Shown: positions 1 through 54,200 of the stretch, piece after piece | Numbering within the stretch: the stretch's first letter is position 1 | Layout: each line of letters starts with the position of its first letter | IMG/VR virus record: IMGVR_UViG_3300030098_002293 | Coordinates: 1-54,200 of that record | DNA: 54,200 nt | Reading direction: 5' to 3' (one strand) | Source: a virus | The notes under the pieces: generated by a model | Told to the model about the DNA's origin: nothing | Seen by the model: the letters and a program-made list of their open reading frames with translations, nothing else | The model's database searches: none | Made by a program: the position numbers and the translations under genes

Positions 1-1281
1 GTTAAATATAGAGATGGTAGAAAAAACTTCAAGCTTTATAAAGGCGCTGAAAAAGTATTTTATAATATCAACAGTATCGTAGGGTATGACACTTGCGTAA
101 TAACTGAAGGTGAAATGGATGTGTTAGCATTACATGAAGCCGGTATTAAGAATGCTATTTCAGTTCCTAACGGAGCTACGTTAAACAATAATAATTTAGA
201 TTACTTAGATAATTGTATTGATTATTTTGATGACAAGACTAGAGTAATATTAGCGGTAGACCAAGATGAGCCTGGTCAAATGTTACAAAAGGAATTAGTA
301 AGAAGACTTGGAGCAGAAGTTTGTTATCTTGTTGATTTCCATGGAGAAAAAGACGCTAATGATTATTTATTAAAGCATGGTGCAGATTCACTTAAGAATG
401 CTATACACAGCGCAAGACCTGTACCGCTAGAGAATGTATCAACATTAAAAGATATAGAAGATGAACTTAAAGATTTTGTTAAGAATGGTTTTAAACCTGG
501 TTTTCAAGTGGGATTATCCAATTTTGATAACATATTTAGTACTTATACTGGTCAGTTTATTACAGTTACAGGTATACCTAGCTCTGGTAAATCTGATTTT
601 GTAGACCAAATGGTAGTTGGTTATAATGCTAACTATGGTTGGAAGACTGCTTTTGCTAGTCCTGAGAACCAACCTACATATCTACACGCCCATAAACTAA
701 TGAGGAAGACATGGCAAGATATGCCATCAGCTGGAGATATAGGTGGTGGAAAATGGAATGAGGTGGCTGACCATGTTAATGATAACTATTTCTTTATTGA
801 TATGGATAAATATAGTTTAGAGTCTGTATTACGTAAAGGTGCTGAACTTGTGAAACGTAAGGGTATTAAATGTCTTGTTATAGACCCATTTAATAAGATT
901 AGAGACACAAACGCAGTATCAGATGATGTAAACCGTTATACAATGGATTATCTAGCTAAAATTGAAACTTTTTGTAAGAAATATGATGTGTTAGTTTTTA
1001 TTGTAGCACACCCAACTAAAATGTATAAAGGAAATGATGGAAAAATTGAAGAGCCTACTATGTATAATATCAAAGGAGGTGGTGAATGGTACGATGCTTC
1101 GTATCATGGACTTTTGGTGCATCGAGATTACGACGCTAAAACCACTAAGGTTAAAGTACTTAAAGTTAAATTCCAAAACCTCGGTGAAAACGGCGCTGAA
1201 TCTCATTTTACTTGGGAACCTCGTTCTGGTAGCTTTATACCTGAGCAAGTTGTAGAGGTTGAAGATATGCCCTGGGAATAA
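1..1281 (+). CDS. TOPRIM primase-helicase (T7 gp4/Twinkle-like), 5' truncated
   Basis: Open from the first base of the window, so the N-terminus lies outside; 426 residues are visible. The TOPRIM domain shows EGExD at visible residues 36-40 and the DxD pair (VDQD) around 87-89. A RecA-like helicase domain follows, with Walker A (GIPSSGKS, about 191-198), a hydrophobic Walker B strand ending in IDPF (about 291-297) and a downstream FIVAHP motif. This order, TOPRIM then DnaB-like helicase, is that of bifunctional phage primase-helicases acting at the fork; any zinc-binding primase part would be upstream and is not visible. The stop codon overlaps the next ATG by one base, so translational coupling is likely. 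An in-frame ATG at 115 would split the TOPRIM motif and is not the true start. Confidence 0.9.
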   Translation, partial: VKYRDGRKNFKLYKGAEKVFYNINSIVGYDTCVITEGEMDVLALHEAGIKNAISVPNGATLNNNNLDYLDNCIDYFDDKTRVILAVDQDEPGQMLQKELVRRLGAEVCYLVDFHGEKDANDYLLKHGADSLKNAIHSARPVPLENVSTLKDIEDELKDFVKNGFKPGFQVGLSNFDNIFSTYTGQFITVTGIPSSGKSDFVDQMVVGYNANYGWKTAFASPENQPTYLHAHKLMRKTWQDMPSAGDIGGGKWNEVADHVNDNYFFIDMDKYSLESVLRKGAELVKRKGIKCLVIDPFNKIRDTNAVSDDVNRYTMDYLAKIETFCKKYDVLVFIVAHPTKMYKGNDGKIEEPTMYNIKGGGEWYDASYHGLLVHRDYDAKTTKVKVLKVKFQNLGENGAESHFTWEPRSGSFIPEQVVEVEDMPWE

Positions 1282-1553
1282 TGGCTTGGAAAAGATGGGA
1301 TAAATCCCCAAGAAAAAGTAATCCAAAAAGGTCATGGAGTCCTGAAGAAATGAAAATGGTTGGATTTGTTATAAGTAAAGGAATTAAAATAGGAATTAGT
1401 CCTGATTTTAAACACAATTTACATCATTGGCAGATAGATATAAAAATTGGTAACGGTAAAGTACATACCGATCCTAATAGATATAGTGATGAAGATGTAC
1501 ACGAGAATGTAATTAAATATTATAAATACTATTATGAAAAATATAGAGACTGA
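1281..1553 (+). CDS. hypothetical small basic protein
   Basis: A 90-residue, Lys/Tyr/Trp-rich protein whose ATG shares its A with the stop codon of the primase-helicase gene. The N-terminus is basic (KRWDKSPRKSNPKRSW) and is followed by an SPEEMKMV segment and a helical end rich in Tyr and Glu. I recognise no catalytic motif or membrane segment. Its position between helicase and a nucleotide-modifying enzyme makes a replication accessory role plausible, but nothing in the sequence proves it. It overlaps the next gene by 20 bases, consistent with a tightly packed operon. Confidence 0.7.
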   Translation: MAWKRWDKSPRKSNPKRSWSPEEMKMVGFVISKGIKIGISPDFKHNLHHWQIDIKIGNGKVHTDPNRYSDEDVHENVIKYYKYYYEKYRD

Positions 1554-2190
1554 ATTTTGGAATGCTGATGAAGCGTTTAGATATTTTTATAAAACAATAA
1601 GTAAACACGGTAGAAAATTTGCTGATACGAGAGCTTTGTTCAATATAGGTTTTACTATACACAAACCTGAAATGAGAATGATCCCAACAGAGTTTAGAAA
1701 ATGGAATCATGAATATGCCAAAGCTGAATGGCAATGGTATTTATCTGGTGATAAAAATATTAAAAAGCTAGGTGAAATATATGGTAAAGTACCTCCTATA
1801 TGGGAGCGTATGGCAGATGTTAATGGCGACGTTAATTCTAACTATGGTTATCAATGGAAGCGTAACCAACAAATAGATTATATAGTTGGGTTACTTAAAA
1901 CTGAAAAACATACTAGACAAGCAGCAATATCTATATACGATGGTAAGGAATGGGAAAGGTATAAGCACGATACACCATGTACTTATGCTGTTCAATTCAC
2001 AAATGTAGAAAATAGATTAAATATGTGCGTAACTATGCGTAGTAATGATTTGTGGTATGGATTTTGTAATGACCAATATCAATTCTCTAAATTACAAGAA
2101 TTGGTTTGTAAAAGAACAGGACTAGACATGGGTAGTTATTTCCACTTTGCACACAACTTACATATTTACTCAAATAAATTAGGATTATGA
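1534..2190 (+). CDS. thymidylate synthase family enzyme, probable dCMP hydroxymethylase/methylase
   Basis: This 218-residue protein carries the thymidylate synthase fold signatures: a YGYQW segment (104-108), the first Arg of the phosphate-binding pair (R128 in TRQ), catalytic Cys149 in TPCTYAVQF, phosphate-binding R169-S170-N171-D172, and H210-x-Y212, which contact the sugar. Aligned without gaps from the RSxD motif (DVFLGLPFN in E. coli ThyA against DLWYGFCND here), the pyrimidine-discriminating Asn177 of ThyA is Asp180. Asp at this site is the known hallmark of T4-type dCMP hydroxymethylase, while Asn fits dUMP. I therefore infer a dCMP substrate, with methylene-tetrahydrofolate as one-carbon donor. 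Whether it makes 5-hydroxymethyl- or 5-methyl-dCMP cannot be told. It is shorter than ThyA (264). It overlaps genes on both sides. Confidence 0.82.
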   Translation: MKNIETEFWNADEAFRYFYKTISKHGRKFADTRALFNIGFTIHKPEMRMIPTEFRKWNHEYAKAEWQWYLSGDKNIKKLGEIYGKVPPIWERMADVNGDVNSNYGYQWKRNQQIDYIVGLLKTEKHTRQAAISIYDGKEWERYKHDTPCTYAVQFTNVENRLNMCVTMRSNDLWYGFCNDQYQFSKLQELVCKRTGLDMGSYFHFAHNLHIYSNKLGL

Positions 2191-3053
2191 CATATTACTT
2201 ATATCACATACCAGGAAAGAAAATCGGAGTAACTCGTGATTTAAAAGAAAGAGTTGAACGTCAACAAGGTTATGAACCAGGTGAATATGGAGTGTTAACT
2301 CAAACAGATGATATTGATTTAATATCAAGACTTGAATTAAAACTACAAGAAGCTTATGGTTATAGAGTTGATGAGGTACCTTATAATAAACTTAAATTTA
2401 ATAATAACAATATGAATATAAATATAACAGAAATGACGACAACGTTTCCCTGTCCAGTCAATAAACTAAAAGGACAACTTATGGATAATAAAGGAATGTC
2501 TTGGGAAACAGATCACGGAAGTTGTGTTATAACAGATAAATCTATTGGGTGGATAATGGATAACGTTAAGACATCTCAATATACTCAAGATAGATGTTAT
2601 ATATACAACAAAGCTTTTGCTAGATGGTTTGATAATAATAATGCTTATAATAATATGTTTGACAATGCTAAACAAATGAATGAAGTTGAAGCTAAAAGAA
2701 ATGGTACTTTAACTGGAGCTTTAGCACCAACAGGTATTAGACAAAATGGTATTGAAATACCACAAACTCATTTTGACTTAATTAGAAAATGGGCTAGCAA
2801 AAGAGGTTTATATAAAAAGGGAGATCCTAAAACACAAGCGCTAAAACTAGTTGAAGAAGTTGGTGAAACATGTAGAGCTATATTAAAAGGCAATCAAAAA
2901 GATATCGAAGATGGTATAGGTGATGCTGTAGTTGTATTAACTAATTTAGCCCATTTATGCAATACAGATATAGAGCATTGTATTGAATTAGCTTATAACG
3001 AAATAAAAGATAGAACAGGTAAAATGGATAACGGAACATTTAAAAAAGATTAA
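2187..3053 (+). CDS. GIY-YIG-like N-terminal domain fused to MazG-like nucleotide pyrophosphohydrolase
   Basis: 288 residues; the ATG overlaps the preceding stop by four bases (ATGA). Residues about 195-285 form a MazG-like all-alpha NTP pyrophosphohydrolase. The metal-binding EExxE is E223-E224-E227, followed by a second acidic pair E241-D242...D246 before a hydrophobic helix. Such enzymes hydrolyse (d)NTPs to monophosphates, here presumably trimming unwanted nucleotides. Residues 1-65 (YYLYHIPGKKIGVTRDLKERV and on) resemble a GIY-YIG nuclease core, with Tyr/His, IGVT and an Arg on the following helix, but the match is partial and catalytic competence is uncertain. The middle (about 75-190) is Asn-rich and unrecognised. 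The MazG assignment is firm; the N-terminal one is tentative. Confidence 0.8.
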   Translation: MTYYLYHIPGKKIGVTRDLKERVERQQGYEPGEYGVLTQTDDIDLISRLELKLQEAYGYRVDEVPYNKLKFNNNNMNINITEMTTTFPCPVNKLKGQLMDNKGMSWETDHGSCVITDKSIGWIMDNVKTSQYTQDRCYIYNKAFARWFDNNNAYNNMFDNAKQMNEVEAKRNGTLTGALAPTGIRQNGIEIPQTHFDLIRKWASKRGLYKKGDPKTQALKLVEEVGETCRAILKGNQKDIEDGIGDAVVVLTNLAHLCNTDIEHCIELAYNEIKDRTGKMDNGTFKKD

Positions 3054-3055
3054 TT

Positions 3056-3367
3056 ATGTCAAGTAGAGAAATATATGATGCTAAAAATGGAATAGCTATA
3101 AGAAAATCTTATGGTTTTAGAGACCCAGTTGTTAAAAATGTGGTCGATAAGTTTGTTGATCGTTCTGATGTTGGTTTTGCTAAATACGAACAAACGTTAG
3201 ATGATGAACGTAGACTTAAAATGAAAGGTCTTCAAAAGTATTTAAACGATATTCAAGAAGAGTTAATGGACGCTGTGCTATACATACAAGCAGCACGTGA
3301 CGAACTTCAAGATTTATCTGAAGAAGCTTTGATTGATAAAATCAAATATGATGAGGAAGAAATATAA
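3056..3367 (+). CDS. putative all-alpha NTP pyrophosphohydrolase (dATP/dGTP diphosphohydrolase-like)
   Basis: A 103-residue helical, acidic protein starting three bases after the MazG fusion. The core pattern, a KYEQTLDD segment followed by LQKYLNDIQEELMDAVLYIQ, resembles small phage NTP pyrophosphohydrolases of the MazG/MazZ type, in which a KYGxTL-like segment precedes a metal-binding EExxDA helix. Here the candidate metal ligands are the two Glu and the Asp of EELMD. If right, the phage has two adjacent pyrophosphohydrolases, suggesting active pool shaping beside the TS-family enzyme and ribonucleotide reductase. No purine-specific partner such as PurZ is visible in the window. The family call rests on motif resemblance only. 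Confidence 0.6.
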   Translation: MSSREIYDAKNGIAIRKSYGFRDPVVKNVVDKFVDRSDVGFAKYEQTLDDERRLKMKGLQKYLNDIQEELMDAVLYIQAARDELQDLSEEALIDKIKYDEEEI

Positions 3368-3797
3368 AAGAAAAAAGGGTCCTGTCAGAAGTAAGAAAGT
3401 TACTTTTGATGGGATTCAGTTCGCATCTGGTTTAGAAAAATATATGTATATAGCTTTAAAGAAAGCTAAAATAAAAGCTAAATATGAAGGGGCTACATTT
3501 GTACTGCAAGAAGATTTTAAGTTTGACATAGATTCTTATGAACGACAAGCTAACGGAAAAGGTGATATGGTTAATAGAGGGCAAAAAAAGATACAAAATA
3601 TTAAATACACACCTGATTTCGTAAGTGATTCATTTATAATAGAATGCAAGGGTAGAGCAAATGAATCTTTCCCAATTCGTTGGAAAATGTTTAAAAAATA
3701 TGTAAAAGAACATTTAAAACATGTAACTCTATATAAGCCTCAGAACCAAAAAGAATGCGATCAAGTAATTGAATTAATAACTAAAAAAATTAAATAA
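3348..3797 (+). CDS. PD-(D/E)XK nuclease, DUF1064-like
   Basis: The start chosen is ATG at 3348 (a second ATG follows at 3351), giving 149 residues; an upstream TTG at 3333 is less likely. The protein begins very basic (MMRKKYKRKKGPVRSKK). It then shows an FASGLEKYMY segment with a Glu on an early helix, and the core YTPDFV...FIIECKG, that is PD followed by a hydrophobic strand and ExK. This is the layout of DUF1064-type phage nucleases in the PD-(D/E)XK superfamily, often thought to resolve branched DNA or degrade host DNA, with Mg2+ as cofactor. The gene overlaps its upstream neighbour by 20 bases and sits in the replication operon. Substrate specificity cannot be read from sequence. Confidence 0.72.
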   Translation: MMRKKYKRKKGPVRSKKVTFDGIQFASGLEKYMYIALKKAKIKAKYEGATFVLQEDFKFDIDSYERQANGKGDMVNRGQKKIQNIKYTPDFVSDSFIIECKGRANESFPIRWKMFKKYVKEHLKHVTLYKPQNQKECDQVIELITKKIK

Positions 3798-3798
3798 A
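3778..3798 (+). promoter_or_regulatory. A-rich leader with TAACTAAAA motif before the 43-residue gene
   Basis: TAACTAAAAAAATTA lies 21 bases upstream of the ATG at 3799, inside the end of the nuclease gene. Near-identical leaders precede the genes at 5820 and 6245. There is no GA-rich Shine-Dalgarno sequence. Function as a translation-initiation element is inference from recurrence. Confidence 0.4.
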
Positions 3799-3930
3799 AT
3801 GAAAGATTGGGAATTCAGTGTAGGGTTCTACCCGGGGATACTATTCGGATTTAGAACTTACACAGAGGTTAATAAAAGAAACCATGTAGTCTATTTACCG
3901 TTTGTAGATTTTTGTATAACTTTAAAATAG
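3799..3930 (+). CDS. small conserved-looking phage protein, 43 residues
   Basis: An open frame of 43 codons fills the gap between the nuclease and ribonucleotide reductase genes. It starts MKDWEFSVGFYPGILFGFRT and ends in VVYLPFVDFCITLK. It begins two bases after the upstream stop and ends five bases before the reductase ATG, exactly the packing expected of a real gene. It is aromatic and hydrophobic with a single Cys and no charged N-terminal signal; it may be membrane-associated or a small binding protein. I recall similar YPGILFG-type short proteins near nucleotide-metabolism genes of marine phages, but I cannot name a function. Confidence 0.6.
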   Translation: MKDWEFSVGFYPGILFGFRTYTEVNKRNHVVYLPFVDFCITLK

Positions 3931-3935
3931 AATAT

Positions 3936-5798
3936 ATGAGTTTAAATAATAAAATACTATCTGATATAACAGTGCACATGAAGTATGCTAAGTATATCCC
4001 AGAATTACAAAGAAGAGAAACTTGGGAAGAATTAGTTACTCGTAATAAAGAAATGCACAAGCGTAGATACCCTGAATTAATAGATGATATAGAAACGTTT
4101 TATAGATACGTTTATAAAAAGAAAGTTTTACCATCTATGAGAAGTTTACAATTTGGAGGTAAACCCATTGAAATTTCACCTAATAGACTTTATAACTGCG
4201 CTTTTTTACCTATTGACCATATTGATGCTTTTCCTGAAGTAATGTTTTTATTACTATCAGGATGTGGTGTTGGTTATTCTGTACAACAACACAATATAAA
4301 AAAGCTTCCTGAGGTCATAAAGCCTCACAGCAAAAGAACAAGAAGGTTTGTAATAGGAGACTCAATAGAAGGATGGTCAGATGCAATAAAAGTTTTAATC
4401 AAGTCTTATTTGGGCTCTAAGAGATCATCTAAGATCAAATTTGATTATTCTGATATTAGACCTAAGGGAGCACGTCTCGTGACCTCTGGAGGAAAGGCAC
4501 CTGGACCGCAACCACTAAAAGAATGTATTGTAAAAATTAAAGGAATATTAGAAAATAAAGAAGATGGGGAAAAATTATCGTCAGTGGAAGTCCACGATAT
4601 TATATGCCATATTGCCGACGCAGTATTGGCAGGCGGTATCAGGCGCGCAGCACTTATATCGCTCTTTTCGGCTTATGATGAAGAAATGATAGCGTGCAAG
4701 TCTGGTTCTTGGTGGGAAACAAACCCACAAAGAGGTAGAGCAAATAATTCAGCTGTTTTAATGAGACATAAAGTTACTAAAGATTTCTTTATGAATTTAT
4801 GGAAACGAATTGAATTATCTGGATCTGGCGAACCAGGAATATATTTAAATAATGATAAAGATTGGGGGACTAATCCTTGTTGTGAAATAGCATTACGTCC
4901 ATTCCAATTTTGTAACCTATGCGAAGTAAATGTTTCAGATGTAGAAACTCAAGAGGAGTTAAATAACAGAGTCACTGCAGCTGCTTTTATAGGAACATTA
5001 CAAGCTGGTTACACTGACTTTCATTATCTAAGAGAAGTTTGGCAAGAGACCACTGAAAAAGATGCTCTTATAGGAGTGTCAATGACAGGTATAGCCTCTG
5101 GTAAAGTTCTTGAGTTAGATATGAAAGAAGCTGCTAAGCAAGTAAAAATAATTAATACAACCGTAGCTAAATCTATAGGTATTAATAAAGCTGCTAGATG
5201 TACAACTGTAAAACCAGCTGGAACAACTAGCTTGGTATTAGGGACTAGCTCAGGTATACATGCTTGGCACAATAAATACTATATACGTAGAATTCGTGTA
5301 GGTAAAAATGAAGCAATTTATAGTTATCTTGCTATACACCATCCAGAATTATTAGAGGATGATTTCTTTAGACCACACGATACTGCAATTATTAGTATTC
5401 CACAAGCTTCACCAAAAGGTTCTATAGTTAGAACAGAATCTGCTTTTGATCTTTTAGAAAGAGTTAAAAAAGTAGCTAAACAGTGGGTTAAAGAGGGTCA
5501 CAGAGTTGGGTCTAATACTCATAATGTTTCTGCTACAATATCTTTAAAAGATAATGATTGGGAAAAAGCTGGTGAATGGATGTGGAAAAACAGAGACCAT
5601 TATAACGGACTTTCCGTTTTACCATATGATGGCGGTACATATACTCAAGCTCCATTTGAGGATATAACAAAACGGAAATATAACGAAATGACTAAAACTT
5701 TGCAAGAGGTTAATTTATCAAAAATAGTAGAAGTTGAAGATAATACTGACTTATCTGGTGAATTAGCTTGTGCGGGTGGAAGTTGTGAAGTAACTTAA
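3936..5798 (+). CDS. class II (adenosylcobalamin-dependent) ribonucleotide reductase
   Basis: Start set at ATG 3936 (620 residues); a TTG at 3912 would overlap the small upstream gene. Features of monomeric class II enzymes are present. An N-terminal reductive Cys88 lies in YNCAF. The thiyl-radical site N313-P-C315-C-E317 is shortly followed by FCNLCEVN, which supplies the second redox Cys. A DIRPKGARL...GGKAPGP block and a C-terminal Cys pair (C612 and C617 in ACAGGSCE) for re-reduction by thioredoxin-like donors are also visible. The enzyme converts ribonucleotides to deoxyribonucleotides using B12 and needs no small subunit, and none is seen nearby. It would supply dNTPs for phage replication independently of oxygen. 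It is the largest gene of the rightward operon. Confidence 0.93.
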   Translation: MSLNNKILSDITVHMKYAKYIPELQRRETWEELVTRNKEMHKRRYPELIDDIETFYRYVYKKKVLPSMRSLQFGGKPIEISPNRLYNCAFLPIDHIDAFPEVMFLLLSGCGVGYSVQQHNIKKLPEVIKPHSKRTRRFVIGDSIEGWSDAIKVLIKSYLGSKRSSKIKFDYSDIRPKGARLVTSGGKAPGPQPLKECIVKIKGILENKEDGEKLSSVEVHDIICHIADAVLAGGIRRAALISLFSAYDEEMIACKSGSWWETNPQRGRANNSAVLMRHKVTKDFFMNLWKRIELSGSGEPGIYLNNDKDWGTNPCCEIALRPFQFCNLCEVNVSDVETQEELNNRVTAAAFIGTLQAGYTDFHYLREVWQETTEKDALIGVSMTGIASGKVLELDMKEAAKQVKIINTTVAKSIGINKAARCTTVKPAGTTSLVLGTSSGIHAWHNKYYIRRIRVGKNEAIYSYLAIHHPELLEDDFFRPHDTAIISIPQASPKGSIVRTESAFDLLERVKKVAKQWVKEGHRVGSNTHNVSATISLKDNDWEKAGEWMWKNRDHYNGLSVLPYDGGTYTQAPFEDITKRKYNEMTKTLQEVNLSKIVEVEDNTDLSGELACAGGSCEVT

Positions 5799-5802
5799 TT
5801 AT

Positions 5803-5819
5803 TAACTAAAAAAATTATT
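5803..5819 (+). promoter_or_regulatory. TAACTAAAA leader before exported protein gene
   Basis: TAACTAAAAAAATTATT occupies the 17 bases immediately before the ATG at 5820. It matches the leader upstream of 3799 and, in its first nine bases, that upstream of 6245. No Shine-Dalgarno sequence is present. Role inferred. Confidence 0.4.
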
Positions 5820-6218
5820 ATGAAAAAAATGTTTTTAACAATGGCATTAGCTTTTGCTACGATGTTTGCTTCTGCTCAATTTATGGTTGTAACAACTATA
5901 GACCAACCAGAAGAAGATGCTAAATGGGAAATGTCAAACATAACAGATAACATGGGAATTGGTTATATGTTTAATGACAAAATGACCGTTGGTATTGTAA
6001 AAAGTGGCGAAGAATATGATTTATGGGGTAGATACCAAATGAAATGGGTTTATCTAGCTATGCAAATGCCTACAGAAGAAATGACTGAAAATATGACTTT
6101 TGGAGTTGGATACTCTTTAAGTATTTGGAACAACTTATATGTTGAACCAAGTTATATGATGTCTATGAAAGAAGATTCTGAGGGTAAGTTTAAGATAGGT
6201 TTATCTTATAAATTCTAA
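5820..6218 (+). CDS. exported small outer-membrane beta-barrel-like protein
   Basis: 132 residues with a clear Sec signal peptide (MKKMFLTMALAFATMFASA, likely cleaved before QFM). The mature part alternates polar and hydrophobic residues in strand-like runs (MTVGIVKSG, WVYLAMQMP, MTFGVGYSLSIW, LYVEPSYMMSM) and ends in a terminal Phe (FKIGLSYKF). Such strands with a C-terminal aromatic are typical of outer-membrane barrels; about eight short strands would fit. It sits just downstream of the ribonucleotide reductase and is probably expressed early to mid infection. A role in host envelope modification or superinfection exclusion is possible but unproven. Confidence 0.7.
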   Translation: MKKMFLTMALAFATMFASAQFMVVTTIDQPEEDAKWEMSNITDNMGIGYMFNDKMTVGIVKSGEEYDLWGRYQMKWVYLAMQMPTEEMTENMTFGVGYSLSIWNNLYVEPSYMMSMKEDSEGKFKIGLSYKF

Positions 6219-6227
6219 ATTAATGTT

Positions 6228-6244
6228 TAACTAAAACTTTTAAA
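6228..6244 (+). promoter_or_regulatory. TAACTAAAA leader before one-helix membrane protein gene
   Basis: TAACTAAAACTTTTAAA directly precedes the ATG at 6245, with the same 17-base spacing from motif start to ATG as at 5803. Role inferred from recurrence. Confidence 0.35.
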
Positions 6245-6385
6245 ATGATAGAAAAATTAAAAGAAAACAAAAAAATAGTTGTTATTGTACTTTTTATTCT
6301 TGGAGCCGCGTTAGCTTGGTGGCAAACAAGAGATGCTGAAGAAAAACCAGTAGAAACAACCGTACAAGAAGAAACTATTAAATAA
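6245..6385 (+). CDS. single-pass membrane protein, 46 residues
   Basis: This short frame lies between the barrel-like protein and the histone-like gene. It begins MIEKLKENKK, has one transmembrane helix (IVVIVLFILGAALAWW, residues 11-26) and an acidic tail ending in EETIK. The basic N-terminus and acidic C-terminus predict the tail outside the cytoplasm by the positive-inside rule. It has no recognised family. Its size and shape would suit an antiholin, a small envelope effector or an anchoring peptide; none of these can be chosen from sequence alone. Confidence 0.6.
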   Translation: MIEKLKENKKIVVIVLFILGAALAWWQTRDAEEKPVETTVQEETIK

Positions 6386-6398
6386 TAAATTTAAATAT

Positions 6399-6596
6399 AT
6401 GGAAAATAATAATGTAATCAAATTAATGCAAAACCTAGAAAAAGAATTTATAGCTTCATGTGATGATGCTGAAAGATTTGTTTTAGGTAATAAATCCGCG
6501 GGAACGCGGGTTAGAAAGTATATGCAAAGTATTAAGAAATTAGCTCAAGAAGTTAGAGTTGAAATTCAAGAACAAAAACACGCTGTGTCAGCGTAG
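6399..6596 (+). CDS. histone H1/Hc1-like small DNA-binding protein
   Basis: 65 residues. The segment DAERFVLGNKSAGTRVRKYM followed by QSIKKLAQEVRVEIQE matches the compact Hc1-like histone H1 family common in Bacteroidota: an acidic first helix, a GNKxAGTRxRK turn that contacts DNA, and a Lys/Arg-rich second helix. Unlike chlamydial Hc1 it lacks a long Lys/Ala tail. Such proteins condense or organise DNA; here it could compact phage DNA or interfere with host chromatin. It is the last gene of the rightward unit and is followed directly by a hairpin terminator. Confidence 0.75.
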   Translation: MENNNVIKLMQNLEKEFIASCDDAERFVLGNKSAGTRVRKYMQSIKKLAQEVRVEIQEQKHAVSA

Positions 6597-6616
6597 TATG
6601 CTATACACTAAATTAA

Positions 6617-6649
6617 AAGGGACCATCGAAAGATGATCCCTTTTTTTTT
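6617..6649 (+). terminator. rho-independent terminator of the rightward operon
   Basis: An 11-base stem (AAGGGACCATC / GATGATCCCTT, one C-A mismatch) with a GAAA tetraloop is followed by nine T on the plus strand. It lies 20 bases past the histone-like gene and at the stop codon of the first converging leftward gene, so it separates the two transcription arms. The T run lies on the plus-strand side, so it acts mainly on rightward transcripts. Confidence 0.88.
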
Positions 6650-6980
6650 AAGATATAATAACGTCCACTGTGGGGGTTTGATCTGATACAAGCTTTGTTA
6701 GTTTAATAAATAAACCATGAGTTTTAGGAAAAGATATACATTTTTCTTTTACGAAATCAATATGTAGATTTTCACCTTTAGGTAATAGGTATCCTTTATA
6801 TATATAATAAGTTTTAGCCGCTACACCTCTTTTAGATATAGTACCTACATAGAGATCAACATAAACACCCCAATTTGCATGGGTGTTAGCAATAGAAACA
6901 CCTTTAACACTTATATTTGTTTCAGGTGTTAAAATTTCTGTTGTTAATTCTCCAGATATATTATGTAATAAAGTAGCCAT
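6648..6980 (-). CDS. putative structural/accessory protein
   Basis: 110 residues, starting MATLLHNISGEL, rich in beta-type residues (VYVDLYVG, KTYYIYKGYLLPKGENLHI). It shares the MAT start and general beta-sandwich look of the three proteins encoded just upstream but is shorter and lacks their IGxL...GEW signature. The LLPKGENL segment may occupy the equivalent of the paralogues' LxAGEWMWMP turn. It is the last gene of the leftward arm and ends within the terminator's T run. A virion decoration or tail-fibre accessory role is inferred from context. Confidence 0.65.
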   Translation of the reverse strand: MATLLHNISGELTTEILTPETNISVKGVSIANTHANWGVYVDLYVGTISKRGVAAKTYYIYKGYLLPKGENLHIDFVKEKCISFPKTHGLFIKLTKLVSDQTPTVDVIIS

Positions 6981-6981
6981 T

Positions 6982-7398
6982 TTACTCTACAAATACCATA
7001 TACTCTAACGTCATAATCTCTGCTGTGTTTGGTGCTACAGTTATATTAACGTCAGCAGCATAAGGAATTAACATCCAGTCTCCACCGTATAATTTACCAA
7101 TAGTCTCAGTAGTATCTGCAGCAGCCGCCGAAGCATGCTTAGCTACATAGAAAAAATTACTTTTACTTGAACCTGTATTTCTCATGTATACTTTAGAGGC
7201 TTTTGTATCCGTAAACTCATCTTGTTCTATTACCACTGTTGCTGCCGTGCCAGTAAACTTTTTAGTACGTAGGCCAGATGTTTCTTCTAATCCGGTTGCG
7301 CTACCAAGCTTTTTCATTTCCATGGTCTTGCTAATACTAATAGGAGAACTACTAATTATATCACTACTTATAGTAATGGTTGCGTTTGTTGTTGCCAT
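6982..7398 (-). CDS. tandem paralogous structural protein (copy 3)
   Basis: 138 residues, one base from the next gene. Starts MATTNATITISSD, with Thr/Ser-rich strands, a KVYMRNTGSSKSNFFYVAK strand pair, and near the end IGKLYGGDWMLIPY followed by ITVAPN and a final LEYMVFVE strand. The IGxLxxG[DE][WF]M block and the closing [LY]EY/AEY strand are shared with the two proteins encoded at 7424-7849 and 7880-8269. This indicates local gene duplication of a beta-rich virion protein, such as a capsid decoration protein or a fibre component. No enzyme motif seen. Confidence 0.7.
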   Translation of the reverse strand: MATTNATITISSDIISSSPISISKTMEMKKLGSATGLEETSGLRTKKFTGTAATVVIEQDEFTDTKASKVYMRNTGSSKSNFFYVAKHASAAAADTTETIGKLYGGDWMLIPYAADVNITVAPNTAEIMTLEYMVFVE

Positions 7399-7416
7399 AT
7401 TATTTTTATTTATAAA
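7399..7416 (-). promoter_or_regulatory. ATAAATAAAA leader before paralogue gene
   Basis: On the minus strand the 18 bases before the ATG read as ATAAATAAAA then ATAAT in an A/T-only tract. The same ATAAATAAAA core lies 9 bases before the ATGs at 7849 and 8269. It resembles the A-rich, Shine-Dalgarno-free leaders of Bacteroidota. Functional role is inferred. Confidence 0.35.
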
Positions 7417-7423
7417 TTAATTA

Positions 7424-7849
7424 TTAAGTTTTAGCAGGTAATGTATAAGTAGACTTAAATATTGCGTATTCATAAGTTACTGTACCACTAGTTTCTGCTT
7501 CAATATTTATTTCTGCATCTGTATCACCCATATTCCAAGGCATCCACATCCATTCACCCGCTCCTAAATTACCTATAAGCGTATCATGTATACCTACTTT
7601 AATATATTGTTCGTTATTTGTTGAAGTATTACACAAATACACCCAATTAGATGTATCTGCTGTACCTAAAGCTTCGTGAAGCGCGTCAGCTGCACTAGCC
7701 TCTGTTAACTTACCTGCACCCATATCTACTAATTCTAAGCCAGTTGTAGTGCCGGTTTGCATTATTTCTGAGCTAGCGTTTATAGCTAAGGCCATTCCAG
7801 GCGTTAAGTCTGCACTAGTAATACTTACCGTTGCTGTTGTTGTTGCCAT
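7424..7849 (-). CDS. tandem paralogous structural protein (copy 2)
   Basis: 141 residues beginning MATTTATVSITSADLTPGM. Contains SNWVYLCNTSTNNEQYIKVG, the diagnostic IGNLGAGEWMWMPW block, and EINIEAETSGTVTYEYAIF near the C-terminus. The layout (Thr-rich N-terminus, variable middle, IGxL.AGEWMWMP, closing strand) matches its two neighbours, so the three form a tandem family. About 25 bases of A/T-rich leader separate each member, so each may be translated independently. Most likely a beta-sandwich virion surface protein; copy number in the particle cannot be inferred. Confidence 0.7.
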   Translation of the reverse strand: MATTTATVSITSADLTPGMALAINASSEIMQTGTTTGLELVDMGAGKLTEASAADALHEALGTADTSNWVYLCNTSTNNEQYIKVGIHDTLIGNLGAGEWMWMPWNMGDTDAEINIEAETSGTVTYEYAIFKSTYTLPAKT

Positions 7850-7879
7850 AATTGTTTGTTTTATTTATTAGTTATTTAT

Positions 7880-8269
7880 TTATGCTTTTGTCCAGTAACC
7901 ATATTCTGCTACTATAGTTCCTGATGAAGATTGAAGTTGTACTCCTAATGAATGCCCTCCAACTGGCATCCACATAAACTCTCCAGCAGCTAACTTACCA
8001 ATTACTACGTCTCCTGTTAGTTCTACATTTAACGTAGTGGTAACAGTTGACCCGCTAGCATCTACGCCTGTATGTTTTACATAAACATAATAGGTTTGAC
8101 CATCTGTAGCTGGTTGTATAATATTATTTGCCCCTGTAGTTGATACAGAAGCTTTAGCCATTGCTATATGAGGGGCTGTCACTGACAAATCATCTGTTAC
8201 TGAAAAGTTTAATTCATCATTTGTAGCGTCTGTACTGTAAAGCGTTAATGTTGGTGTTAATGTTGCCAT
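7880..8269 (-). CDS. tandem paralogous structural protein (copy 1)
   Basis: 129 residues beginning MATLTPTLTLYSTDATNDE. It holds YYVYVKHTGVDASGS, the family block IGKLAAGEFMWMPV, a VQLQSSSGTIVAEYGYW closing strand and ends TKA. It is the first transcribed of the three related genes. The region between the N-terminal strands and the IGxL block differs strongly between copies while the block itself is kept, a pattern expected of surface-exposed beta-sandwich proteins evolving new surfaces. Confidence 0.7.
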   Translation of the reverse strand: MATLTPTLTLYSTDATNDELNFSVTDDLSVTAPHIAMAKASVSTTGANNIIQPATDGQTYYVYVKHTGVDASGSTVTTTLNVELTGDVVIGKLAAGEFMWMPVGGHSLGVQLQSSSGTIVAEYGYWTKA

Positions 8270-8280
8270 ATTATTTGTTT

Positions 8281-8745
8281 TTATTTATGTGCCTCATGAA
8301 TATATTTTGTTCTTCCATTCACTTTTTTGGCTATTGTTAATTTTTTTCTATTAGGACGATGCGAAACCCAACTTATGTGTAACCAATTAGGATTATTTTT
8401 ATCACCAAACTCCCATATCATTTGATCAAAATCTAAATTATCTTTTATATAATGATACATTTCCGCATTTGTTTTGTGTCCAAATGTGTCATCAATATCT
8501 ATAGCTTGACCTTTCATATGTTGAGATTTTCTACTACCACCAATAGCTGTGTTGACTGGTTCGCCTCTAAAAAAACTATTAACTTTTATAGGCCCACCAA
8601 CCCACTCTCTTAATGGTTCGAATAAGTTTTCCGCAACTTCCTCCATACACTTTAATTGCTTATCGTTTGGAGTATTATCTAAATCCCTTCTTAAAGCTGT
8701 AGCGCTATGTGTAGCTTCTTTATAGCTTATATGTTTACTTATCAT
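8281..8745 (-). CDS. M15-family peptidase (D-Ala-D-Ala carboxypeptidase-like endolysin)
   Basis: 154 residues. Zinc-site motifs of the M15_3 peptidase family are present: S74-Q-H76-x-x-G-x-A-x-D83 and W121-L-H123, with a catalytic-region Glu (WEFGD, E112) before the last His. The FFRGEPVNTAIGG segment preceding SxH is also typical. These enzymes cleave peptide cross-links of peptidoglycan. As no signal peptide is visible, it probably acts as an endolysin released through the holin, or in the virion. Its ATG overlaps the TGA of the upstream small gene (ATGA). Confidence 0.88.
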   Translation of the reverse strand: MISKHISYKEATHSATALRRDLDNTPNDKQLKCMEEVAENLFEPLREWVGGPIKVNSFFRGEPVNTAIGGSRKSQHMKGQAIDIDDTFGHKTNAEMYHYIKDNLDFDQMIWEFGDKNNPNWLHISWVSHRPNRKKLTIAKKVNGRTKYIHEAHK

Positions 8746-8915
8746 AATTCAAATCCTAAATTACATATCATAAATCTAAATTTAGAACATTCACATTTCT
8801 TCGTATCACATAAACAAAGTTTAATTTCTAAAACTGTAAAAGTTCCTAATCTAAAAGTTAATTTGTATTTTTCTTTTTTGTTTGTGGTATTAAAACCATT
8901 TATCCAATTTATCAT
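8742..8915 (-). CDS. small Cys-cluster protein, 57 residues
   Basis: A 57-codon frame on the minus strand fills the gap between the M15 peptidase and nuclease genes. It starts MINWINGFNTTNKKEKYK and carries the cluster CLCDTKKCEC (C34, C36, C41, C43) with a fifth Cys at 51. Its TGA overlaps the M15 ATG, and its ATG lies three bases after the nuclease stop, so spacing supports a real gene. The CxC-x4-CxC arrangement could bind zinc, but no family is recognised. It might be a small regulator or lysis accessory; function unknown. Confidence 0.6.
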   Translation of the reverse strand: MINWINGFNTTNKKEKYKLTFRLGTFTVLEIKLCLCDTKKCECSKFRFMICNLGFEL

Positions 8916-8918
8916 ATT

Positions 8919-9287
8919 CTATCTTTTTCCGCCATGATATTCTACTGCATGACCTTCTTTTATTAATAATTCATTTAAACTAACTAAAGTTAATTTTTCA
9001 CTACCATCAATCTTATCTAACATAATCTCACCTAAACATCTTCCAAACTTACCTATTCCATGAGATTTCAATGTTACGTTTTCACAGCCATCTAATAATT
9101 GTTTAACTCTATCTTTAGCGGCTAATCCTTTGGCTTTTTCTTCTAAGTCTCTAGTTCTAGATTCTGGAGCATTTATCCCCATAAACCTAATTCTTTTTTT
9201 CACTTTAATATCAAAACCTAAATCTATATCAGCATCAATAGTGTCTCCATCAACTACTTTTAATGGGGAAATTTTATAAGTATACAC
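8919..9287 (-). CDS. micrococcal nuclease (SNase/TNase) homologue
   Basis: 122 residues. The staphylococcal nuclease fold is evident from VVDGDT (11-16; Ca2+-binding Asp candidates), IRFMGINAPE with catalytic-type R34 and E42, and KFGRCLGEI with R83, matching Arg35, Glu43 and Arg87 of the S. aureus enzyme. It is shorter than the mature staphylococcal protein (149) and has no signal peptide, so it would work in the cytoplasm or be carried in the particle. Degrading host DNA to feed the nucleotide pool is a reasonable inferred role. It lies five bases from the next upstream gene. Confidence 0.88.
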   Translation of the reverse strand: MYTYKISPLKVVDGDTIDADIDLGFDIKVKKRIRFMGINAPESRTRDLEEKAKGLAAKDRVKQLLDGCENVTLKSHGIGKFGRCLGEIMLDKIDGSEKLTLVSLNELLIKEGHAVEYHGGKR

Positions 9288-9292
9288 GGTCT

Positions 9293-9595
9293 TTATTTAG
9301 ATTTTAAATAAAATCTAGTATCCGCCTCGTATCTTTTTGTGTCTTCTTTAACAGTGAAATATTTTCTACCGTCTTCATCAGTTTTCCACTCGGTTAAATT
9401 ACCATGATCCATGTTATCTGTAGACACTTTGTTGCCATCTACGTCATAAACAATTCCAGGTATACCTGCCGTAGCATATTCTTTTTCTTCCTTGGACACT
9501 ACATCTTCTTTGTTGCTTCCAGTGAATTGTTTAAATGCTGAAGTACCCATTATTGTCCCCATTTTATGTGGAGAACCTTTCATTTTAAATGCCAT
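9293..9595 (-). CDS. hypothetical protein with KGSPHK N-terminus
   Basis: 100 residues starting MAFKMKGSPHKMGTIMGT. The K-[G]-S-P-x-K element at residues 6-11 resembles the N-termini of two virion proteins in this window (KSPLK in the 4311-residue protein, KSPFK in the 271-residue protein). The remainder is hydrophilic, with GIPGIVYDVDGNKVST and GRKYFTVKED segments suggesting a small beta hairpin region. No enzyme motif, signal peptide or membrane helix. Possibly a packaged small protein; function unknown. Confidence 0.65.
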   Translation of the reverse strand: MAFKMKGSPHKMGTIMGTSAFKQFTGSNKEDVVSKEEKEYATAGIPGIVYDVDGNKVSTDNMDHGNLTEWKTDEDGRKYFTVKEDTKRYEADTRFYLKSK

Positions 9596-9598
9596 AAT

Positions 9599-10714
9599 TT
9601 ATCTTATTATATAGTTAATACCAAATTTAAAATCATACCACTCTCTATTCCAATATTTATTATATTTACCTTCAGCAAATAATCCTAATTGTTTACTAAG
9701 CTTTTGTCCAAATATAATTCCACCAGAATAATCATACCATTGTCCATCAACATAATTATGATACGAAAATTCATTACCATCATTATAATGATAAGGTAGT
9801 ATATTCCCCCAAGCATGTAACCAATTGCTTTTGGTGTATTTATAATAATCAAAACCTATAACAACAGAGTGTTGTATAATTCTTTCTAATTCATTTCTTT
9901 TTTTAGTTGTATAATCTGCTAGCACTTGTGGTATAACAACCTCCTTCCAAACATCAGCGCTATTAGCAACTATGTTTCCATCAGGATCCATGTATATATC
10001 GTTGGCTACATCTACATTGTACCCTTCTTCTAAAGCTAAATACGTATAATGTAAATTACCATTTGATAACATCCATTCAGCTAAAGGATTGTATCCATAA
10101 GGCTCAGCTAATCTATGTGTTAAACCTATACTAAATGCCAAGTTTTTGTCTTTCTTATATCTATATCTTTCTGATAATTCAAAATACTCTACATCAGCAA
10201 AGCCATCTTTTAAATATTCTACTTTAGCAGCAAAATGATCTATACATAAAGGACCATCACAATTATCATCAGAACTATACCTAATAAAATGATGTTGATC
10301 TATATAGTCTATACCTTGTTGTCTTGCGTAATCTATTTCAAATAAATATTCGAAACCTTGTACCTTACCAACAGTAGCGGCGTCTGTATAATTGGATTCT
10401 GTACCATCATAAAATGTTTGCGCTTTGTTTTCATGTCCAAATCTAGCTATCTTTCTAATACCTATAGTTACAGAATAATCAAATGGAGTTTCTATAGTTG
10501 AAGTTTGTAAACCGTCAAGTATAGAAAATGTTTTAACATCTGATATAGAATTTCCACCATTCACAGCTCCATATATTGTAGAAAACTTTAATTGGTTTTT
10601 TATAATATCATCTATATTATACTCGTGCCCTTTGTAAGTAAATTGCCCACAGCATTTTTTAGGAGTGGCGCATGAAGTTATAATAACCAATAACGCTAAT
10701 AATAATTTCTTCAT
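9599..10714 (-). CDS. lipoprotein with barrel-like C-terminal region
   Basis: 371 residues. The N-terminus MKKLLLALLVIITSCAT is a lipoprotein signal peptide with Cys15 as the lipidation site (lipobox ITSC). The rest contains aromatic-rich strand-like segments (YSVTIGIRKI, LAFSIGLTHRL, HSVVIGFDYYKY, YDYSGGIIFGQKL, LGLFAEGKYN, YDFKFGINYIIR), reminiscent of an outer-membrane or extracellular beta-barrel. A Cys-containing loop (DDNCDGPLCIDH) may be disulfide-bonded. Its ATG overlaps the stop of the T9SS-type repeat protein by four bases, so the two exported proteins are probably co-translated. A phage-encoded lipoprotein suggests host surface alteration, for instance superinfection exclusion; that is inference. 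Confidence 0.75.
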   Translation of the reverse strand: MKKLLLALLVIITSCATPKKCCGQFTYKGHEYNIDDIIKNQLKFSTIYGAVNGGNSISDVKTFSILDGLQTSTIETPFDYSVTIGIRKIARFGHENKAQTFYDGTESNYTDAATVGKVQGFEYLFEIDYARQQGIDYIDQHHFIRYSSDDNCDGPLCIDHFAAKVEYLKDGFADVEYFELSERYRYKKDKNLAFSIGLTHRLAEPYGYNPLAEWMLSNGNLHYTYLALEEGYNVDVANDIYMDPDGNIVANSADVWKEVVIPQVLADYTTKKRNELERIIQHSVVIGFDYYKYTKSNWLHAWGNILPYHYNDGNEFSYHNYVDGQWYDYSGGIIFGQKLSKQLGLFAEGKYNKYWNREWYDFKFGINYIIR

Positions 10715-12933
10715 TTTGAATATTTTTTCTCTACTGTACCATCATTATATATAAACAGCAACACTTGATTACTACCAGGTTTTGCTGGTCTACCAAGTAT
10801 ATCAGTAATCATTATTAATTCTTTATCAAATCTTTTTGGCAATGGTCCTATCCAAGTTCCTTCACAATAACTATAAGTAGCTTGACAAATCGTGTCCCAT
10901 TCATTTTCACAACAATACTCATCTACTTCTATTACCCATTCGTAACAAGGGTCATTAAGCCAATAAGGATTACCCGGGCCAGTGACACAAGCAGCGCTAT
11001 ATAAGCAAGAAGCAGAGTCATTAACATTAGCCGCAATATCATAGTTGTACGCAGACTGATCCATACACCCTTCAACAACAGCCACACACGAACCATTATC
11101 AGTATTAGCTGTTGAATCATAATTAAGGGCAGTACTATCAGTACAACCGTAAATATAAGATATGCAGCTAAAATCTTCTGTGTTAGCTTGTGGGTTGTAG
11201 TTAAGCATAGAAGGATCGGTACAACCATAAATATAAGGAGTACAATTGGAAGGATTATATTCTGCATTTGCTAAAGGATTAAAATTAAACATAATAGAAT
11301 CAGTACAACCATATACAAACTCTATACAACTTCCGTCATCTGAATTAGCAAGAGAATCATAGTTAAACATAGTAGGATCCGTGCAACCGTATAAATATGC
11401 TATACATGTGTCAGGCGTATTGGCTAATGGATTGTAGTTAAAAGCTAAACTTTCCATACACCCATATATCACAGGCACACACCCACCGTTGTCTACGTTA
11501 GCTTCGAGATTATAATTAAACGCGGTTGAATCCGTGCACCCAAACACAGCTAAAGTTTGACAACTATCCTGTATATTAAAATCTGAATAAACTGCGTTAG
11601 ATGTATCGATATGATACTCTAGATACGCAGGAGACGTACATCCCGGAACGTAATAACATTGTTCCGCTGTATTTGCTAAAGAGTTGTAATTAAAAGCGGT
11701 AGAATCCATACATCCATTAACCACTTCAATACATTCGTTTCCACAATAAGTAGTTCCTGTATAAGTTTGAAATGGAACGATAAATGGAGGAGTGATACTT
11801 AACACTGTATCACCCATTGGATTGCGTAAAGTAAATCCACATTCTAAAGCTGTGTGTTGAGCTTGTGATGTTACAAAGAATTTAGCTTTAACTATCTCTG
11901 GGGCGTTTAATTGTATTGTAAAGGATTGATTTAAACTAGGTGTATTCATATAAAACACGCTAGTATCATCTCCTTGGTATATTTCTAATTTACTTCCTAC
12001 CCAGCCATTACCTACAAGATCATGTAGTATAAGAGTGTAATCGCAACTATCTATATAATCCATATAGTTAGCGGTAGAATCATAATTGAACATTGTTGAA
12101 TCAGTACATCCAATAACTTTCATAGTTACACAGCTACTGTCACTAATAGTTGCTAATGGATTGTATTCTAAATAATTCTCATCCATACATCCTGGCACTG
12201 GTGGTGGAGGAACACAGGTGTCTGATATAAAGGTATGAGTGGAATCTGTCCCAAAGTTAGCAACGGTACCATGCACTAAGGTATCTCCACATTGTATCAG
12301 GTAGTAAGACCCATCTTGTCCTCCCCACAAGCTACCAGCTAGTCCGTCTCCATAAGAATCATATATTGTAAAAGTTAGATTACCTGTGGGTAAACATACT
12401 GGTTCAAACTGTGGTTCATAATCAGGAGCGTTTGAGTAAGGTCCTCCTGCTGCTATAATAGCACCTGTTGAATCTTTTATATTCCAAGTTGTTTCACTTT
12501 GGTATTGATCTAAATTAATATTTACCATAGCTGTAACACATCCAGATGATGGTGGTGGTTGAGGCATGCATTGTGGTACAGTTCTATTATGTATTAATCC
12601 AGTTGTAAACGTAGACGTAGGGTAATCGACTATAGTATCCCCACATACAGTAACATAATACTCCCCGTTAATTATACCATCTCCATAACCATCAAATATA
12701 ACAAAAGATATATTAGTAATACTATCTGCCATATAAATAGTATCCTGATGCATAGTGTTTCCTTGGGTGTAATGCCCATAGGGAACATAAGCTATAGTAT
12801 CACCTTGATAAGCATCTTTATATAAAGTCCACTTAGTTTCCCCTGGATAACTATCTGTTTTTATATGTATAATAACTTCTTTTTGTGCAAAAGTTATTAT
12901 AGGTAGTAATAATAGTAATAATAATTTTTTCAT
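10711..12933 (-). CDS. secreted Cys-repeat protein with a type IX secretion type A sorting domain
   Basis: 740 residues. A Sec signal peptide (MKKLLLLLLLPIITFAQ, probable cut at FA/QK) precedes two similar modules with an IYDSYGDG-type core (residues about 20-110 and 125-235), each followed by a CGDT[LI]V strand. Eleven GC[TM]xxxxxxY-type repeats of about 21-28 residues, each closing with Cys, run from residue 248 to 643. A further Cys-rich segment (YCCENEWDTIC) follows. The C-terminus (FDKELIMITDILGR, then NQVLLFIYNDGTVEKKYSK) closely resembles flavobacterial T9SS type A sorting domains (LIKITDILGR...IYDDGTVEKK). I infer export by the host T9SS to the cell surface or medium. The shared repeat type with the giant tail protein is striking. 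Confidence 0.8.
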   Translation of the reverse strand: MKKLLLLLLLPIITFAQKEVIIHIKTDSYPGETKWTLYKDAYQGDTIAYVPYGHYTQGNTMHQDTIYMADSITNISFVIFDGYGDGIINGEYYVTVCGDTIVDYPTSTFTTGLIHNRTVPQCMPQPPPSSGCVTAMVNINLDQYQSETTWNIKDSTGAIIAAGGPYSNAPDYEPQFEPVCLPTGNLTFTIYDSYGDGLAGSLWGGQDGSYYLIQCGDTLVHGTVANFGTDSTHTFISDTCVPPPPVPGCMDENYLEYNPLATISDSSCVTMKVIGCTDSTMFNYDSTANYMDYIDSCDYTLILHDLVGNGWVGSKLEIYQGDDTSVFYMNTPSLNQSFTIQLNAPEIVKAKFFVTSQAQHTALECGFTLRNPMGDTVLSITPPFIVPFQTYTGTTYCGNECIEVVNGCMDSTAFNYNSLANTAEQCYYVPGCTSPAYLEYHIDTSNAVYSDFNIQDSCQTLAVFGCTDSTAFNYNLEANVDNGGCVPVIYGCMESLAFNYNPLANTPDTCIAYLYGCTDPTMFNYDSLANSDDGSCIEFVYGCTDSIMFNFNPLANAEYNPSNCTPYIYGCTDPSMLNYNPQANTEDFSCISYIYGCTDSTALNYDSTANTDNGSCVAVVEGCMDQSAYNYDIAANVNDSASCLYSAACVTGPGNPYWLNDPCYEWVIEVDEYCCENEWDTICQATYSYCEGTWIGPLPKRFDKELIMITDILGRPAKPGSNQVLLFIYNDGTVEKKYSK
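11005..12192 (-). repeat. eleven GC[TM]D...C protein repeats in the secreted protein
   Basis: Coding repeats with consensus GCTDSTAFNYDSLANTDDGSC, degenerate at DNA level and varying from about 20 to 28 residues. Each unit starts Gly-Cys and ends Cys, with Asn/Tyr at the middle, suggesting one disulfide-bonded or Ca2+-binding loop per unit. One N-terminal unit is separated from the rest by about 120 residues of beta-type sequence containing HDLVGNGW. Confidence 0.9.
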
Positions 12934-13062
12934 TTACTTTTTATTTTTAGGCTTTGTGTGCCCATAACCTTTTTTCTTTAATTCTAAATGTTTTTTGTGG
13001 GTATTAGCCATTATAGAGCTTTTACCTTTATACATCATATGTGGTTTAAATTTTGTTGCCAT
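12934..13062 (-). CDS. small basic protein, 42 residues
   Basis: A 42-codon frame exactly fills the gap between the secreted repeat protein and the thioredoxin-like gene: its stop abuts the downstream ATG and its ATG lies one base beyond the upstream stop. The sequence begins MATKFKPHMMYKGKSSIM and continues ANTHKKHLELKKKGYGH with a Lys-rich end. It is strongly basic, with no membrane segment. It could bind nucleic acid or be a minor virion component; no family recognised. Confidence 0.6.
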   Translation of the reverse strand: MATKFKPHMMYKGKSSIMANTHKKHLELKKKGYGHTKPKNKK

Positions 13063-13063
13063 A

Positions 13064-13426
13064 TTAAAAATCACTCATTAATTGATTATCTATTTCTTCT
13101 TGTACCTCTTCTCTTGTGGCTAACATTTTAAAACTTAAATCAGCTTGAAATCTAGCGACTTCTTCACCGTCTTTAAATATAATGATAGTAGGCACAACTG
13201 CTATTTTATATTTTTTTTGTGCTTCTGGATCTTTACCTATATCAACATAGCTCTTAGTGTTACAATCTTCTAAATCCATAAACCAATCAGCGCTATTAGC
13301 TTTATTCCATTCAGCGTTGAAATGTTTTACAGTTATTTGCCCAAAAACAGAATTAGCAAATATAGTTAAAATAATGATTAACATATACACCGTGAATATT
13401 CTCCGTTTAGCGCTAAATTTTATCAT
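13064..13426 (-). CDS. exported thioredoxin-fold protein lacking the CxxC motif
   Basis: 120 residues. A signal peptide or anchor (residues about 9-29, cut near VFG/QI) directs it across the inner membrane. The remainder follows thioredoxin order: FNAEW at the start of the active-site helix, a VDIG strand, and the cis-Pro motif VVPTIIIF (P79) followed by KDGEEVARF. Where thioredoxin has WCxxC, this protein has W40-N-K-A-N44, so it cannot do dithiol exchange; its only Cys is C55. It may be a non-redox binding or chaperone protein in the periplasm, or an antagonist. The stop overlaps the neighbouring signal-anchor gene in the same exported cluster. Confidence 0.75.
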   Translation of the reverse strand: MIKFSAKRRIFTVYMLIIILTIFANSVFGQITVKHFNAEWNKANSADWFMDLEDCNTKSYVDIGKDPEAQKKYKIAVVPTIIIFKDGEEVARFQADLSFKMLATREEVQEEIDNQLMSDF

Positions 13427-13746
13427 CTGTTATAAAGTTTATCTTCTATTTTTTCAATAGATTTTTTAATTTCTTCAACGTCTTGTTGAGTAGTTATAAT
13501 ACTCTGTCTAATCATTTGATCTTTCATATCAAACTCCATTCTAGTAATTTCAGCTTCAGGAATTTCTTTTAAAATCTCTTCTTTAATTATTGTAACATCT
13601 ACAGGTACAGGTTGTTCTTTAGCTTCTTGTATTTCCGCCATTAATGAATACCAACCCGCTATTAAAGTAGCAATACCAAAACCAAGAGCCACCATGGTTT
13701 TAACACTCATTTTAAATGTAGTATCTTCGTTTAATTCTTTTGCCAT
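13423..13746 (-). CDS. membrane-anchored coiled-coil protein
   Basis: 107 residues: a cytoplasmic N-terminus, one transmembrane helix (MVALGFGIATLIAGWYSLMA, residues 18-37) and a long charged coiled-coil tail (EEILKEIPEAE through DVEEIKKSIEKIEDKLY). It overlaps the thioredoxin-like gene by four bases. The shape fits a phage spanin-like, holin-accessory or membrane scaffold protein. No lipobox and no second spanin gene is evident nested here, so a spanin call is not secure. Confidence 0.65.
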   Translation of the reverse strand: MAKELNEDTTFKMSVKTMVALGFGIATLIAGWYSLMAEIQEAKEQPVPVDVTIIKEEILKEIPEAEITRMEFDMKDQMIRQSIITTQQDVEEIKKSIEKIEDKLYNR

Positions 13747-13790
13747 TTTTTTGTGTCTTTATATTATCTTAAAATCACTTGTTTTACAGT

Positions 13791-16700
13791 TTATTTACCT
13801 TTTTTCTTATTTTCAAGTTGTATTATTTTATTGACTCTATCTTCTTCGTATTTTAATTCTTTAATTTTTTTACTAGATAAGCCTAATTCCATTAATAAGT
13901 TTACTTGATCTTTTTTATTCATTTTAAATAAATCGATAGATCTTTTTTCTTGTTTAGAGGGAACATAATTCTTTATATTTGTTAATGAAGAGTCTATTTT
14001 ATTAGGATTTTTATTATATAATTCCATTATTTTATCTACTCTATCTTTTTCCTTAGGATAATCTTTAGGATTTAAATCATATTCTTCTAAAATTTTAACT
14101 TGTTCTCGTTTATTTAAATTAAAAACTTCTTTTGTTTTTTCTTCTATTATAATAGCCTTATCAACCTCTTCTTCTGTTTTATCAGGATATTTCTCTTTTA
14201 ATTTCTCTTGTGTATCTTTAAATTTCTTTTTTTCTTTCTCTATTTTTTTCTCTTGTTTCTTTCTTTCTTTTATATCTTCACCCAAAGCAACTATATCTGG
14301 ATCTTTAACACCTAAATCCCATAAATTCCAACCCATAAGCAATGCTACTCGTTGCCATGTTTCGTGTCTTGAGTCCATAGCGTTGCTTAGGTTGTTTAAT
14401 TTGTTTGATAATCTACCTAATGGAATATTTGTAACACCTTCAATAGTATTCCCAATAGCATTCCAAATAGGATTGTCAATAGCAAATCCTCTTTCACTTA
14501 TTATATCTCTATTAAATTTTTCTGTTTGAGTAGATTGATATATTTTACGTACTTTAGAACCAATTGGGGGTGAAAAGCTTAAAGCTTGTAATAAAGTATA
14601 AGCGTGGTCTGATCGGGTCATAAAATTATCATCTAAATCTTTAGCTCTCTGCTTGTTAAATTCCATTATAGTGTTTTTTACTGTACTAATAGCTTTACCA
14701 CCATATCCAAAAACTGATAACCAAGAGTCTACCATAGAGTTTGCCATTCTATCTGTTTTTGAATCTAACATTTTTTCCTTTTCATCATCATCATCGCTTC
14801 CAAGAACAGCAAATAAAGCAGATTGCAACGCGGTAAATATTATTCCCTGTAAGGCTCCATAATAAATTATTTTAGAAACATGTGTTTTTGCGTCTCCTCT
14901 TCCGTTTGCTAAATCTCTAAACGCTTTATTCATTATACGACCATACTGCATAGGTGTGTTTTGAAACGCTAATATTAATCTACCAAGAGGATTAGCTTGT
15001 TGTTGTGATATTAGATCTGGTCTTGCTGATTGCTGTGCAACTTCAGTTGTTTCTTGAAAATCTAACCAAGCTTTTTCTTCTGCTGCTTTTTGATCTAAAC
15101 CTTGTTTTAAATAAGTTTTAACTCTATTTCTATAAAAACTAGCTCCACCACTAGCAATAGCGAAACTATCTGCTATTTGTGTAGGTGTAAAACCTTTTTT
15201 AAGTAACCATGCTAAAGCTGCTTTTACTTTGTTATCACTACCTGCTACAGCGGCAGCTAATTCAGCTTCGTTGATATTATATTTTAAACCAGCACGTCTT
15301 TGTTTTAACATGTCTGAATTAAATATCATAACAAAATCTTTCCAATATTGTTTTTGATTAGCAAAAGCTAAACCTGCTTTTAACACATTGTTATCGCCCC
15401 AGTTTATATAATTTGTTGCAGATATAGTTTGTAAAACTGCAGAACGTATATTAAAGAACATAATTGCACCAACTGAGTTGTTTACCCAGTTCATATACAT
15501 ATTTGTTAGTCTATTGCTACCAACAGGTCTATTAGATCCAGTTTTCATACGGTACAACATATCTTCTAAAGCTTCTCTAAATTTACGTCCATATAAAACT
15601 TCAATTTTATTTAAGTTTTCTTTAGAAAATATTTGATCTACATTTTGTTGCCATTCAGCTAAGAAATTAGCTCTAGCGTCACCAATAGCACCGTCACTCA
15701 TTAAATCAGATGCTATGTTTTCTGTTAACCAATACTCTCCAGGTTTTGAATAACCTTCTGTTTTTTTAGAAACAATACCTAATGCATCTGCAAAAGTCTG
15801 TAAATCTACATCATTTGCAATATAAGAGTTTAAATTGTTTAAATCTCTTTTAGATAACCCAGGGACATCAAATCCAGCTTTATTCCATAAATAAACTCTA
15901 ATAGCTTGATCTACAGTGAAACCTGTGTCACCTGCTTTTTTATTTAACATCTTTTTTACATTAGGAAATTCTTTTAATAAACTTCTATAGTCTTCAGCTG
16001 TTTTTTGTCTCGCGGTGTTTAACTCATCATAACCTCTAGCGAAAGGATCAATTAAAGCTTTCTTTAATGTTTCAAATTGTTGTTCTCCTTTTTTACCTTT
16101 ACCTATAAAGTTATATAAAAGACCAGCAAAATCTTGTGCAGACGGTGGTACTAATCCTCTAAATTTAAATCCTTTTCCTCTTAATTTAGCTTGAGCATCT
16201 GAAAATCTTTTCTCAGATTTCATACCTGTTGTTTCTTCTAATATATCATTAAATGTATTATTTAAGTCACTACTAAGTTGTATTTTTGCTTGAACAGAAG
16301 ATCCTTTTATATCTAATTGATCCATTATGTTTTTAACAGCAGTAACATTAGGTAGTGCGTCGTCAACAAAATACATGTCGTTGTAGCCTTCAGCATATTT
16401 TTGAGCCATCCATAGCGCTTTAGCTTCTCCAGTGCTATTTCCTAAGCCTGTTATATTTTTTAAAGGCATATCTATACCCTTTGTTTTTAACCAACCTCTT
16501 ATAGCTGTTTCGCTTTCTGTTGGTCTAGCTGTTAATATGTAAGTGTTTTCTATACCAAATTTATTGATTCTATTTCTAAGTTTTTGCATTAAAGGTCCTT
16601 CAACTCCACCTCTTACATTTACAAAATCTGTAAAGTCAAATTCATACCCTTGTTCAGCTAATTCTGGTCCTTGAATTGGCCATTGTTCTGATGATATCTT

Positions 16701-19700
16701 TATTGTTTCTTTACCTTTTTTAGCAATTATAAAATTTTCTCCTTCTATAATTAAAGTCTCATCAAAATCAAAAGCAGACATACCTCTTGATTGCGCATTA
16801 TCATTTATTAATCTAGAGTTTTGTATAGCCTTATCAATAGTTTTTTCTTTTATACTTTCTTTTGTTCTTTTGTGGTTTTCAGCTTGTTGCCTGCCTTCAA
16901 CCTTTCCAGTAAATACATTGTAAAGAGCATGACTTGCCCCTGTTGCTGTCCATCTACTTAACCATCTTTTTAAAGCGCCATCTCCAATTTGATAATTAAA
17001 ATGCATTCTCTCCTTAAATAATCTACCTACATTATCATTAAAGTCTCTATGTAACACACCAACTTCATAAGCTTTTTGTATATCTTCTAATTTTAAACCA
17101 TTGTTAAACCAGTGTCTACCTATCATTAAAGCATTAACTACTTTAGCTGGTAACCCATGTTCAAATTCAAAGTTTTTCTTACCGTTAACATCTTTTAACG
17201 CGGTTGCTGGCGCATCCAAAGCAGCGTACGTAAATACAGCACCTCTTCTTAAAGGTGTTTTCATATTAGCGTTCATAGCTGCCATATGCATAGCGAAATG
17301 TTCTTTACCATTTTTCATCGCTTTAGAATTTTCAGCGGCTATAGCTGTTATGTCATCGTAAAACTTCATTGCCTCGTTAGAATCTTTTCTTCTAGCATTA
17401 GCTTCTTCTATACTCATAGGTGAATCAATAGATCCATCTTCGTTTGTAGTGGTTAACATATCTTTAGTTGTAGCTTGAGGCCAAGCTTTTGTTACTTCTA
17501 TAGTCTTTTGTATAGTTTTACCTTCTTTTTTAGTCTCTATAATGTAACTTACTTTATCTTTAACTTCTTTCCCATTTTTATCTAAAACTTTAGGTCCTTT
17601 TTTATAACTTATTAACCCAGGATATATATGTGTTAAAAATTCTTGAGTGTAAACTTCATTATGTCTTCCCGGAATAGCTTTTTCTATAATCTTTTTCTGT
17701 TCTTTATTTAACTCTTTAAAATTCTTACCGTATTTTGATTGTGATTCTTCATTTCTTAACCTTAAAACTTTTTGATCTCCAAAAGTCATTCCTCTAGCAG
17801 GATCAATTGTACCGTTTTCTAAGAAACTTTTATTTCTAATGTATTCTCCTAAAGCCTTTTCTCTAGCTTGCTCTTCAGTTAAACCTTCTTCTTGTAGTTT
17901 TGTTACATAGCTATCAGCGTTGGTTTTTTGGTATTTTTTATTTATTTCTAAACGCTCTCTAAATAACTTAGTTATAGGATCTGTTTCAAGTATTTTAGAT
18001 ATACTATCAAAACCATCGTCTCTTTTAGAATCTTCAGCCATTAAAAAATCACGGAAACTATTTACATCTTTCCCATCCATTACAACATCTTCTTTTGTGT
18101 ATTTAAGATAGTTCTCACGTAATGTTTTAGAGTACCAGTTTATTAACTTATTTCTATAATTAACTCCATCACTACCTATCCAAGCGTCTTTTCCATTTTC
18201 GTTGACAACCTCTCCATAAGGCCAAGTTTCATTAAAAGCTTTTGTAATTTGATTTTTTAAATTTGTTTCATTTGTAGGGTCTAATATAACGTTGTCGAAT
18301 TGAGAATGGAATTTATTTCTACCATCCCAATATACATGTTGAATTAAATCTTGTTTAGACCCATCTATAATAGAACTAAGCATAAGATCTCCTTTACCAT
18401 CTTTCATAGATTGTAATCCTATTAAACCTTTCTCTTCAGCTATTTTAGTTACAGATTGATTTGCTATAATAATAGCAACCTGCATTACAGATCCTCTCAA
18501 AGGCCCGTCTACAACTCTATCTTCTGTTCTAAATCTTCTCTTCACTCCTACAGGAGTAATACCGAGCATGTCTAGATAATCTGCTTCATTTATATTTTCA
18601 ACAAAGTTTTTCTTTTGTATCTTTAATCCCTTTCCTCCCCCTTTCTTTTTCGATGTGCCGTATACTATCTTATTACCAATTCTCTGTTTCGTCGTCTTTA
18701 CCCTTCCTTCTTGTGCGGTGTATATTAGATTCGTTTCTCCAGTTTCAGAATTTATAGCCTTTCCTTTACCACCATCTAAAAACACTGGTTGCACACCGTT
18801 GGCATCACCTAAAGAATTAAACGCCTCAGGCATCATATTTAACATCGACCTAGCTCCAATAGAATTGATTTTTAATTGTATCGATGTTCTCTCGTCAGTA
18901 GTTAAAGCAGAATCCTTTATTAGTTTACTAGGTTTTACACCAAATTCTTTTGCTACCATGTTTAAGATCTCGACTAATACAGCGTCGTTATCTTTTATTA
19001 AACTCTTAGTATCTTTATAAGTCTTAGGGTCTTGTGCTATTACCTCGTTGAACTTCTTTTCAACTATTAAATCAAAAGCATTCCTAGTTATATCGTTTCC
19101 ATTCTCGTCTTGACCAATAACATCTTCTGTAAACCCTAACTTTCTAGCAAAAACAACAGTTCCTTCCACTGTTCCTACGTCAAGTGTACCGTCTCCTTTG
19201 TACTCACCACCTTGTTTGGCGGCGGCACGTGCTTCTTGTTGTTTTTTGAACTTATCTATAACACCAGGTTTTTTATATATGATATGTTGAGCTAACCAAC
19301 CTGATAAATCACCTTGTGCTACGCCTTGATATTTTGTTTCTGGGTTATAATTAATAATAGCTGTAGTTAATTCGTCTTTAACAGCTTGAATGAAGTCGCT
19401 CATTGAGTCAGATTCTCCTTTAACAAAAGAAACTCTATCTCCTTCCATTCTAGTGCCTAAGTTTCTAATAGAACCGTTAAGTTCGTCAAATCCAGGTTTA
19501 CTAGGATCATTAGTTAGTAAGTTAGCTGGATGAGGTTTTGTTTTAACAGTCCATTCCCCACCAACTTTTCTTCTTACCTTATCAGCTCCTTTATTGAGCA
19601 TGTCATCGTATTGCTTCTTAGTAATAACAGACCCTTCTTTATCTCTAACTAAATTATTTATTACTTCTTGTTTTGTTTTTCCTTTTACCGTAGTTGACTC

Positions 19701-22700
19701 TTGTAATTCACCTCTAACGTCTCCAGCTAAATCCTTTCTTCCTTTGGCAGCTTCTATTTGAATTTTATAAGCTTCTGTTAATCTTCCTTTTTTGAAATCC
19801 TCTATAAAGCTTACTACTTCATAAGCTGCTTCTTTAGCGTTTTTAACCTTATAATCTTTATTTGTAAATCTAGCAAACGTACCTCTACCTCTCTTTATAA
19901 CATCATTACGTAGTTTAGCGTAGTTTTCATGTTTCATCTTAGTTGTTACTTCTCTAATGTATTCATCTAAAATCTTGTCTATTCTATCTAACCTATCTCC
20001 AGTCGCAGTTTTTCTTTCTTCAATTATATCTTTTATTGTTTCATTATTACCTAAATAAGTACCATCTCCATCAGACATTCTTCTGAGATCATTCTCAACA
20101 TTTTCATTTAGTACTTGAGCACGTTCACTTTTTTCATTTAATAAAAACTCATTTAAGTAAATTCCTTTTTGTGAAATCTCTTCTACAGATTTAGTTATAT
20201 TATCTAAGTAATGACCAGTTTCATGTAACCAAGCGGCTCCTTGTAAAAACTTGTTTTCACCAGTAACATCTAAATCTTCTTTTATTCTTTGCTTAGCTTG
20301 TTTCTCGTTTATAACAAAAAATTTATTATCTAAAAGAAAACCATTATGATTAGATTCTATTGTTTTTCTATTATTAATCAGATGTCTTACCATCTTTATA
20401 GCTTCTTGAGCGGTTATTTTATATTCTCTACGTAGTTCTTGAACTTTATCTATAAGACCATCAAAGCTACCAGTCTCTTCAAATTCTAATTTTCTATTTG
20501 TAGCGTCTTCAACTATATTAGCTATATCTTTTGTTGTTGATTTATCGTTTTCAAATGTTCGTAAATCTCTAACTCCACCCGCATAATGAGTTTTAGCTAA
20601 GTAATCATATATCTCCTGCTCTTTTTTAAGTCTTTGTTTTCTATCTTCAACAACTCCTTTTTTACCTTTATTTTGTTGTTCCCATTCTTGTTTAGTTTGA
20701 GTGTTTGTGGTGTTTGTTATTGTTACGTTTGGTTTAATTTTTTCTTTTTTAACATCTTCATCAACTTTAACGTCTTTATCAACTTTAACGTCTTCATCTG
20801 GTTTTGTTTGAACCTCTCCATCTGATACAAAAGTTGTTTCGTTGTTTTTATGAAGAATGTTATCAGCTAGTAAACTTGCTTGATGATCATTTTGAACGTC
20901 AATTTTAATCTCACCTCCTTCTCCTTCTTCATTTAATCTTTTTATTTCATCTATAAATTCTTTTTTAGAATTGTATTTTACACCGTTTATTTCGTATGTT
21001 TTTTGGCTCCAAACAGCGTTGTCTACCGTTGTTGTAACTTTCTCATCTTGTTTCATTTCTAAAGTAGCGTTGTCTAAATGAAGCCTTTGTATAACATCTA
21101 GTTCTATACGTAACTTACCGATTTCATCAGCTTTGTTATAGGCTTCTTTTCTTTCTTTTCCTTCTTTAGATTTGTCTTTTTGTATTATATCTTTTATTTC
21201 TTTTCTTGATCCATTTTCTTTATAATCAGGACCATATATAGATTCAGTAGCAATTTCTGGTGTCCAAGCATCTTTTAAATCTTCGTTAGAATTATATAAT
21301 TTACGATAACCTTCTATCCAAGCATCTCCAGAACCAGCTTTCTTTTTATTTAATTTGTTTCTATATATTTCTAGTTTAGCATTGACATGGTTCTCGTTAC
21401 TAGCGTTCTCTTGTAGTATTCCAGCTTCTAAAAGATAATTACTTAGAAGTCTACTATTTTCATATATTTGTTTTTGATCACCCTCACTCATTCCCAATAA
21501 ACGAACATGCATATCTTGCCAATTTATTACTAATTCTTGCATTCCATCTCTAAGATCTTGGTTTGCAATATCTCTTTCTTTTTTTAAACGCGCAAGTTCA
21601 TTATTATCTATTTCAATATCTGTATCTTTTGCTACAAGCTGTATATTAAGTATTTGCTCATCTATATCTGCTATATTGCTTTCTAACGCTTTTAAAGTTT
21701 GTATATCTTCTTCCATTTTACGACGCGCCTCCATCTTTAAGTTGTGGTTTAACATCGTATTGGTAGTTATTGATACTGATCCAGCACTACTACTCATAGC
21801 GGCCGCATCCCATAAAACTTTAGACATTTGACTATAATCACCATCTCTTTGAAAAATAATACCATCAACAAACTCTGTTGCACCGTATATACTACCTTCT
21901 TCTAGCATTTCACCACCGGTTTGTATTCCAATGCCTTTTAGTGCTTCTTTACCACCCACCCAAGGATTATAACTTGATAAACCTCTATAACCTTTTGTAT
22001 TTTTAGAAAAGGCTTTTGTTATCTTATTTGCAATTCCAATATCACCAATACCAAGTCTACCATATCCGTATGTAAAACCCATCTCAATAAAACCTGTGGA
22101 TATAACAGAAAACCATTTTTGAGTTTGAGACATGTCACCTCTATCTATAACTTCATTTAGTCTCATTTTTTGATTTCTAAAATTCTTGGGAGTTACATTG
22201 CCTTTTTCATAATTAAGTTTTAAAGCGTCTAATTGCAACTGGGCATTTGCAGCGTCTTCTTGTAAGCTAGTTAATTCAACATATTTACTACCACCAGATC
22301 CAGTTCCAACAAGAACTGATGGAGTAATCATAGCCCCAGCTTTACTAAGTCCAAAAACACTTGTACCAACTCCCATTGTGCTTACAAACATAAGCATATT
22401 AGCGCCTTGATCTGCCCAAACCATACCAAATGCACCCCAATTGTCTCCTTCTCCCCACCCGTAAGATTTTTCGTATTGAGCAGATTTATTATATTTTAAC
22501 AACGCATCTTGAGCCCCTTCATGACCAAATAGTGCTGCTGGGCCCATGTATAACTTATCAAAACCTCTTCCAGATCTTCTTCGCCAGTTCTCCCAATAAC
22601 TAGTCTCCATTCCCGTTTCTCCTTGGGCTATTGCTAAAAGAAAGTCTTTCTCTTTTCTTTTTACCTCTCCATTAATCATTTTTTGACGATCTGATTTTAC

Positions 22701-25700
22701 CTCATTTCTAGTGTCATTGTAAATATCTATAGCATGATATAAATTCATCACGGTTTTCGCGTGATCTTCTGGAAGATTTAAAAGTTCTAATCTACTCATT
22801 TGTGACCCGCTTTGTATATTTTCTACAAACGCTTGGTACTGTTCATCACTTTCTTTTTCTTTTTGTATTTTTGCATTAGGATTCTCGTCAAACCATTTTT
22901 GAATCTCATCTCTGTTTTTACCCCCTCTATATATCATGTTTTGAAGTTTTTGCATTTCAGGAATAAGAACTTTTAATTTCTTTTTTAATACTTCTTTATC
23001 TGTAACCCCAGCTAAAGCATTTTTTTCCGCCTTCCATTTATCATGTTCAACAATGAGTTTACTCCACTCTGATTCTGTATAAGCCTTTCCATCTATAACA
23101 GTAAAAACATCTGTAGTTATCGGCACACCACCAACTTCAAAGCCATATTCGACTGCTGGTTTTTTCCCTAATTTTAAACCCTCCCACAATTGTTGTGCTA
23201 ATGGTGCTTCTGCAAAAGCCTCATCTGTCTCAACTAAAGTACCTATCCCTTCTTCAACTAAGTCATATTCTCCTAACTTTTGGTCTTGCTTGAGTTTATT
23301 ATATTCATCGTATTTTTCAGGGTCAATTTTAATTATACCGTTAAAAATTATCTCACCATCTTCAGTAAAACTAATATCAACGTGAAAACCGTTTTTAAAG
23401 CAATCTTGTAAAGCGACCATTGTTGTCTCTGAAGCACGGTCAAGTAAATCGGTGTTTATATCTAATCTTTTATTTATATCTGCTTGTATTTCATCATCAC
23501 TGAGTATTAATTCGTTACCATCTCTATCAATGTACAGATCTCCGTTATCAGTTGTTAAAAGATAATCTTTATTTTCAATCTGAGATTGAGCATAAGTTTG
23601 AAGTTTTTTAACAAAATCTTCAGTATACATGGTTTCTCTTATACCATAAGCATCGTTTAAATACTCATTATATATAGCTTTATACCACGTCCAAGCTAAA
23701 TCACCTTGCTCATCTGTCAACGCTCCTCTACCTGTAAAACTTGCTCCACCTCTACCTTTAAACATGTTGGTCTTAAGGTAATCAATTAAATCTTCTTTAC
23801 TTCCAACCACTGCAAATGGATTAATACCTTCCTCCATTAAAGCATCAGAGAAATATTGAAGAGTATACTGAGCGGCATTATTACCTATATCTTGTATCTC
23901 TTTTGGAACCCAATCACTATTAGTAAAATTACCACTTAAAAACTTCATACCATCGACAGTGCTAACTCCAGGTACTATTATAGATACGCCCGCTTTTGTT
24001 TTTTGAGTTGTTACGCTAGGTAACTCGCTTTTACTTGGATCATCCTTGTCTTTAAAAATATTTAAAAATCCTGTGTTGATCTCTATTTCTGGAAGTTCAA
24101 AAGTTCCACCCGTAATAGGAACGTCATATTTAGAATATTTTGTTTCCGCAGTAGAAAAATCAAGAGTAATCTCCCTATTCTTAAAAAACCGCTGCATTAC
24201 CTGTTTCTCAGTATAATCATTTATAGATATTTCTTTTTCTATCTCCTCTGCACGTTCTTTTAATGGATCAATTAATTTACCGTTTTGGTATTTTACAGCT
24301 TTAGTCTCAAAAGTCTGCATTTCTTTTTTAGTTATAAAATGAGCTAAATAACTTATAACATCAGTTGATAAACCACCTACTGCTTTAGACTCACTCTCCA
24401 TGGTATGTTCAAAATAAATATGGCTTGATCCATATGGTAGTTTCGTACCTTTAGCATCATACATAAACATCCCGTCAGTTCTACTAAGTTTTAATTTATT
24501 ATCTGTAAAATGAAGTTGTAACCCAGCGTCTTTAAAATAATAATTAAAATCATTATCTAATTCCTCTTGAATCTCTTTTCTTATTGCAACTTGCCTTGAA
24601 TCGGTTTTGACCCAATCTTTCCAATCCTCCTCTGTCCAGTAACCACCTGTTATCATATCCCTCATTTTATTCTGTTGGGCAAAAAGTATTCTAAGACTGT
24701 TATCTAAAGTTGTTTTTCTCTCTTTAGCGGGGTTATAATCATAATCAATCTTTTCTCCAACTTCATCATGAAACAAAGAGTTTAATAAAGGTATATTACC
24801 TCTTGGATCTTTTATTTGCTTGTCTAATAGAGCGAATAAATGCCTTAATTGTTGTTCTGAAAAATCAATTTGTCCACCCTCGTTCTTAAATATTTCAAGA
24901 ATACCTCTGTCTTCATTATAATTATCAAGATGACTATAGCCTTCATAAAAGCTCTCACCTCCATATATATCAGCGTCAAGCATCATGTATTTAATCGTGG
25001 GAATATATATTCTTACAGCGTCATAACCAGAATCATCCACCGCATTTACAGCTAAATTATATTTTCTAAAGTATCCGTTTGGATCAGTTAATACTCGATA
25101 TATTTCTCCAACAGGAGTAGACTTCTTCTGCGTGATATCCAACAGCGTTTCATAAGATTCTTTTTCTATAATTTCACTAGCTCGTTGTATTTTTGCTTCT
25201 TTTATTTCTTTTGGAGTTTTTATAAAATACTCATTAATAAAACGTTCTCTTCCATTTTTATTTTTTGGATATCCTGAGGTTTCAAGTCTAAAAACAAACT
25301 CTTCTGCAGTCATAAACCCAAGTTTAGGACTATAAAATTTATTATCTAATCCTTCTTCTTTGATTATTTCAGAATCTATTTTACCATCAATATAATCATT
25401 ATATCTTTCTTTATCTTTTTTAACTTTTTCATTTAATTCTCCAGTTGTATAAGGCTCTAACCTAATAAATTCATCATAATCTTTTATCAACCTTTCAATA
25501 TCTTTATCTTTTTCATCCTTATCTTTATCTGAACTTTCTATTTCTGATAATCTATTTTGAAAAGAGCTCATATCAACGGGAACAAGTAGGCCATTTTCGT
25601 TATATTTCCAGTCTTTTAATTTAATTTCGTATATATCTGGTGATGATTGGGCTTCTTCTAAAGTTGTTTCGTAATCTAACGCACCATCTCCATCGTAAAT

Positions 25701-26726
25701 AACAAAATCATCTCTTGATAAAATAACTGTTGGTATATCTGGATTCATATCAGCTCTATAATGATCCTCTGGTGTTGAATTAAAGCCAAGATTAATAGCG
25801 CCTTGAGTTTTAAGATCCTCTTTTGTTTTCTTTTTTATTTCTTCGTTTTTTAAACCCCTTAAATACGTGTATACGTGCCCTGCGTTTTCAGAGTTTATAT
25901 TTATATCTTCATATGGATCAAAGTCAGCATAAAGTTCCTCGTACGTCATGATTAAAGTCTCCCCTGGTTCATCTATCTCCCCATCAAGATCATTATCAAT
26001 ACCATCTTTATCAGCTAAGGGACCTACAAATACCGCATCACCTCTTTCAATAAGCTCTTCAGAAATCTCTACTGTTACATCAGGTAGATGAGGAATATAG
26101 GTTACTTGGTCATCTAATGATTTACTTTCATTTGACTTTTTTGGATTTTTCCATTCGTGGTACGTATCTCTATCTGCTTGTCTAGCATCATCAAAATCTT
26201 TCTCTGAAACCTGTATTCCACTAAACATATCACTCCACAATTGTCTTTCTAACGGCCCCATTTCATAAGCACCATTTGACGCTTCACCAGTTCTAATTTG
26301 GTTTAGTATATCTTCAGTTTCTTCTAAGTCTTTAAGTATTTTTTCTTCTTCTTTTTTCTTTTTTTCTTCTTCTAATTTAATCGCTAACTCTTCTTCTTCT
26401 TTCTTTAATTGCTCTTGTTGCTTAACCCACGTTTCTTGTTCTTCCATAGTTCTACCGTAAACAAAAGCATCTAAGGCAATAAAATTTGACTCAGGACTCC
26501 AAGCTCCAGTAGGAGAAAGATCATGCATATCATAAAACGCTGATAAAATTCTACCAGTTTTCTCATCTTCCCAATAAGCGCTACCATGTTCTACCCAAGC
26601 ATGATCAGGCACTTCAATTGGTATCATGCCATTGTTGATGAGATTTTGAGCTATTTTTTTATCTTCATCACCTATGCCTGTCCAATCCCACTCTTGTTTT
26701 AATGGAGACTTTAAGTTTTTAATCAT
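13791..26726 (-). CDS. giant 4311-residue multidomain virion (ejection-type) protein with metalloprotease and HAD domains
   Basis: One uninterrupted frame of nearly 13 kb. The N-terminus carries KSPLK (6-10), then Glu/Lys-rich coiled coil (about 90-130) and long helical and beta regions. A hydrophobic stretch lies near 1440-1470 and a VKVD-rich linker near 1977-1992. A zinc-metalloprotease motif H2168-E-T-G-H2172 lies in AAWLHETGHYLDN. A HAD-like domain has D3320-F-D3322 in FDFDETL, LTARP at 3398-3402 and FVDD at 3453-3456. Two membrane-prone segments (about 3746-3775 and 3955-3974) resemble large polyvalent phage protein regions, and Lys/Glu-rich coiled coil closes the chain. Position next to two internal-virion-like proteins suggests it is packaged and injected. 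No RNA polymerase motif such as DFDGD was found. Individual domain roles are inferred. Confidence 0.8.
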   Translation of the reverse strand: MIKNLKSPLKQEWDWTGIGDEDKKIAQNLINNGMIPIEVPDHAWVEHGSAYWEDEKTGRILSAFYDMHDLSPTGAWSPESNFIALDAFVYGRTMEEQETWVKQQEQLKKEEEELAIKLEEEKKKKEEEKILKDLEETEDILNQIRTGEASNGAYEMGPLERQLWSDMFSGIQVSEKDFDDARQADRDTYHEWKNPKKSNESKSLDDQVTYIPHLPDVTVEISEELIERGDAVFVGPLADKDGIDNDLDGEIDEPGETLIMTYEELYADFDPYEDININSENAGHVYTYLRGLKNEEIKKKTKEDLKTQGAINLGFNSTPEDHYRADMNPDIPTVILSRDDFVIYDGDGALDYETTLEEAQSSPDIYEIKLKDWKYNENGLLVPVDMSSFQNRLSEIESSDKDKDEKDKDIERLIKDYDEFIRLEPYTTGELNEKVKKDKERYNDYIDGKIDSEIIKEEGLDNKFYSPKLGFMTAEEFVFRLETSGYPKNKNGRERFINEYFIKTPKEIKEAKIQRASEIIEKESYETLLDITQKKSTPVGEIYRVLTDPNGYFRKYNLAVNAVDDSGYDAVRIYIPTIKYMMLDADIYGGESFYEGYSHLDNYNEDRGILEIFKNEGGQIDFSEQQLRHLFALLDKQIKDPRGNIPLLNSLFHDEVGEKIDYDYNPAKERKTTLDNSLRILFAQQNKMRDMITGGYWTEEDWKDWVKTDSRQVAIRKEIQEELDNDFNYYFKDAGLQLHFTDNKLKLSRTDGMFMYDAKGTKLPYGSSHIYFEHTMESESKAVGGLSTDVISYLAHFITKKEMQTFETKAVKYQNGKLIDPLKERAEEIEKEISINDYTEKQVMQRFFKNREITLDFSTAETKYSKYDVPITGGTFELPEIEINTGFLNIFKDKDDPSKSELPSVTTQKTKAGVSIIVPGVSTVDGMKFLSGNFTNSDWVPKEIQDIGNNAAQYTLQYFSDALMEEGINPFAVVGSKEDLIDYLKTNMFKGRGGASFTGRGALTDEQGDLAWTWYKAIYNEYLNDAYGIRETMYTEDFVKKLQTYAQSQIENKDYLLTTDNGDLYIDRDGNELILSDDEIQADINKRLDINTDLLDRASETTMVALQDCFKNGFHVDISFTEDGEIIFNGIIKIDPEKYDEYNKLKQDQKLGEYDLVEEGIGTLVETDEAFAEAPLAQQLWEGLKLGKKPAVEYGFEVGGVPITTDVFTVIDGKAYTESEWSKLIVEHDKWKAEKNALAGVTDKEVLKKKLKVLIPEMQKLQNMIYRGGKNRDEIQKWFDENPNAKIQKEKESDEQYQAFVENIQSGSQMSRLELLNLPEDHAKTVMNLYHAIDIYNDTRNEVKSDRQKMINGEVKRKEKDFLLAIAQGETGMETSYWENWRRRSGRGFDKLYMGPAALFGHEGAQDALLKYNKSAQYEKSYGWGEGDNWGAFGMVWADQGANMLMFVSTMGVGTSVFGLSKAGAMITPSVLVGTGSGGSKYVELTSLQEDAANAQLQLDALKLNYEKGNVTPKNFRNQKMRLNEVIDRGDMSQTQKWFSVISTGFIEMGFTYGYGRLGIGDIGIANKITKAFSKNTKGYRGLSSYNPWVGGKEALKGIGIQTGGEMLEEGSIYGATEFVDGIIFQRDGDYSQMSKVLWDAAAMSSSAGSVSITTNTMLNHNLKMEARRKMEEDIQTLKALESNIADIDEQILNIQLVAKDTDIEIDNNELARLKKERDIANQDLRDGMQELVINWQDMHVRLLGMSEGDQKQIYENSRLLSNYLLEAGILQENASNENHVNAKLEIYRNKLNKKKAGSGDAWIEGYRKLYNSNEDLKDAWTPEIATESIYGPDYKENGSRKEIKDIIQKDKSKEGKERKEAYNKADEIGKLRIELDVIQRLHLDNATLEMKQDEKVTTTVDNAVWSQKTYEINGVKYNSKKEFIDEIKRLNEEGEGGEIKIDVQNDHQASLLADNILHKNNETTFVSDGEVQTKPDEDVKVDKDVKVDEDVKKEKIKPNVTITNTTNTQTKQEWEQQNKGKKGVVEDRKQRLKKEQEIYDYLAKTHYAGGVRDLRTFENDKSTTKDIANIVEDATNRKLEFEETGSFDGLIDKVQELRREYKITAQEAIKMVRHLINNRKTIESNHNGFLLDNKFFVINEKQAKQRIKEDLDVTGENKFLQGAAWLHETGHYLDNITKSVEEISQKGIYLNEFLLNEKSERAQVLNENVENDLRRMSDGDGTYLGNNETIKDIIEERKTATGDRLDRIDKILDEYIREVTTKMKHENYAKLRNDVIKRGRGTFARFTNKDYKVKNAKEAAYEVVSFIEDFKKGRLTEAYKIQIEAAKGRKDLAGDVRGELQESTTVKGKTKQEVINNLVRDKEGSVITKKQYDDMLNKGADKVRRKVGGEWTVKTKPHPANLLTNDPSKPGFDELNGSIRNLGTRMEGDRVSFVKGESDSMSDFIQAVKDELTTAIINYNPETKYQGVAQGDLSGWLAQHIIYKKPGVIDKFKKQQEARAAAKQGGEYKGDGTLDVGTVEGTVVFARKLGFTEDVIGQDENGNDITRNAFDLIVEKKFNEVIAQDPKTYKDTKSLIKDNDAVLVEILNMVAKEFGVKPSKLIKDSALTTDERTSIQLKINSIGARSMLNMMPEAFNSLGDANGVQPVFLDGGKGKAINSETGETNLIYTAQEGRVKTTKQRIGNKIVYGTSKKKGGGKGLKIQKKNFVENINEADYLDMLGITPVGVKRRFRTEDRVVDGPLRGSVMQVAIIIANQSVTKIAEEKGLIGLQSMKDGKGDLMLSSIIDGSKQDLIQHVYWDGRNKFHSQFDNVILDPTNETNLKNQITKAFNETWPYGEVVNENGKDAWIGSDGVNYRNKLINWYSKTLRENYLKYTKEDVVMDGKDVNSFRDFLMAEDSKRDDGFDSISKILETDPITKLFRERLEINKKYQKTNADSYVTKLQEEGLTEEQAREKALGEYIRNKSFLENGTIDPARGMTFGDQKVLRLRNEESQSKYGKNFKELNKEQKKIIEKAIPGRHNEVYTQEFLTHIYPGLISYKKGPKVLDKNGKEVKDKVSYIIETKKEGKTIQKTIEVTKAWPQATTKDMLTTTNEDGSIDSPMSIEEANARRKDSNEAMKFYDDITAIAAENSKAMKNGKEHFAMHMAAMNANMKTPLRRGAVFTYAALDAPATALKDVNGKKNFEFEHGLPAKVVNALMIGRHWFNNGLKLEDIQKAYEVGVLHRDFNDNVGRLFKERMHFNYQIGDGALKRWLSRWTATGASHALYNVFTGKVEGRQQAENHKRTKESIKEKTIDKAIQNSRLINDNAQSRGMSAFDFDETLIIEGENFIIAKKGKETIKISSEQWPIQGPELAEQGYEFDFTDFVNVRGGVEGPLMQKLRNRINKFGIENTYILTARPTESETAIRGWLKTKGIDMPLKNITGLGNSTGEAKALWMAQKYAEGYNDMYFVDDALPNVTAVKNIMDQLDIKGSSVQAKIQLSSDLNNTFNDILEETTGMKSEKRFSDAQAKLRGKGFKFRGLVPPSAQDFAGLLYNFIGKGKKGEQQFETLKKALIDPFARGYDELNTARQKTAEDYRSLLKEFPNVKKMLNKKAGDTGFTVDQAIRVYLWNKAGFDVPGLSKRDLNNLNSYIANDVDLQTFADALGIVSKKTEGYSKPGEYWLTENIASDLMSDGAIGDARANFLAEWQQNVDQIFSKENLNKIEVLYGRKFREALEDMLYRMKTGSNRPVGSNRLTNMYMNWVNNSVGAIMFFNIRSAVLQTISATNYINWGDNNVLKAGLAFANQKQYWKDFVMIFNSDMLKQRRAGLKYNINEAELAAAVAGSDNKVKAALAWLLKKGFTPTQIADSFAIASGGASFYRNRVKTYLKQGLDQKAAEEKAWLDFQETTEVAQQSARPDLISQQQANPLGRLILAFQNTPMQYGRIMNKAFRDLANGRGDAKTHVSKIIYYGALQGIIFTALQSALFAVLGSDDDDEKEKMLDSKTDRMANSMVDSWLSVFGYGGKAISTVKNTIMEFNKQRAKDLDDNFMTRSDHAYTLLQALSFSPPIGSKVRKIYQSTQTEKFNRDIISERGFAIDNPIWNAIGNTIEGVTNIPLGRLSNKLNNLSNAMDSRHETWQRVALLMGWNLWDLGVKDPDIVALGEDIKERKKQEKKIEKEKKKFKDTQEKLKEKYPDKTEEEVDKAIIIEEKTKEVFNLNKREQVKILEEYDLNPKDYPKEKDRVDKIMELYNKNPNKIDSSLTNIKNYVPSKQEKRSIDLFKMNKKDQVNLLMELGLSSKKIKELKYEEDRVNKIIQLENKKKGK
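20751..20798 (-). repeat. 18-bp tandem repeat in the giant gene linker
   Basis: Two near-identical 18-bp units (AACTTTAACGTCTTTATC and the same with TTCATC at the end) plus a partial third encode VKVDKD/VKVDED repeats. They mark a flexible charged linker before the metalloprotease region and a likely site of length variation. Confidence 0.7.
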
Positions 26727-26727
26727 A

Positions 26728-28461
26728 TTAGTTTTTCTTTTTCTTCTTTATGTCTTCTATCATCTTATGGAGTGCCCCATACTTAACACCGGCGCTTCCC
26801 TCTCCTTCTATATCTACTCCAGATCCTTCAACTGCGCCTGTAAAGTAATCCGAAATCAACCATTCTTGAAACATATTTAATAATGTTGTGTCTTTTGACA
26901 TAACTCCATTTTCATCTCCCAATGGAGTATATGGCCCTAATTCTCTTAATAAATTTATAGCATCCATTTCCGCCATGTTTGCAAATTGAGGTATGTTTTC
27001 TATTATTAACTTAAGAAAACCAGTGGTATCGGCAAAACCCTCGTGTAGATTACCACCTTTTAAACTATCAAATATAGTAGACATTAAATCTTCCGCGCTC
27101 ATTTTCATCAGCATTCTATTTACCTCAAAAGACAAAGTATTTTGGTATTCTGCTGAGTCATAAACTCCCCCTCTATTAACAAAATCATCAACATGATTAT
27201 ATTTAAAATCTCTTAAAGCAACCCAAGCATCTGATTTTAATTGAGGCCCTTCAACATTTATTTCATTAAGATCTATTTCTGTTCCTCCACCAATTTGACC
27301 TTTATTAAAAAAAGCATCTTCATTTGTTTCCATAAAAGTACTAGTAACAGAATCCATTATTTCATCTCTATTTTCAAGATACAATTTAAAAGCTTTCTCT
27401 GTATCTGGCCCCCATTTACCATCAGCACCGTTTTCTCCAAGTAGCTTTTCATATTCAGGGCCTAATGCTATTAAAGCATTTTGAAGATTTTCTATATAAT
27501 CTTCATGTTCGTAATCTTCTATTTCATAATGTTCCTTTATTTTTTCTATATCAGGCGCGCCTTCTACTCCCGACATTTTTGACATGTTAGTTATCTCTTC
27601 TAGTAATTGTAAAGGACTATAAACGCCATTTACAGTACCAGTAAGAAGATTCATAATCTTTTCGTTTTCTTCTGAAAAATCAGTAGAAATCTCTATTTGA
27701 TTCCCATTTGCGTCTGTTATATATCCATCTCTAATTGACTGTAATATATTGGTAGTTTTACTCCATCCAGACTGATTCAAAAACGCATCCCCTAAATCAT
27801 TAGTCCCAAGAATACCTTGTATACCTGGATTTGTCCATATTACTTTTCCATCAACTATCTTTATATTTTCACCATTACTTTTCATTATATCTTCCCACAT
27901 AGCAATTTGGTCATCATCCATGTTGGCACTCCATTCGTTTCTTAACCCTCTTTTTTCAAGGTTTCGTATTGTTAACAATTTCTGATTGACATCGTTATAA
28001 GATATTATTTGAGACTGCAAGCTTTCTAGTTCATTTCGCAATTCTTTATAACCCTCTTCATTTCCATTCATTTTAGATAACTGACTTATAATGGATTCGC
28101 ATTTAGTATTTATATTAGTTATTTCAGTTGTAAAATCTATATTACCAAATATATCACTATTATCAAATTTTGGTTGAGCTAATACATCTTTGTTATATTT
28201 ATTTATTTCATTAACTTTTTTCATTTCCCAAAGATCAATAACATCATCAAAAATATTTCCAAGATTTTGTTGTCTTTGAAGCATTTTACCCATGCCTTCA
28301 CGTTTATATATAGCGGCTTGTTTCTCTACTATATTACTACCAGTTTCTTTGTATAAACCAGCTAACGCTGCTTCGTCTGTCGCCCCAAAAATAGGATCTA
28401 CTATTGAAAAATCTTTACTACCAAAAAGATCGTCTTTTTTATTATTTGTTTTCTTCGCCAT
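26728..28461 (-). CDS. internal virion/tail protein with peptidoglycan-binding-like segment
   Basis: 577 residues, Glu/Asn-rich and mostly helical, with a Lys-rich N-terminus (MAKKTNNKKDD) and a C-terminal KKKKK run. Around residues 323-372 the sequence IENLQNALIALG, then ENGADGKWGPDTEKAFKLYL, matches the PG_binding_1 pattern (LQxxLxxLG...DGxxGpxTexA). This suggests contact with cell-wall peptidoglycan during DNA entry. It ends one base before the giant multidomain gene and overlaps its upstream neighbour by 20 bases. Together these three genes look like an ejection-protein block comparable in position to internal virion genes of podoviruses. No lytic catalytic site recognised. Confidence 0.7.
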   Translation of the reverse strand: MAKKTNNKKDDLFGSKDFSIVDPIFGATDEAALAGLYKETGSNIVEKQAAIYKREGMGKMLQRQQNLGNIFDDVIDLWEMKKVNEINKYNKDVLAQPKFDNSDIFGNIDFTTEITNINTKCESIISQLSKMNGNEEGYKELRNELESLQSQIISYNDVNQKLLTIRNLEKRGLRNEWSANMDDDQIAMWEDIMKSNGENIKIVDGKVIWTNPGIQGILGTNDLGDAFLNQSGWSKTTNILQSIRDGYITDANGNQIEISTDFSEENEKIMNLLTGTVNGVYSPLQLLEEITNMSKMSGVEGAPDIEKIKEHYEIEDYEHEDYIENLQNALIALGPEYEKLLGENGADGKWGPDTEKAFKLYLENRDEIMDSVTSTFMETNEDAFFNKGQIGGGTEIDLNEINVEGPQLKSDAWVALRDFKYNHVDDFVNRGGVYDSAEYQNTLSFEVNRMLMKMSAEDLMSTIFDSLKGGNLHEGFADTTGFLKLIIENIPQFANMAEMDAINLLRELGPYTPLGDENGVMSKDTTLLNMFQEWLISDYFTGAVEGSGVDIEGEGSAGVKYGALHKMIEDIKKKKKN

Positions 28462-29257
28462 TATTGTCTGATTTTTCGTTGTTGTCTTTGTTGTTGTCTT
28501 TGTTTTTGTCTTTATTAGTTGTAAAACTATCTAATGTCATTTTTCCACCTGAAATTTGTAATCCTTTTAAAAAAGAAGACGCTGAATTACCTAAACCATC
28601 CCAAAGTTGTTTTTGAGCGAGTTGCCTAGCGTCGCTGGCAGCCATATATCTATCCATAGACATAGAGTATAGATTTTGTTGGTGTTGTTGCTCTTGTAAA
28701 AGTTTTTGATATTCACCTTTTCTTCTTAATACATCAGTTTGGTACTCACCTTGTTTCTCTAATTTCTGTAATCTACTAGCCTCTGCCGCTTTAAGTCTAT
28801 TTATAACGGTTTCTTGTTTACCAATAGAAGCTGCAATTTTAGCATTTTGATCTATTGATTTATTAGCTAAAACCTGAGCTAAACTCGCTGCACCACTAGT
28901 ACCAGCAGAACCTTTTAGACTTTGCATTATATTTGCTCTAGATCTAGCCGCTTCTCTTTTCATGAAATTAGCTTCTTTTTGATTAACAGTTAAATCTTCA
29001 TATGTGTTTTGTAAGTTTCTGTAAGGATTTGTTAATCCAGCATATGGATTAGAAAACTCCATGTTGGTGTATTCTTCTTTTGCTAGTTGGTATTCCCTTC
29101 TTGAATTTTCAAATTCATCTTTTCTTGCTCCAGCACCTATAAGAGAACTACCAGCTTGTAACAAGCCTGGTATAGCTAACGCCCAAACAGGAAATGCTTT
29201 TGCTGGTGAAGGTTTCTTATTTTTAAATGGAGATTTATATCCTATTATTTGTTTCAT
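28442..29257 (-). CDS. internal virion protein (T7 gp14-like in shape)
   Basis: 271 residues. The N-terminus has KSPFKNKKPSPAK (8-20), then a hydrophobic helix (VWALAIPGLLQAGSSLIGAGA, about 24-44) that could insert in a membrane. A long Gln/Lys/Ala-rich helical region follows (EAARSRANIMQSLKG, RLKAAEASRLQKLEKQGEY), then a low-complexity Asn/Lys/Asp tail. One hydrophobic N-terminal segment plus amphipathic helices is the look of podoviral gp14-type ejection proteins that line the injection channel. Sequence identity to gp14 is not claimed. The gene sits between tail proteins and the larger ejection candidates. Confidence 0.6.
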   Translation of the reverse strand: MKQIIGYKSPFKNKKPSPAKAFPVWALAIPGLLQAGSSLIGAGARKDEFENSRREYQLAKEEYTNMEFSNPYAGLTNPYRNLQNTYEDLTVNQKEANFMKREAARSRANIMQSLKGSAGTSGAASLAQVLANKSIDQNAKIAASIGKQETVINRLKAAEASRLQKLEKQGEYQTDVLRRKGEYQKLLQEQQHQQNLYSMSMDRYMAASDARQLAQKQLWDGLGNSASSFLKGLQISGGKMTLDSFTTNKDKNKDNNKDNNEKSDNNGEENK

Positions 29258-29313
29258 ATTGTTCTATTTTGTATACTTTATAGTTACAGTTTTTATATTT
29301 TTTTTACTTTAGA

Positions 29314-30606
29314 CTACGTAGAGGACAATACTATGTTTTCTAAATCCAAAGTTATTGTCACATCGTTAACTGGCATTCTAAGAACAGTTATCTTACCTGT
29401 TATTCTAGCTGTATTAGCGCAATTCACAAATGTTAGTATTGTATTATCAGCTAAAGATTGAGCAGAGGTTACAGTTATTACTTTAGTACTATTATTAACT
29501 GTTTCTACATATTGCCTTGTAGTATTATCAAAACCAATGCCTCTCACTTCTACACCATCTTCTTCCATAAGAGATGCCTCGCTAGATCCACCGCCTCGTA
29601 TACCAACCACACTATCCATTGTTATCGATGTGCTAGATGATGTTGCTCCATTAACTGTAGATGTAAAATCTGTAGTTTTAACCTTTAAGTCTTCAAACCT
29701 TATAAGCGCTCCTGCAATATATATTTGAGTTGAAGTTGACTTTTGTTCTGTAAAATTAGCTATATCATTAGGTCCTTGACCTACAAAAATTAAATTCTGT
29801 CCATCTGTATAGTTTTTAGCCGTGTCAAGCGTTATAGTTTTAGTGCTACTATTTATATTTGTTATAGTAGCTATAGAACTAGTTTCGTACGTGTTATGTA
29901 TTTTATCTAGTTTCATCCCAATAATTAAACCACCTAAATCATCAACAACAACTGTTGTGCTACTACTAGCGCTACCATTAATAGTTACAGTTTGCATAAC
30001 TTCAAAATCAGTGTCTAAAGGTTGTCTAGTTACACTTAAAGCGTATGTTTCAGCCACTGCTGGCTGTGCTGTTACTGTCCAATCAATGTCTTTTTTAAGC
30101 GGGGTAGTAGAGGAGCGAAGACCATCTATATGTAAACTAGTTGGCATAGTAGCGTATTGTCCTGATGTTGCTTTTGCTGCTACCGCAAATGTTATTCTTG
30201 TGTTAGTGTATTGATATATCACTTTCTTCATCATACTTGAAGGTGCTCCTGTTGTTAAAGCGTAATCTATAGTATCATCTTCTTTTAAAACCTTGTTATA
30301 AGGCATGTGCTCTGTACCTTTTTCTGCTATTAAAAATATATCATAATGATCGCTATCTGTGACTGTAGGAAAAACTATACTACCACTAATAACTCCAGAA
30401 CTAGGTATTTCTACTCTTTCAAGTCTTTTATAAGTAGTTGTAAATGTTTCAGTATCAAAATTATAATACTTTTTTGGAGAATCTTCGTTATTAATAAAAA
30501 GAGTAAACATAGCCCCTGGATTACCTGTTATAGTAAACGCTCTACGTGTCTCAGATACTGGAAGATTTGAAACATCTATTTTAAAGTTTTTTATTTTTAA
30601 CGACAT
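29314..30606 (-). CDS. beta-rich tail/fibre structural protein
   Basis: 430 residues, Thr/Ser/Val-rich, with two similar blocks. VTINGSASSSTTVVVDDLGGLIIGMKL (about 208-234) and FTSTVNGATSSSTSITMDSVVGI (about 314-336) share the [IV]NG[SA][AT]SSST..[IV].[MD]D motif and are each followed by a TK[TV]ITL/TV strand (STKTITLDTA, STKVITVTSA). This points to an internally repeated beta module. The N-terminal third is different (FKIDVSNLPVSETRRAFTI). No catalytic motif. By order it lies between the giant tail protein and the internal virion proteins, so a tail hub, nozzle or fibre component is likely. Confidence 0.65.
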   Translation of the reverse strand: MSLKIKNFKIDVSNLPVSETRRAFTITGNPGAMFTLFINNEDSPKKYYNFDTETFTTTYKRLERVEIPSSGVISGSIVFPTVTDSDHYDIFLIAEKGTEHMPYNKVLKEDDTIDYALTTGAPSSMMKKVIYQYTNTRITFAVAAKATSGQYATMPTSLHIDGLRSSTTPLKKDIDWTVTAQPAVAETYALSVTRQPLDTDFEVMQTVTINGSASSSTTVVVDDLGGLIIGMKLDKIHNTYETSSIATITNINSSTKTITLDTAKNYTDGQNLIFVGQGPNDIANFTEQKSTSTQIYIAGALIRFEDLKVKTTDFTSTVNGATSSSTSITMDSVVGIRGGGSSEASLMEEDGVEVRGIGFDNTTRQYVETVNNSTKVITVTSAQSLADNTILTFVNCANTARITGKITVLRMPVNDVTITLDLENIVLSST

Positions 30607-30608
30607 AA

Positions 30609-31004
30609 TTATTTACTACTTATTTGTATTTTAGATCCAACGGAAAATAACTCCGCTTTTTCTTTTGAATTGTTTTGAAATCTAGCTTTCGCATAATACC
30701 CAACTAAACCAGACATGTTAGTTTGGTTCTTTTTGCCAAACATTATATAAGCTCCATTTGGTGGATGAGTTATCGTAACGTTACTTGGAAAGTCAATAGT
30801 TATACTACTAGGAGAGCTATATGATATACTAGATATAGCGTATGGCACAGGAGGTGATACTGTATGATCTCCTACGACACTTATATTGCTTGAATTAGCT
30901 TGTAAAAACTCACCAACTGTACTAGGTTCTATATAATAAACAAAATCACCTACTTGAGCTGATGTGTTTATTTCTTCTGAAAAATTTATTTCTATTGATG
31001 GCAT
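30609..31004 (-). CDS. small beta-rich tail protein
   Basis: 131 residues, starting MPSIEINFSEEINTSAQVGDFVYYI and containing SPSSITIDFPSNVTIT, GAYIMFGKKNQTNMSGLVGYYA and an ARFQNNSKEKAELFSVGS ending. It lies two bases from its downstream neighbour and eleven from the giant tail gene. The GLVGYYAKARFQNNS segment looks like a conserved phage structural motif (N-S-x-x-x-A-E-L-F at the end), but I cannot name the family. Likely a minor tail or connector component. Confidence 0.6.
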   Translation of the reverse strand: MPSIEINFSEEINTSAQVGDFVYYIEPSTVGEFLQANSSNISVVGDHTVSPPVPYAISSISYSSPSSITIDFPSNVTITHPPNGAYIMFGKKNQTNMSGLVGYYAKARFQNNSKEKAELFSVGSKIQISSK

Positions 31005-31015
31005 ATTTTTTTATT

Positions 31016-34000
31016 TTATCCTGCTGGAATTTCTATTGTAAATGTTTTCTGACAAGTTCTAGTATTAGTGTTACCAGTTAAATCTGTGTATTCTTTACTC
31101 CAAGTCCAAGTGAACTCATAAATACCACAATCAAGAGCTGTATCAGAATAATTCATTGTTTGCGAAACGCTATTAGGTCCTGCTATTGGGTCGTTATACC
31201 AGTGGTCTTGATTATAACCAGATGTTGCTGCATTACCTGATGCACCTGTTATTTCTAGATGTATAACTGATTGATTAAAGTAATTGAAATCTGCGCCAAA
31301 GTCAAACGTAACATTATACGCCCCGTCACCACTACCCGCACCTGCGGTACAAGTATTATCTGCGTTGATACCGTTACCAAGAACTGGTGTACTAGAGAAA
31401 GACATTGTATGATCGCTACATTTTAAGCAAACGTTAGTTGTGTCAGACGCAGAGTTTTGAGGGTTATTAACTGCTGAATCATAATTCCAAGCACCAGTTG
31501 ACTGACCAAGCGTTATGTAATCTTTATCATTCTCATCGACGCTAGTATTGTCCATACACCCATAAACATCTACCATTACGCTAAGATTTCTACTGTCACA
31601 AGCAGGTATAAAATTAGGTGATTGAGTATTGTTGAGTTTTAAATTAACAATAAGATCGTTTTGGAAGAAATTATTTTCTTCATAACTCGCTCCGGTTCCA
31701 TTGCTTGCGAACGCAGGTGATAAACCAAATGTTTGAGGCATTACACTAGAACCACTTTGCCAAGCACTCCATAACCAAGCTGCAGAAGGAGGTGTTAAAT
31801 CTTGACCTGGATGATTTGGATGGGATGGGTGATTAGCAGGTACGCTAGCTTTAACTACGTAGCCTTGACCAGCTATTCCATTATTTAAATAAGGCACGGT
31901 TACTTCAGGGTCACAATGCGCACCAACAACACCATTACAACCACCTGGTGTAAAACCAGAACCTATTACATTGTTCATGTTTACGTTTGAAGATGCGTAA
32001 ATAGAAGCGTGTTGTGATACGTAAGCAAGACCACTTAAGCTTACACCATCGCAACTTATACAACTTCCATCATCTACAGTTGCTAAAGGATCGTAGTTTT
32101 GAGCATTAGGATCAGTACATCCATTAACAGGATAAATACAAGACCCATCGTCTACATTCGCATTAGGATCATAATTTGTAGCTGTAGAATCCGTACACCC
32201 GTATGTATCTTCTGTTATCGTCCAAGTTGAACTATCAACACATCCATTTATATTAGTTACAACAACTGTATAATCTCCAGGAGGAAGATTGTCAATCACG
32301 TGGCTAGTTGGATTTGCGATATTAACCGTACCTGATTGAGAGTCTACACCTGTCCAAGAAAAACTATTATTTGAACCAGGGTTAACATGTAATTTACCAT
32401 TTAACAAACTATATGTTGTACTTAATTGACTAGCGCCAGTATTTAAACTATAATTAGGTATTGGATTTCCAAACGAGTCAAAACAAGAGGCACAACAATC
32501 ATCCCAACCAGGGAGAGTAGTACCTATAGCTGTTCCATCGCAATTGTGGGTGAAACTAGAACTATATGCACTATTATTAGGATCCGTACATCCCCAATAT
32601 TCACAGCTACCATCGTCTTGATTAGCTAATGGATCGTAGTTGCTTGCTGTTGGATCTGTACAACCATCATATAAACAACTACCATCGTCTTGATTAGCTA
32701 ATGGATCATAGTTTGCAGCGGCTGGATCTGTACAACCAGAAGTATATACACAACTACCATCATCAGTAGTTGCTAAGTAAGTAAGACCATCTACAGGGTG
32801 TGTAAATGTAGTTACTCCATTGTTAGATAATGGATCTGTACAACCAGAGTACGTACATGAACCATCATCATTAGTTGCTATAGCGCTAAAGTTATTTGCA
32901 GCTGGATCCATACACCCGTCAGCATCTAAACCGACGTTAACAGAATATGTTTCTGTACATCCGTTTGCAGTAGTCGCTGTAATTGTATAAGGAGAGTTTG
33001 CTGAATTAGCATTAACCCAAGTGTAATCATCCCAATTACCAAAACCACCATGAGCAGGATTCAAAGACAGTGTCCAAGGATTATCTTGGTTTGTTTGATT
33101 AGGCACGAAGTTTATTTGACCATTACCTGAAGAAGGGCTAGAGTTTGTGTCATTTATAACTGTTATTACAGCAGTCATATCTAAATTAGAACAAATAACA
33201 CAACTTCCATCATCTACATTTGCATTTGGATCGTAATTTGTAGCCGTTGGGTCAGTACAACCAGGGATAGACGTTATACAAGTTCCATCGTCGCAAGTGG
33301 CAGAAGGATCGTAATTAGTAGCTAATGGATCGGTACATCCATATACACAATAAGTACAACAACTATAATCAGTTCCACCTAAAACACCACTACAATCATG
33401 AGTAAATATTGGGTCATAATCAATTGCCGTTTGGTCCATACATCCAGTAACCGTTGATATTAATGTAGCGCAAGTACCATTATCACAAGTAGCAAGTGGA
33501 TTATACTCTGCGTAATTACTATCAGTACATCCATAGACACAATATACGCAGCTTCCATCGTCAGTATTAGCAGTTGAGTTATAATTAAGAGCGGTAGCAT
33601 CAATACATCCATAAATAAATGGAACACAAGAGCCATCTAGTGTGTTTGCGGTAGGATCATAATTAGACATAGTAGGATCTGTGCATCCATATATAAATGC
33701 CACACAAGATCCATCATCTACTGTTGCGCTAGGATTATAATTGAACATGGTAGGGTCTGTACAGCCAGTATGTATACAAGATCCGTCATCTACATTAGCC
33801 ACTGAGTTATAATTACTAGCAGTACTATCCATACATCCAGGCACGGTATCTATACAACAAGCCGCGCAAGCTACATTAGCCATCGGATTAAAGTTAAATG
33901 CGTTTGCATCCATACACCCAACTACATCTCCAACTACAGAACTAATACCTATACCAATACCTTGAAAAGAAAACTCTTCTGGATCTATAATGTTTTCGTT

Positions 34001-37000
34001 TTTAGGTTTCCCTATTATATAATTAAACCACTTTCCTTCTTTTTCTATAAATTCTTTTACACTTCCCTCTTGTTGGTCTGTGACGATGTTTTGAACATAC
34101 CAACCTTTAACATTGTCTTGTAAATTATAAAACTCACCGTCTCCGATGTCAAAAGTATTACCAGCTGAATCTTGAAAACCGCTTTCTATTGTAAATTTAT
34201 CAATCTTAGATTGACTACCTTCATATGATAGTGTTTTATAAGATTTAATAACGCTAGGATTACCATTGAAAATAGGTTCAACATAAGACTCATAAGAATC
34301 AACCCCATAAAAAACGTTGTAGTTTTTAGCGTTTTCTTCATCAACATCAACCCAATTAACACCATTGTACTGCAGTGGCATATGATGTTTATAAAGCTGA
34401 CCTTTATCAAAAGTATAATAATCACCACCTAAACTTATTCCATTTTCTGGTATAAATGATTTAAAACTAACCCAGCCACTCACAGCCTCAGAATAACTAA
34501 TAGTTTTTGTTGTTTCTGGATTATCAGTTTTTATAGTTAAATTATATTCTAACTTATCATCGTCATAACTACCAAGAATAGTATTTCCTAATTTTAAATT
34601 ATCATTAAACCAATCGTTCATACCTGAATCTGATATAGGTGTTAAACCATCTTTTGATAATCTTAAAACTGACCCTCTTTTCTTATCTGTAAAATAAGCT
34701 CTATAAGACTCTGAAGCAAATGATTCTGGATTTTTTCCTATACCAAAATCACCAATAAAAGGTTGTGCGTCACCTAAAACTGTTTCAGGTGTATTACCCA
34801 TATGATCTACAAACTTAACATTATATAACTTATCTTTATCTGATGTTATTCTTACAACTCTATCTTCACAAAAAGTAACTAAACTAGTTCTTCTTGTGAA
34901 TAGTTTTTGTATACTTCCATAAGTAGGATTTATATCTTTTGTAATTTTTTCTGCAGATCTAAATTGATTTAAATCGTTAACACCACTTTGAGAATTATAT
35001 AAGCCAGAGTATATTATACCGTATTTTCTATTTTCAGCCTCATAAGGAAGTATACTTGTAGTAGAAGCTCTAGGTCCATTATCTATAATAACTTGATTAA
35101 AATCGTCTCTAACTCTATTTGACTCAACTCCATTTCCAAAAGAAAAACAGTTATACCAATTTAACGTTCTACTTCCATTATAAAAATTAGGATCTATATT
35201 TATAATAGCTATACCTTGAAATTGTCCTGTTTGACTACCTTCAACAGCAACTGTTATATACTCGTTTCCATTCCAAAACTTTAATAAAGCATTGTCATTA
35301 AGAGTTAAATTATTTGATGCGTTAGCGTTAGCTAACATTATTCTACCACCATGTATATTGGTTAAAATAACATCAAGTTCTTGACCAAATGTATTAGAAC
35401 TAGAGTTAGTATCAAATGCCGCGTCTAAATCACCACCATAAATACATTCAACAGTAGATCCAAGTGGCAAAACTTGTTCGTTCCAGTCTAAATCCATAGT
35501 TATAGGTATAACGTTACTAGCTTCGTAATATAAATCTATATCAGTACTAGGTTTTGGTTCTGTTTCCCATATTACAGGATTTAATATTTTTTCTTTATTT
35601 TCGTTTGGTTCTATATCTAAAAACTCAATCGTTGTGGGTGTATCATGATCTGCGCCTCCATCATTTTTTGGATGCCAACCTACTGGTTTGTCTAAAAACA
35701 ACACGCAAGTCCATCTAGTTTGAGCGAATAAAGGATTTATAATTTGATCAGCAGGATCGTTTAAGACAATACCCTGTGATCCAAATCCCACTTCATTAAT
35801 TACTCCAGGGATTCCACTATCCCATTGCCAAGCATCACCACTCCAATCCTCTATAGCTTCTAATCCTCCATGCTCCCATCTTCCTACTTTACCATTATCC
35901 GCGTTAACAAAATTATATATTTGATATTGTTTATGACTTGTTTTAGTATATATAGTCCCATTTGGGTCACTAGTAAACTTAAATCTTTGACCTGGTGTTA
36001 ACAACTTAGTTACTATATCGTTTTCTGAACTAGTGAACGCGTTAGCCATATCTCCGACCATAAACGCTTGATTCCATCCTGGATTATCGTTATGATCAGT
36101 TAAACCATGCCGCATTGCGTTTGCTTCTCCAAAACTATTAATTTTTACTGAAGCCATTTCATTTGGTATACCAATATATGATATAGTAATAGCGCCATGC
36201 GAACCTGGTGGTAAAGTGAAGGTATGATCAACCCCTCCAAAATGTTTTAAGTACTCGTCGTTTTGTTTTATTTCTGTAGCAGAAACATTCCCATTAACAG
36301 GATCACCAAAAATATTATCAGTTGGTATATCAATCATATTTACTGTAGAAGGCGCCATACTACCAACTAAAGGATGGCTCCACGCCATGTGCGGTTCATT
36401 AGGCCCATCTGTTCCGCCATCATAATCAGTTCCGGATGGTTGGTAAGCCTCAAAAGGTAACGCATCAATAAACCACTTAGGACCTTCATAATCTGCGACG
36501 TTATTCACTGTGCTAGGTGCCCATCCTAAAGGGCTGGCATTTTCTACATCTCCAAAGTATCTTGACCATCTTCTATAACAATCTAAATAATCCCACCAGT
36601 TTCCTTCATCCGATTGATGTAAAAATCCACTTTGCCAAGCTGTTCTTAACCATTTAGTATTATCACCAGCGTCTATATTTAAAGTATCAAAATAATAAAG
36701 TGATTGACTAACTGAAGTATATAGATTAGAACTTAGATCAAAATCAACAACATGAGTTAACAAGTTAGAATCCTTAAGTACTTTTACAAAAAATCTTCCT
36801 TCATACTCTGCTCTTTCTCTATATTCATCTAAACTAATTTCACAAGCGACATCATCTTTTATTGTGGTAGTTGCACCAGACGTGTCCTCCATAAATATCA
36901 CGTCATCTCCAAATGGAAATTCTACTGATATTCTAAAATCATTACCTTGGCTGTCACCACCCGCGAGTGAAGGGTTGATTGCTGCAACACGGGTGACTTT

Positions 37001-40000
37001 ATACGTTTTACTTGTTTGTATGCTATCATAAAATCTAACTGTTAAAGGTTTGGTTATATCATAAAGCTCATCAATAGACGTACCGGCGGCAAGTGCACCA
37101 TTGACGTCAAAATGTAGTTTGTTTTGCGTTGGGAGATTATTATCATCAATAAAAAAATCATTACTAGTAGCATTATGTACTTCGGTATTTAATGGGATTC
37201 TTTTTCTTTTAACAAATTCTGGGGCTTCATTTTCTATAGCTAAAACTTTATATTTAGCATCTTCTTTAATGTGCTCTTCAAAACTACCTTTCTTTAACTC
37301 TATCCAATCCCCTTCTTCTAACTTACTTCTATCATTAGAATAAAAACTTAACCACATGTTATCTTCAAATCCACTTTCATCATCATAATATCTATCCATA
37401 GCTAAGTTATAATATTCAGTGGATGATTCTTTTACGTAAAATTTATATGCTTTAGCAAATGCTGGTGGTTGACCTTTTAATTGAACAGCTAATCTATTAA
37501 CTTTATTAGACGTTTCCTTTTTTATTTTTAATGTACCAGATTGATCTGTTAATATAGGAGTTTCTCTACCATAATCATCAAAATAACTCACTCCAACTTG
37601 GTACTCTCTCTGTGTTTTAACAGATTTTTTATCATTTAGAGTACTAGAATAAGTTTTAAGAGAAACATTAAATTCTGGTTTAAAATCAGTACCATCTTCT
37701 CTTGTTAAATCATAGTTTTGCCAATAATTACCATAAACTAATCTATTCGCTGTGATTTCTTGTGCTAAAGCTTTGGTTGGTACATTATCCCAAGGTCTTA
37801 ATAATTGATTTTCAGGTAGAGTAGCATGTATCATTTCAGATGTGATCTCATATTTACCCTTTGTAATTCCACTACCACTCACCCCATACCAAGTTTCGTT
37901 CCAATAGTTTCTATTTTTATTGCTTGGAATTGGATCTTTTGGTTTTATACTATCTACCAAATATATGTTTGAAGCGTCTGATTCTTTATATAATATATCT
38001 ACTTGAACGACGTCATCAGGAATATTTCTAGGAATTAAGTTTTTTAGCGTTATTTTTGTAGCTGTATTTTCCATTCCCACATTAAAACCTTCGTGCGGTC
38101 TATATCTAAATTCACTAGGAACAAAAGCAACTTCTGAGAAAGGACTAAATACAGAATATTCACCATCTTCATATTTATATCTAGTTGCGAATCTTGGAAA
38201 TTTTAATTTAAATAATCTTTCGGAGTGCGCTAAATCCTGCATAACGTCAAACTGTTGTGCTCCAGCAGCTATAGTTGATTTTATAGATAAAATTTTTACA
38301 CTCCATTCATTACTGACAGATGATATTAAACTCTCTAATTCAGCTTTTACTTTCCAATTATCGGGTAACGGGCTAATCGCACTAGCACTTTGAAACAAAA
38401 CAATATCACCAGGTTCAAACACCGCATTGTTTATAGGATTAATTGTAATATTTGTTGTTTGCTCAGGTAATAAAGGTATACCAGCGGATGGCACTAAAAA
38501 AGCATCTGTAATTGTAGTTACACCTTCTTTAGGTCTTTCAGTTTCAATATCTAATAAAGGTGCGTTTGTTGGTCCTTTTCTAATAACTGTTATATGTTGC
38601 TCTTCTACAGGAACTGCTTCACCTATAATACCTATATCTCTAGCGTCGTTTACTAAATGAGTATGGTGTAAACCATCTTTATCCGTACCACGAATAGATC
38701 TTTCTATATTTATTTTTTTAGGTTCAGAATGATTATCTGTCCAAAAAAGCATATCATCTATTATATTTATACCTGTGATTAATCTATCTTTATGAAAATT
38801 TAAAACTTTATTGCTTTTAAATACTAAGTAATCAACTTGAGGATAAGATACAGCTGTGTTACCTTGTTGGAAACTTTTTGTTAAAATAACTTTTTCAAGC
38901 AGTCCACTTCCGTATACATTTAAAACGCCTCCTGATGTGTTAGTTACAGGGGCTGGCGAGCCATCTGGAAATACTATTGTTATATAACTTTCTGTACTTG
39001 ACGTTGTTTCATCTATAGAGTGTATTGAGGCATTTTGCGGTATTCCAGATCCAACAATAAACATGCCAACTTGCATGCCAAGACTAGTAGGTGTATTACC
39101 CCATTGTGCTCCGGGTATAGTTAAAACGTTATTTAATACTTGTTGTGGTACAGTTGATCCAGGATTTGTAAAATTAACTTGTATATTCCAAGGGTGTGGA
39201 CCTACGGCTATAGCTGATTGATTTAATTCGACCTCTATAACGGAGTTAAATGTTCCTGGTTGTCCAGAATAACTTGATGGGTAGGTTATGTTTACTACTT
39301 CAGTACCAACATTAATATAAGATCCAGTAACAACGTTACCTATACCTAAGGTTTGGCCAGGAAATGGGGCGTCTATTAATAAAGTTGGGGGAGATGATGG
39401 GCCGAAACTTCCAGTAGGACCAGGAATTGGTATAGCCTTAATTTGAGCTGAAAATGGATTATTAGGATTTGCTGATGGATTAAGAACTTGAACAGTGTCA
39501 TAATTAGGTGTCCAGCCAACATTACTCGCCGCTATCTCACCAAAGTCCTCAACAATACCTGTAAATTCTTCTACAAAACCAGTACCATTATCTGTATAAC
39601 CAGTAACAGTCGTTCCTTTACCTATGTTGTCTATACTAGATACAGCTAAAGAATTATGTGTATTACCAGACTCATTTGATATAAAAACCGTATTTATATC
39701 CACAAAGACAGGTGTTATATCACCATCTTTGTATTTAAGTATCATGTCTTTTTCGTAAAATGGAACTGTTTGAAGAATTTGAGGCTCGCCATTTAAATAA
39801 TGTAATTCTTGAAATTTATCACCAGTTGCAAACCAATATAAAGAATCGTTAGCTTCGTCAGAAATAGAACCCACACAAACTGCGTTTGAAGGAAGAAATG
39901 TTGCGGGTGAAGCGGTAACAGGGTATGTGTTTATAAGTTTATTACCTAATATATTTTGTACGGTACCAACGTTAGAATCTTCTGAAGTTGATACATCTAT

Positions 40001-40096
40001 ATTTAAAGCGTCTCTATATTCTCCATTTGGTACTAATCTCTCATCAAGGTCTTTGTTCATTTTACCTTTTAAGAAATTGTGTTTCATTTCAGGCAT
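31016..40096 (-). CDS. giant 3026-residue tail protein with Cys repeats and SprB-like modules
   Basis: The N-terminal MKHNFLKGKMNKDLDERL and NGEYRDALNIDVS segments, followed by a YWFATGDK-type propeller-like region, resemble marine podovirus tail/stabilisation proteins; roughly the first 2000 residues belong to this part. From residue 2060 to 2679, about sixteen GC[TM]D...DDGSC units occur. Two SprB-like segments interrupt them: PYTITATTANGCTETYSV (about 2369-2389) and PPGDYTVVVTNINGCVDSS (about 2603-2625). A seventeenth divergent GCMD unit and a beta-rich Cys-containing end close the protein. The repeats parallel those of the secreted T9SS-type protein. I infer that the C-terminal third is exposed and contacts the host surface. 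The stop is followed 11 bases later by the next tail gene. Confidence 0.8.
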   Translation of the reverse strand: MPEMKHNFLKGKMNKDLDERLVPNGEYRDALNIDVSTSEDSNVGTVQNILGNKLINTYPVTASPATFLPSNAVCVGSISDEANDSLYWFATGDKFQELHYLNGEPQILQTVPFYEKDMILKYKDGDITPVFVDINTVFISNESGNTHNSLAVSSIDNIGKGTTVTGYTDNGTGFVEEFTGIVEDFGEIAASNVGWTPNYDTVQVLNPSANPNNPFSAQIKAIPIPGPTGSFGPSSPPTLLIDAPFPGQTLGIGNVVTGSYINVGTEVVNITYPSSYSGQPGTFNSVIEVELNQSAIAVGPHPWNIQVNFTNPGSTVPQQVLNNVLTIPGAQWGNTPTSLGMQVGMFIVGSGIPQNASIHSIDETTSSTESYITIVFPDGSPAPVTNTSGGVLNVYGSGLLEKVILTKSFQQGNTAVSYPQVDYLVFKSNKVLNFHKDRLITGINIIDDMLFWTDNHSEPKKINIERSIRGTDKDGLHHTHLVNDARDIGIIGEAVPVEEQHITVIRKGPTNAPLLDIETERPKEGVTTITDAFLVPSAGIPLLPEQTTNITINPINNAVFEPGDIVLFQSASAISPLPDNWKVKAELESLISSVSNEWSVKILSIKSTIAAGAQQFDVMQDLAHSERLFKLKFPRFATRYKYEDGEYSVFSPFSEVAFVPSEFRYRPHEGFNVGMENTATKITLKNLIPRNIPDDVVQVDILYKESDASNIYLVDSIKPKDPIPSNKNRNYWNETWYGVSGSGITKGKYEITSEMIHATLPENQLLRPWDNVPTKALAQEITANRLVYGNYWQNYDLTREDGTDFKPEFNVSLKTYSSTLNDKKSVKTQREYQVGVSYFDDYGRETPILTDQSGTLKIKKETSNKVNRLAVQLKGQPPAFAKAYKFYVKESSTEYYNLAMDRYYDDESGFEDNMWLSFYSNDRSKLEEGDWIELKKGSFEEHIKEDAKYKVLAIENEAPEFVKRKRIPLNTEVHNATSNDFFIDDNNLPTQNKLHFDVNGALAAGTSIDELYDITKPLTVRFYDSIQTSKTYKVTRVAAINPSLAGGDSQGNDFRISVEFPFGDDVIFMEDTSGATTTIKDDVACEISLDEYRERAEYEGRFFVKVLKDSNLLTHVVDFDLSSNLYTSVSQSLYYFDTLNIDAGDNTKWLRTAWQSGFLHQSDEGNWWDYLDCYRRWSRYFGDVENASPLGWAPSTVNNVADYEGPKWFIDALPFEAYQPSGTDYDGGTDGPNEPHMAWSHPLVGSMAPSTVNMIDIPTDNIFGDPVNGNVSATEIKQNDEYLKHFGGVDHTFTLPPGSHGAITISYIGIPNEMASVKINSFGEANAMRHGLTDHNDNPGWNQAFMVGDMANAFTSSENDIVTKLLTPGQRFKFTSDPNGTIYTKTSHKQYQIYNFVNADNGKVGRWEHGGLEAIEDWSGDAWQWDSGIPGVINEVGFGSQGIVLNDPADQIINPLFAQTRWTCVLFLDKPVGWHPKNDGGADHDTPTTIEFLDIEPNENKEKILNPVIWETEPKPSTDIDLYYEASNVIPITMDLDWNEQVLPLGSTVECIYGGDLDAAFDTNSSSNTFGQELDVILTNIHGGRIMLANANASNNLTLNDNALLKFWNGNEYITVAVEGSQTGQFQGIAIINIDPNFYNGSRTLNWYNCFSFGNGVESNRVRDDFNQVIIDNGPRASTTSILPYEAENRKYGIIYSGLYNSQSGVNDLNQFRSAEKITKDINPTYGSIQKLFTRRTSLVTFCEDRVVRITSDKDKLYNVKFVDHMGNTPETVLGDAQPFIGDFGIGKNPESFASESYRAYFTDKKRGSVLRLSKDGLTPISDSGMNDWFNDNLKLGNTILGSYDDDKLEYNLTIKTDNPETTKTISYSEAVSGWVSFKSFIPENGISLGGDYYTFDKGQLYKHHMPLQYNGVNWVDVDEENAKNYNVFYGVDSYESYVEPIFNGNPSVIKSYKTLSYEGSQSKIDKFTIESGFQDSAGNTFDIGDGEFYNLQDNVKGWYVQNIVTDQQEGSVKEFIEKEGKWFNYIIGKPKNENIIDPEEFSFQGIGIGISSVVGDVVGCMDANAFNFNPMANVACAACCIDTVPGCMDSTASNYNSVANVDDGSCIHTGCTDPTMFNYNPSATVDDGSCVAFIYGCTDPTMSNYDPTANTLDGSCVPFIYGCIDATALNYNSTANTDDGSCVYCVYGCTDSNYAEYNPLATCDNGTCATLISTVTGCMDQTAIDYDPIFTHDCSGVLGGTDYSCCTYCVYGCTDPLATNYDPSATCDDGTCITSIPGCTDPTATNYDPNANVDDGSCVICSNLDMTAVITVINDTNSSPSSGNGQINFVPNQTNQDNPWTLSLNPAHGGFGNWDDYTWVNANSANSPYTITATTANGCTETYSVNVGLDADGCMDPAANNFSAIATNDDGSCTYSGCTDPLSNNGVTTFTHPVDGLTYLATTDDGSCVYTSGCTDPAAANYDPLANQDDGSCLYDGCTDPTASNYDPLANQDDGSCEYWGCTDPNNSAYSSSFTHNCDGTAIGTTLPGWDDCCASCFDSFGNPIPNYSLNTGASQLSTTYSLLNGKLHVNPGSNNSFSWTGVDSQSGTVNIANPTSHVIDNLPPGDYTVVVTNINGCVDSSTWTITEDTYGCTDSTATNYDPNANVDDGSCIYPVNGCTDPNAQNYDPLATVDDGSCISCDGVSLSGLAYVSQHASIYASSNVNMNNVIGSGFTPGGCNGVVGAHCDPEVTVPYLNNGIAGQGYVVKASVPANHPSHPNHPGQDLTPPSAAWLWSAWQSGSSVMPQTFGLSPAFASNGTGASYEENNFFQNDLIVNLKLNNTQSPNFIPACDSRNLSVMVDVYGCMDNTSVDENDKDYITLGQSTGAWNYDSAVNNPQNSASDTTNVCLKCSDHTMSFSSTPVLGNGINADNTCTAGAGSGDGAYNVTFDFGADFNYFNQSVIHLEITGASGNAATSGYNQDHWYNDPIAGPNSVSQTMNYSDTALDCGIYEFTWTWSKEYTDLTGNTNTRTCQKTFTIEIPAG
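32060..33919 (-). repeat. sixteen GC[TM]D...DDGSC protein repeats in the giant tail protein
   Basis: Units of mostly 21 residues plus short linkers follow the consensus GCTDPTATNYDPNANVDDGSC. Some are expanded (GCMDQTAIDYDPIFTHDCS and onward, about 30 residues). The acidic DxDxDG-like ends and paired Cys suggest Ca2+-binding or disulfide-bonded loops. The arrays are interrupted by SprB-like segments. At DNA level the repeats are diverged, so they are old or selected rather than recently expanded. Confidence 0.9.
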
Positions 40097-40099
40097 GTA

Positions 40100-40978
40100 C
40101 TAGTGTTTTATATGTTTCGATTTACCTCTTAAGATTTGAGTGATTTCTTCTAGCTTAATATTAGATAGTCTTAATTTAGCTTTTCTAACAGCAGCTATTT
40201 TTTCTTTTCTATATCTGTTAATTATATATTCCTGTACGTTAGAACGTGTAGATAATATAGCAAACATCATCCATTTATACATAGCGTCCTCTGCAAGTTT
40301 ATGAACTTTCATTTCAGCGTCTTCACCTAAACTATCACTTATATATTCTAGTATTACAGTTTTTCCTGAAATATTAGAGCTAAAATGGATTTTTCCTTGT
40401 AATTCATCTATAAAAAATGAACCATTAACTTGTGAAAGCTCAGGGTGTATACCGTATCTTTCTCCTTGTACTAAATCATAAGTACCGTCATCGTATTGAT
40501 CTACATTGTCATTAGGAGAGTTAGTTTTATAATTACTCCATGTGTCTGAGTTATGAGTAGTTGAATCTTGTTCTTGAATTGCGCTTCCATTAAAATCATA
40601 AGTTCCATCTGTATTTTGTTTTATAGCAAATGGATTCATTGTTTTACTAGTTGGATAAATAACATGTTTTATACCAGCAGCATCAGTCCAAGACAGTTTA
40701 ACATAATTAACATAGTCCTGCGGTAATGTCATTATTAACGTATCTGGTATTTCTATTTCTTGTGACTTTACAGACTTAAAAGTATCAAAAGATAATTCCG
40801 CTAAAGCTCTTTGAGCATGAAAAGCAACATCAGTTCTTTTTATATTACCTATTATTTTATCTTCTCCAACATAAAACATCATGAATTGTTGGATAATATC
40901 ATTTAAAGAAACAAATTGATAATCACCATGATTACTACCATTATAATATGCGCTTGCGGTTTCTGTTATTAATCCCAT
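40100..40978 (-). CDS. connector/ring-like tail protein
   Basis: 292 residues. The pattern YQFVSLNDIIQQFMMFYVGEDK, then IKRTDVAFHAQRALAELSFDT, then LPQDYVNYVKLSW is one I associate with head-tail connector or ring proteins of Bacteroidota podoviruses including crAss-like phages. The C-terminus is helical and basic (INRYRKEKIAAVRKAKLRL...GKSKHIKH). A central Asp/Thr-rich insert (DNVDQYDDGTYD) is likely a loop. It lies between a second connector-like gene and the giant tail gene, in line with a neck or tail-assembly role. Confidence 0.65.
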   Translation of the reverse strand: MGLITETASAYYNGSNHGDYQFVSLNDIIQQFMMFYVGEDKIIGNIKRTDVAFHAQRALAELSFDTFKSVKSQEIEIPDTLIMTLPQDYVNYVKLSWTDAAGIKHVIYPTSKTMNPFAIKQNTDGTYDFNGSAIQEQDSTTHNSDTWSNYKTNSPNDNVDQYDDGTYDLVQGERYGIHPELSQVNGSFFIDELQGKIHFSSNISGKTVILEYISDSLGEDAEMKVHKLAEDAMYKWMMFAILSTRSNVQEYIINRYRKEKIAAVRKAKLRLSNIKLEEITQILRGKSKHIKH

Positions 40979-40982
40979 TTAT

Positions 40983-41690
40983 TTACATTTTTTCTTGTTG
41001 AATTGATTTCTTTTCTTCAGTTGCCGCTATAGTATAAAGTTCTTTATCCATATTTATCCCAGCCAATTGCAATATACTAAATACTAAGTCGCTTTCTTCC
41101 GAAGGATGTAAAGCAAAGTTTACACTAGTATTAGCATTGTATAAGGCTTTATCATTTATAACGACATATCCCCAAATAACTTTTTCTGGTATACGTAAGT
41201 ATCTTACACTAGTAGCTGTTACGGCTTCAGTAGTCCATACTCTTAATATATTATTTCTTATATTACATATAGGCCTTTCATCGCTAGGACCACCTAATCT
41301 TAAATTTCTAGCATCAGTAAAATCTTTAGTATTCAATATTTCGCACTCTTTACCGTTGTACTCTATTCTGTGAGCTCTATATATGTAGTCTGGTAGTTGT
41401 TTATTTATACCACCACTGCCAGCACCAGTATAATTACTAACAGCTGCAGTTCCATCTGTAAAATCAAATACTTGTATTTTTTCTTCTAATATACCTACCA
41501 TATCAGCATATTCAGTATCATTCCCAGGTAATCTTCTAAATTGGTTTAAATCATAGAAGTATTGTTCAAATATATCCATTTGCGCCTGGTTGGCAAATAG
41601 ATTAAATTCTTGAGGAGTTATATATCCTCTTTGTTCTTTGTTAGCTAAAGCTAAAACTCTTTGGTATACTGTATCGACGTTTACTGCCAT
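40983..41690 (-). CDS. head-tail connector-like protein
   Basis: 235 residues starting MAVNVDTVYQRVLALANKEQRGYITP, followed by QEFNLFANQAQMDIFEQYF. This AnKeqrGyxTPxEFN signature is typical of adaptor-like structural proteins in Bacteroidota phages. The middle (LPDYIYRAHRIEYNGKECEI) and PICNIRNNILRVWTTE are beta-like, and the end is charged and helical. It is four bases from the neighbouring connector gene. Assignment to a particular ring position is not possible from sequence alone. Confidence 0.65.
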   Translation of the reverse strand: MAVNVDTVYQRVLALANKEQRGYITPQEFNLFANQAQMDIFEQYFYDLNQFRRLPGNDTEYADMVGILEEKIQVFDFTDGTAAVSNYTGAGSGGINKQLPDYIYRAHRIEYNGKECEILNTKDFTDARNLRLGGPSDERPICNIRNNILRVWTTEAVTATSVRYLRIPEKVIWGYVVINDKALYNANTSVNFALHPSEESDLVFSILQLAGINMDKELYTIAATEEKKSIQQEKM

Positions 41691-41694
41691 TTAT

Positions 41695-41850
41695 CTATTT
41701 TTTATAAGGAAACTTCTTATTTAAAAATTCTTTTCTTTCTTTACAACCACAATCTTTTCCTGTTACTTTACTTAATTCATCAACTACTTTTTTAATTCCA
41801 GTTGTTTTTGTTATTTTTTCTATCGTATCGCCTAAACCTTTTGATTTCAT
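41695..41850 (-). CDS. small conserved-looking protein with CGC motif, 51 residues
   Basis: The start is taken at ATG 41850; an upstream TTG at 41877 falls inside a hairpin and is less likely. The product begins MKSKGLGDTIEKITKTTGIKK and contains KDCGCKERKEFLNKKFPY. Short proteins with a GLGDTI...TGIKKxV...CGC..R...LN..FPY layout occur near connector genes of Bacteroidota phages in my recollection; their function is unknown. The CxC pair might bind metal or form a disulfide in the virion. Confidence 0.7.
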   Translation of the reverse strand: MKSKGLGDTIEKITKTTGIKKVVDELSKVTGKDCGCKERKEFLNKKFPYKK

Positions 41851-41870
41851 ATTAATTAAATTTATATAGT

Positions 41871-41894
41871 AAAACAATCGCCCCGTAGGGCGAT
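41871..41894 (-). terminator. hairpin terminator upstream of connector genes
   Basis: On the minus strand a 7-bp GC-rich stem (ATCGCCC / GGGCGAT) with a 4-base loop is followed by TGTTTT. It lies just past the stop of the 280-residue gene at 41912 and before the small CGC-motif gene, so it would reduce leftward read-through from head to tail genes. Confidence 0.7.
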
Positions 41895-41911
41895 CGCTTA
41901 CTACAGTTTGA

Positions 41912-42754
41912 TTATTGGTTTAATCTTTTTTCTATATTCGCATATATCTCCATACCTTCATCAGTTTTAAACCACTGTGCTAAAGCTGAGTATGGGTGCT
42001 CATCAAATGGAACAGTCATTATCTTTCTATCATTAGATCCCCACATAAAGAATCTTTGATCTTGAGATAATTTCAATATATCCATTTCAGTTGCTTTAAT
42101 ACCAAAGTTTCTAAGTTGTACATTTTCATCATCTGCTAAATCTAAGAATAGCTTAGGGTTTTTCTTAGCAAATATAAGTAAATCACGTTTAAGTTCCTTA
42201 GAACTCATCTCTGATACTTTAGAACCATTTTCTACACGCATAATAGCTTCTGCCATATCAATATCCATATTTCTAGCTGCTAATAAAGCATCAACTTCCA
42301 TTTCTAATCTACCAGTTTGATCAACAGCTTCTTTAACTGGATTATATTCTTCAAAAAGTTTACCTTTTAATGGATGATACAATGATAATAACTTTTGTAA
42401 AACTACTTTATTTTTAGGCACTTCTAATATACCGTGTCTAAAAATAATATGAGCTAATCTTTGGTCACCTTTCATTTCGTCTACAAAACAAGTTTGTTGA
42501 TTAGCTGTGTATTTTAGTTCTCTTTCGTAACCTTTTTCTTCATCAAAATAATAAATATCTGCTGCTTTTATTATGTAAGATAAAGGAGTTTGTCCACCTA
42601 CTAAATAATATGTTCTATCTTTTATTTCCCAAGTTTGATCTGGAGTAGGTAGTGGTGCTTCTTTTATTTTTGGTTGCTTTACAACCGGAGCAGTTTCTAC
42701 AACTGTCTCTTCAATTTGAGGTTCTTCAACCTCTACTTTTTTCTTTTTTGCCAT
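41912..42754 (-). CDS. head-associated structural protein (unknown family)
   Basis: 280 residues. The N-terminus is Lys- then Glu/Val/Pro-rich (MAKKKKVEVEEPQIEE), similar in style to the scaffold-like protein. A beta segment (TWEIKDRTYYLVGGQTPLSYII) and a helical C-terminal half follow (LLIFAKKNPKLFLDLADDENVQLRNFGI and WFKTDEGMEIYANIEKRL). Two hairpin terminators bracket it, so it forms its own transcription unit after the capsid gene. Position suggests a head completion, decoration or minor capsid role. I do not recognise a family. Confidence 0.65.
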   Translation of the reverse strand: MAKKKKVEVEEPQIEETVVETAPVVKQPKIKEAPLPTPDQTWEIKDRTYYLVGGQTPLSYIIKAADIYYFDEEKGYERELKYTANQQTCFVDEMKGDQRLAHIIFRHGILEVPKNKVVLQKLLSLYHPLKGKLFEEYNPVKEAVDQTGRLEMEVDALLAARNMDIDMAEAIMRVENGSKVSEMSSKELKRDLLIFAKKNPKLFLDLADDENVQLRNFGIKATEMDILKLSQDQRFFMWGSNDRKIMTVPFDEHPYSALAQWFKTDEGMEIYANIEKRLNQ

Positions 42755-42783
42755 AATATAATATATAATAAAATTAATAAAAT

Positions 42784-42813
42784 AAAGGGCCGAGGCCGAA
42801 GCCTCGACTCTTT
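42784..42813 (-). terminator. strong hairpin terminator after the major capsid gene
   Basis: A 13-bp stem on the minus strand (AAAGAGTCGAGGC / GCCTCGGCCCTTT, with one A-C mismatch and one T-G wobble), with a TTCG tetraloop, is followed by ATTTTATT. It starts 16 bases past the capsid stop codon. A UUCG loop and long GC stem predict efficient termination, sensible behind the most highly expressed gene. Confidence 0.88.
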
Positions 42814-42828
42814 AATATAAATAAATGC

Positions 42829-44271
42829 TTAGTTTAATAACATAAAGTTATTAGCACCTTGAGTAACTAGACATCTTTCAGATAAGTAATTTACCTGCAT
42901 TGCGTCTAAATCAGATGTAACTGCTCCAACAGAACCAGTAATCCAAGTCTTCATTTTTCTAGACTCAGTTTGAGAAGCTCTGTAACGAACGTGTAAGAAA
43001 GGTCTCTTAAGATTCTTTCCTAACATTTCATCATAAACTGAAGATACACCAGCTGGAACAAATACCCCTCGAATCGCATTAACAGTATCTCTACTATTAA
43101 TAGCTCCTCTAGTACCAGCATCATTTAAGTATTTCCAGTCAGATTTATAGAAGTCATAAGAACCTCTTCTGAAACCAGAGAAACCTAAATTAAGCGCCAT
43201 GTCTTCTGAGTTACTGAACACTCCAAAAGAAGTACCACCAGCACCATGAGAATTCATAGAAGCTAACATGTCATCAATAGCTAGCGAAGTGTTTCTATTA
43301 AGGAAAACCATGTTTTCTTCAATAGCACCTTGCTTGTCAAATTCAGCTAAAATTGCATCAAACTCAGCTAAATCAGTAGCAGCGTTAGTACCAGTAATAC
43401 CAGATGATTTATTTCCTCTATTAGCAATAGCGTCAAATAAACCTTGTGTACCTGCTGGATTAGATGCAGTCATACCTATAGATGTTTCTACAGTAGAGTC
43501 ATTTGCTACCATAACACCTTCCAAGCATGTCATCTCTAAATTATCTGCGAAACGCATTCTAGTGTCACCTTCAGCTTTTAAATACCATAAGTAACCACCA
43601 GTTCCGTCTTCTCCAGAAACTTCAACCCAACCAATTTGAGCTGCATCAGATCCTGAAACGTGATACATATCTCTTATAATAACTGGTTTGTTGCTGAAAG
43701 ATTTGAAAGAAGGCTCGTTAGCTGTACTATATGGAGATTCTGAACCTTTTTTCCATTCAGATCCATATTTAAGTACTGTAACCGCACCATCTGCCATACC
43801 TATACCTGCTTCATCTAAATGTCCTTGAACATAAGGAAGACAAGTAACGTCGTTAGTAGAAACAGCCGATACACGACATTTTGCTGTAACTGAAGTAGAT
43901 GCCACTATAACTGTATCACCAACTCTAAGACCATGAGATCCTGATGTGTATGTAGCGTTTGAATCAATATGTCCTGAAACTGTTACTACAGATGTAGAAG
44001 CATCAACAGTACCTGTGTATGCTAAGTGTAATCTACCTTGTTCTGACCAAACTACTTGGTCTGAAGTCATTGGCTCTTCTGCGCCAACTTGAGCTAAGAA
44101 TCCTGAGATAGTTCTTTTACCAAAAACCTCAGCTTCTTTCTCCATTAACTCTGGTAAGTACTGTTGTTCCCAACCTGTACTACCATCAATAAAATCGATG
44201 TAATTTGAACTAAGTGTCGCTTTTTTAGGAGCTGGCACTGTATTCAAACTACCTCCTGCTGTAATTGCCAT
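42829..44271 (-). CDS. major capsid protein
   Basis: 480 residues starting MAITAGGSLNTVPAPKKATL, then SNYIDFIDGSTGWEQQYLPE. It is Ala/Gly/Thr-rich, with balanced helix and strand and no signal peptide. It sits directly downstream of the acidic scaffold-like gene and is followed by a strong terminator, the usual place and setting of a major capsid gene. Features such as the loop SSGITGTNAATDLAEFDAIL and the end VNYLSERCLVTQGANNFMLL fit an HK97-fold capsid protein of Bacteroidota podoviruses. The leader is A/T-only with a poly-A run before the ATG, presumably favouring translation. Identity rests on size, order and overall look. Confidence 0.8.
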   Translation of the reverse strand: MAITAGGSLNTVPAPKKATLSSNYIDFIDGSTGWEQQYLPELMEKEAEVFGKRTISGFLAQVGAEEPMTSDQVVWSEQGRLHLAYTGTVDASTSVVTVSGHIDSNATYTSGSHGLRVGDTVIVASTSVTAKCRVSAVSTNDVTCLPYVQGHLDEAGIGMADGAVTVLKYGSEWKKGSESPYSTANEPSFKSFSNKPVIIRDMYHVSGSDAAQIGWVEVSGEDGTGGYLWYLKAEGDTRMRFADNLEMTCLEGVMVANDSTVETSIGMTASNPAGTQGLFDAIANRGNKSSGITGTNAATDLAEFDAILAEFDKQGAIEENMVFLNRNTSLAIDDMLASMNSHGAGGTSFGVFSNSEDMALNLGFSGFRRGSYDFYKSDWKYLNDAGTRGAINSRDTVNAIRGVFVPAGVSSVYDEMLGKNLKRPFLHVRYRASQTESRKMKTWITGSVGAVTSDLDAMQVNYLSERCLVTQGANNFMLLN

Positions 44272-44291
44272 TTTTTTTAATTTTTAAATTG

Positions 44292-45470
44292 TTATTTAGT
44301 TTTAATTTTAAAAGTCGGAACATTACTATCATCTAACACTTTGAACTTTAAACCTCCACTTTGAACTTCTCCATGAGATTGTCTAGGTGTCATGTCTATA
44401 TTTTTAGCATTGGCTACACTGTTTTTCATAGCATCAGCCCTGCCTTGTTCGTAAAAATGATTAGCGATTGCATCAGCATTCATAGCTGTAAACAAACTTC
44501 TATGGTAACCTTCCGCATCTGACATTTCATTATTTTTATTCAAAAACTTTTTGACAAAATTACTAATATCACTTTGCGTTTCTTTAATATTGTCTACATC
44601 TTTAACATTAAACCTATATTTTTTTTCACCGACATTATATTCAAAACCTTTGAATTTATCATTGAAAAATTTATTAGTTTTTTCTGAAAATGTAGACTTC
44701 TGCTTTTTAACCGCTTCGTCTTGTTTTTTCGACTCTTTTTGATACTTGTTGAAGAAATCAATTGCCTTCTGTTGCTCACTCGTGAGCTTTGAACCATGTT
44801 TGATATCTTCGTAATATTTGGATTTTGCACTTTCCAAGTGTTGCTTTGCTTGAGCAACTTGCTCCTTCAAAGCTAATTTCTTTCTTTTTATATCTCTACT
44901 ATCTTCTGATTCCTCATCATATGAAAAATAATCATCCATCATAAATTCTATTTCTTCAGAATCTAAATGAGGCTTAGTTTGTTTATAGTATTCTTTAAGT
45001 AATTCGTTATTATCTAATTTTGAGTAGTCTTGATTTAATTTAACATAGTCAGTTAAATCTCCACCAGTTTCTTCCATAAATTGCATTAACTTTTGTATAT
45101 TCTCTGGAAGTTCTGTTCCTTTTTCTATAGATTCACTAATAGCTTCCTCAACTATTTCAGCTGTTTCTTCTACTTTTTCTTTTACTTCCTCTTCAGTTAT
45201 TTCTTCTAAAATTGGAATTTCTACTTCTTCTTTAGATTCTTCTATTGGTTTCTCTTCTACAACTTCTTCAACAACCTCCTCTTTAACTTCTTCTTTAACT
45301 TCTTCTTTAACTTCTTGTTTTTGCTTTGATAGATCTATTTTTATAACACTATCATCGTCTTTACTTTCAAATTTACTTAAATCAATATCAGGTTTTTTGT
45401 CTTCTTTAACCTGTTGTTTAGTTTCTTCAGTAGTTTTTTCTACTACCTCTTCTTTCTTTTTTTTTGCCAT
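44292..45470 (-). CDS. scaffold-like acidic coiled-coil protein
   Basis: 392 residues, extremely rich in Glu and Lys. The N-terminal third contains KEEVKEEVKEEVVEEVVEE. The centre is helical (QVAQAKQHLESAKSKYY) and the C-terminus ends GGLKFKVLDDSNVPTFKIKTK. An acidic, helical, low-complexity protein immediately upstream of the capsid gene is the classic setting of a capsid scaffold, which guides assembly and is expelled or cleaved. No protease motif of its own and no dedicated prohead protease gene is visible in the neighbourhood. Confidence 0.75.
   Translation of the reverse strand: MAKKKKEEVVEKTTEETKQQVKEDKKPDIDLSKFESKDDDSVIKIDLSKQKQEVKEEVKEEVKEEVVEEVVEEKPIEESKEEVEIPILEEITEEEVKEKVEETAEIVEEAISESIEKGTELPENIQKLMQFMEETGGDLTDYVKLNQDYSKLDNNELLKEYYKQTKPHLDSEEIEFMMDDYFSYDEESEDSRDIKRKKLALKEQVAQAKQHLESAKSKYYEDIKHGSKLTSEQQKAIDFFNKYQKESKKQDEAVKKQKSTFSEKTNKFFNDKFKGFEYNVGEKKYRFNVKDVDNIKETQSDISNFVKKFLNKNNEMSDAEGYHRSLFTAMNADAIANHFYEQGRADAMKNSVANAKNIDMTPRQSHGEVQSGGLKFKVLDDSNVPTFKIKTK
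45276..45317 (-). repeat. 12-bp tandem repeat in scaffold-like gene
   Basis: Three consecutive 12-bp units (plus-strand TTCTTCTTTAAC, the first one diverged) encode VKEE repeats within the acidic coiled coil. Slippage in this tract would alter length in multiples of four residues without frameshift. Confidence 0.75.
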
Positions 45471-45500
45471 AATAAAATATTATATAATTAATAAAATTGT

Positions 45501-47924
45501 TTATCTAGGTCCGAACCCAGACATGTCTATAGGATTACCACCTATTATATCATTACCTGATGATTCAAATTTTTTAGGTGGTTTACCAGTATTTCTTTGA
45601 TCTATAAGTTCAGACTGTTGACTAGCTTGTATTCTAGTTCTTTCGTCTTTACGATCTTCTTTTTGTTTTTCCCTACCTTTAACACCATCAACTTCCATTT
45701 GTCTTAATTGCATATTATATTGAAACTCTTGTTCCATTAACTGAGATTTAACTTGAGCTTCTTGTTGAAGTTTTTGACTTTCCATTTGAGCCTTCATTTG
45801 TTCTAATTGCATTTCAGTTTGAGCTAAAGCTTGTTGCTTTTGCATTTCTAATTGAGCTGCTTGTTGTTGTGCTTGCGCGTTAGCTTCGGCTTGAGCCCGC
45901 ATGTTTTCTTGTTGTATTTGTTGATCTTTAGCTATTTTCTTCTTTCTTCTTATTTTTAATAGTTGATTAGCTAGTTTTATATTTTTAATGTTTCTAAGAT
46001 CGATAGCATCTTCTAGTTCAATATTCTCTTTAGATAAAGCAACTTGTATATTATTTTCAAGCATCGCTTTCTCTTCTTCATCTGGTTGTAATTCTATGAA
46101 TATACCAAAGTCATAAAGATGTAGTTCAGACATTTCCTCTAAAACAGCTGAATTATGAGCGCCTATAGCTTGAATAAAAGCATCTCTAGTTGGTGAATAT
46201 TCTATAATGTCAGATATTCTAAGTGATAAGCATTCAGAAACTGATTTTGTTAAAAATAAACCTCCTTGTAATATATGTCTTGTTGCTGTATTAGAATTTG
46301 CTGCTGCTAGTTTTTGAACTCCAACTAAAGCGTTTGGATCTGGAGTAGCAGCATCTCTAGCCTCGTTTAATCCGGTAGTGTCTCTAATCATTTGTAGGTA
46401 ATAATTATAATTACCTATAAGGGCTTGTATTTTGTTGCCTCCACTTCCACTTGTTATTTCTTGAATAGGCATCTTTGCGTGATTCATGTCACCATCTTGT
46501 GTCATTGATCTACCTATAACACTACCAGTTTGAAAGAACATATTTAGAGCTTCTTGTGGATTGTAATTTGTACCATTACCTAAATCAATTTCAGCAAGTC
46601 CATCTGCGTCAAGATACACACCATCTGGTACCATACGTGACATTACTTGCTGTAATTTTAAATGCGTAAGTTGAATCATATCTGCAAAACCAGTGATACG
46701 TCTTACAAGTGACTCTATTTTACCCTTATACATTCTAGGTGCTATTATAGAATAATTCATCTTGACTTTCGTATAATCACTTTTTGGCCTCATCATGTTT
46801 CTAGCCATTTCCCATTTAAGAAGTTTATTTGTCCCGACTATTAAAGCTCCTTCATATAAACACTCTATACTTCTAAGCATTCTACTATAACCACCTTCTT
46901 TGCTTTCTGGTGGATCAAAACTATCATCTTTTGGTATTATTTTTTCAGCCCCTGTGGAAACTTCTTTTATTTTATAAACTTCATTCATATAAGTTTTATA
47001 ATTAAAATATAAAACCTGTATTTTATTACCATCTATATCTTTTGAACTTATAGATCCGTCGCTATAATTTGTTGTGTGAAAAGTACTAGATTGACGTATC
47101 TCTTCTAAGTCTTCATGTTCTAAGTGGGGAAATTGTTTAACTAATTCGTTTATAGGTATTGTTTTTACTTCACCTACATAATATATATCGTCAAAATAAG
47201 GAGATTCAGTATAAGAATAAACTAAGTCAGCTGGATCAACATAATCTATAGTAACACCTTCAGAAGTTGTAAAATTAGTTTTTACAGCACCTATACCTAA
47301 TACAGTTAGATCATAATAAAAACGTTTCTTTATCAATTCGTAATCGTTACCCTGCATTAATACATTTATAGCTTGTTCCTCAGCTAATTCTACAGCTTGT
47401 TTGTAAGTTAGTTGCATGTGAAGATCTAGTTCTTCTTGCGTTTCTGGTAATGTTGCTTTATCGTTATTATATATATTAATTCCAAAAGATTCATCTACAA
47501 AGTCTTTCATATCTTTTAGAGCCATATCAGCAAATATAGACTCCATGTATTTCGTTCTTTTAGCAACACCAAAAGGATCTTGTGAAACAGCTTTTACATC
47601 CCAAGTTCTTTCAGCTATACCATTTACAACTATGTCAACAAATTTAGGGATTATTGGGACTGGTGTCCAATCAAGATTTAGATAAGACAAATCACCATTT
47701 ATAGATAGCTCATCCTTATATTTTTCAATAGATTGTTCTCCTCTAGCGTATAGTCTTAAGTTATGGAAATTATTTTTATTAACAGTGTATCTATTGTGAT
47801 CTCTATCATTATGTAACCATTCAGTTTCTATAGCTTTAGCTACTTTTAAACCATAATCATAACTTAATTTCTCTACATCACTTACAACTTGACTTGGGAA
47901 ATAATTTTTATCAACTCCAGCCAT
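45501..47924 (-). CDS. portal protein
   Basis: 807 residues. The N-terminal half has RLYARGEQSIEKYK, then LNLDWTPVPIIPKFVDIVVN, a pattern I associate with portals of crAss-like and marine Bacteroidota podoviruses. A MRPKSDYTKVKMNYSIIAPR block follows, and a helical region with LIGNYNYYLQMIRDTTGLNE that looks like the portal stem. The C-terminal 130 residues are a Gln/Met/Ala/Lys-rich coiled coil (QAEANAQAQQQAAQLEMQKQ), a common crown/barrel extension. Large size, position right after the terminase gene (two bases apart) and before the scaffold support the call. It forms the dodecameric DNA entry vertex. Confidence 0.88.
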   Translation of the reverse strand: MAGVDKNYFPSQVVSDVEKLSYDYGLKVAKAIETEWLHNDRDHNRYTVNKNNFHNLRLYARGEQSIEKYKDELSINGDLSYLNLDWTPVPIIPKFVDIVVNGIAERTWDVKAVSQDPFGVAKRTKYMESIFADMALKDMKDFVDESFGINIYNNDKATLPETQEELDLHMQLTYKQAVELAEEQAINVLMQGNDYELIKKRFYYDLTVLGIGAVKTNFTTSEGVTIDYVDPADLVYSYTESPYFDDIYYVGEVKTIPINELVKQFPHLEHEDLEEIRQSSTFHTTNYSDGSISSKDIDGNKIQVLYFNYKTYMNEVYKIKEVSTGAEKIIPKDDSFDPPESKEGGYSRMLRSIECLYEGALIVGTNKLLKWEMARNMMRPKSDYTKVKMNYSIIAPRMYKGKIESLVRRITGFADMIQLTHLKLQQVMSRMVPDGVYLDADGLAEIDLGNGTNYNPQEALNMFFQTGSVIGRSMTQDGDMNHAKMPIQEITSGSGGNKIQALIGNYNYYLQMIRDTTGLNEARDAATPDPNALVGVQKLAAANSNTATRHILQGGLFLTKSVSECLSLRISDIIEYSPTRDAFIQAIGAHNSAVLEEMSELHLYDFGIFIELQPDEEEKAMLENNIQVALSKENIELEDAIDLRNIKNIKLANQLLKIRRKKKIAKDQQIQQENMRAQAEANAQAQQQAAQLEMQKQQALAQTEMQLEQMKAQMESQKLQQEAQVKSQLMEQEFQYNMQLRQMEVDGVKGREKQKEDRKDERTRIQASQQSELIDQRNTGKPPKKFESSGNDIIGGNPIDMSGFGPR

Positions 47925-47926
47925 AT

Positions 47927-50143
47927 TTAATTTTTAATTATTTTAGACATATCACCTTTGTTTGAATATTTAGCAATATTTATATTTAGTTTTGGTTTTT
48001 CAATTTTCGCGTTTGGAGCATATAAATGCCTATTACAAGCCATTATAGCTAATCCAGAACTTATTGTCGCGTCAAATTTAGTTCTTTTTGTTATATCAAA
48101 TTTAGCCCAATCGTTTAATGTTTTATTAAAATACATACTTCCGTAATTCCCGTCTCCTAAATGTCCTATATGCTGTTGAATATACATTTCAATTGCTGCT
48201 GCGTGGGCTTGTTTTATATCTTCACTTGAGTTTGGTATACCACCTATTTCTTTTTCAGCTGTAGATAATTTATTCCAAACTTTATCAGGTCTATTCATAC
48301 TAAAACCTCTATATCCTCTTCTTCTTAAATAGTATAATAATCTAGGTTTGTTATTCTCACACAACAAAGGCATACCATAAAATACTAATGCCATTAACAC
48401 ATCTTCAAAAAATATCTCTGCTGTTTGTGGTCTAGCAATATATTCTAAAAAAAACTGATTAGCTGGAGCGCTTTCCATGCTGAACTTAGTTAGGCCGTGC
48501 AAAGCCCCATTCGATCCTCTTCCATCAACCGTCCCTGATATATCATAACTATCACATCCAAAAGCGCCCATGTGCTCGTTACCAGGGTACCTTATACCGT
48601 TTTTTACTATAATTTTATTTTGCAAATGAGATGGGGGTGTCCAACTTATTCTAAATCTACCTTTTGGATTTGGATAAAATATAACTTGTGTATCTTTAAT
48701 TCCATTGACCCATTGAAAGTTTCCTGTAGATATATTAGCTAAGCTACCTACTCCATCATTATAATCTATTTGCTCGTATAATTTAACAAGATTAAATATA
48801 CTATTCAAAGCTTCATCTCTAAACGCGTGCTCTTCGGTTCTTGGAAATTGTCTGTAAAATTCATTTAAAGCATCGTGGTCAGATTTTAATCCTTCAACCT
48901 CATTCTCCCAATGCTCTATTATTCCATAATCTATTAATTCACCGTCCGGTCCGTGTACATCATTATCTGGGTTATTAAAGACTGGTATACCGAACTCGTC
49001 AATAAATCCTTCGTAGTTCCATTCCATTGGGATAAAAAGAGAATATAAACCAGACTTTGTTTGTCCATTTCTGTTTCTTTGGGTAACGTCGGAATCATTA
49101 TATAGTTTTTTAAAATTATCACCTCCTTTATCTAAAGCGTTGGATGTTGATCCCATCATACACTTGCCAACTATCTTGCTACCTAATCTTAAACATGTTT
49201 TTGTAACTCGCCAGTTGTTTAAAATATTATCAGGCCTTTCCCATTTACCGCTTTCATCGTGTACTAGTAGATTAAGTTTTTCACCATCATAACTATTGTC
49301 TCCAGTATTCTTCCAATCAATAGTTGTGTCTAAACCTTGTAGGTCTTCTAATTGTTCATTACTAGTTATTTTCTTTCTAGTAAATTTACTCGCTGGTACT
49401 CTATATGCAAGTTCTGTTTTAGGTCGATCCATACCATCTTGAATCGGTTTAAAAAAGAAAGGATAATTTACTGATATTGGAACTACTTTATCTGTAAACA
49501 TTTTTTTAGCATCAGCACCTGTTTTAGAAAGTATCCCATATCTACTATCACTTGATATGGTGGCTAAATTAACTGTTTCTGCGGACGACATAAAAGAAAA
49601 TCCAGAACGACGGTTTTTAAGATAAGCCATACCATAACATCTTTTGTCTGCTTTGCACGCTTCCCAAAATATAAAAAACAATCTATTTGCTTCTCTATAA
49701 TCTGGAGCGCCTACATCAATTTTGCTCCATTGTAAATACATGTAGTGCGTTCCTGTTATCCATATTGGTTTACCTTTGTTTATAAACCAAAAACCTTCTT
49801 CTCTTCTTTTAAATTCCTCGTCTATATAGTCGTACCATTGTTCTTTTTGTTCATCTGGATAGTTTCTCCAATCGAATATATTTTTTATTCTTTGTAACTC
49901 TTTAGGATATTCTTGTTTAACCCATTTGTTGCTTTCGTGCTTATACACTTTTTTAGGTGGTTTTGGTAACGCTATAACTAAATTTTGTATTTCTATAATC
50001 TCACCTATAACCCCATTATGTGATAACACTATTAAATCATGCTCTTTATTATAACCGTATTTCCACTTTTTTCCACGGTTCATACGTGTTACAGTAGTTC
50101 TTTTTATCGGCTCAACCGTTTTAACTAAACTTTGCTCGTACAT
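47927..50143 (-). CDS. terL: terminase large subunit
   Basis: 738 residues. The ATPase domain shows a Walker A-like K176-N-R-R-S-G-F-S183 with an Arg/Lys-rich P-loop variant, and Walker B LLVHDE (D296, E297). A C-terminal RNase H-like nuclease begins at FGCDSYDISG near residue 540, with a further Asp in VDGRG. A catalytic-type SGKW follows the Walker B Glu. It packages DNA into the prohead using ATP. The start ATG shares one base with the stop of the gene encoding the putative small subunit, and the portal gene follows after two bases, so packaging genes are coupled. Confidence 0.9.
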   Translation of the reverse strand: MYEQSLVKTVEPIKRTTVTRMNRGKKWKYGYNKEHDLIVLSHNGVIGEIIEIQNLVIALPKPPKKVYKHESNKWVKQEYPKELQRIKNIFDWRNYPDEQKEQWYDYIDEEFKRREEGFWFINKGKPIWITGTHYMYLQWSKIDVGAPDYREANRLFFIFWEACKADKRCYGMAYLKNRRSGFSFMSSAETVNLATISSDSRYGILSKTGADAKKMFTDKVVPISVNYPFFFKPIQDGMDRPKTELAYRVPASKFTRKKITSNEQLEDLQGLDTTIDWKNTGDNSYDGEKLNLLVHDESGKWERPDNILNNWRVTKTCLRLGSKIVGKCMMGSTSNALDKGGDNFKKLYNDSDVTQRNRNGQTKSGLYSLFIPMEWNYEGFIDEFGIPVFNNPDNDVHGPDGELIDYGIIEHWENEVEGLKSDHDALNEFYRQFPRTEEHAFRDEALNSIFNLVKLYEQIDYNDGVGSLANISTGNFQWVNGIKDTQVIFYPNPKGRFRISWTPPSHLQNKIIVKNGIRYPGNEHMGAFGCDSYDISGTVDGRGSNGALHGLTKFSMESAPANQFFLEYIARPQTAEIFFEDVLMALVFYGMPLLCENNKPRLLYYLRRRGYRGFSMNRPDKVWNKLSTAEKEIGGIPNSSEDIKQAHAAAIEMYIQQHIGHLGDGNYGSMYFNKTLNDWAKFDITKRTKFDATISSGLAIMACNRHLYAPNAKIEKPKLNINIAKYSNKGDMSKIIKN

Positions 50144-50418
50144 TACTTAGATCTACCTTCAGCGAATCCTTTAAAGACTTTTTCCTTTCTCTCTTCAGGT
50201 GCTTTTCCCTCAAGCAAGTTTTCTTCTTCTTGGATTCTGTTAAGTATTTCAAACGCGTCAAATATAGCTAGTTTTTTAGTGGCCGCGGCATTTTTTAATC
50301 TATCTGCTGATATATCGTCATCTGAATCAACTATAGGTTCTTTTGCTACTTTAATTAATTCATCAACAGCTCTCTGCCCAGCTTGGATTATATTCCTTTT
50401 CGTTTCCTTGATATTCAT
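50143..50418 (-). CDS. putative small terminase subunit
   Basis: 91 residues from ATG 50418, chosen because upstream codons are a different-frame reading of the GroES-like gene end. The protein (MNIKETKRNIIQAGQRAVDE, with RLKNAAATKKLAIFDAF and LNRIQEEENLLEG) is entirely helical and charged. It overlaps the terminase large-subunit ATG by one base. Small helical proteins directly before terL are commonly the small subunit that recognises DNA and oligomerises. No helix-turn-helix is obvious, so the assignment is positional. Confidence 0.55.
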   Translation of the reverse strand: MNIKETKRNIIQAGQRAVDELIKVAKEPIVDSDDDISADRLKNAAATKKLAIFDAFEILNRIQEEENLLEGKAPEERKEKVFKGFAEGRSK

Positions 50419-50953
50419 ATTTAATTGTAATAAATTTAGTATAAACTCTATATAGTCTTTTACCATCAATAATAAACTCATAAGTAGAGAAAGGCATGAA
50501 CCCAACTAAATCTTCTTTTTTATAGGTTCCATCTGTGTATTTTATTATACCAACACATGGATCTTCTTGATCAATACCTAATTTATCTCTTTGTTTTATT
50601 GGTTGCACAAAACAATAACCATCTACAGCTTTCCACCCGTTATCTCTTTTGTATAAAAATATTTGATCTTCTTTTACAAGATAAGTGTTTTCATTAAAAA
50701 AGCTTTTACTGTTCCTTTCTATACCGTTAATATCATGCCAACGTCTAAAAACGTTATGATGCACTATAATTGTATCACCTGGTTTTATATCTGTCTTAAA
50801 AGCTGTAGGAACAGATTTAACTATAGCTTCTCTATTTACAAATTGATGATTAAACACTTCAGTATTTAAAATAAGATCTTTATCACCAACTTTCTTGCTA
50901 TTATTATATCTTTCTCCTTTTGGCTCTATAACAAAGTCAAAAGGCGCTTTCAT
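50363..50953 (-). CDS. GroES-like co-chaperonin (putative)
   Basis: 196 residues. The central region resembles the GroES/gp31 fold: a strand with REAIVKSVPTAF, then the turn IKPGDTIIVHHN (PGD followed by a hydrophobic strand), a polar mobile-loop-like insert, and YLVKEDQIFLYK where GroES has a V.[RK]E.DI[LI]A-type end strand. Long extensions follow (DGYCFVQPIKQRD, GFMPFSTYEFIIDGKRLYRV). Phage GroES homologues help fold capsid proteins with host GroEL, in keeping with its place before packaging and capsid genes. It is about twice GroES length; the call is tentative. Confidence 0.55.
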   Translation of the reverse strand: MKAPFDFVIEPKGERYNNSKKVGDKDLILNTEVFNHQFVNREAIVKSVPTAFKTDIKPGDTIIVHHNVFRRWHDINGIERNSKSFFNENTYLVKEDQIFLYKRDNGWKAVDGYCFVQPIKQRDKLGIDQEDPCVGIIKYTDGTYKKEDLVGFMPFSTYEFIIDGKRLYRVYTKFITIKYEYQGNEKEYNPSWAESC

Positions 50954-51174
50954 TAATACTCTAAATTATATTCTACAGATACAGCCATATTCTTATTAAA
51001 GTCTTTCCACGGTAAAACATTTTTATTTTTTCTAATATATACAGAAAACTTTTCGTCTTCTTCTATTATATCACAAATCTTATGTCCACCATAAACCTCT
51101 TGGCCAACAGCGTAGTGCATTGCATCGTTTTTATAATCTTTACCTACACTAATTTTTCTGATCAGTTTGCTCAT
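50953..51174 (-). CDS. hypothetical small protein
   Basis: 73 residues (MSKLIRKISVGKDYKNDAMH, with VGQEVYGGHKICDIIEEDEKFSVYI). The pattern is beta-rich and compact, with a single Cys. The GHKICDIIEEDEKFSVYI strand pair suggests an SH3- or OB-like barrel, which is speculative. It overlaps the coiled-coil gene upstream by 26 bases and shares one base with the GroES-like ATG, so it is embedded in the pre-packaging operon. Confidence 0.65.
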   Translation of the reverse strand: MSKLIRKISVGKDYKNDAMHYAVGQEVYGGHKICDIIEEDEKFSVYIRKNKNVLPWKDFNKNMAVSVEYNLEY

Positions 51175-51430
51175 TTTTATTATAATTTATTTCACCAGTT
51201 TGAATATCTATATCTGTAGTACCATATTCTTTTTCAAACTTGCTCTGCATTAAAGTTAATTCATCTTGAATACTAGCTACACCATGTAATAAATTGTGCT
51301 TTCTCGTTTCTAAAATACCTAGATCTAGTTGAGCTCTATTTATTTTACTTACAGTCTCTTGTAATTTACTTAAGTGTTCATTAGTAATTTTTGAAGGTTT
51401 TTTAACCTTCGGTGTTTTTCTTTTTGCCAT
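51149..51430 (-). CDS. coiled-coil protein, unknown function
   Basis: 93 residues with a basic start (MAKRKTPKVKKPSK) and a long helix (ITNEHLSKLQETVSKINRAQ, then LDLGILETRKHNLLHGVA). It ends EKEYGTTDIDIQTGEINYN, which resembles a beta hairpin with a Asp/Gly turn. Proteins of this layout (KHxLLH...EYG..DI.[ID].GxI) are frequent in marine phages in my recollection, without known function. It may be a virion assembly or chaperone-like factor. Confidence 0.65.
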   Translation of the reverse strand: MAKRKTPKVKKPSKITNEHLSKLQETVSKINRAQLDLGILETRKHNLLHGVASIQDELTLMQSKFEKEYGTTDIDIQTGEINYNKNEQTDQKN

Positions 51431-51456
51431 TTTATTTAATTTAAGTTAATTATTAT

Positions 51457-51681
51457 TTAGTCTTCATCTTCAGACCAATCACTAGTTTGTAATATTTCTA
51501 TTATTTGACTGTGATTATATTGTGTTTTACCATCTAAAAAACTTGGAGTGTCACCTTCAAATTTAACAAATGTTTTACTATTGTCTAAAGAGTATCTCAA
51601 TGTGCTAGCAGAAGTCTCTAAAACTTCATTAAAATTTACTGAAGAAACATCACTAGCATTTATTATTACGTATTTTCTCAT
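51457..51681 (-). CDS. hypothetical small protein
   Basis: 74 residues, starting MRKYVIINASDVSSVNFNEV and including TLRYSLDNSKTFVKFEGDTP and an acidic end (WSEDED). Strand-rich N-terminus followed by a helix (SQIIEILQ). Its ATG overlaps the stop of the LamG-like gene by four bases. No motif recognised. Confidence 0.65.
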   Translation of the reverse strand: MRKYVIINASDVSSVNFNEVLETSASTLRYSLDNSKTFVKFEGDTPSFLDGKTQYNHSQIIEILQTSDWSEDED

Positions 51682-52424
51682 CCTTGCGTTTCCGTTGAAT
51701 ATGTTGGTGAATTTGTTAGTGTTCCATTATTGGTCGTGTCTGCGTGGTTTATCGCTGTAGTACCTGCTTTTTCTTCAAATCTATAATAGCCTACTAAATT
51801 AGTGCCTAAAGCACCAGCTAAATCTATAGTTTTATTTCTGTATATGTTACCTATTTCATCGTCAGTTAAGCATCTAGTCCATATACCAACGTCATTTATA
51901 GTTCCATTCCAAAAATTAGTTTCTGCAGTATTACCGCCTATATTAGCTGTACTTAAAGTTCCTGAGAGTGGATTGGCTATAGCTTCACTATCAGCTTTTG
52001 CACCATTCAACCATAACTCAGCATTTCCTCCATGCGTAGCTGTTCCTACTAAATGGTACCATACTCCATCATTTTCTCTTAAATTATATCCACTTGCCGA
52101 ATCTGCACATGTTTCAGCAACTCCACCAAATTTACATAGCCATCTAAGTTGATTACCACTACCATGATAAAACAGATTCATGTGATCAGAGGTTCCAACT
52201 CTAGTTTGAAATATAATGCCTGAAGTACTCATTGTTTCTAATTTTACCCAAGCAGATATTGTAAAGTTTACTTGATTAGCTTCGCCAACTAAAAAAGCCG
52301 TTGCTAATACACCAGCTAAATTATCTACTTGTACATAGTCATTACTGCCATCAAAATTAATAGATCCTTGATCGTGGAAACCAACTTCTGTCGCGTTATG
52401 ACAACCTCCTCCTAATCCTAACAT
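51678..52424 (-). CDS. LamG/concanavalin-A-like structural or adhesin protein
   Basis: 248 residues. The Laminin-G-type lectin fold is suggested by ordered motifs: SINFDGSNDYVQVDN near residue 22, FTISAWVKLE, WYHLVGT(A), AELWLNGAKAD, ANIGGN, FWNGTINDVGIWTR and LTDDEIGNIY. The sequence ends with GYYRFEEKAGTTAINH. Proteins of this kind bind carbohydrates or act as surface fibres. It has no signal peptide, so a virion component is more likely than secretion. The LamG domain occupies most of the length. Confidence 0.82.
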   Translation of the reverse strand: MLGLGGGCHNATEVGFHDQGSINFDGSNDYVQVDNLAGVLATAFLVGEANQVNFTISAWVKLETMSTSGIIFQTRVGTSDHMNLFYHGSGNQLRWLCKFGGVAETCADSASGYNLRENDGVWYHLVGTATHGGNAELWLNGAKADSEAIANPLSGTLSTANIGGNTAETNFWNGTINDVGIWTRCLTDDEIGNIYRNKTIDLAGALGTNLVGYYRFEEKAGTTAINHADTTNNGTLTNSPTYSTETQG

Positions 52425-53014
52425 TATTGGCCGAAATAAGCAATTATACCTCCATCTGCATCAGCTGATGGCTTAACCTCTAACCACCTTCCATATATTG
52501 TCAGTCCTTTTGGATATGTAATTCCAGATGCGTCTTCACCACCATCACCAGTTCCAAGATGCTGAGAGAACGTTAAGGTTGTACTAGAGCATGTTATAGC
52601 TCTATTAAACGTTATTACTTCGTCAGCAATTGTTTCAACTAAACAAGGTGGAGTATTAACTAAAATATCTGGTAATAAATTTTCTGTATTAGAAAAAACT
52701 TGCATACCTACTTTAATGCTACTGTTTGCAGCGCTTAAAGCGTGCGTAGTATCTGAACTCTTATTAACACATGCTTGCTGAGCATCACCATTATTGTGAG
52801 CCGCATATTCTGTGTTAAAGAAAGCTAACGGCGTTCCTTCTGATTGAAGTGTAGCTACAGATCTTTCTGATCTTAATACTGTTGGTGTGTTATCAGCTAA
52901 AAATTGAATAGCTACAATAACCATACCTTTTGGAGGTATAATTGAAGCCGCTGTTTTACAATGAGCGCTACCTTGTTGCCCAAAGTGATAATCTATATCG
53001 TATGATTTTGACAT
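52424..53014 (-). CDS. putative structural protein
   Basis: 196 residues beginning MSKSYDIDYHFGQQGSAHCK. Beta-rich, with SIIPPKGMVIVAIQFLADN, an LAFFNTEYAAHNNG segment, CLVETIADEVITFNR and GLTIYGRWLEVKPSADADGG near the C-terminal end. The PPKGMVIVAIQFL and YPKGLTIYGRW strands recall phage tail or decoration proteins with a 'YGRWxxV' ending. It shares one base with the LamG-like gene ATG. Function by context only. Confidence 0.65.
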   Translation of the reverse strand: MSKSYDIDYHFGQQGSAHCKTAASIIPPKGMVIVAIQFLADNTPTVLRSERSVATLQSEGTPLAFFNTEYAAHNNGDAQQACVNKSSDTTHALSAANSSIKVGMQVFSNTENLLPDILVNTPPCLVETIADEVITFNRAITCSSTTLTFSQHLGTGDGGEDASGITYPKGLTIYGRWLEVKPSADADGGIIAYFGQ

Positions 53015-53018
53015 AAGT

Positions 53019-53411
53019 TTATTTTTTTACTTTTTCTAGTGATCTACCACCGAAGTAAGCACCGATCACAGTTATTAATACTAATTGTAATAGATCAACC
53101 CAAGTGTCTTTTACTTCAAACTGTACTACGCCAGCATCGATAAATATCATCAATACTGTTGCTACAACTAGAAATATAAGAACCATAGGTCGTATATTTT
53201 TAGAAAGCCATGAATCTGAATTCATATCTACTTTCCATCTTTCTGTTATAGTTTTCTCCATTTCTACCTCGTAGTTGGATACTAACTCTTTTATTTTTTG
53301 ATTAGCTTCAAGCTTTTCTTCTTCAGATGTATGTAGACTATCAATTACACCACCTACACCTTCTACAAGATCTTTAGCTCCTCCACCAGTTAACATTCCT
53401 AATATATTCAT
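53019..53411 (-). CDS. holin (3-TM-type holin family, GTA_holin-like)
   Basis: 130 residues. An amphipathic N-terminal helix (VEGVGGVIDSLHTSEEEK) and a charged helix (KIKELVSNYEVEM) precede RWKVDMNSDSWLSKNIRPMV, a segment typical of this holin family. Two transmembrane helices follow (MVLIFLVVATVLMIFIDAG and LLQLVLITVIGAYFGGRS) and a basic end (EKVKK). Holins oligomerise in the inner membrane to time lysis. It overlaps the metallopeptidase gene by four bases, forming a probable lysis pair. Confidence 0.82.
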   Translation of the reverse strand: MNILGMLTGGGAKDLVEGVGGVIDSLHTSEEEKLEANQKIKELVSNYEVEMEKTITERWKVDMNSDSWLSKNIRPMVLIFLVVATVLMIFIDAGVVQFEVKDTWVDLLQLVLITVIGAYFGGRSLEKVKK

Positions 53412-53851
53412 AAATGTGTTATATTTTCTTTATTACCATTGTTTGCGTCTACTTCCCAAGGAAAATCAGTATCGCCAGCTTCTTTCCATTCACCATCAAC
53501 AAGTATTGAATCGATTCCATTGATATCTTTTCTAGGAAACTTCTCGCCGTTATACATTACATAATCATCAGTATAAGCTAGTTTACCAATTTTCATATCA
53601 GTAGCATGTCTCATTTCGTGAATTAATGTTTGCCTTTCTTGTGCACTGCCTGGCTCTACTTGATCACTAAGATATATACTTCCGTCCATATTAGCTTCAC
53701 CCATAATGCCTGGTTGTAACTTTTTTCTTATAACAGGTGTACCAGGTACAGACGCATCAGCATCACCAGACTCTTTATGAAAACAAAGTTTAGTTCTTAT
53801 TTCTCCACTTACTGCATATGGCTTTCTTGCTGTTCCTAGTTTAAATCCCAT
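53408..53851 (-). CDS. HExxH zinc metallopeptidase
   Basis: 147 residues. H78-E-M-R-H82 in LIHEMRHATDMK is a zinc-metalloprotease motif, and PWEVDAN near E133 is a possible third ligand, as in gluzincins. The N-terminal half has strand-like KLQPGIMGEANMDGSIYLSD. No signal peptide. Located between the holin and a DNA-binding-like gene, it may cleave peptidoglycan peptides or process virion proteins; the sequence does not decide between these. Confidence 0.75.
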   Translation of the reverse strand: MGFKLGTARKPYAVSGEIRTKLCFHKESGDADASVPGTPVIRKKLQPGIMGEANMDGSIYLSDQVEPGSAQERQTLIHEMRHATDMKIGKLAYTDDYVMYNGEKFPRKDINGIDSILVDGEWKEAGDTDFPWEVDANNGNKENITHL

Positions 53852-54200
53852 TATCTTTCTATATCTTTTATCATATCATCTATAGCTTTATTATAAACTT
53901 TATCTGTATACGATTTGTTATTAAAAAATACACTTCTTTCTGATATCGGTAAGTCTTCCTCACCAAGTAGAACTCTATATATTCTACTTATTAATTGAGA
54001 GCATTTGAATGATGTTTTGAATACAGAGTACTTTATAGTAGTACGATTTCTATGTCTCCAAACTTCTATCCAACCTTCTCTTCTTAATCTTTCCCAACGG
54101 TTTTTATCCCAACTCATTGTATAAACTCCGTCAATAAACTCTTTTCGTGTAAATCTTTTTTTACAATCTAAATAAATTAATAATTCTAAATCTGCATCTT
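53851..54200 (-). CDS. winged-helix-like protein, 5' end outside the window
   Basis: The frame is open from the window's right edge, so the gene starts outside; 115 codons are visible. An internal ATG at 54117 is probably not the true start because the in-frame sequence before it (LIYLDCKKRFTRKEFIDGVY) is continuous with the fold. Helix, FTRKEF turn, helix, RWERLRREGWIEVWR and strand suggest a winged helix-turn-helix. It could be a regulator or terminase-type DNA-recognition protein. It shares one base with the next gene's ATG. Confidence 0.7.
   Translation of the reverse strand, partial: DADLELLIYLDCKKRFTRKEFIDGVYTMSWDKNRWERLRREGWIEVWRHRNRTTIKYSVFKTSFKCSQLISRIYRVLLGEEDLPISERSVFFNNKSYTDKVYNKAIDDMIKDIER

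Follow-up and report, generated by a model that had tools for sequence, protein, structure and literature searches.

The virus record IMGVR_UViG_3300030098_002293, a 54.2-kb fragment called the window below, encodes a thymidylate-synthase-family protein with aspartate at the position that reads the pyrimidine. Which nucleotide does this enzyme use, which group does it add, and does the product replace a normal base in the phage DNA? We consider it highly likely that the gene encodes a dCMP hydroxymethylase, and probable that 5-hydroxymethylcytosine (5hmC) replaces cytosine in virion DNA, with the adjacent MazG protein as the probable dCTPase and protection from restriction as the predicted outcome. 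The features discussed are collected in Table 1.

By its terminase, the window is closest to the spring-water contig MW202828, followed by phages of Flavobacterium, Cellulophaga, Tenacibaculum, and Maribacter, in agreement with the flavobacterial affiliation proposed in the first-pass annotation. Searches of one literature library for the clade and hydroxymethylcytosine found nothing direct. The virion region contains giant ORFs at 13791–26726 and 31016–40096 (−), of 4311 and 3026 aa; repeated GCTDxxxxNYxxxAxxDDGSC-like motifs occur in ORFs 31016–40096 and 10711–12933. The closest large relative encodes phage GroEL and GroES (L087:4148–5713 and L087:10812–11390).

Table 1. Features of the window around the predicted dCMP hydroxymethylase gene
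Feature	Position	Strand	Evidence or remark
TOPRIM and DnaB-like primase/helicase, 5' part lost at contig end	1..1281	+	PHROG 239, E = 1e-59
Predicted dCMP hydroxymethylase, thymidylate-synthase superfamily, 218 aa	1534..2190	+	PF00303, E = 6e-27
S102-N-Y104, hydroxymethylation signature (T4 S94/Y96)	1837..1845	+	Invariant, 82/82
D146-T-P-C149, predicted water-activating Asp three residues before catalytic Cys	1969..1980	+	T4dCH D145/C148 equivalent, invariant
Asp180 codon GAC, predicted cytosine-reading residue	2071..2073	+	Equivalent to T4 D179 and E. coli ThyA N177
GIY-YIG-like N-terminus and C-terminal MazG nucleotide pyrophosphohydrolase, candidate dCTPase	2187..3053	+	PF03819 over cut-off
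Conserved helical 103-aa protein, tentative second pyrophosphohydrolase	3056..3367	+	70/81 loci
Adenosylcobalamin-dependent ribonucleoside-triphosphate reductase-like protein	3912..5798	+	PHROG 367, E = 1.6e-134

Protein family and base-reading residue

The frame of ORF 1534–2190 is open and correctly placed, and its product matches PF00303 with 94.8 bits (cut-off 24.3) and the thymidylate synthase PHROG with E = 1e-41. Homologs were collected in two sets, 82 close ones and 80 more distant (sister) ones found by a search with the BF486P2 protein, 162 altogether; a single scan of IMG/VR yielded at least 387 stretches encoding the enzyme. All features required of the superfamily, i.e., the PF00303 domain, the catalytic Cys, and the RSxD and HxY motifs, are present. 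The individual residues Cys149, Arg169/Ser170/Asp172, and His210/Tyr212, which the first-pass annotation had described as intact, are invariant in the 82 close homologs.

The best single-sequence PDB match of the protein is T4 dCMP hydroxymethylase (1B49, E = 1.4e-15). The segment MRSNDVVFGFRND of T4 gp42 pairs with MRSNDLWYGFCND of the phage protein, placing Asp180 on T4 Asp179. The earlier alignment from RSxD to HxY indeed needs no gap with ThyA; with T4 gp42 it does, owing to a small insertion further on, which leaves the Asp180 site unaffected. The assignment of Asp to the site of ThyA Asn177 stands, and none of the 82 close or 80 sister homologs has another residue there. The second cytosine marker is Thr150, which occupies the site of ThyA His147 and is invariant in all 82 close homologs. 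In a set of 433 thymidylate synthases from metagenomes, no other positions told cytosine-modified contigs apart as well as 177 and 147 in E. coli numbering (PMC8670742); the phage protein has Asp and Thr at these positions, as do T4 gp42 and MilA.

The dNMP-selecting residues Ser170 and Arg128 are likewise present and invariant in 82/82 homologs. They correspond to Ala176 and Lys133 of MilA, which select ribose, i.e., ribo-CMP (PMC5175136), and hence dCMP should be the substrate of the phage enzyme. Together, Asp180, Thr150, and the nucleotide-type residues across the 162 homologs support the earlier proposal that the predicted substrate is dCMP rather than dUMP.

Operon neighbors and predicted incorporation of the product into DNA

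The genes follow the order primase/helicase, orf90, hydroxymethylase, GIY-YIG-like–MazG fusion, 103-aa protein, DUF1064 nuclease-like protein, and class II ribonucleotide reductase-like protein. The hydroxymethylase gene starts inside the end of the 90-aa ORF and its stop codon overlaps the next ATG, indicating a tight operon. MazG adjoins the hydroxymethylase in 79 of 81 window-family loci, in which the primase/helicase (74), the 103-aa protein (70), and the DUF1064 protein (70) are also conserved, and MazG is found in 53 of 80 sister loci. Conversely, 57 of 62 loci with a full-length GIY-YIG-like–MazG gene contain the hydroxymethylase. The MazG domain itself (PF03819, 26.8 bits against a cut-off of 22) was detected in 17/17 relatives, with invariant acidic metal-site residues Glu223, Glu224, Glu227, Asp242, and Asp246.

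T4 gp56 provides a precedent for the removal of dCTP. As MazG-type domains are common in many other phages too, the role of the MazG protein as a dCTPase, which is plausible, rests on the linkage and on this precedent. The first-pass annotation had suggested that two neighboring NTP pyrophosphohydrolases remove dCTP; the domain match bears out one of them, with linkage pointing to dCTP, whereas the second, the 103-aa protein, was not confirmed. A PDB profile search with it was empty and a fold search gave no meaningful match; its model is poor (pTM 0.44) and its PHROGs are essentially of unknown function.

The GIY-YIG-like N-terminus (2187–2400) has invariant Tyr, Gly, Arg, and Glu residues and weak matches to T5orf172 and MUG113 (T5orf172 in 12 of 17 members, best E = 0.006, the window protein being below the Pfam cut-off). 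Kinship of this domain with T4 DenA was considered and rejected (hhalign probability 1.8%, irrelevant PDB matches). It is unlikely that this one polypeptide performs the jobs of both T4 gp56 and DenA (endonuclease II), MazG destroying dCTP and the GIY-YIG-like domain cutting cytosine-containing DNA; were it so, a widespread marine phage clade would possess a compact operon of hydroxymethylase and "cytosine eraser" without glucosylation.

The product of ORF 3912–5798 is the likely source of dCTP; it matches TIGR02505 with 285 bits, below the cut-off of that model. The reductase slot varies among relatives, being occupied by class II enzymes, as in the window, in 28 loci and by class I NrdA/NrdB in 36–40. 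A dCMP deaminase was found in only 2 of 32 large relatives. Exactly one PF00303 gene is present in 31 of these 32; MW202828, a relative without this gene, carries ThyX. An ATP-dependent DNA ligase was found in relatives, and this domain was associated with modified contigs (PMC8670742).

Searches of 33 window-family records revealed no T4-type dNMP kinase (DNMK), group 1 glycosyltransferase, carbamoyltransferase, or ThyX, and a T4-type beta-glucosyltransferase was not detected in the family either. As no glycosyl- or carbamoyltransferase was recognized in the clade, plain 5hmC is the default prediction. A three-gene cassette lies near the dCMP hydroxymethylase gene at L042:803–3539 and L050:4503–7239 in the window family and in about 25 of 80 BF486P2-type loci. 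It encodes two proteins of 302 and 303 aa that match no Pfam family, together with a PALP/PLP-type protein of 296 aa (PF00291, E = 1.4e-8), and may represent an unknown hypermodification pathway.

The avoidance of GC-containing palindromes relative to Markov expectation was compared in 40-kb stretches (one of 36.5 kb) between 16 genomes bearing the gene and seven terminase-related flavophage-type controls. Within the terminase-anchored set of viral contigs, every near-complete contig bears the gene and the others are fragments, unusable as within-clade controls; cultured flavophages were therefore used. Absence of PF00303 was established on the whole record for MW202828 and one elemo phage; for the Cellulophaga and Tenacibaculum controls it relies on how the stretches analyzed are annotated. 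Avoidance of C-containing palindromes was stronger in the controls, with a mean log2(observed/expected) of −0.41 for 4-mers and −0.48 for 6-mers against −0.14 and −0.19 in gene-bearing genomes. AT-only 6-mers were equal (−0.17 in gene-bearing genomes and −0.20 in controls, P = 0.34), and AT-only 4-mers differed slightly (0.00 and −0.09). The reference 6-mer values are −0.18 for T4 (15 kb), −0.17 for BF486P2 (24.7 kb), and −0.38 for SPO1. Since essentially one clade is compared with some five lineages, P values overstate the significance; the groups are not phylogenetically independent, and the weaker avoidance in gene-bearing genomes is no more than suggestive of cytosines protected from restriction.

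An alternative is that the hydroxymethylase is genuine but its product does not take the place of cytosine in the virion DNA, serving instead in partial or transient modification or in the nucleotide pool. This would fit the window family, in which neither a dedicated kinase nor a glycosyltransferase or further finishing enzyme was recognized, but the MazG linkage, the family-wide invariance, and the reduced avoidance of C-containing palindromes argue against it, and we regard it as quite unlikely. Replacement remains our preferred reading: the virus probably builds its DNA with modified cytosine, as T4 does.

Hydroxymethyl versus methyl transfer

The first-pass annotation did not choose between 5-hydroxymethyl- and 5-methylcytosine. 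The study of T4dCH ternary complexes defined a hydroxymethylation signature consisting of Asp at Cys-3, which activates the attacking water, and a Ser followed two positions later by Tyr, the enzyme itself lacking the ThyA C-terminal tail (PMC6400193). The phage protein contains the full signature (Asp146, Ser102, Tyr104), which is invariant in close and sister homologs; E. coli ThyA carries Pro at the Ser102 site. Only six residues follow the last motif tyrosine, Tyr212, versus 55 in E. coli ThyA, and the folate-closing tail of ThyA, required for hydride transfer, is absent. In a two-way table of the Cys-3 and base-site residues, the reference enzymes fall as expected: gp42 of T4 and CC31 as well as MilA have Asp at both, SPO1 dUMP hydroxymethylase has Asp and Asn, and the E. 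coli, T4-type, and Elizabethkingia ThyA proteins have no Asp at Cys-3 and Asn at the base site.

Partner enzymes in the sister loci point in the same direction. Homologs of a carbamoyltransferase whose specificity for 5hmC was validated experimentally (PMC8670742) are encoded in 8 of 80 BF486P2-type loci and also in BF486P2 itself (L082:6677–8455), whose homolog is 31.6% identical to the validated enzyme (E = 9e-79). A T4-type beta-glucosyltransferase (PF09198, E = 1.6e-12) occurs in five of the 80 loci. In Enterococcus phage VPE25 and Lactobacillus phage ATCCB, more distant homologs of the window protein neighbor annotated beta-glucosyltransferases. Since these partners require a hydroxyl group, they speak for hydroxymethylation.

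A dCMP methylase, in which Asp180 would select dCMP and hydride transfer would yield 5-methyl-dCMP and a 5-methylcytosine genome, is very unlikely. It has in its favor that the N177D substitution alone shifts ThyA towards dCMP and 5-methyl-dCMP, as cited in PMC8670742. Among the compared sequences, which include no authentic dCMP methylase, Asp146, Ser102/Tyr104, and the lost tail match hydroxymethylases and not ThyA, and the sister loci encode enzymes acting on the 5hmC hydroxyl. The signature, the missing tail, and the 5hmC-specific partners thus favor 5-hydroxymethyl-dCMP, which the enzyme very probably makes, judging by its homology with T4dCH.

In the predicted reaction, Cys149 would attack C6 of dCMP, Asp180 would hold and protonate the cytosine, and methylene-tetrahydrofolate would donate the one-carbon unit. 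Water activated by Asp146, with Ser102 and Tyr104, would then attack the exocyclic methylene, releasing 5-hydroxymethyl-dCMP and tetrahydrofolate; as the missing tail leaves the site open, no ThyA-type hydride transfer yielding a methyl group is to be expected. Once phosphorylated, perhaps by a host kinase, the product would be taken up by the replisome. The adjacent MazG protein would probably turn dCTP into dCMP, which removes the competitor and supplies the substrate. The resulting 5hmC in virion DNA would protect it against restriction.

If true, marine flavobacterial phages of a large uncultured group, represented by at least 387 IMG/VR stretches, have 5-hydroxymethylcytosine DNA, which bears on phage resistance to restriction and CRISPR, on the modification-dependent defenses needed by hosts, and on the recovery of such genomes by some sequencing chemistries. 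Given that no finishing enzymes were recognized, the group may be a natural case of bare 5hmC, or it may encode a decorating enzyme that is yet to be discovered.

Phylogeny and comparison with known enzymes

An AlphaFold2 model of the protein was built from 18 family rows (pLDDT 85, pTM 0.84). Its closest fold in the PDB, as ranked by Foldseek, is the CMP hydroxymethylase MilA (TM approximately 0.88, rmsd 2.2), ahead of bacterial ThyA (about 0.74–0.80) and T4dCH (0.72–0.74). In the phylogenetic tree, which has several long branches and weak deep placements, the phage family, BF486P2_b, and two MAG contigs form one clade (support 99/98), and T4-like gp42s occupy a separate long branch not joined to it; the enzyme would thus work like gp42 while lying outside the gp42 clade. 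It is highly improbable that the protein is a thymidylate synthase of the ordinary phage kind or acts as a dUMP hydroxymethylase: the Pfam and PHROG label reads "thymidylate synthase" and the window has no other such gene, but the site that reads the pyrimidine holds Asp, not Asn, in all 162 homologs, Thr replaces His147, the ThyA tail is missing, and a 100/100 branch separates the family from canonical ThyA.

Three known identities were rejected. Canonical ThyA differs in Asn177, His147, Leu at Cys-3, Pro at the T4 Ser94 site, and its 55-aa tail, as opposed to Asp180, Thr150, and no tail in the phage protein; SPO1 gp29-type dUMP hydroxymethylase has Asn where the phage protein has Asp180; and MilA/BcmA-type CMP hydroxymethylases are set apart by Ser170 and Arg128 in place of Ala176/Lys133.

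Agathobaculum phage AB434P2 has an annotated deoxyuridylate hydroxymethyltransferase (L109:2881–3543), yet the Asp at its base site predicts dCMP as the substrate. The annotated thymidylate synthase of Maribacter phage Molly_1 (L120:1953–3032), with Asp at Cys-3 and Asn at the base site, is a predicted dUMP hydroxymethylase; its gene adjoins an annotated beta glucosyl transferase, and Molly_1 is possibly a 5hmU-type flavophage. The second thymidylate-synthase-family gene of BF486P2 (L082:9177–9938) keeps Cys and Asp but misses the Glu58 equivalent in the alignment, and its product may be altered or inactive.

Among characterized systems, T4 gp42 (T4dCH, PDB 1B5E/6A9A) shares with the phage protein the equivalents of Asp179, Asp145, Ser94, Tyr96, Cys148, and Glu60 and the lack of a ThyA-type folate-closing tail. 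It differs in sequence (about 30% identity), in clade, and in length, its last motif Tyr being followed by 28 residues versus six; the phage gene, in turn, has no neighboring glucosyltransferase and adjoins the MazG fusion. MilA (CMP 5-hydroxymethylase, PDB 5JNH) has the equivalent Asp186, Thr after Cys, and Asp at Cys-3, but also its own ribose-selecting pair and an extra C-terminal helical domain. The MetaGPA D-type "thymidylate synthases" of modified metagenomic phage contigs (PMC8670742) offer a parallel: Asp177 together with position 147 is a marker of cytosine modification, domains of pyrophosphohydrolases and DNA ligases are associated with such contigs as well, and the study included a coastal sample; the carbamoyltransferase characterized there has no counterpart found in the window family. 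The closest cultured homolog is the deoxycytidylate 5-hydroxymethyltransferase of Bacteroides phage BF486P2 (WAX06796), with 46% identity over the full length and all signature residues, although this phage additionally has the second thymidylate-synthase-family gene and the 5hmC-carbamoyltransferase homolog. The window family is thus a new, numerous branch of predicted phage dCMP hydroxymethylases, an enzyme kind whose principle is already known.
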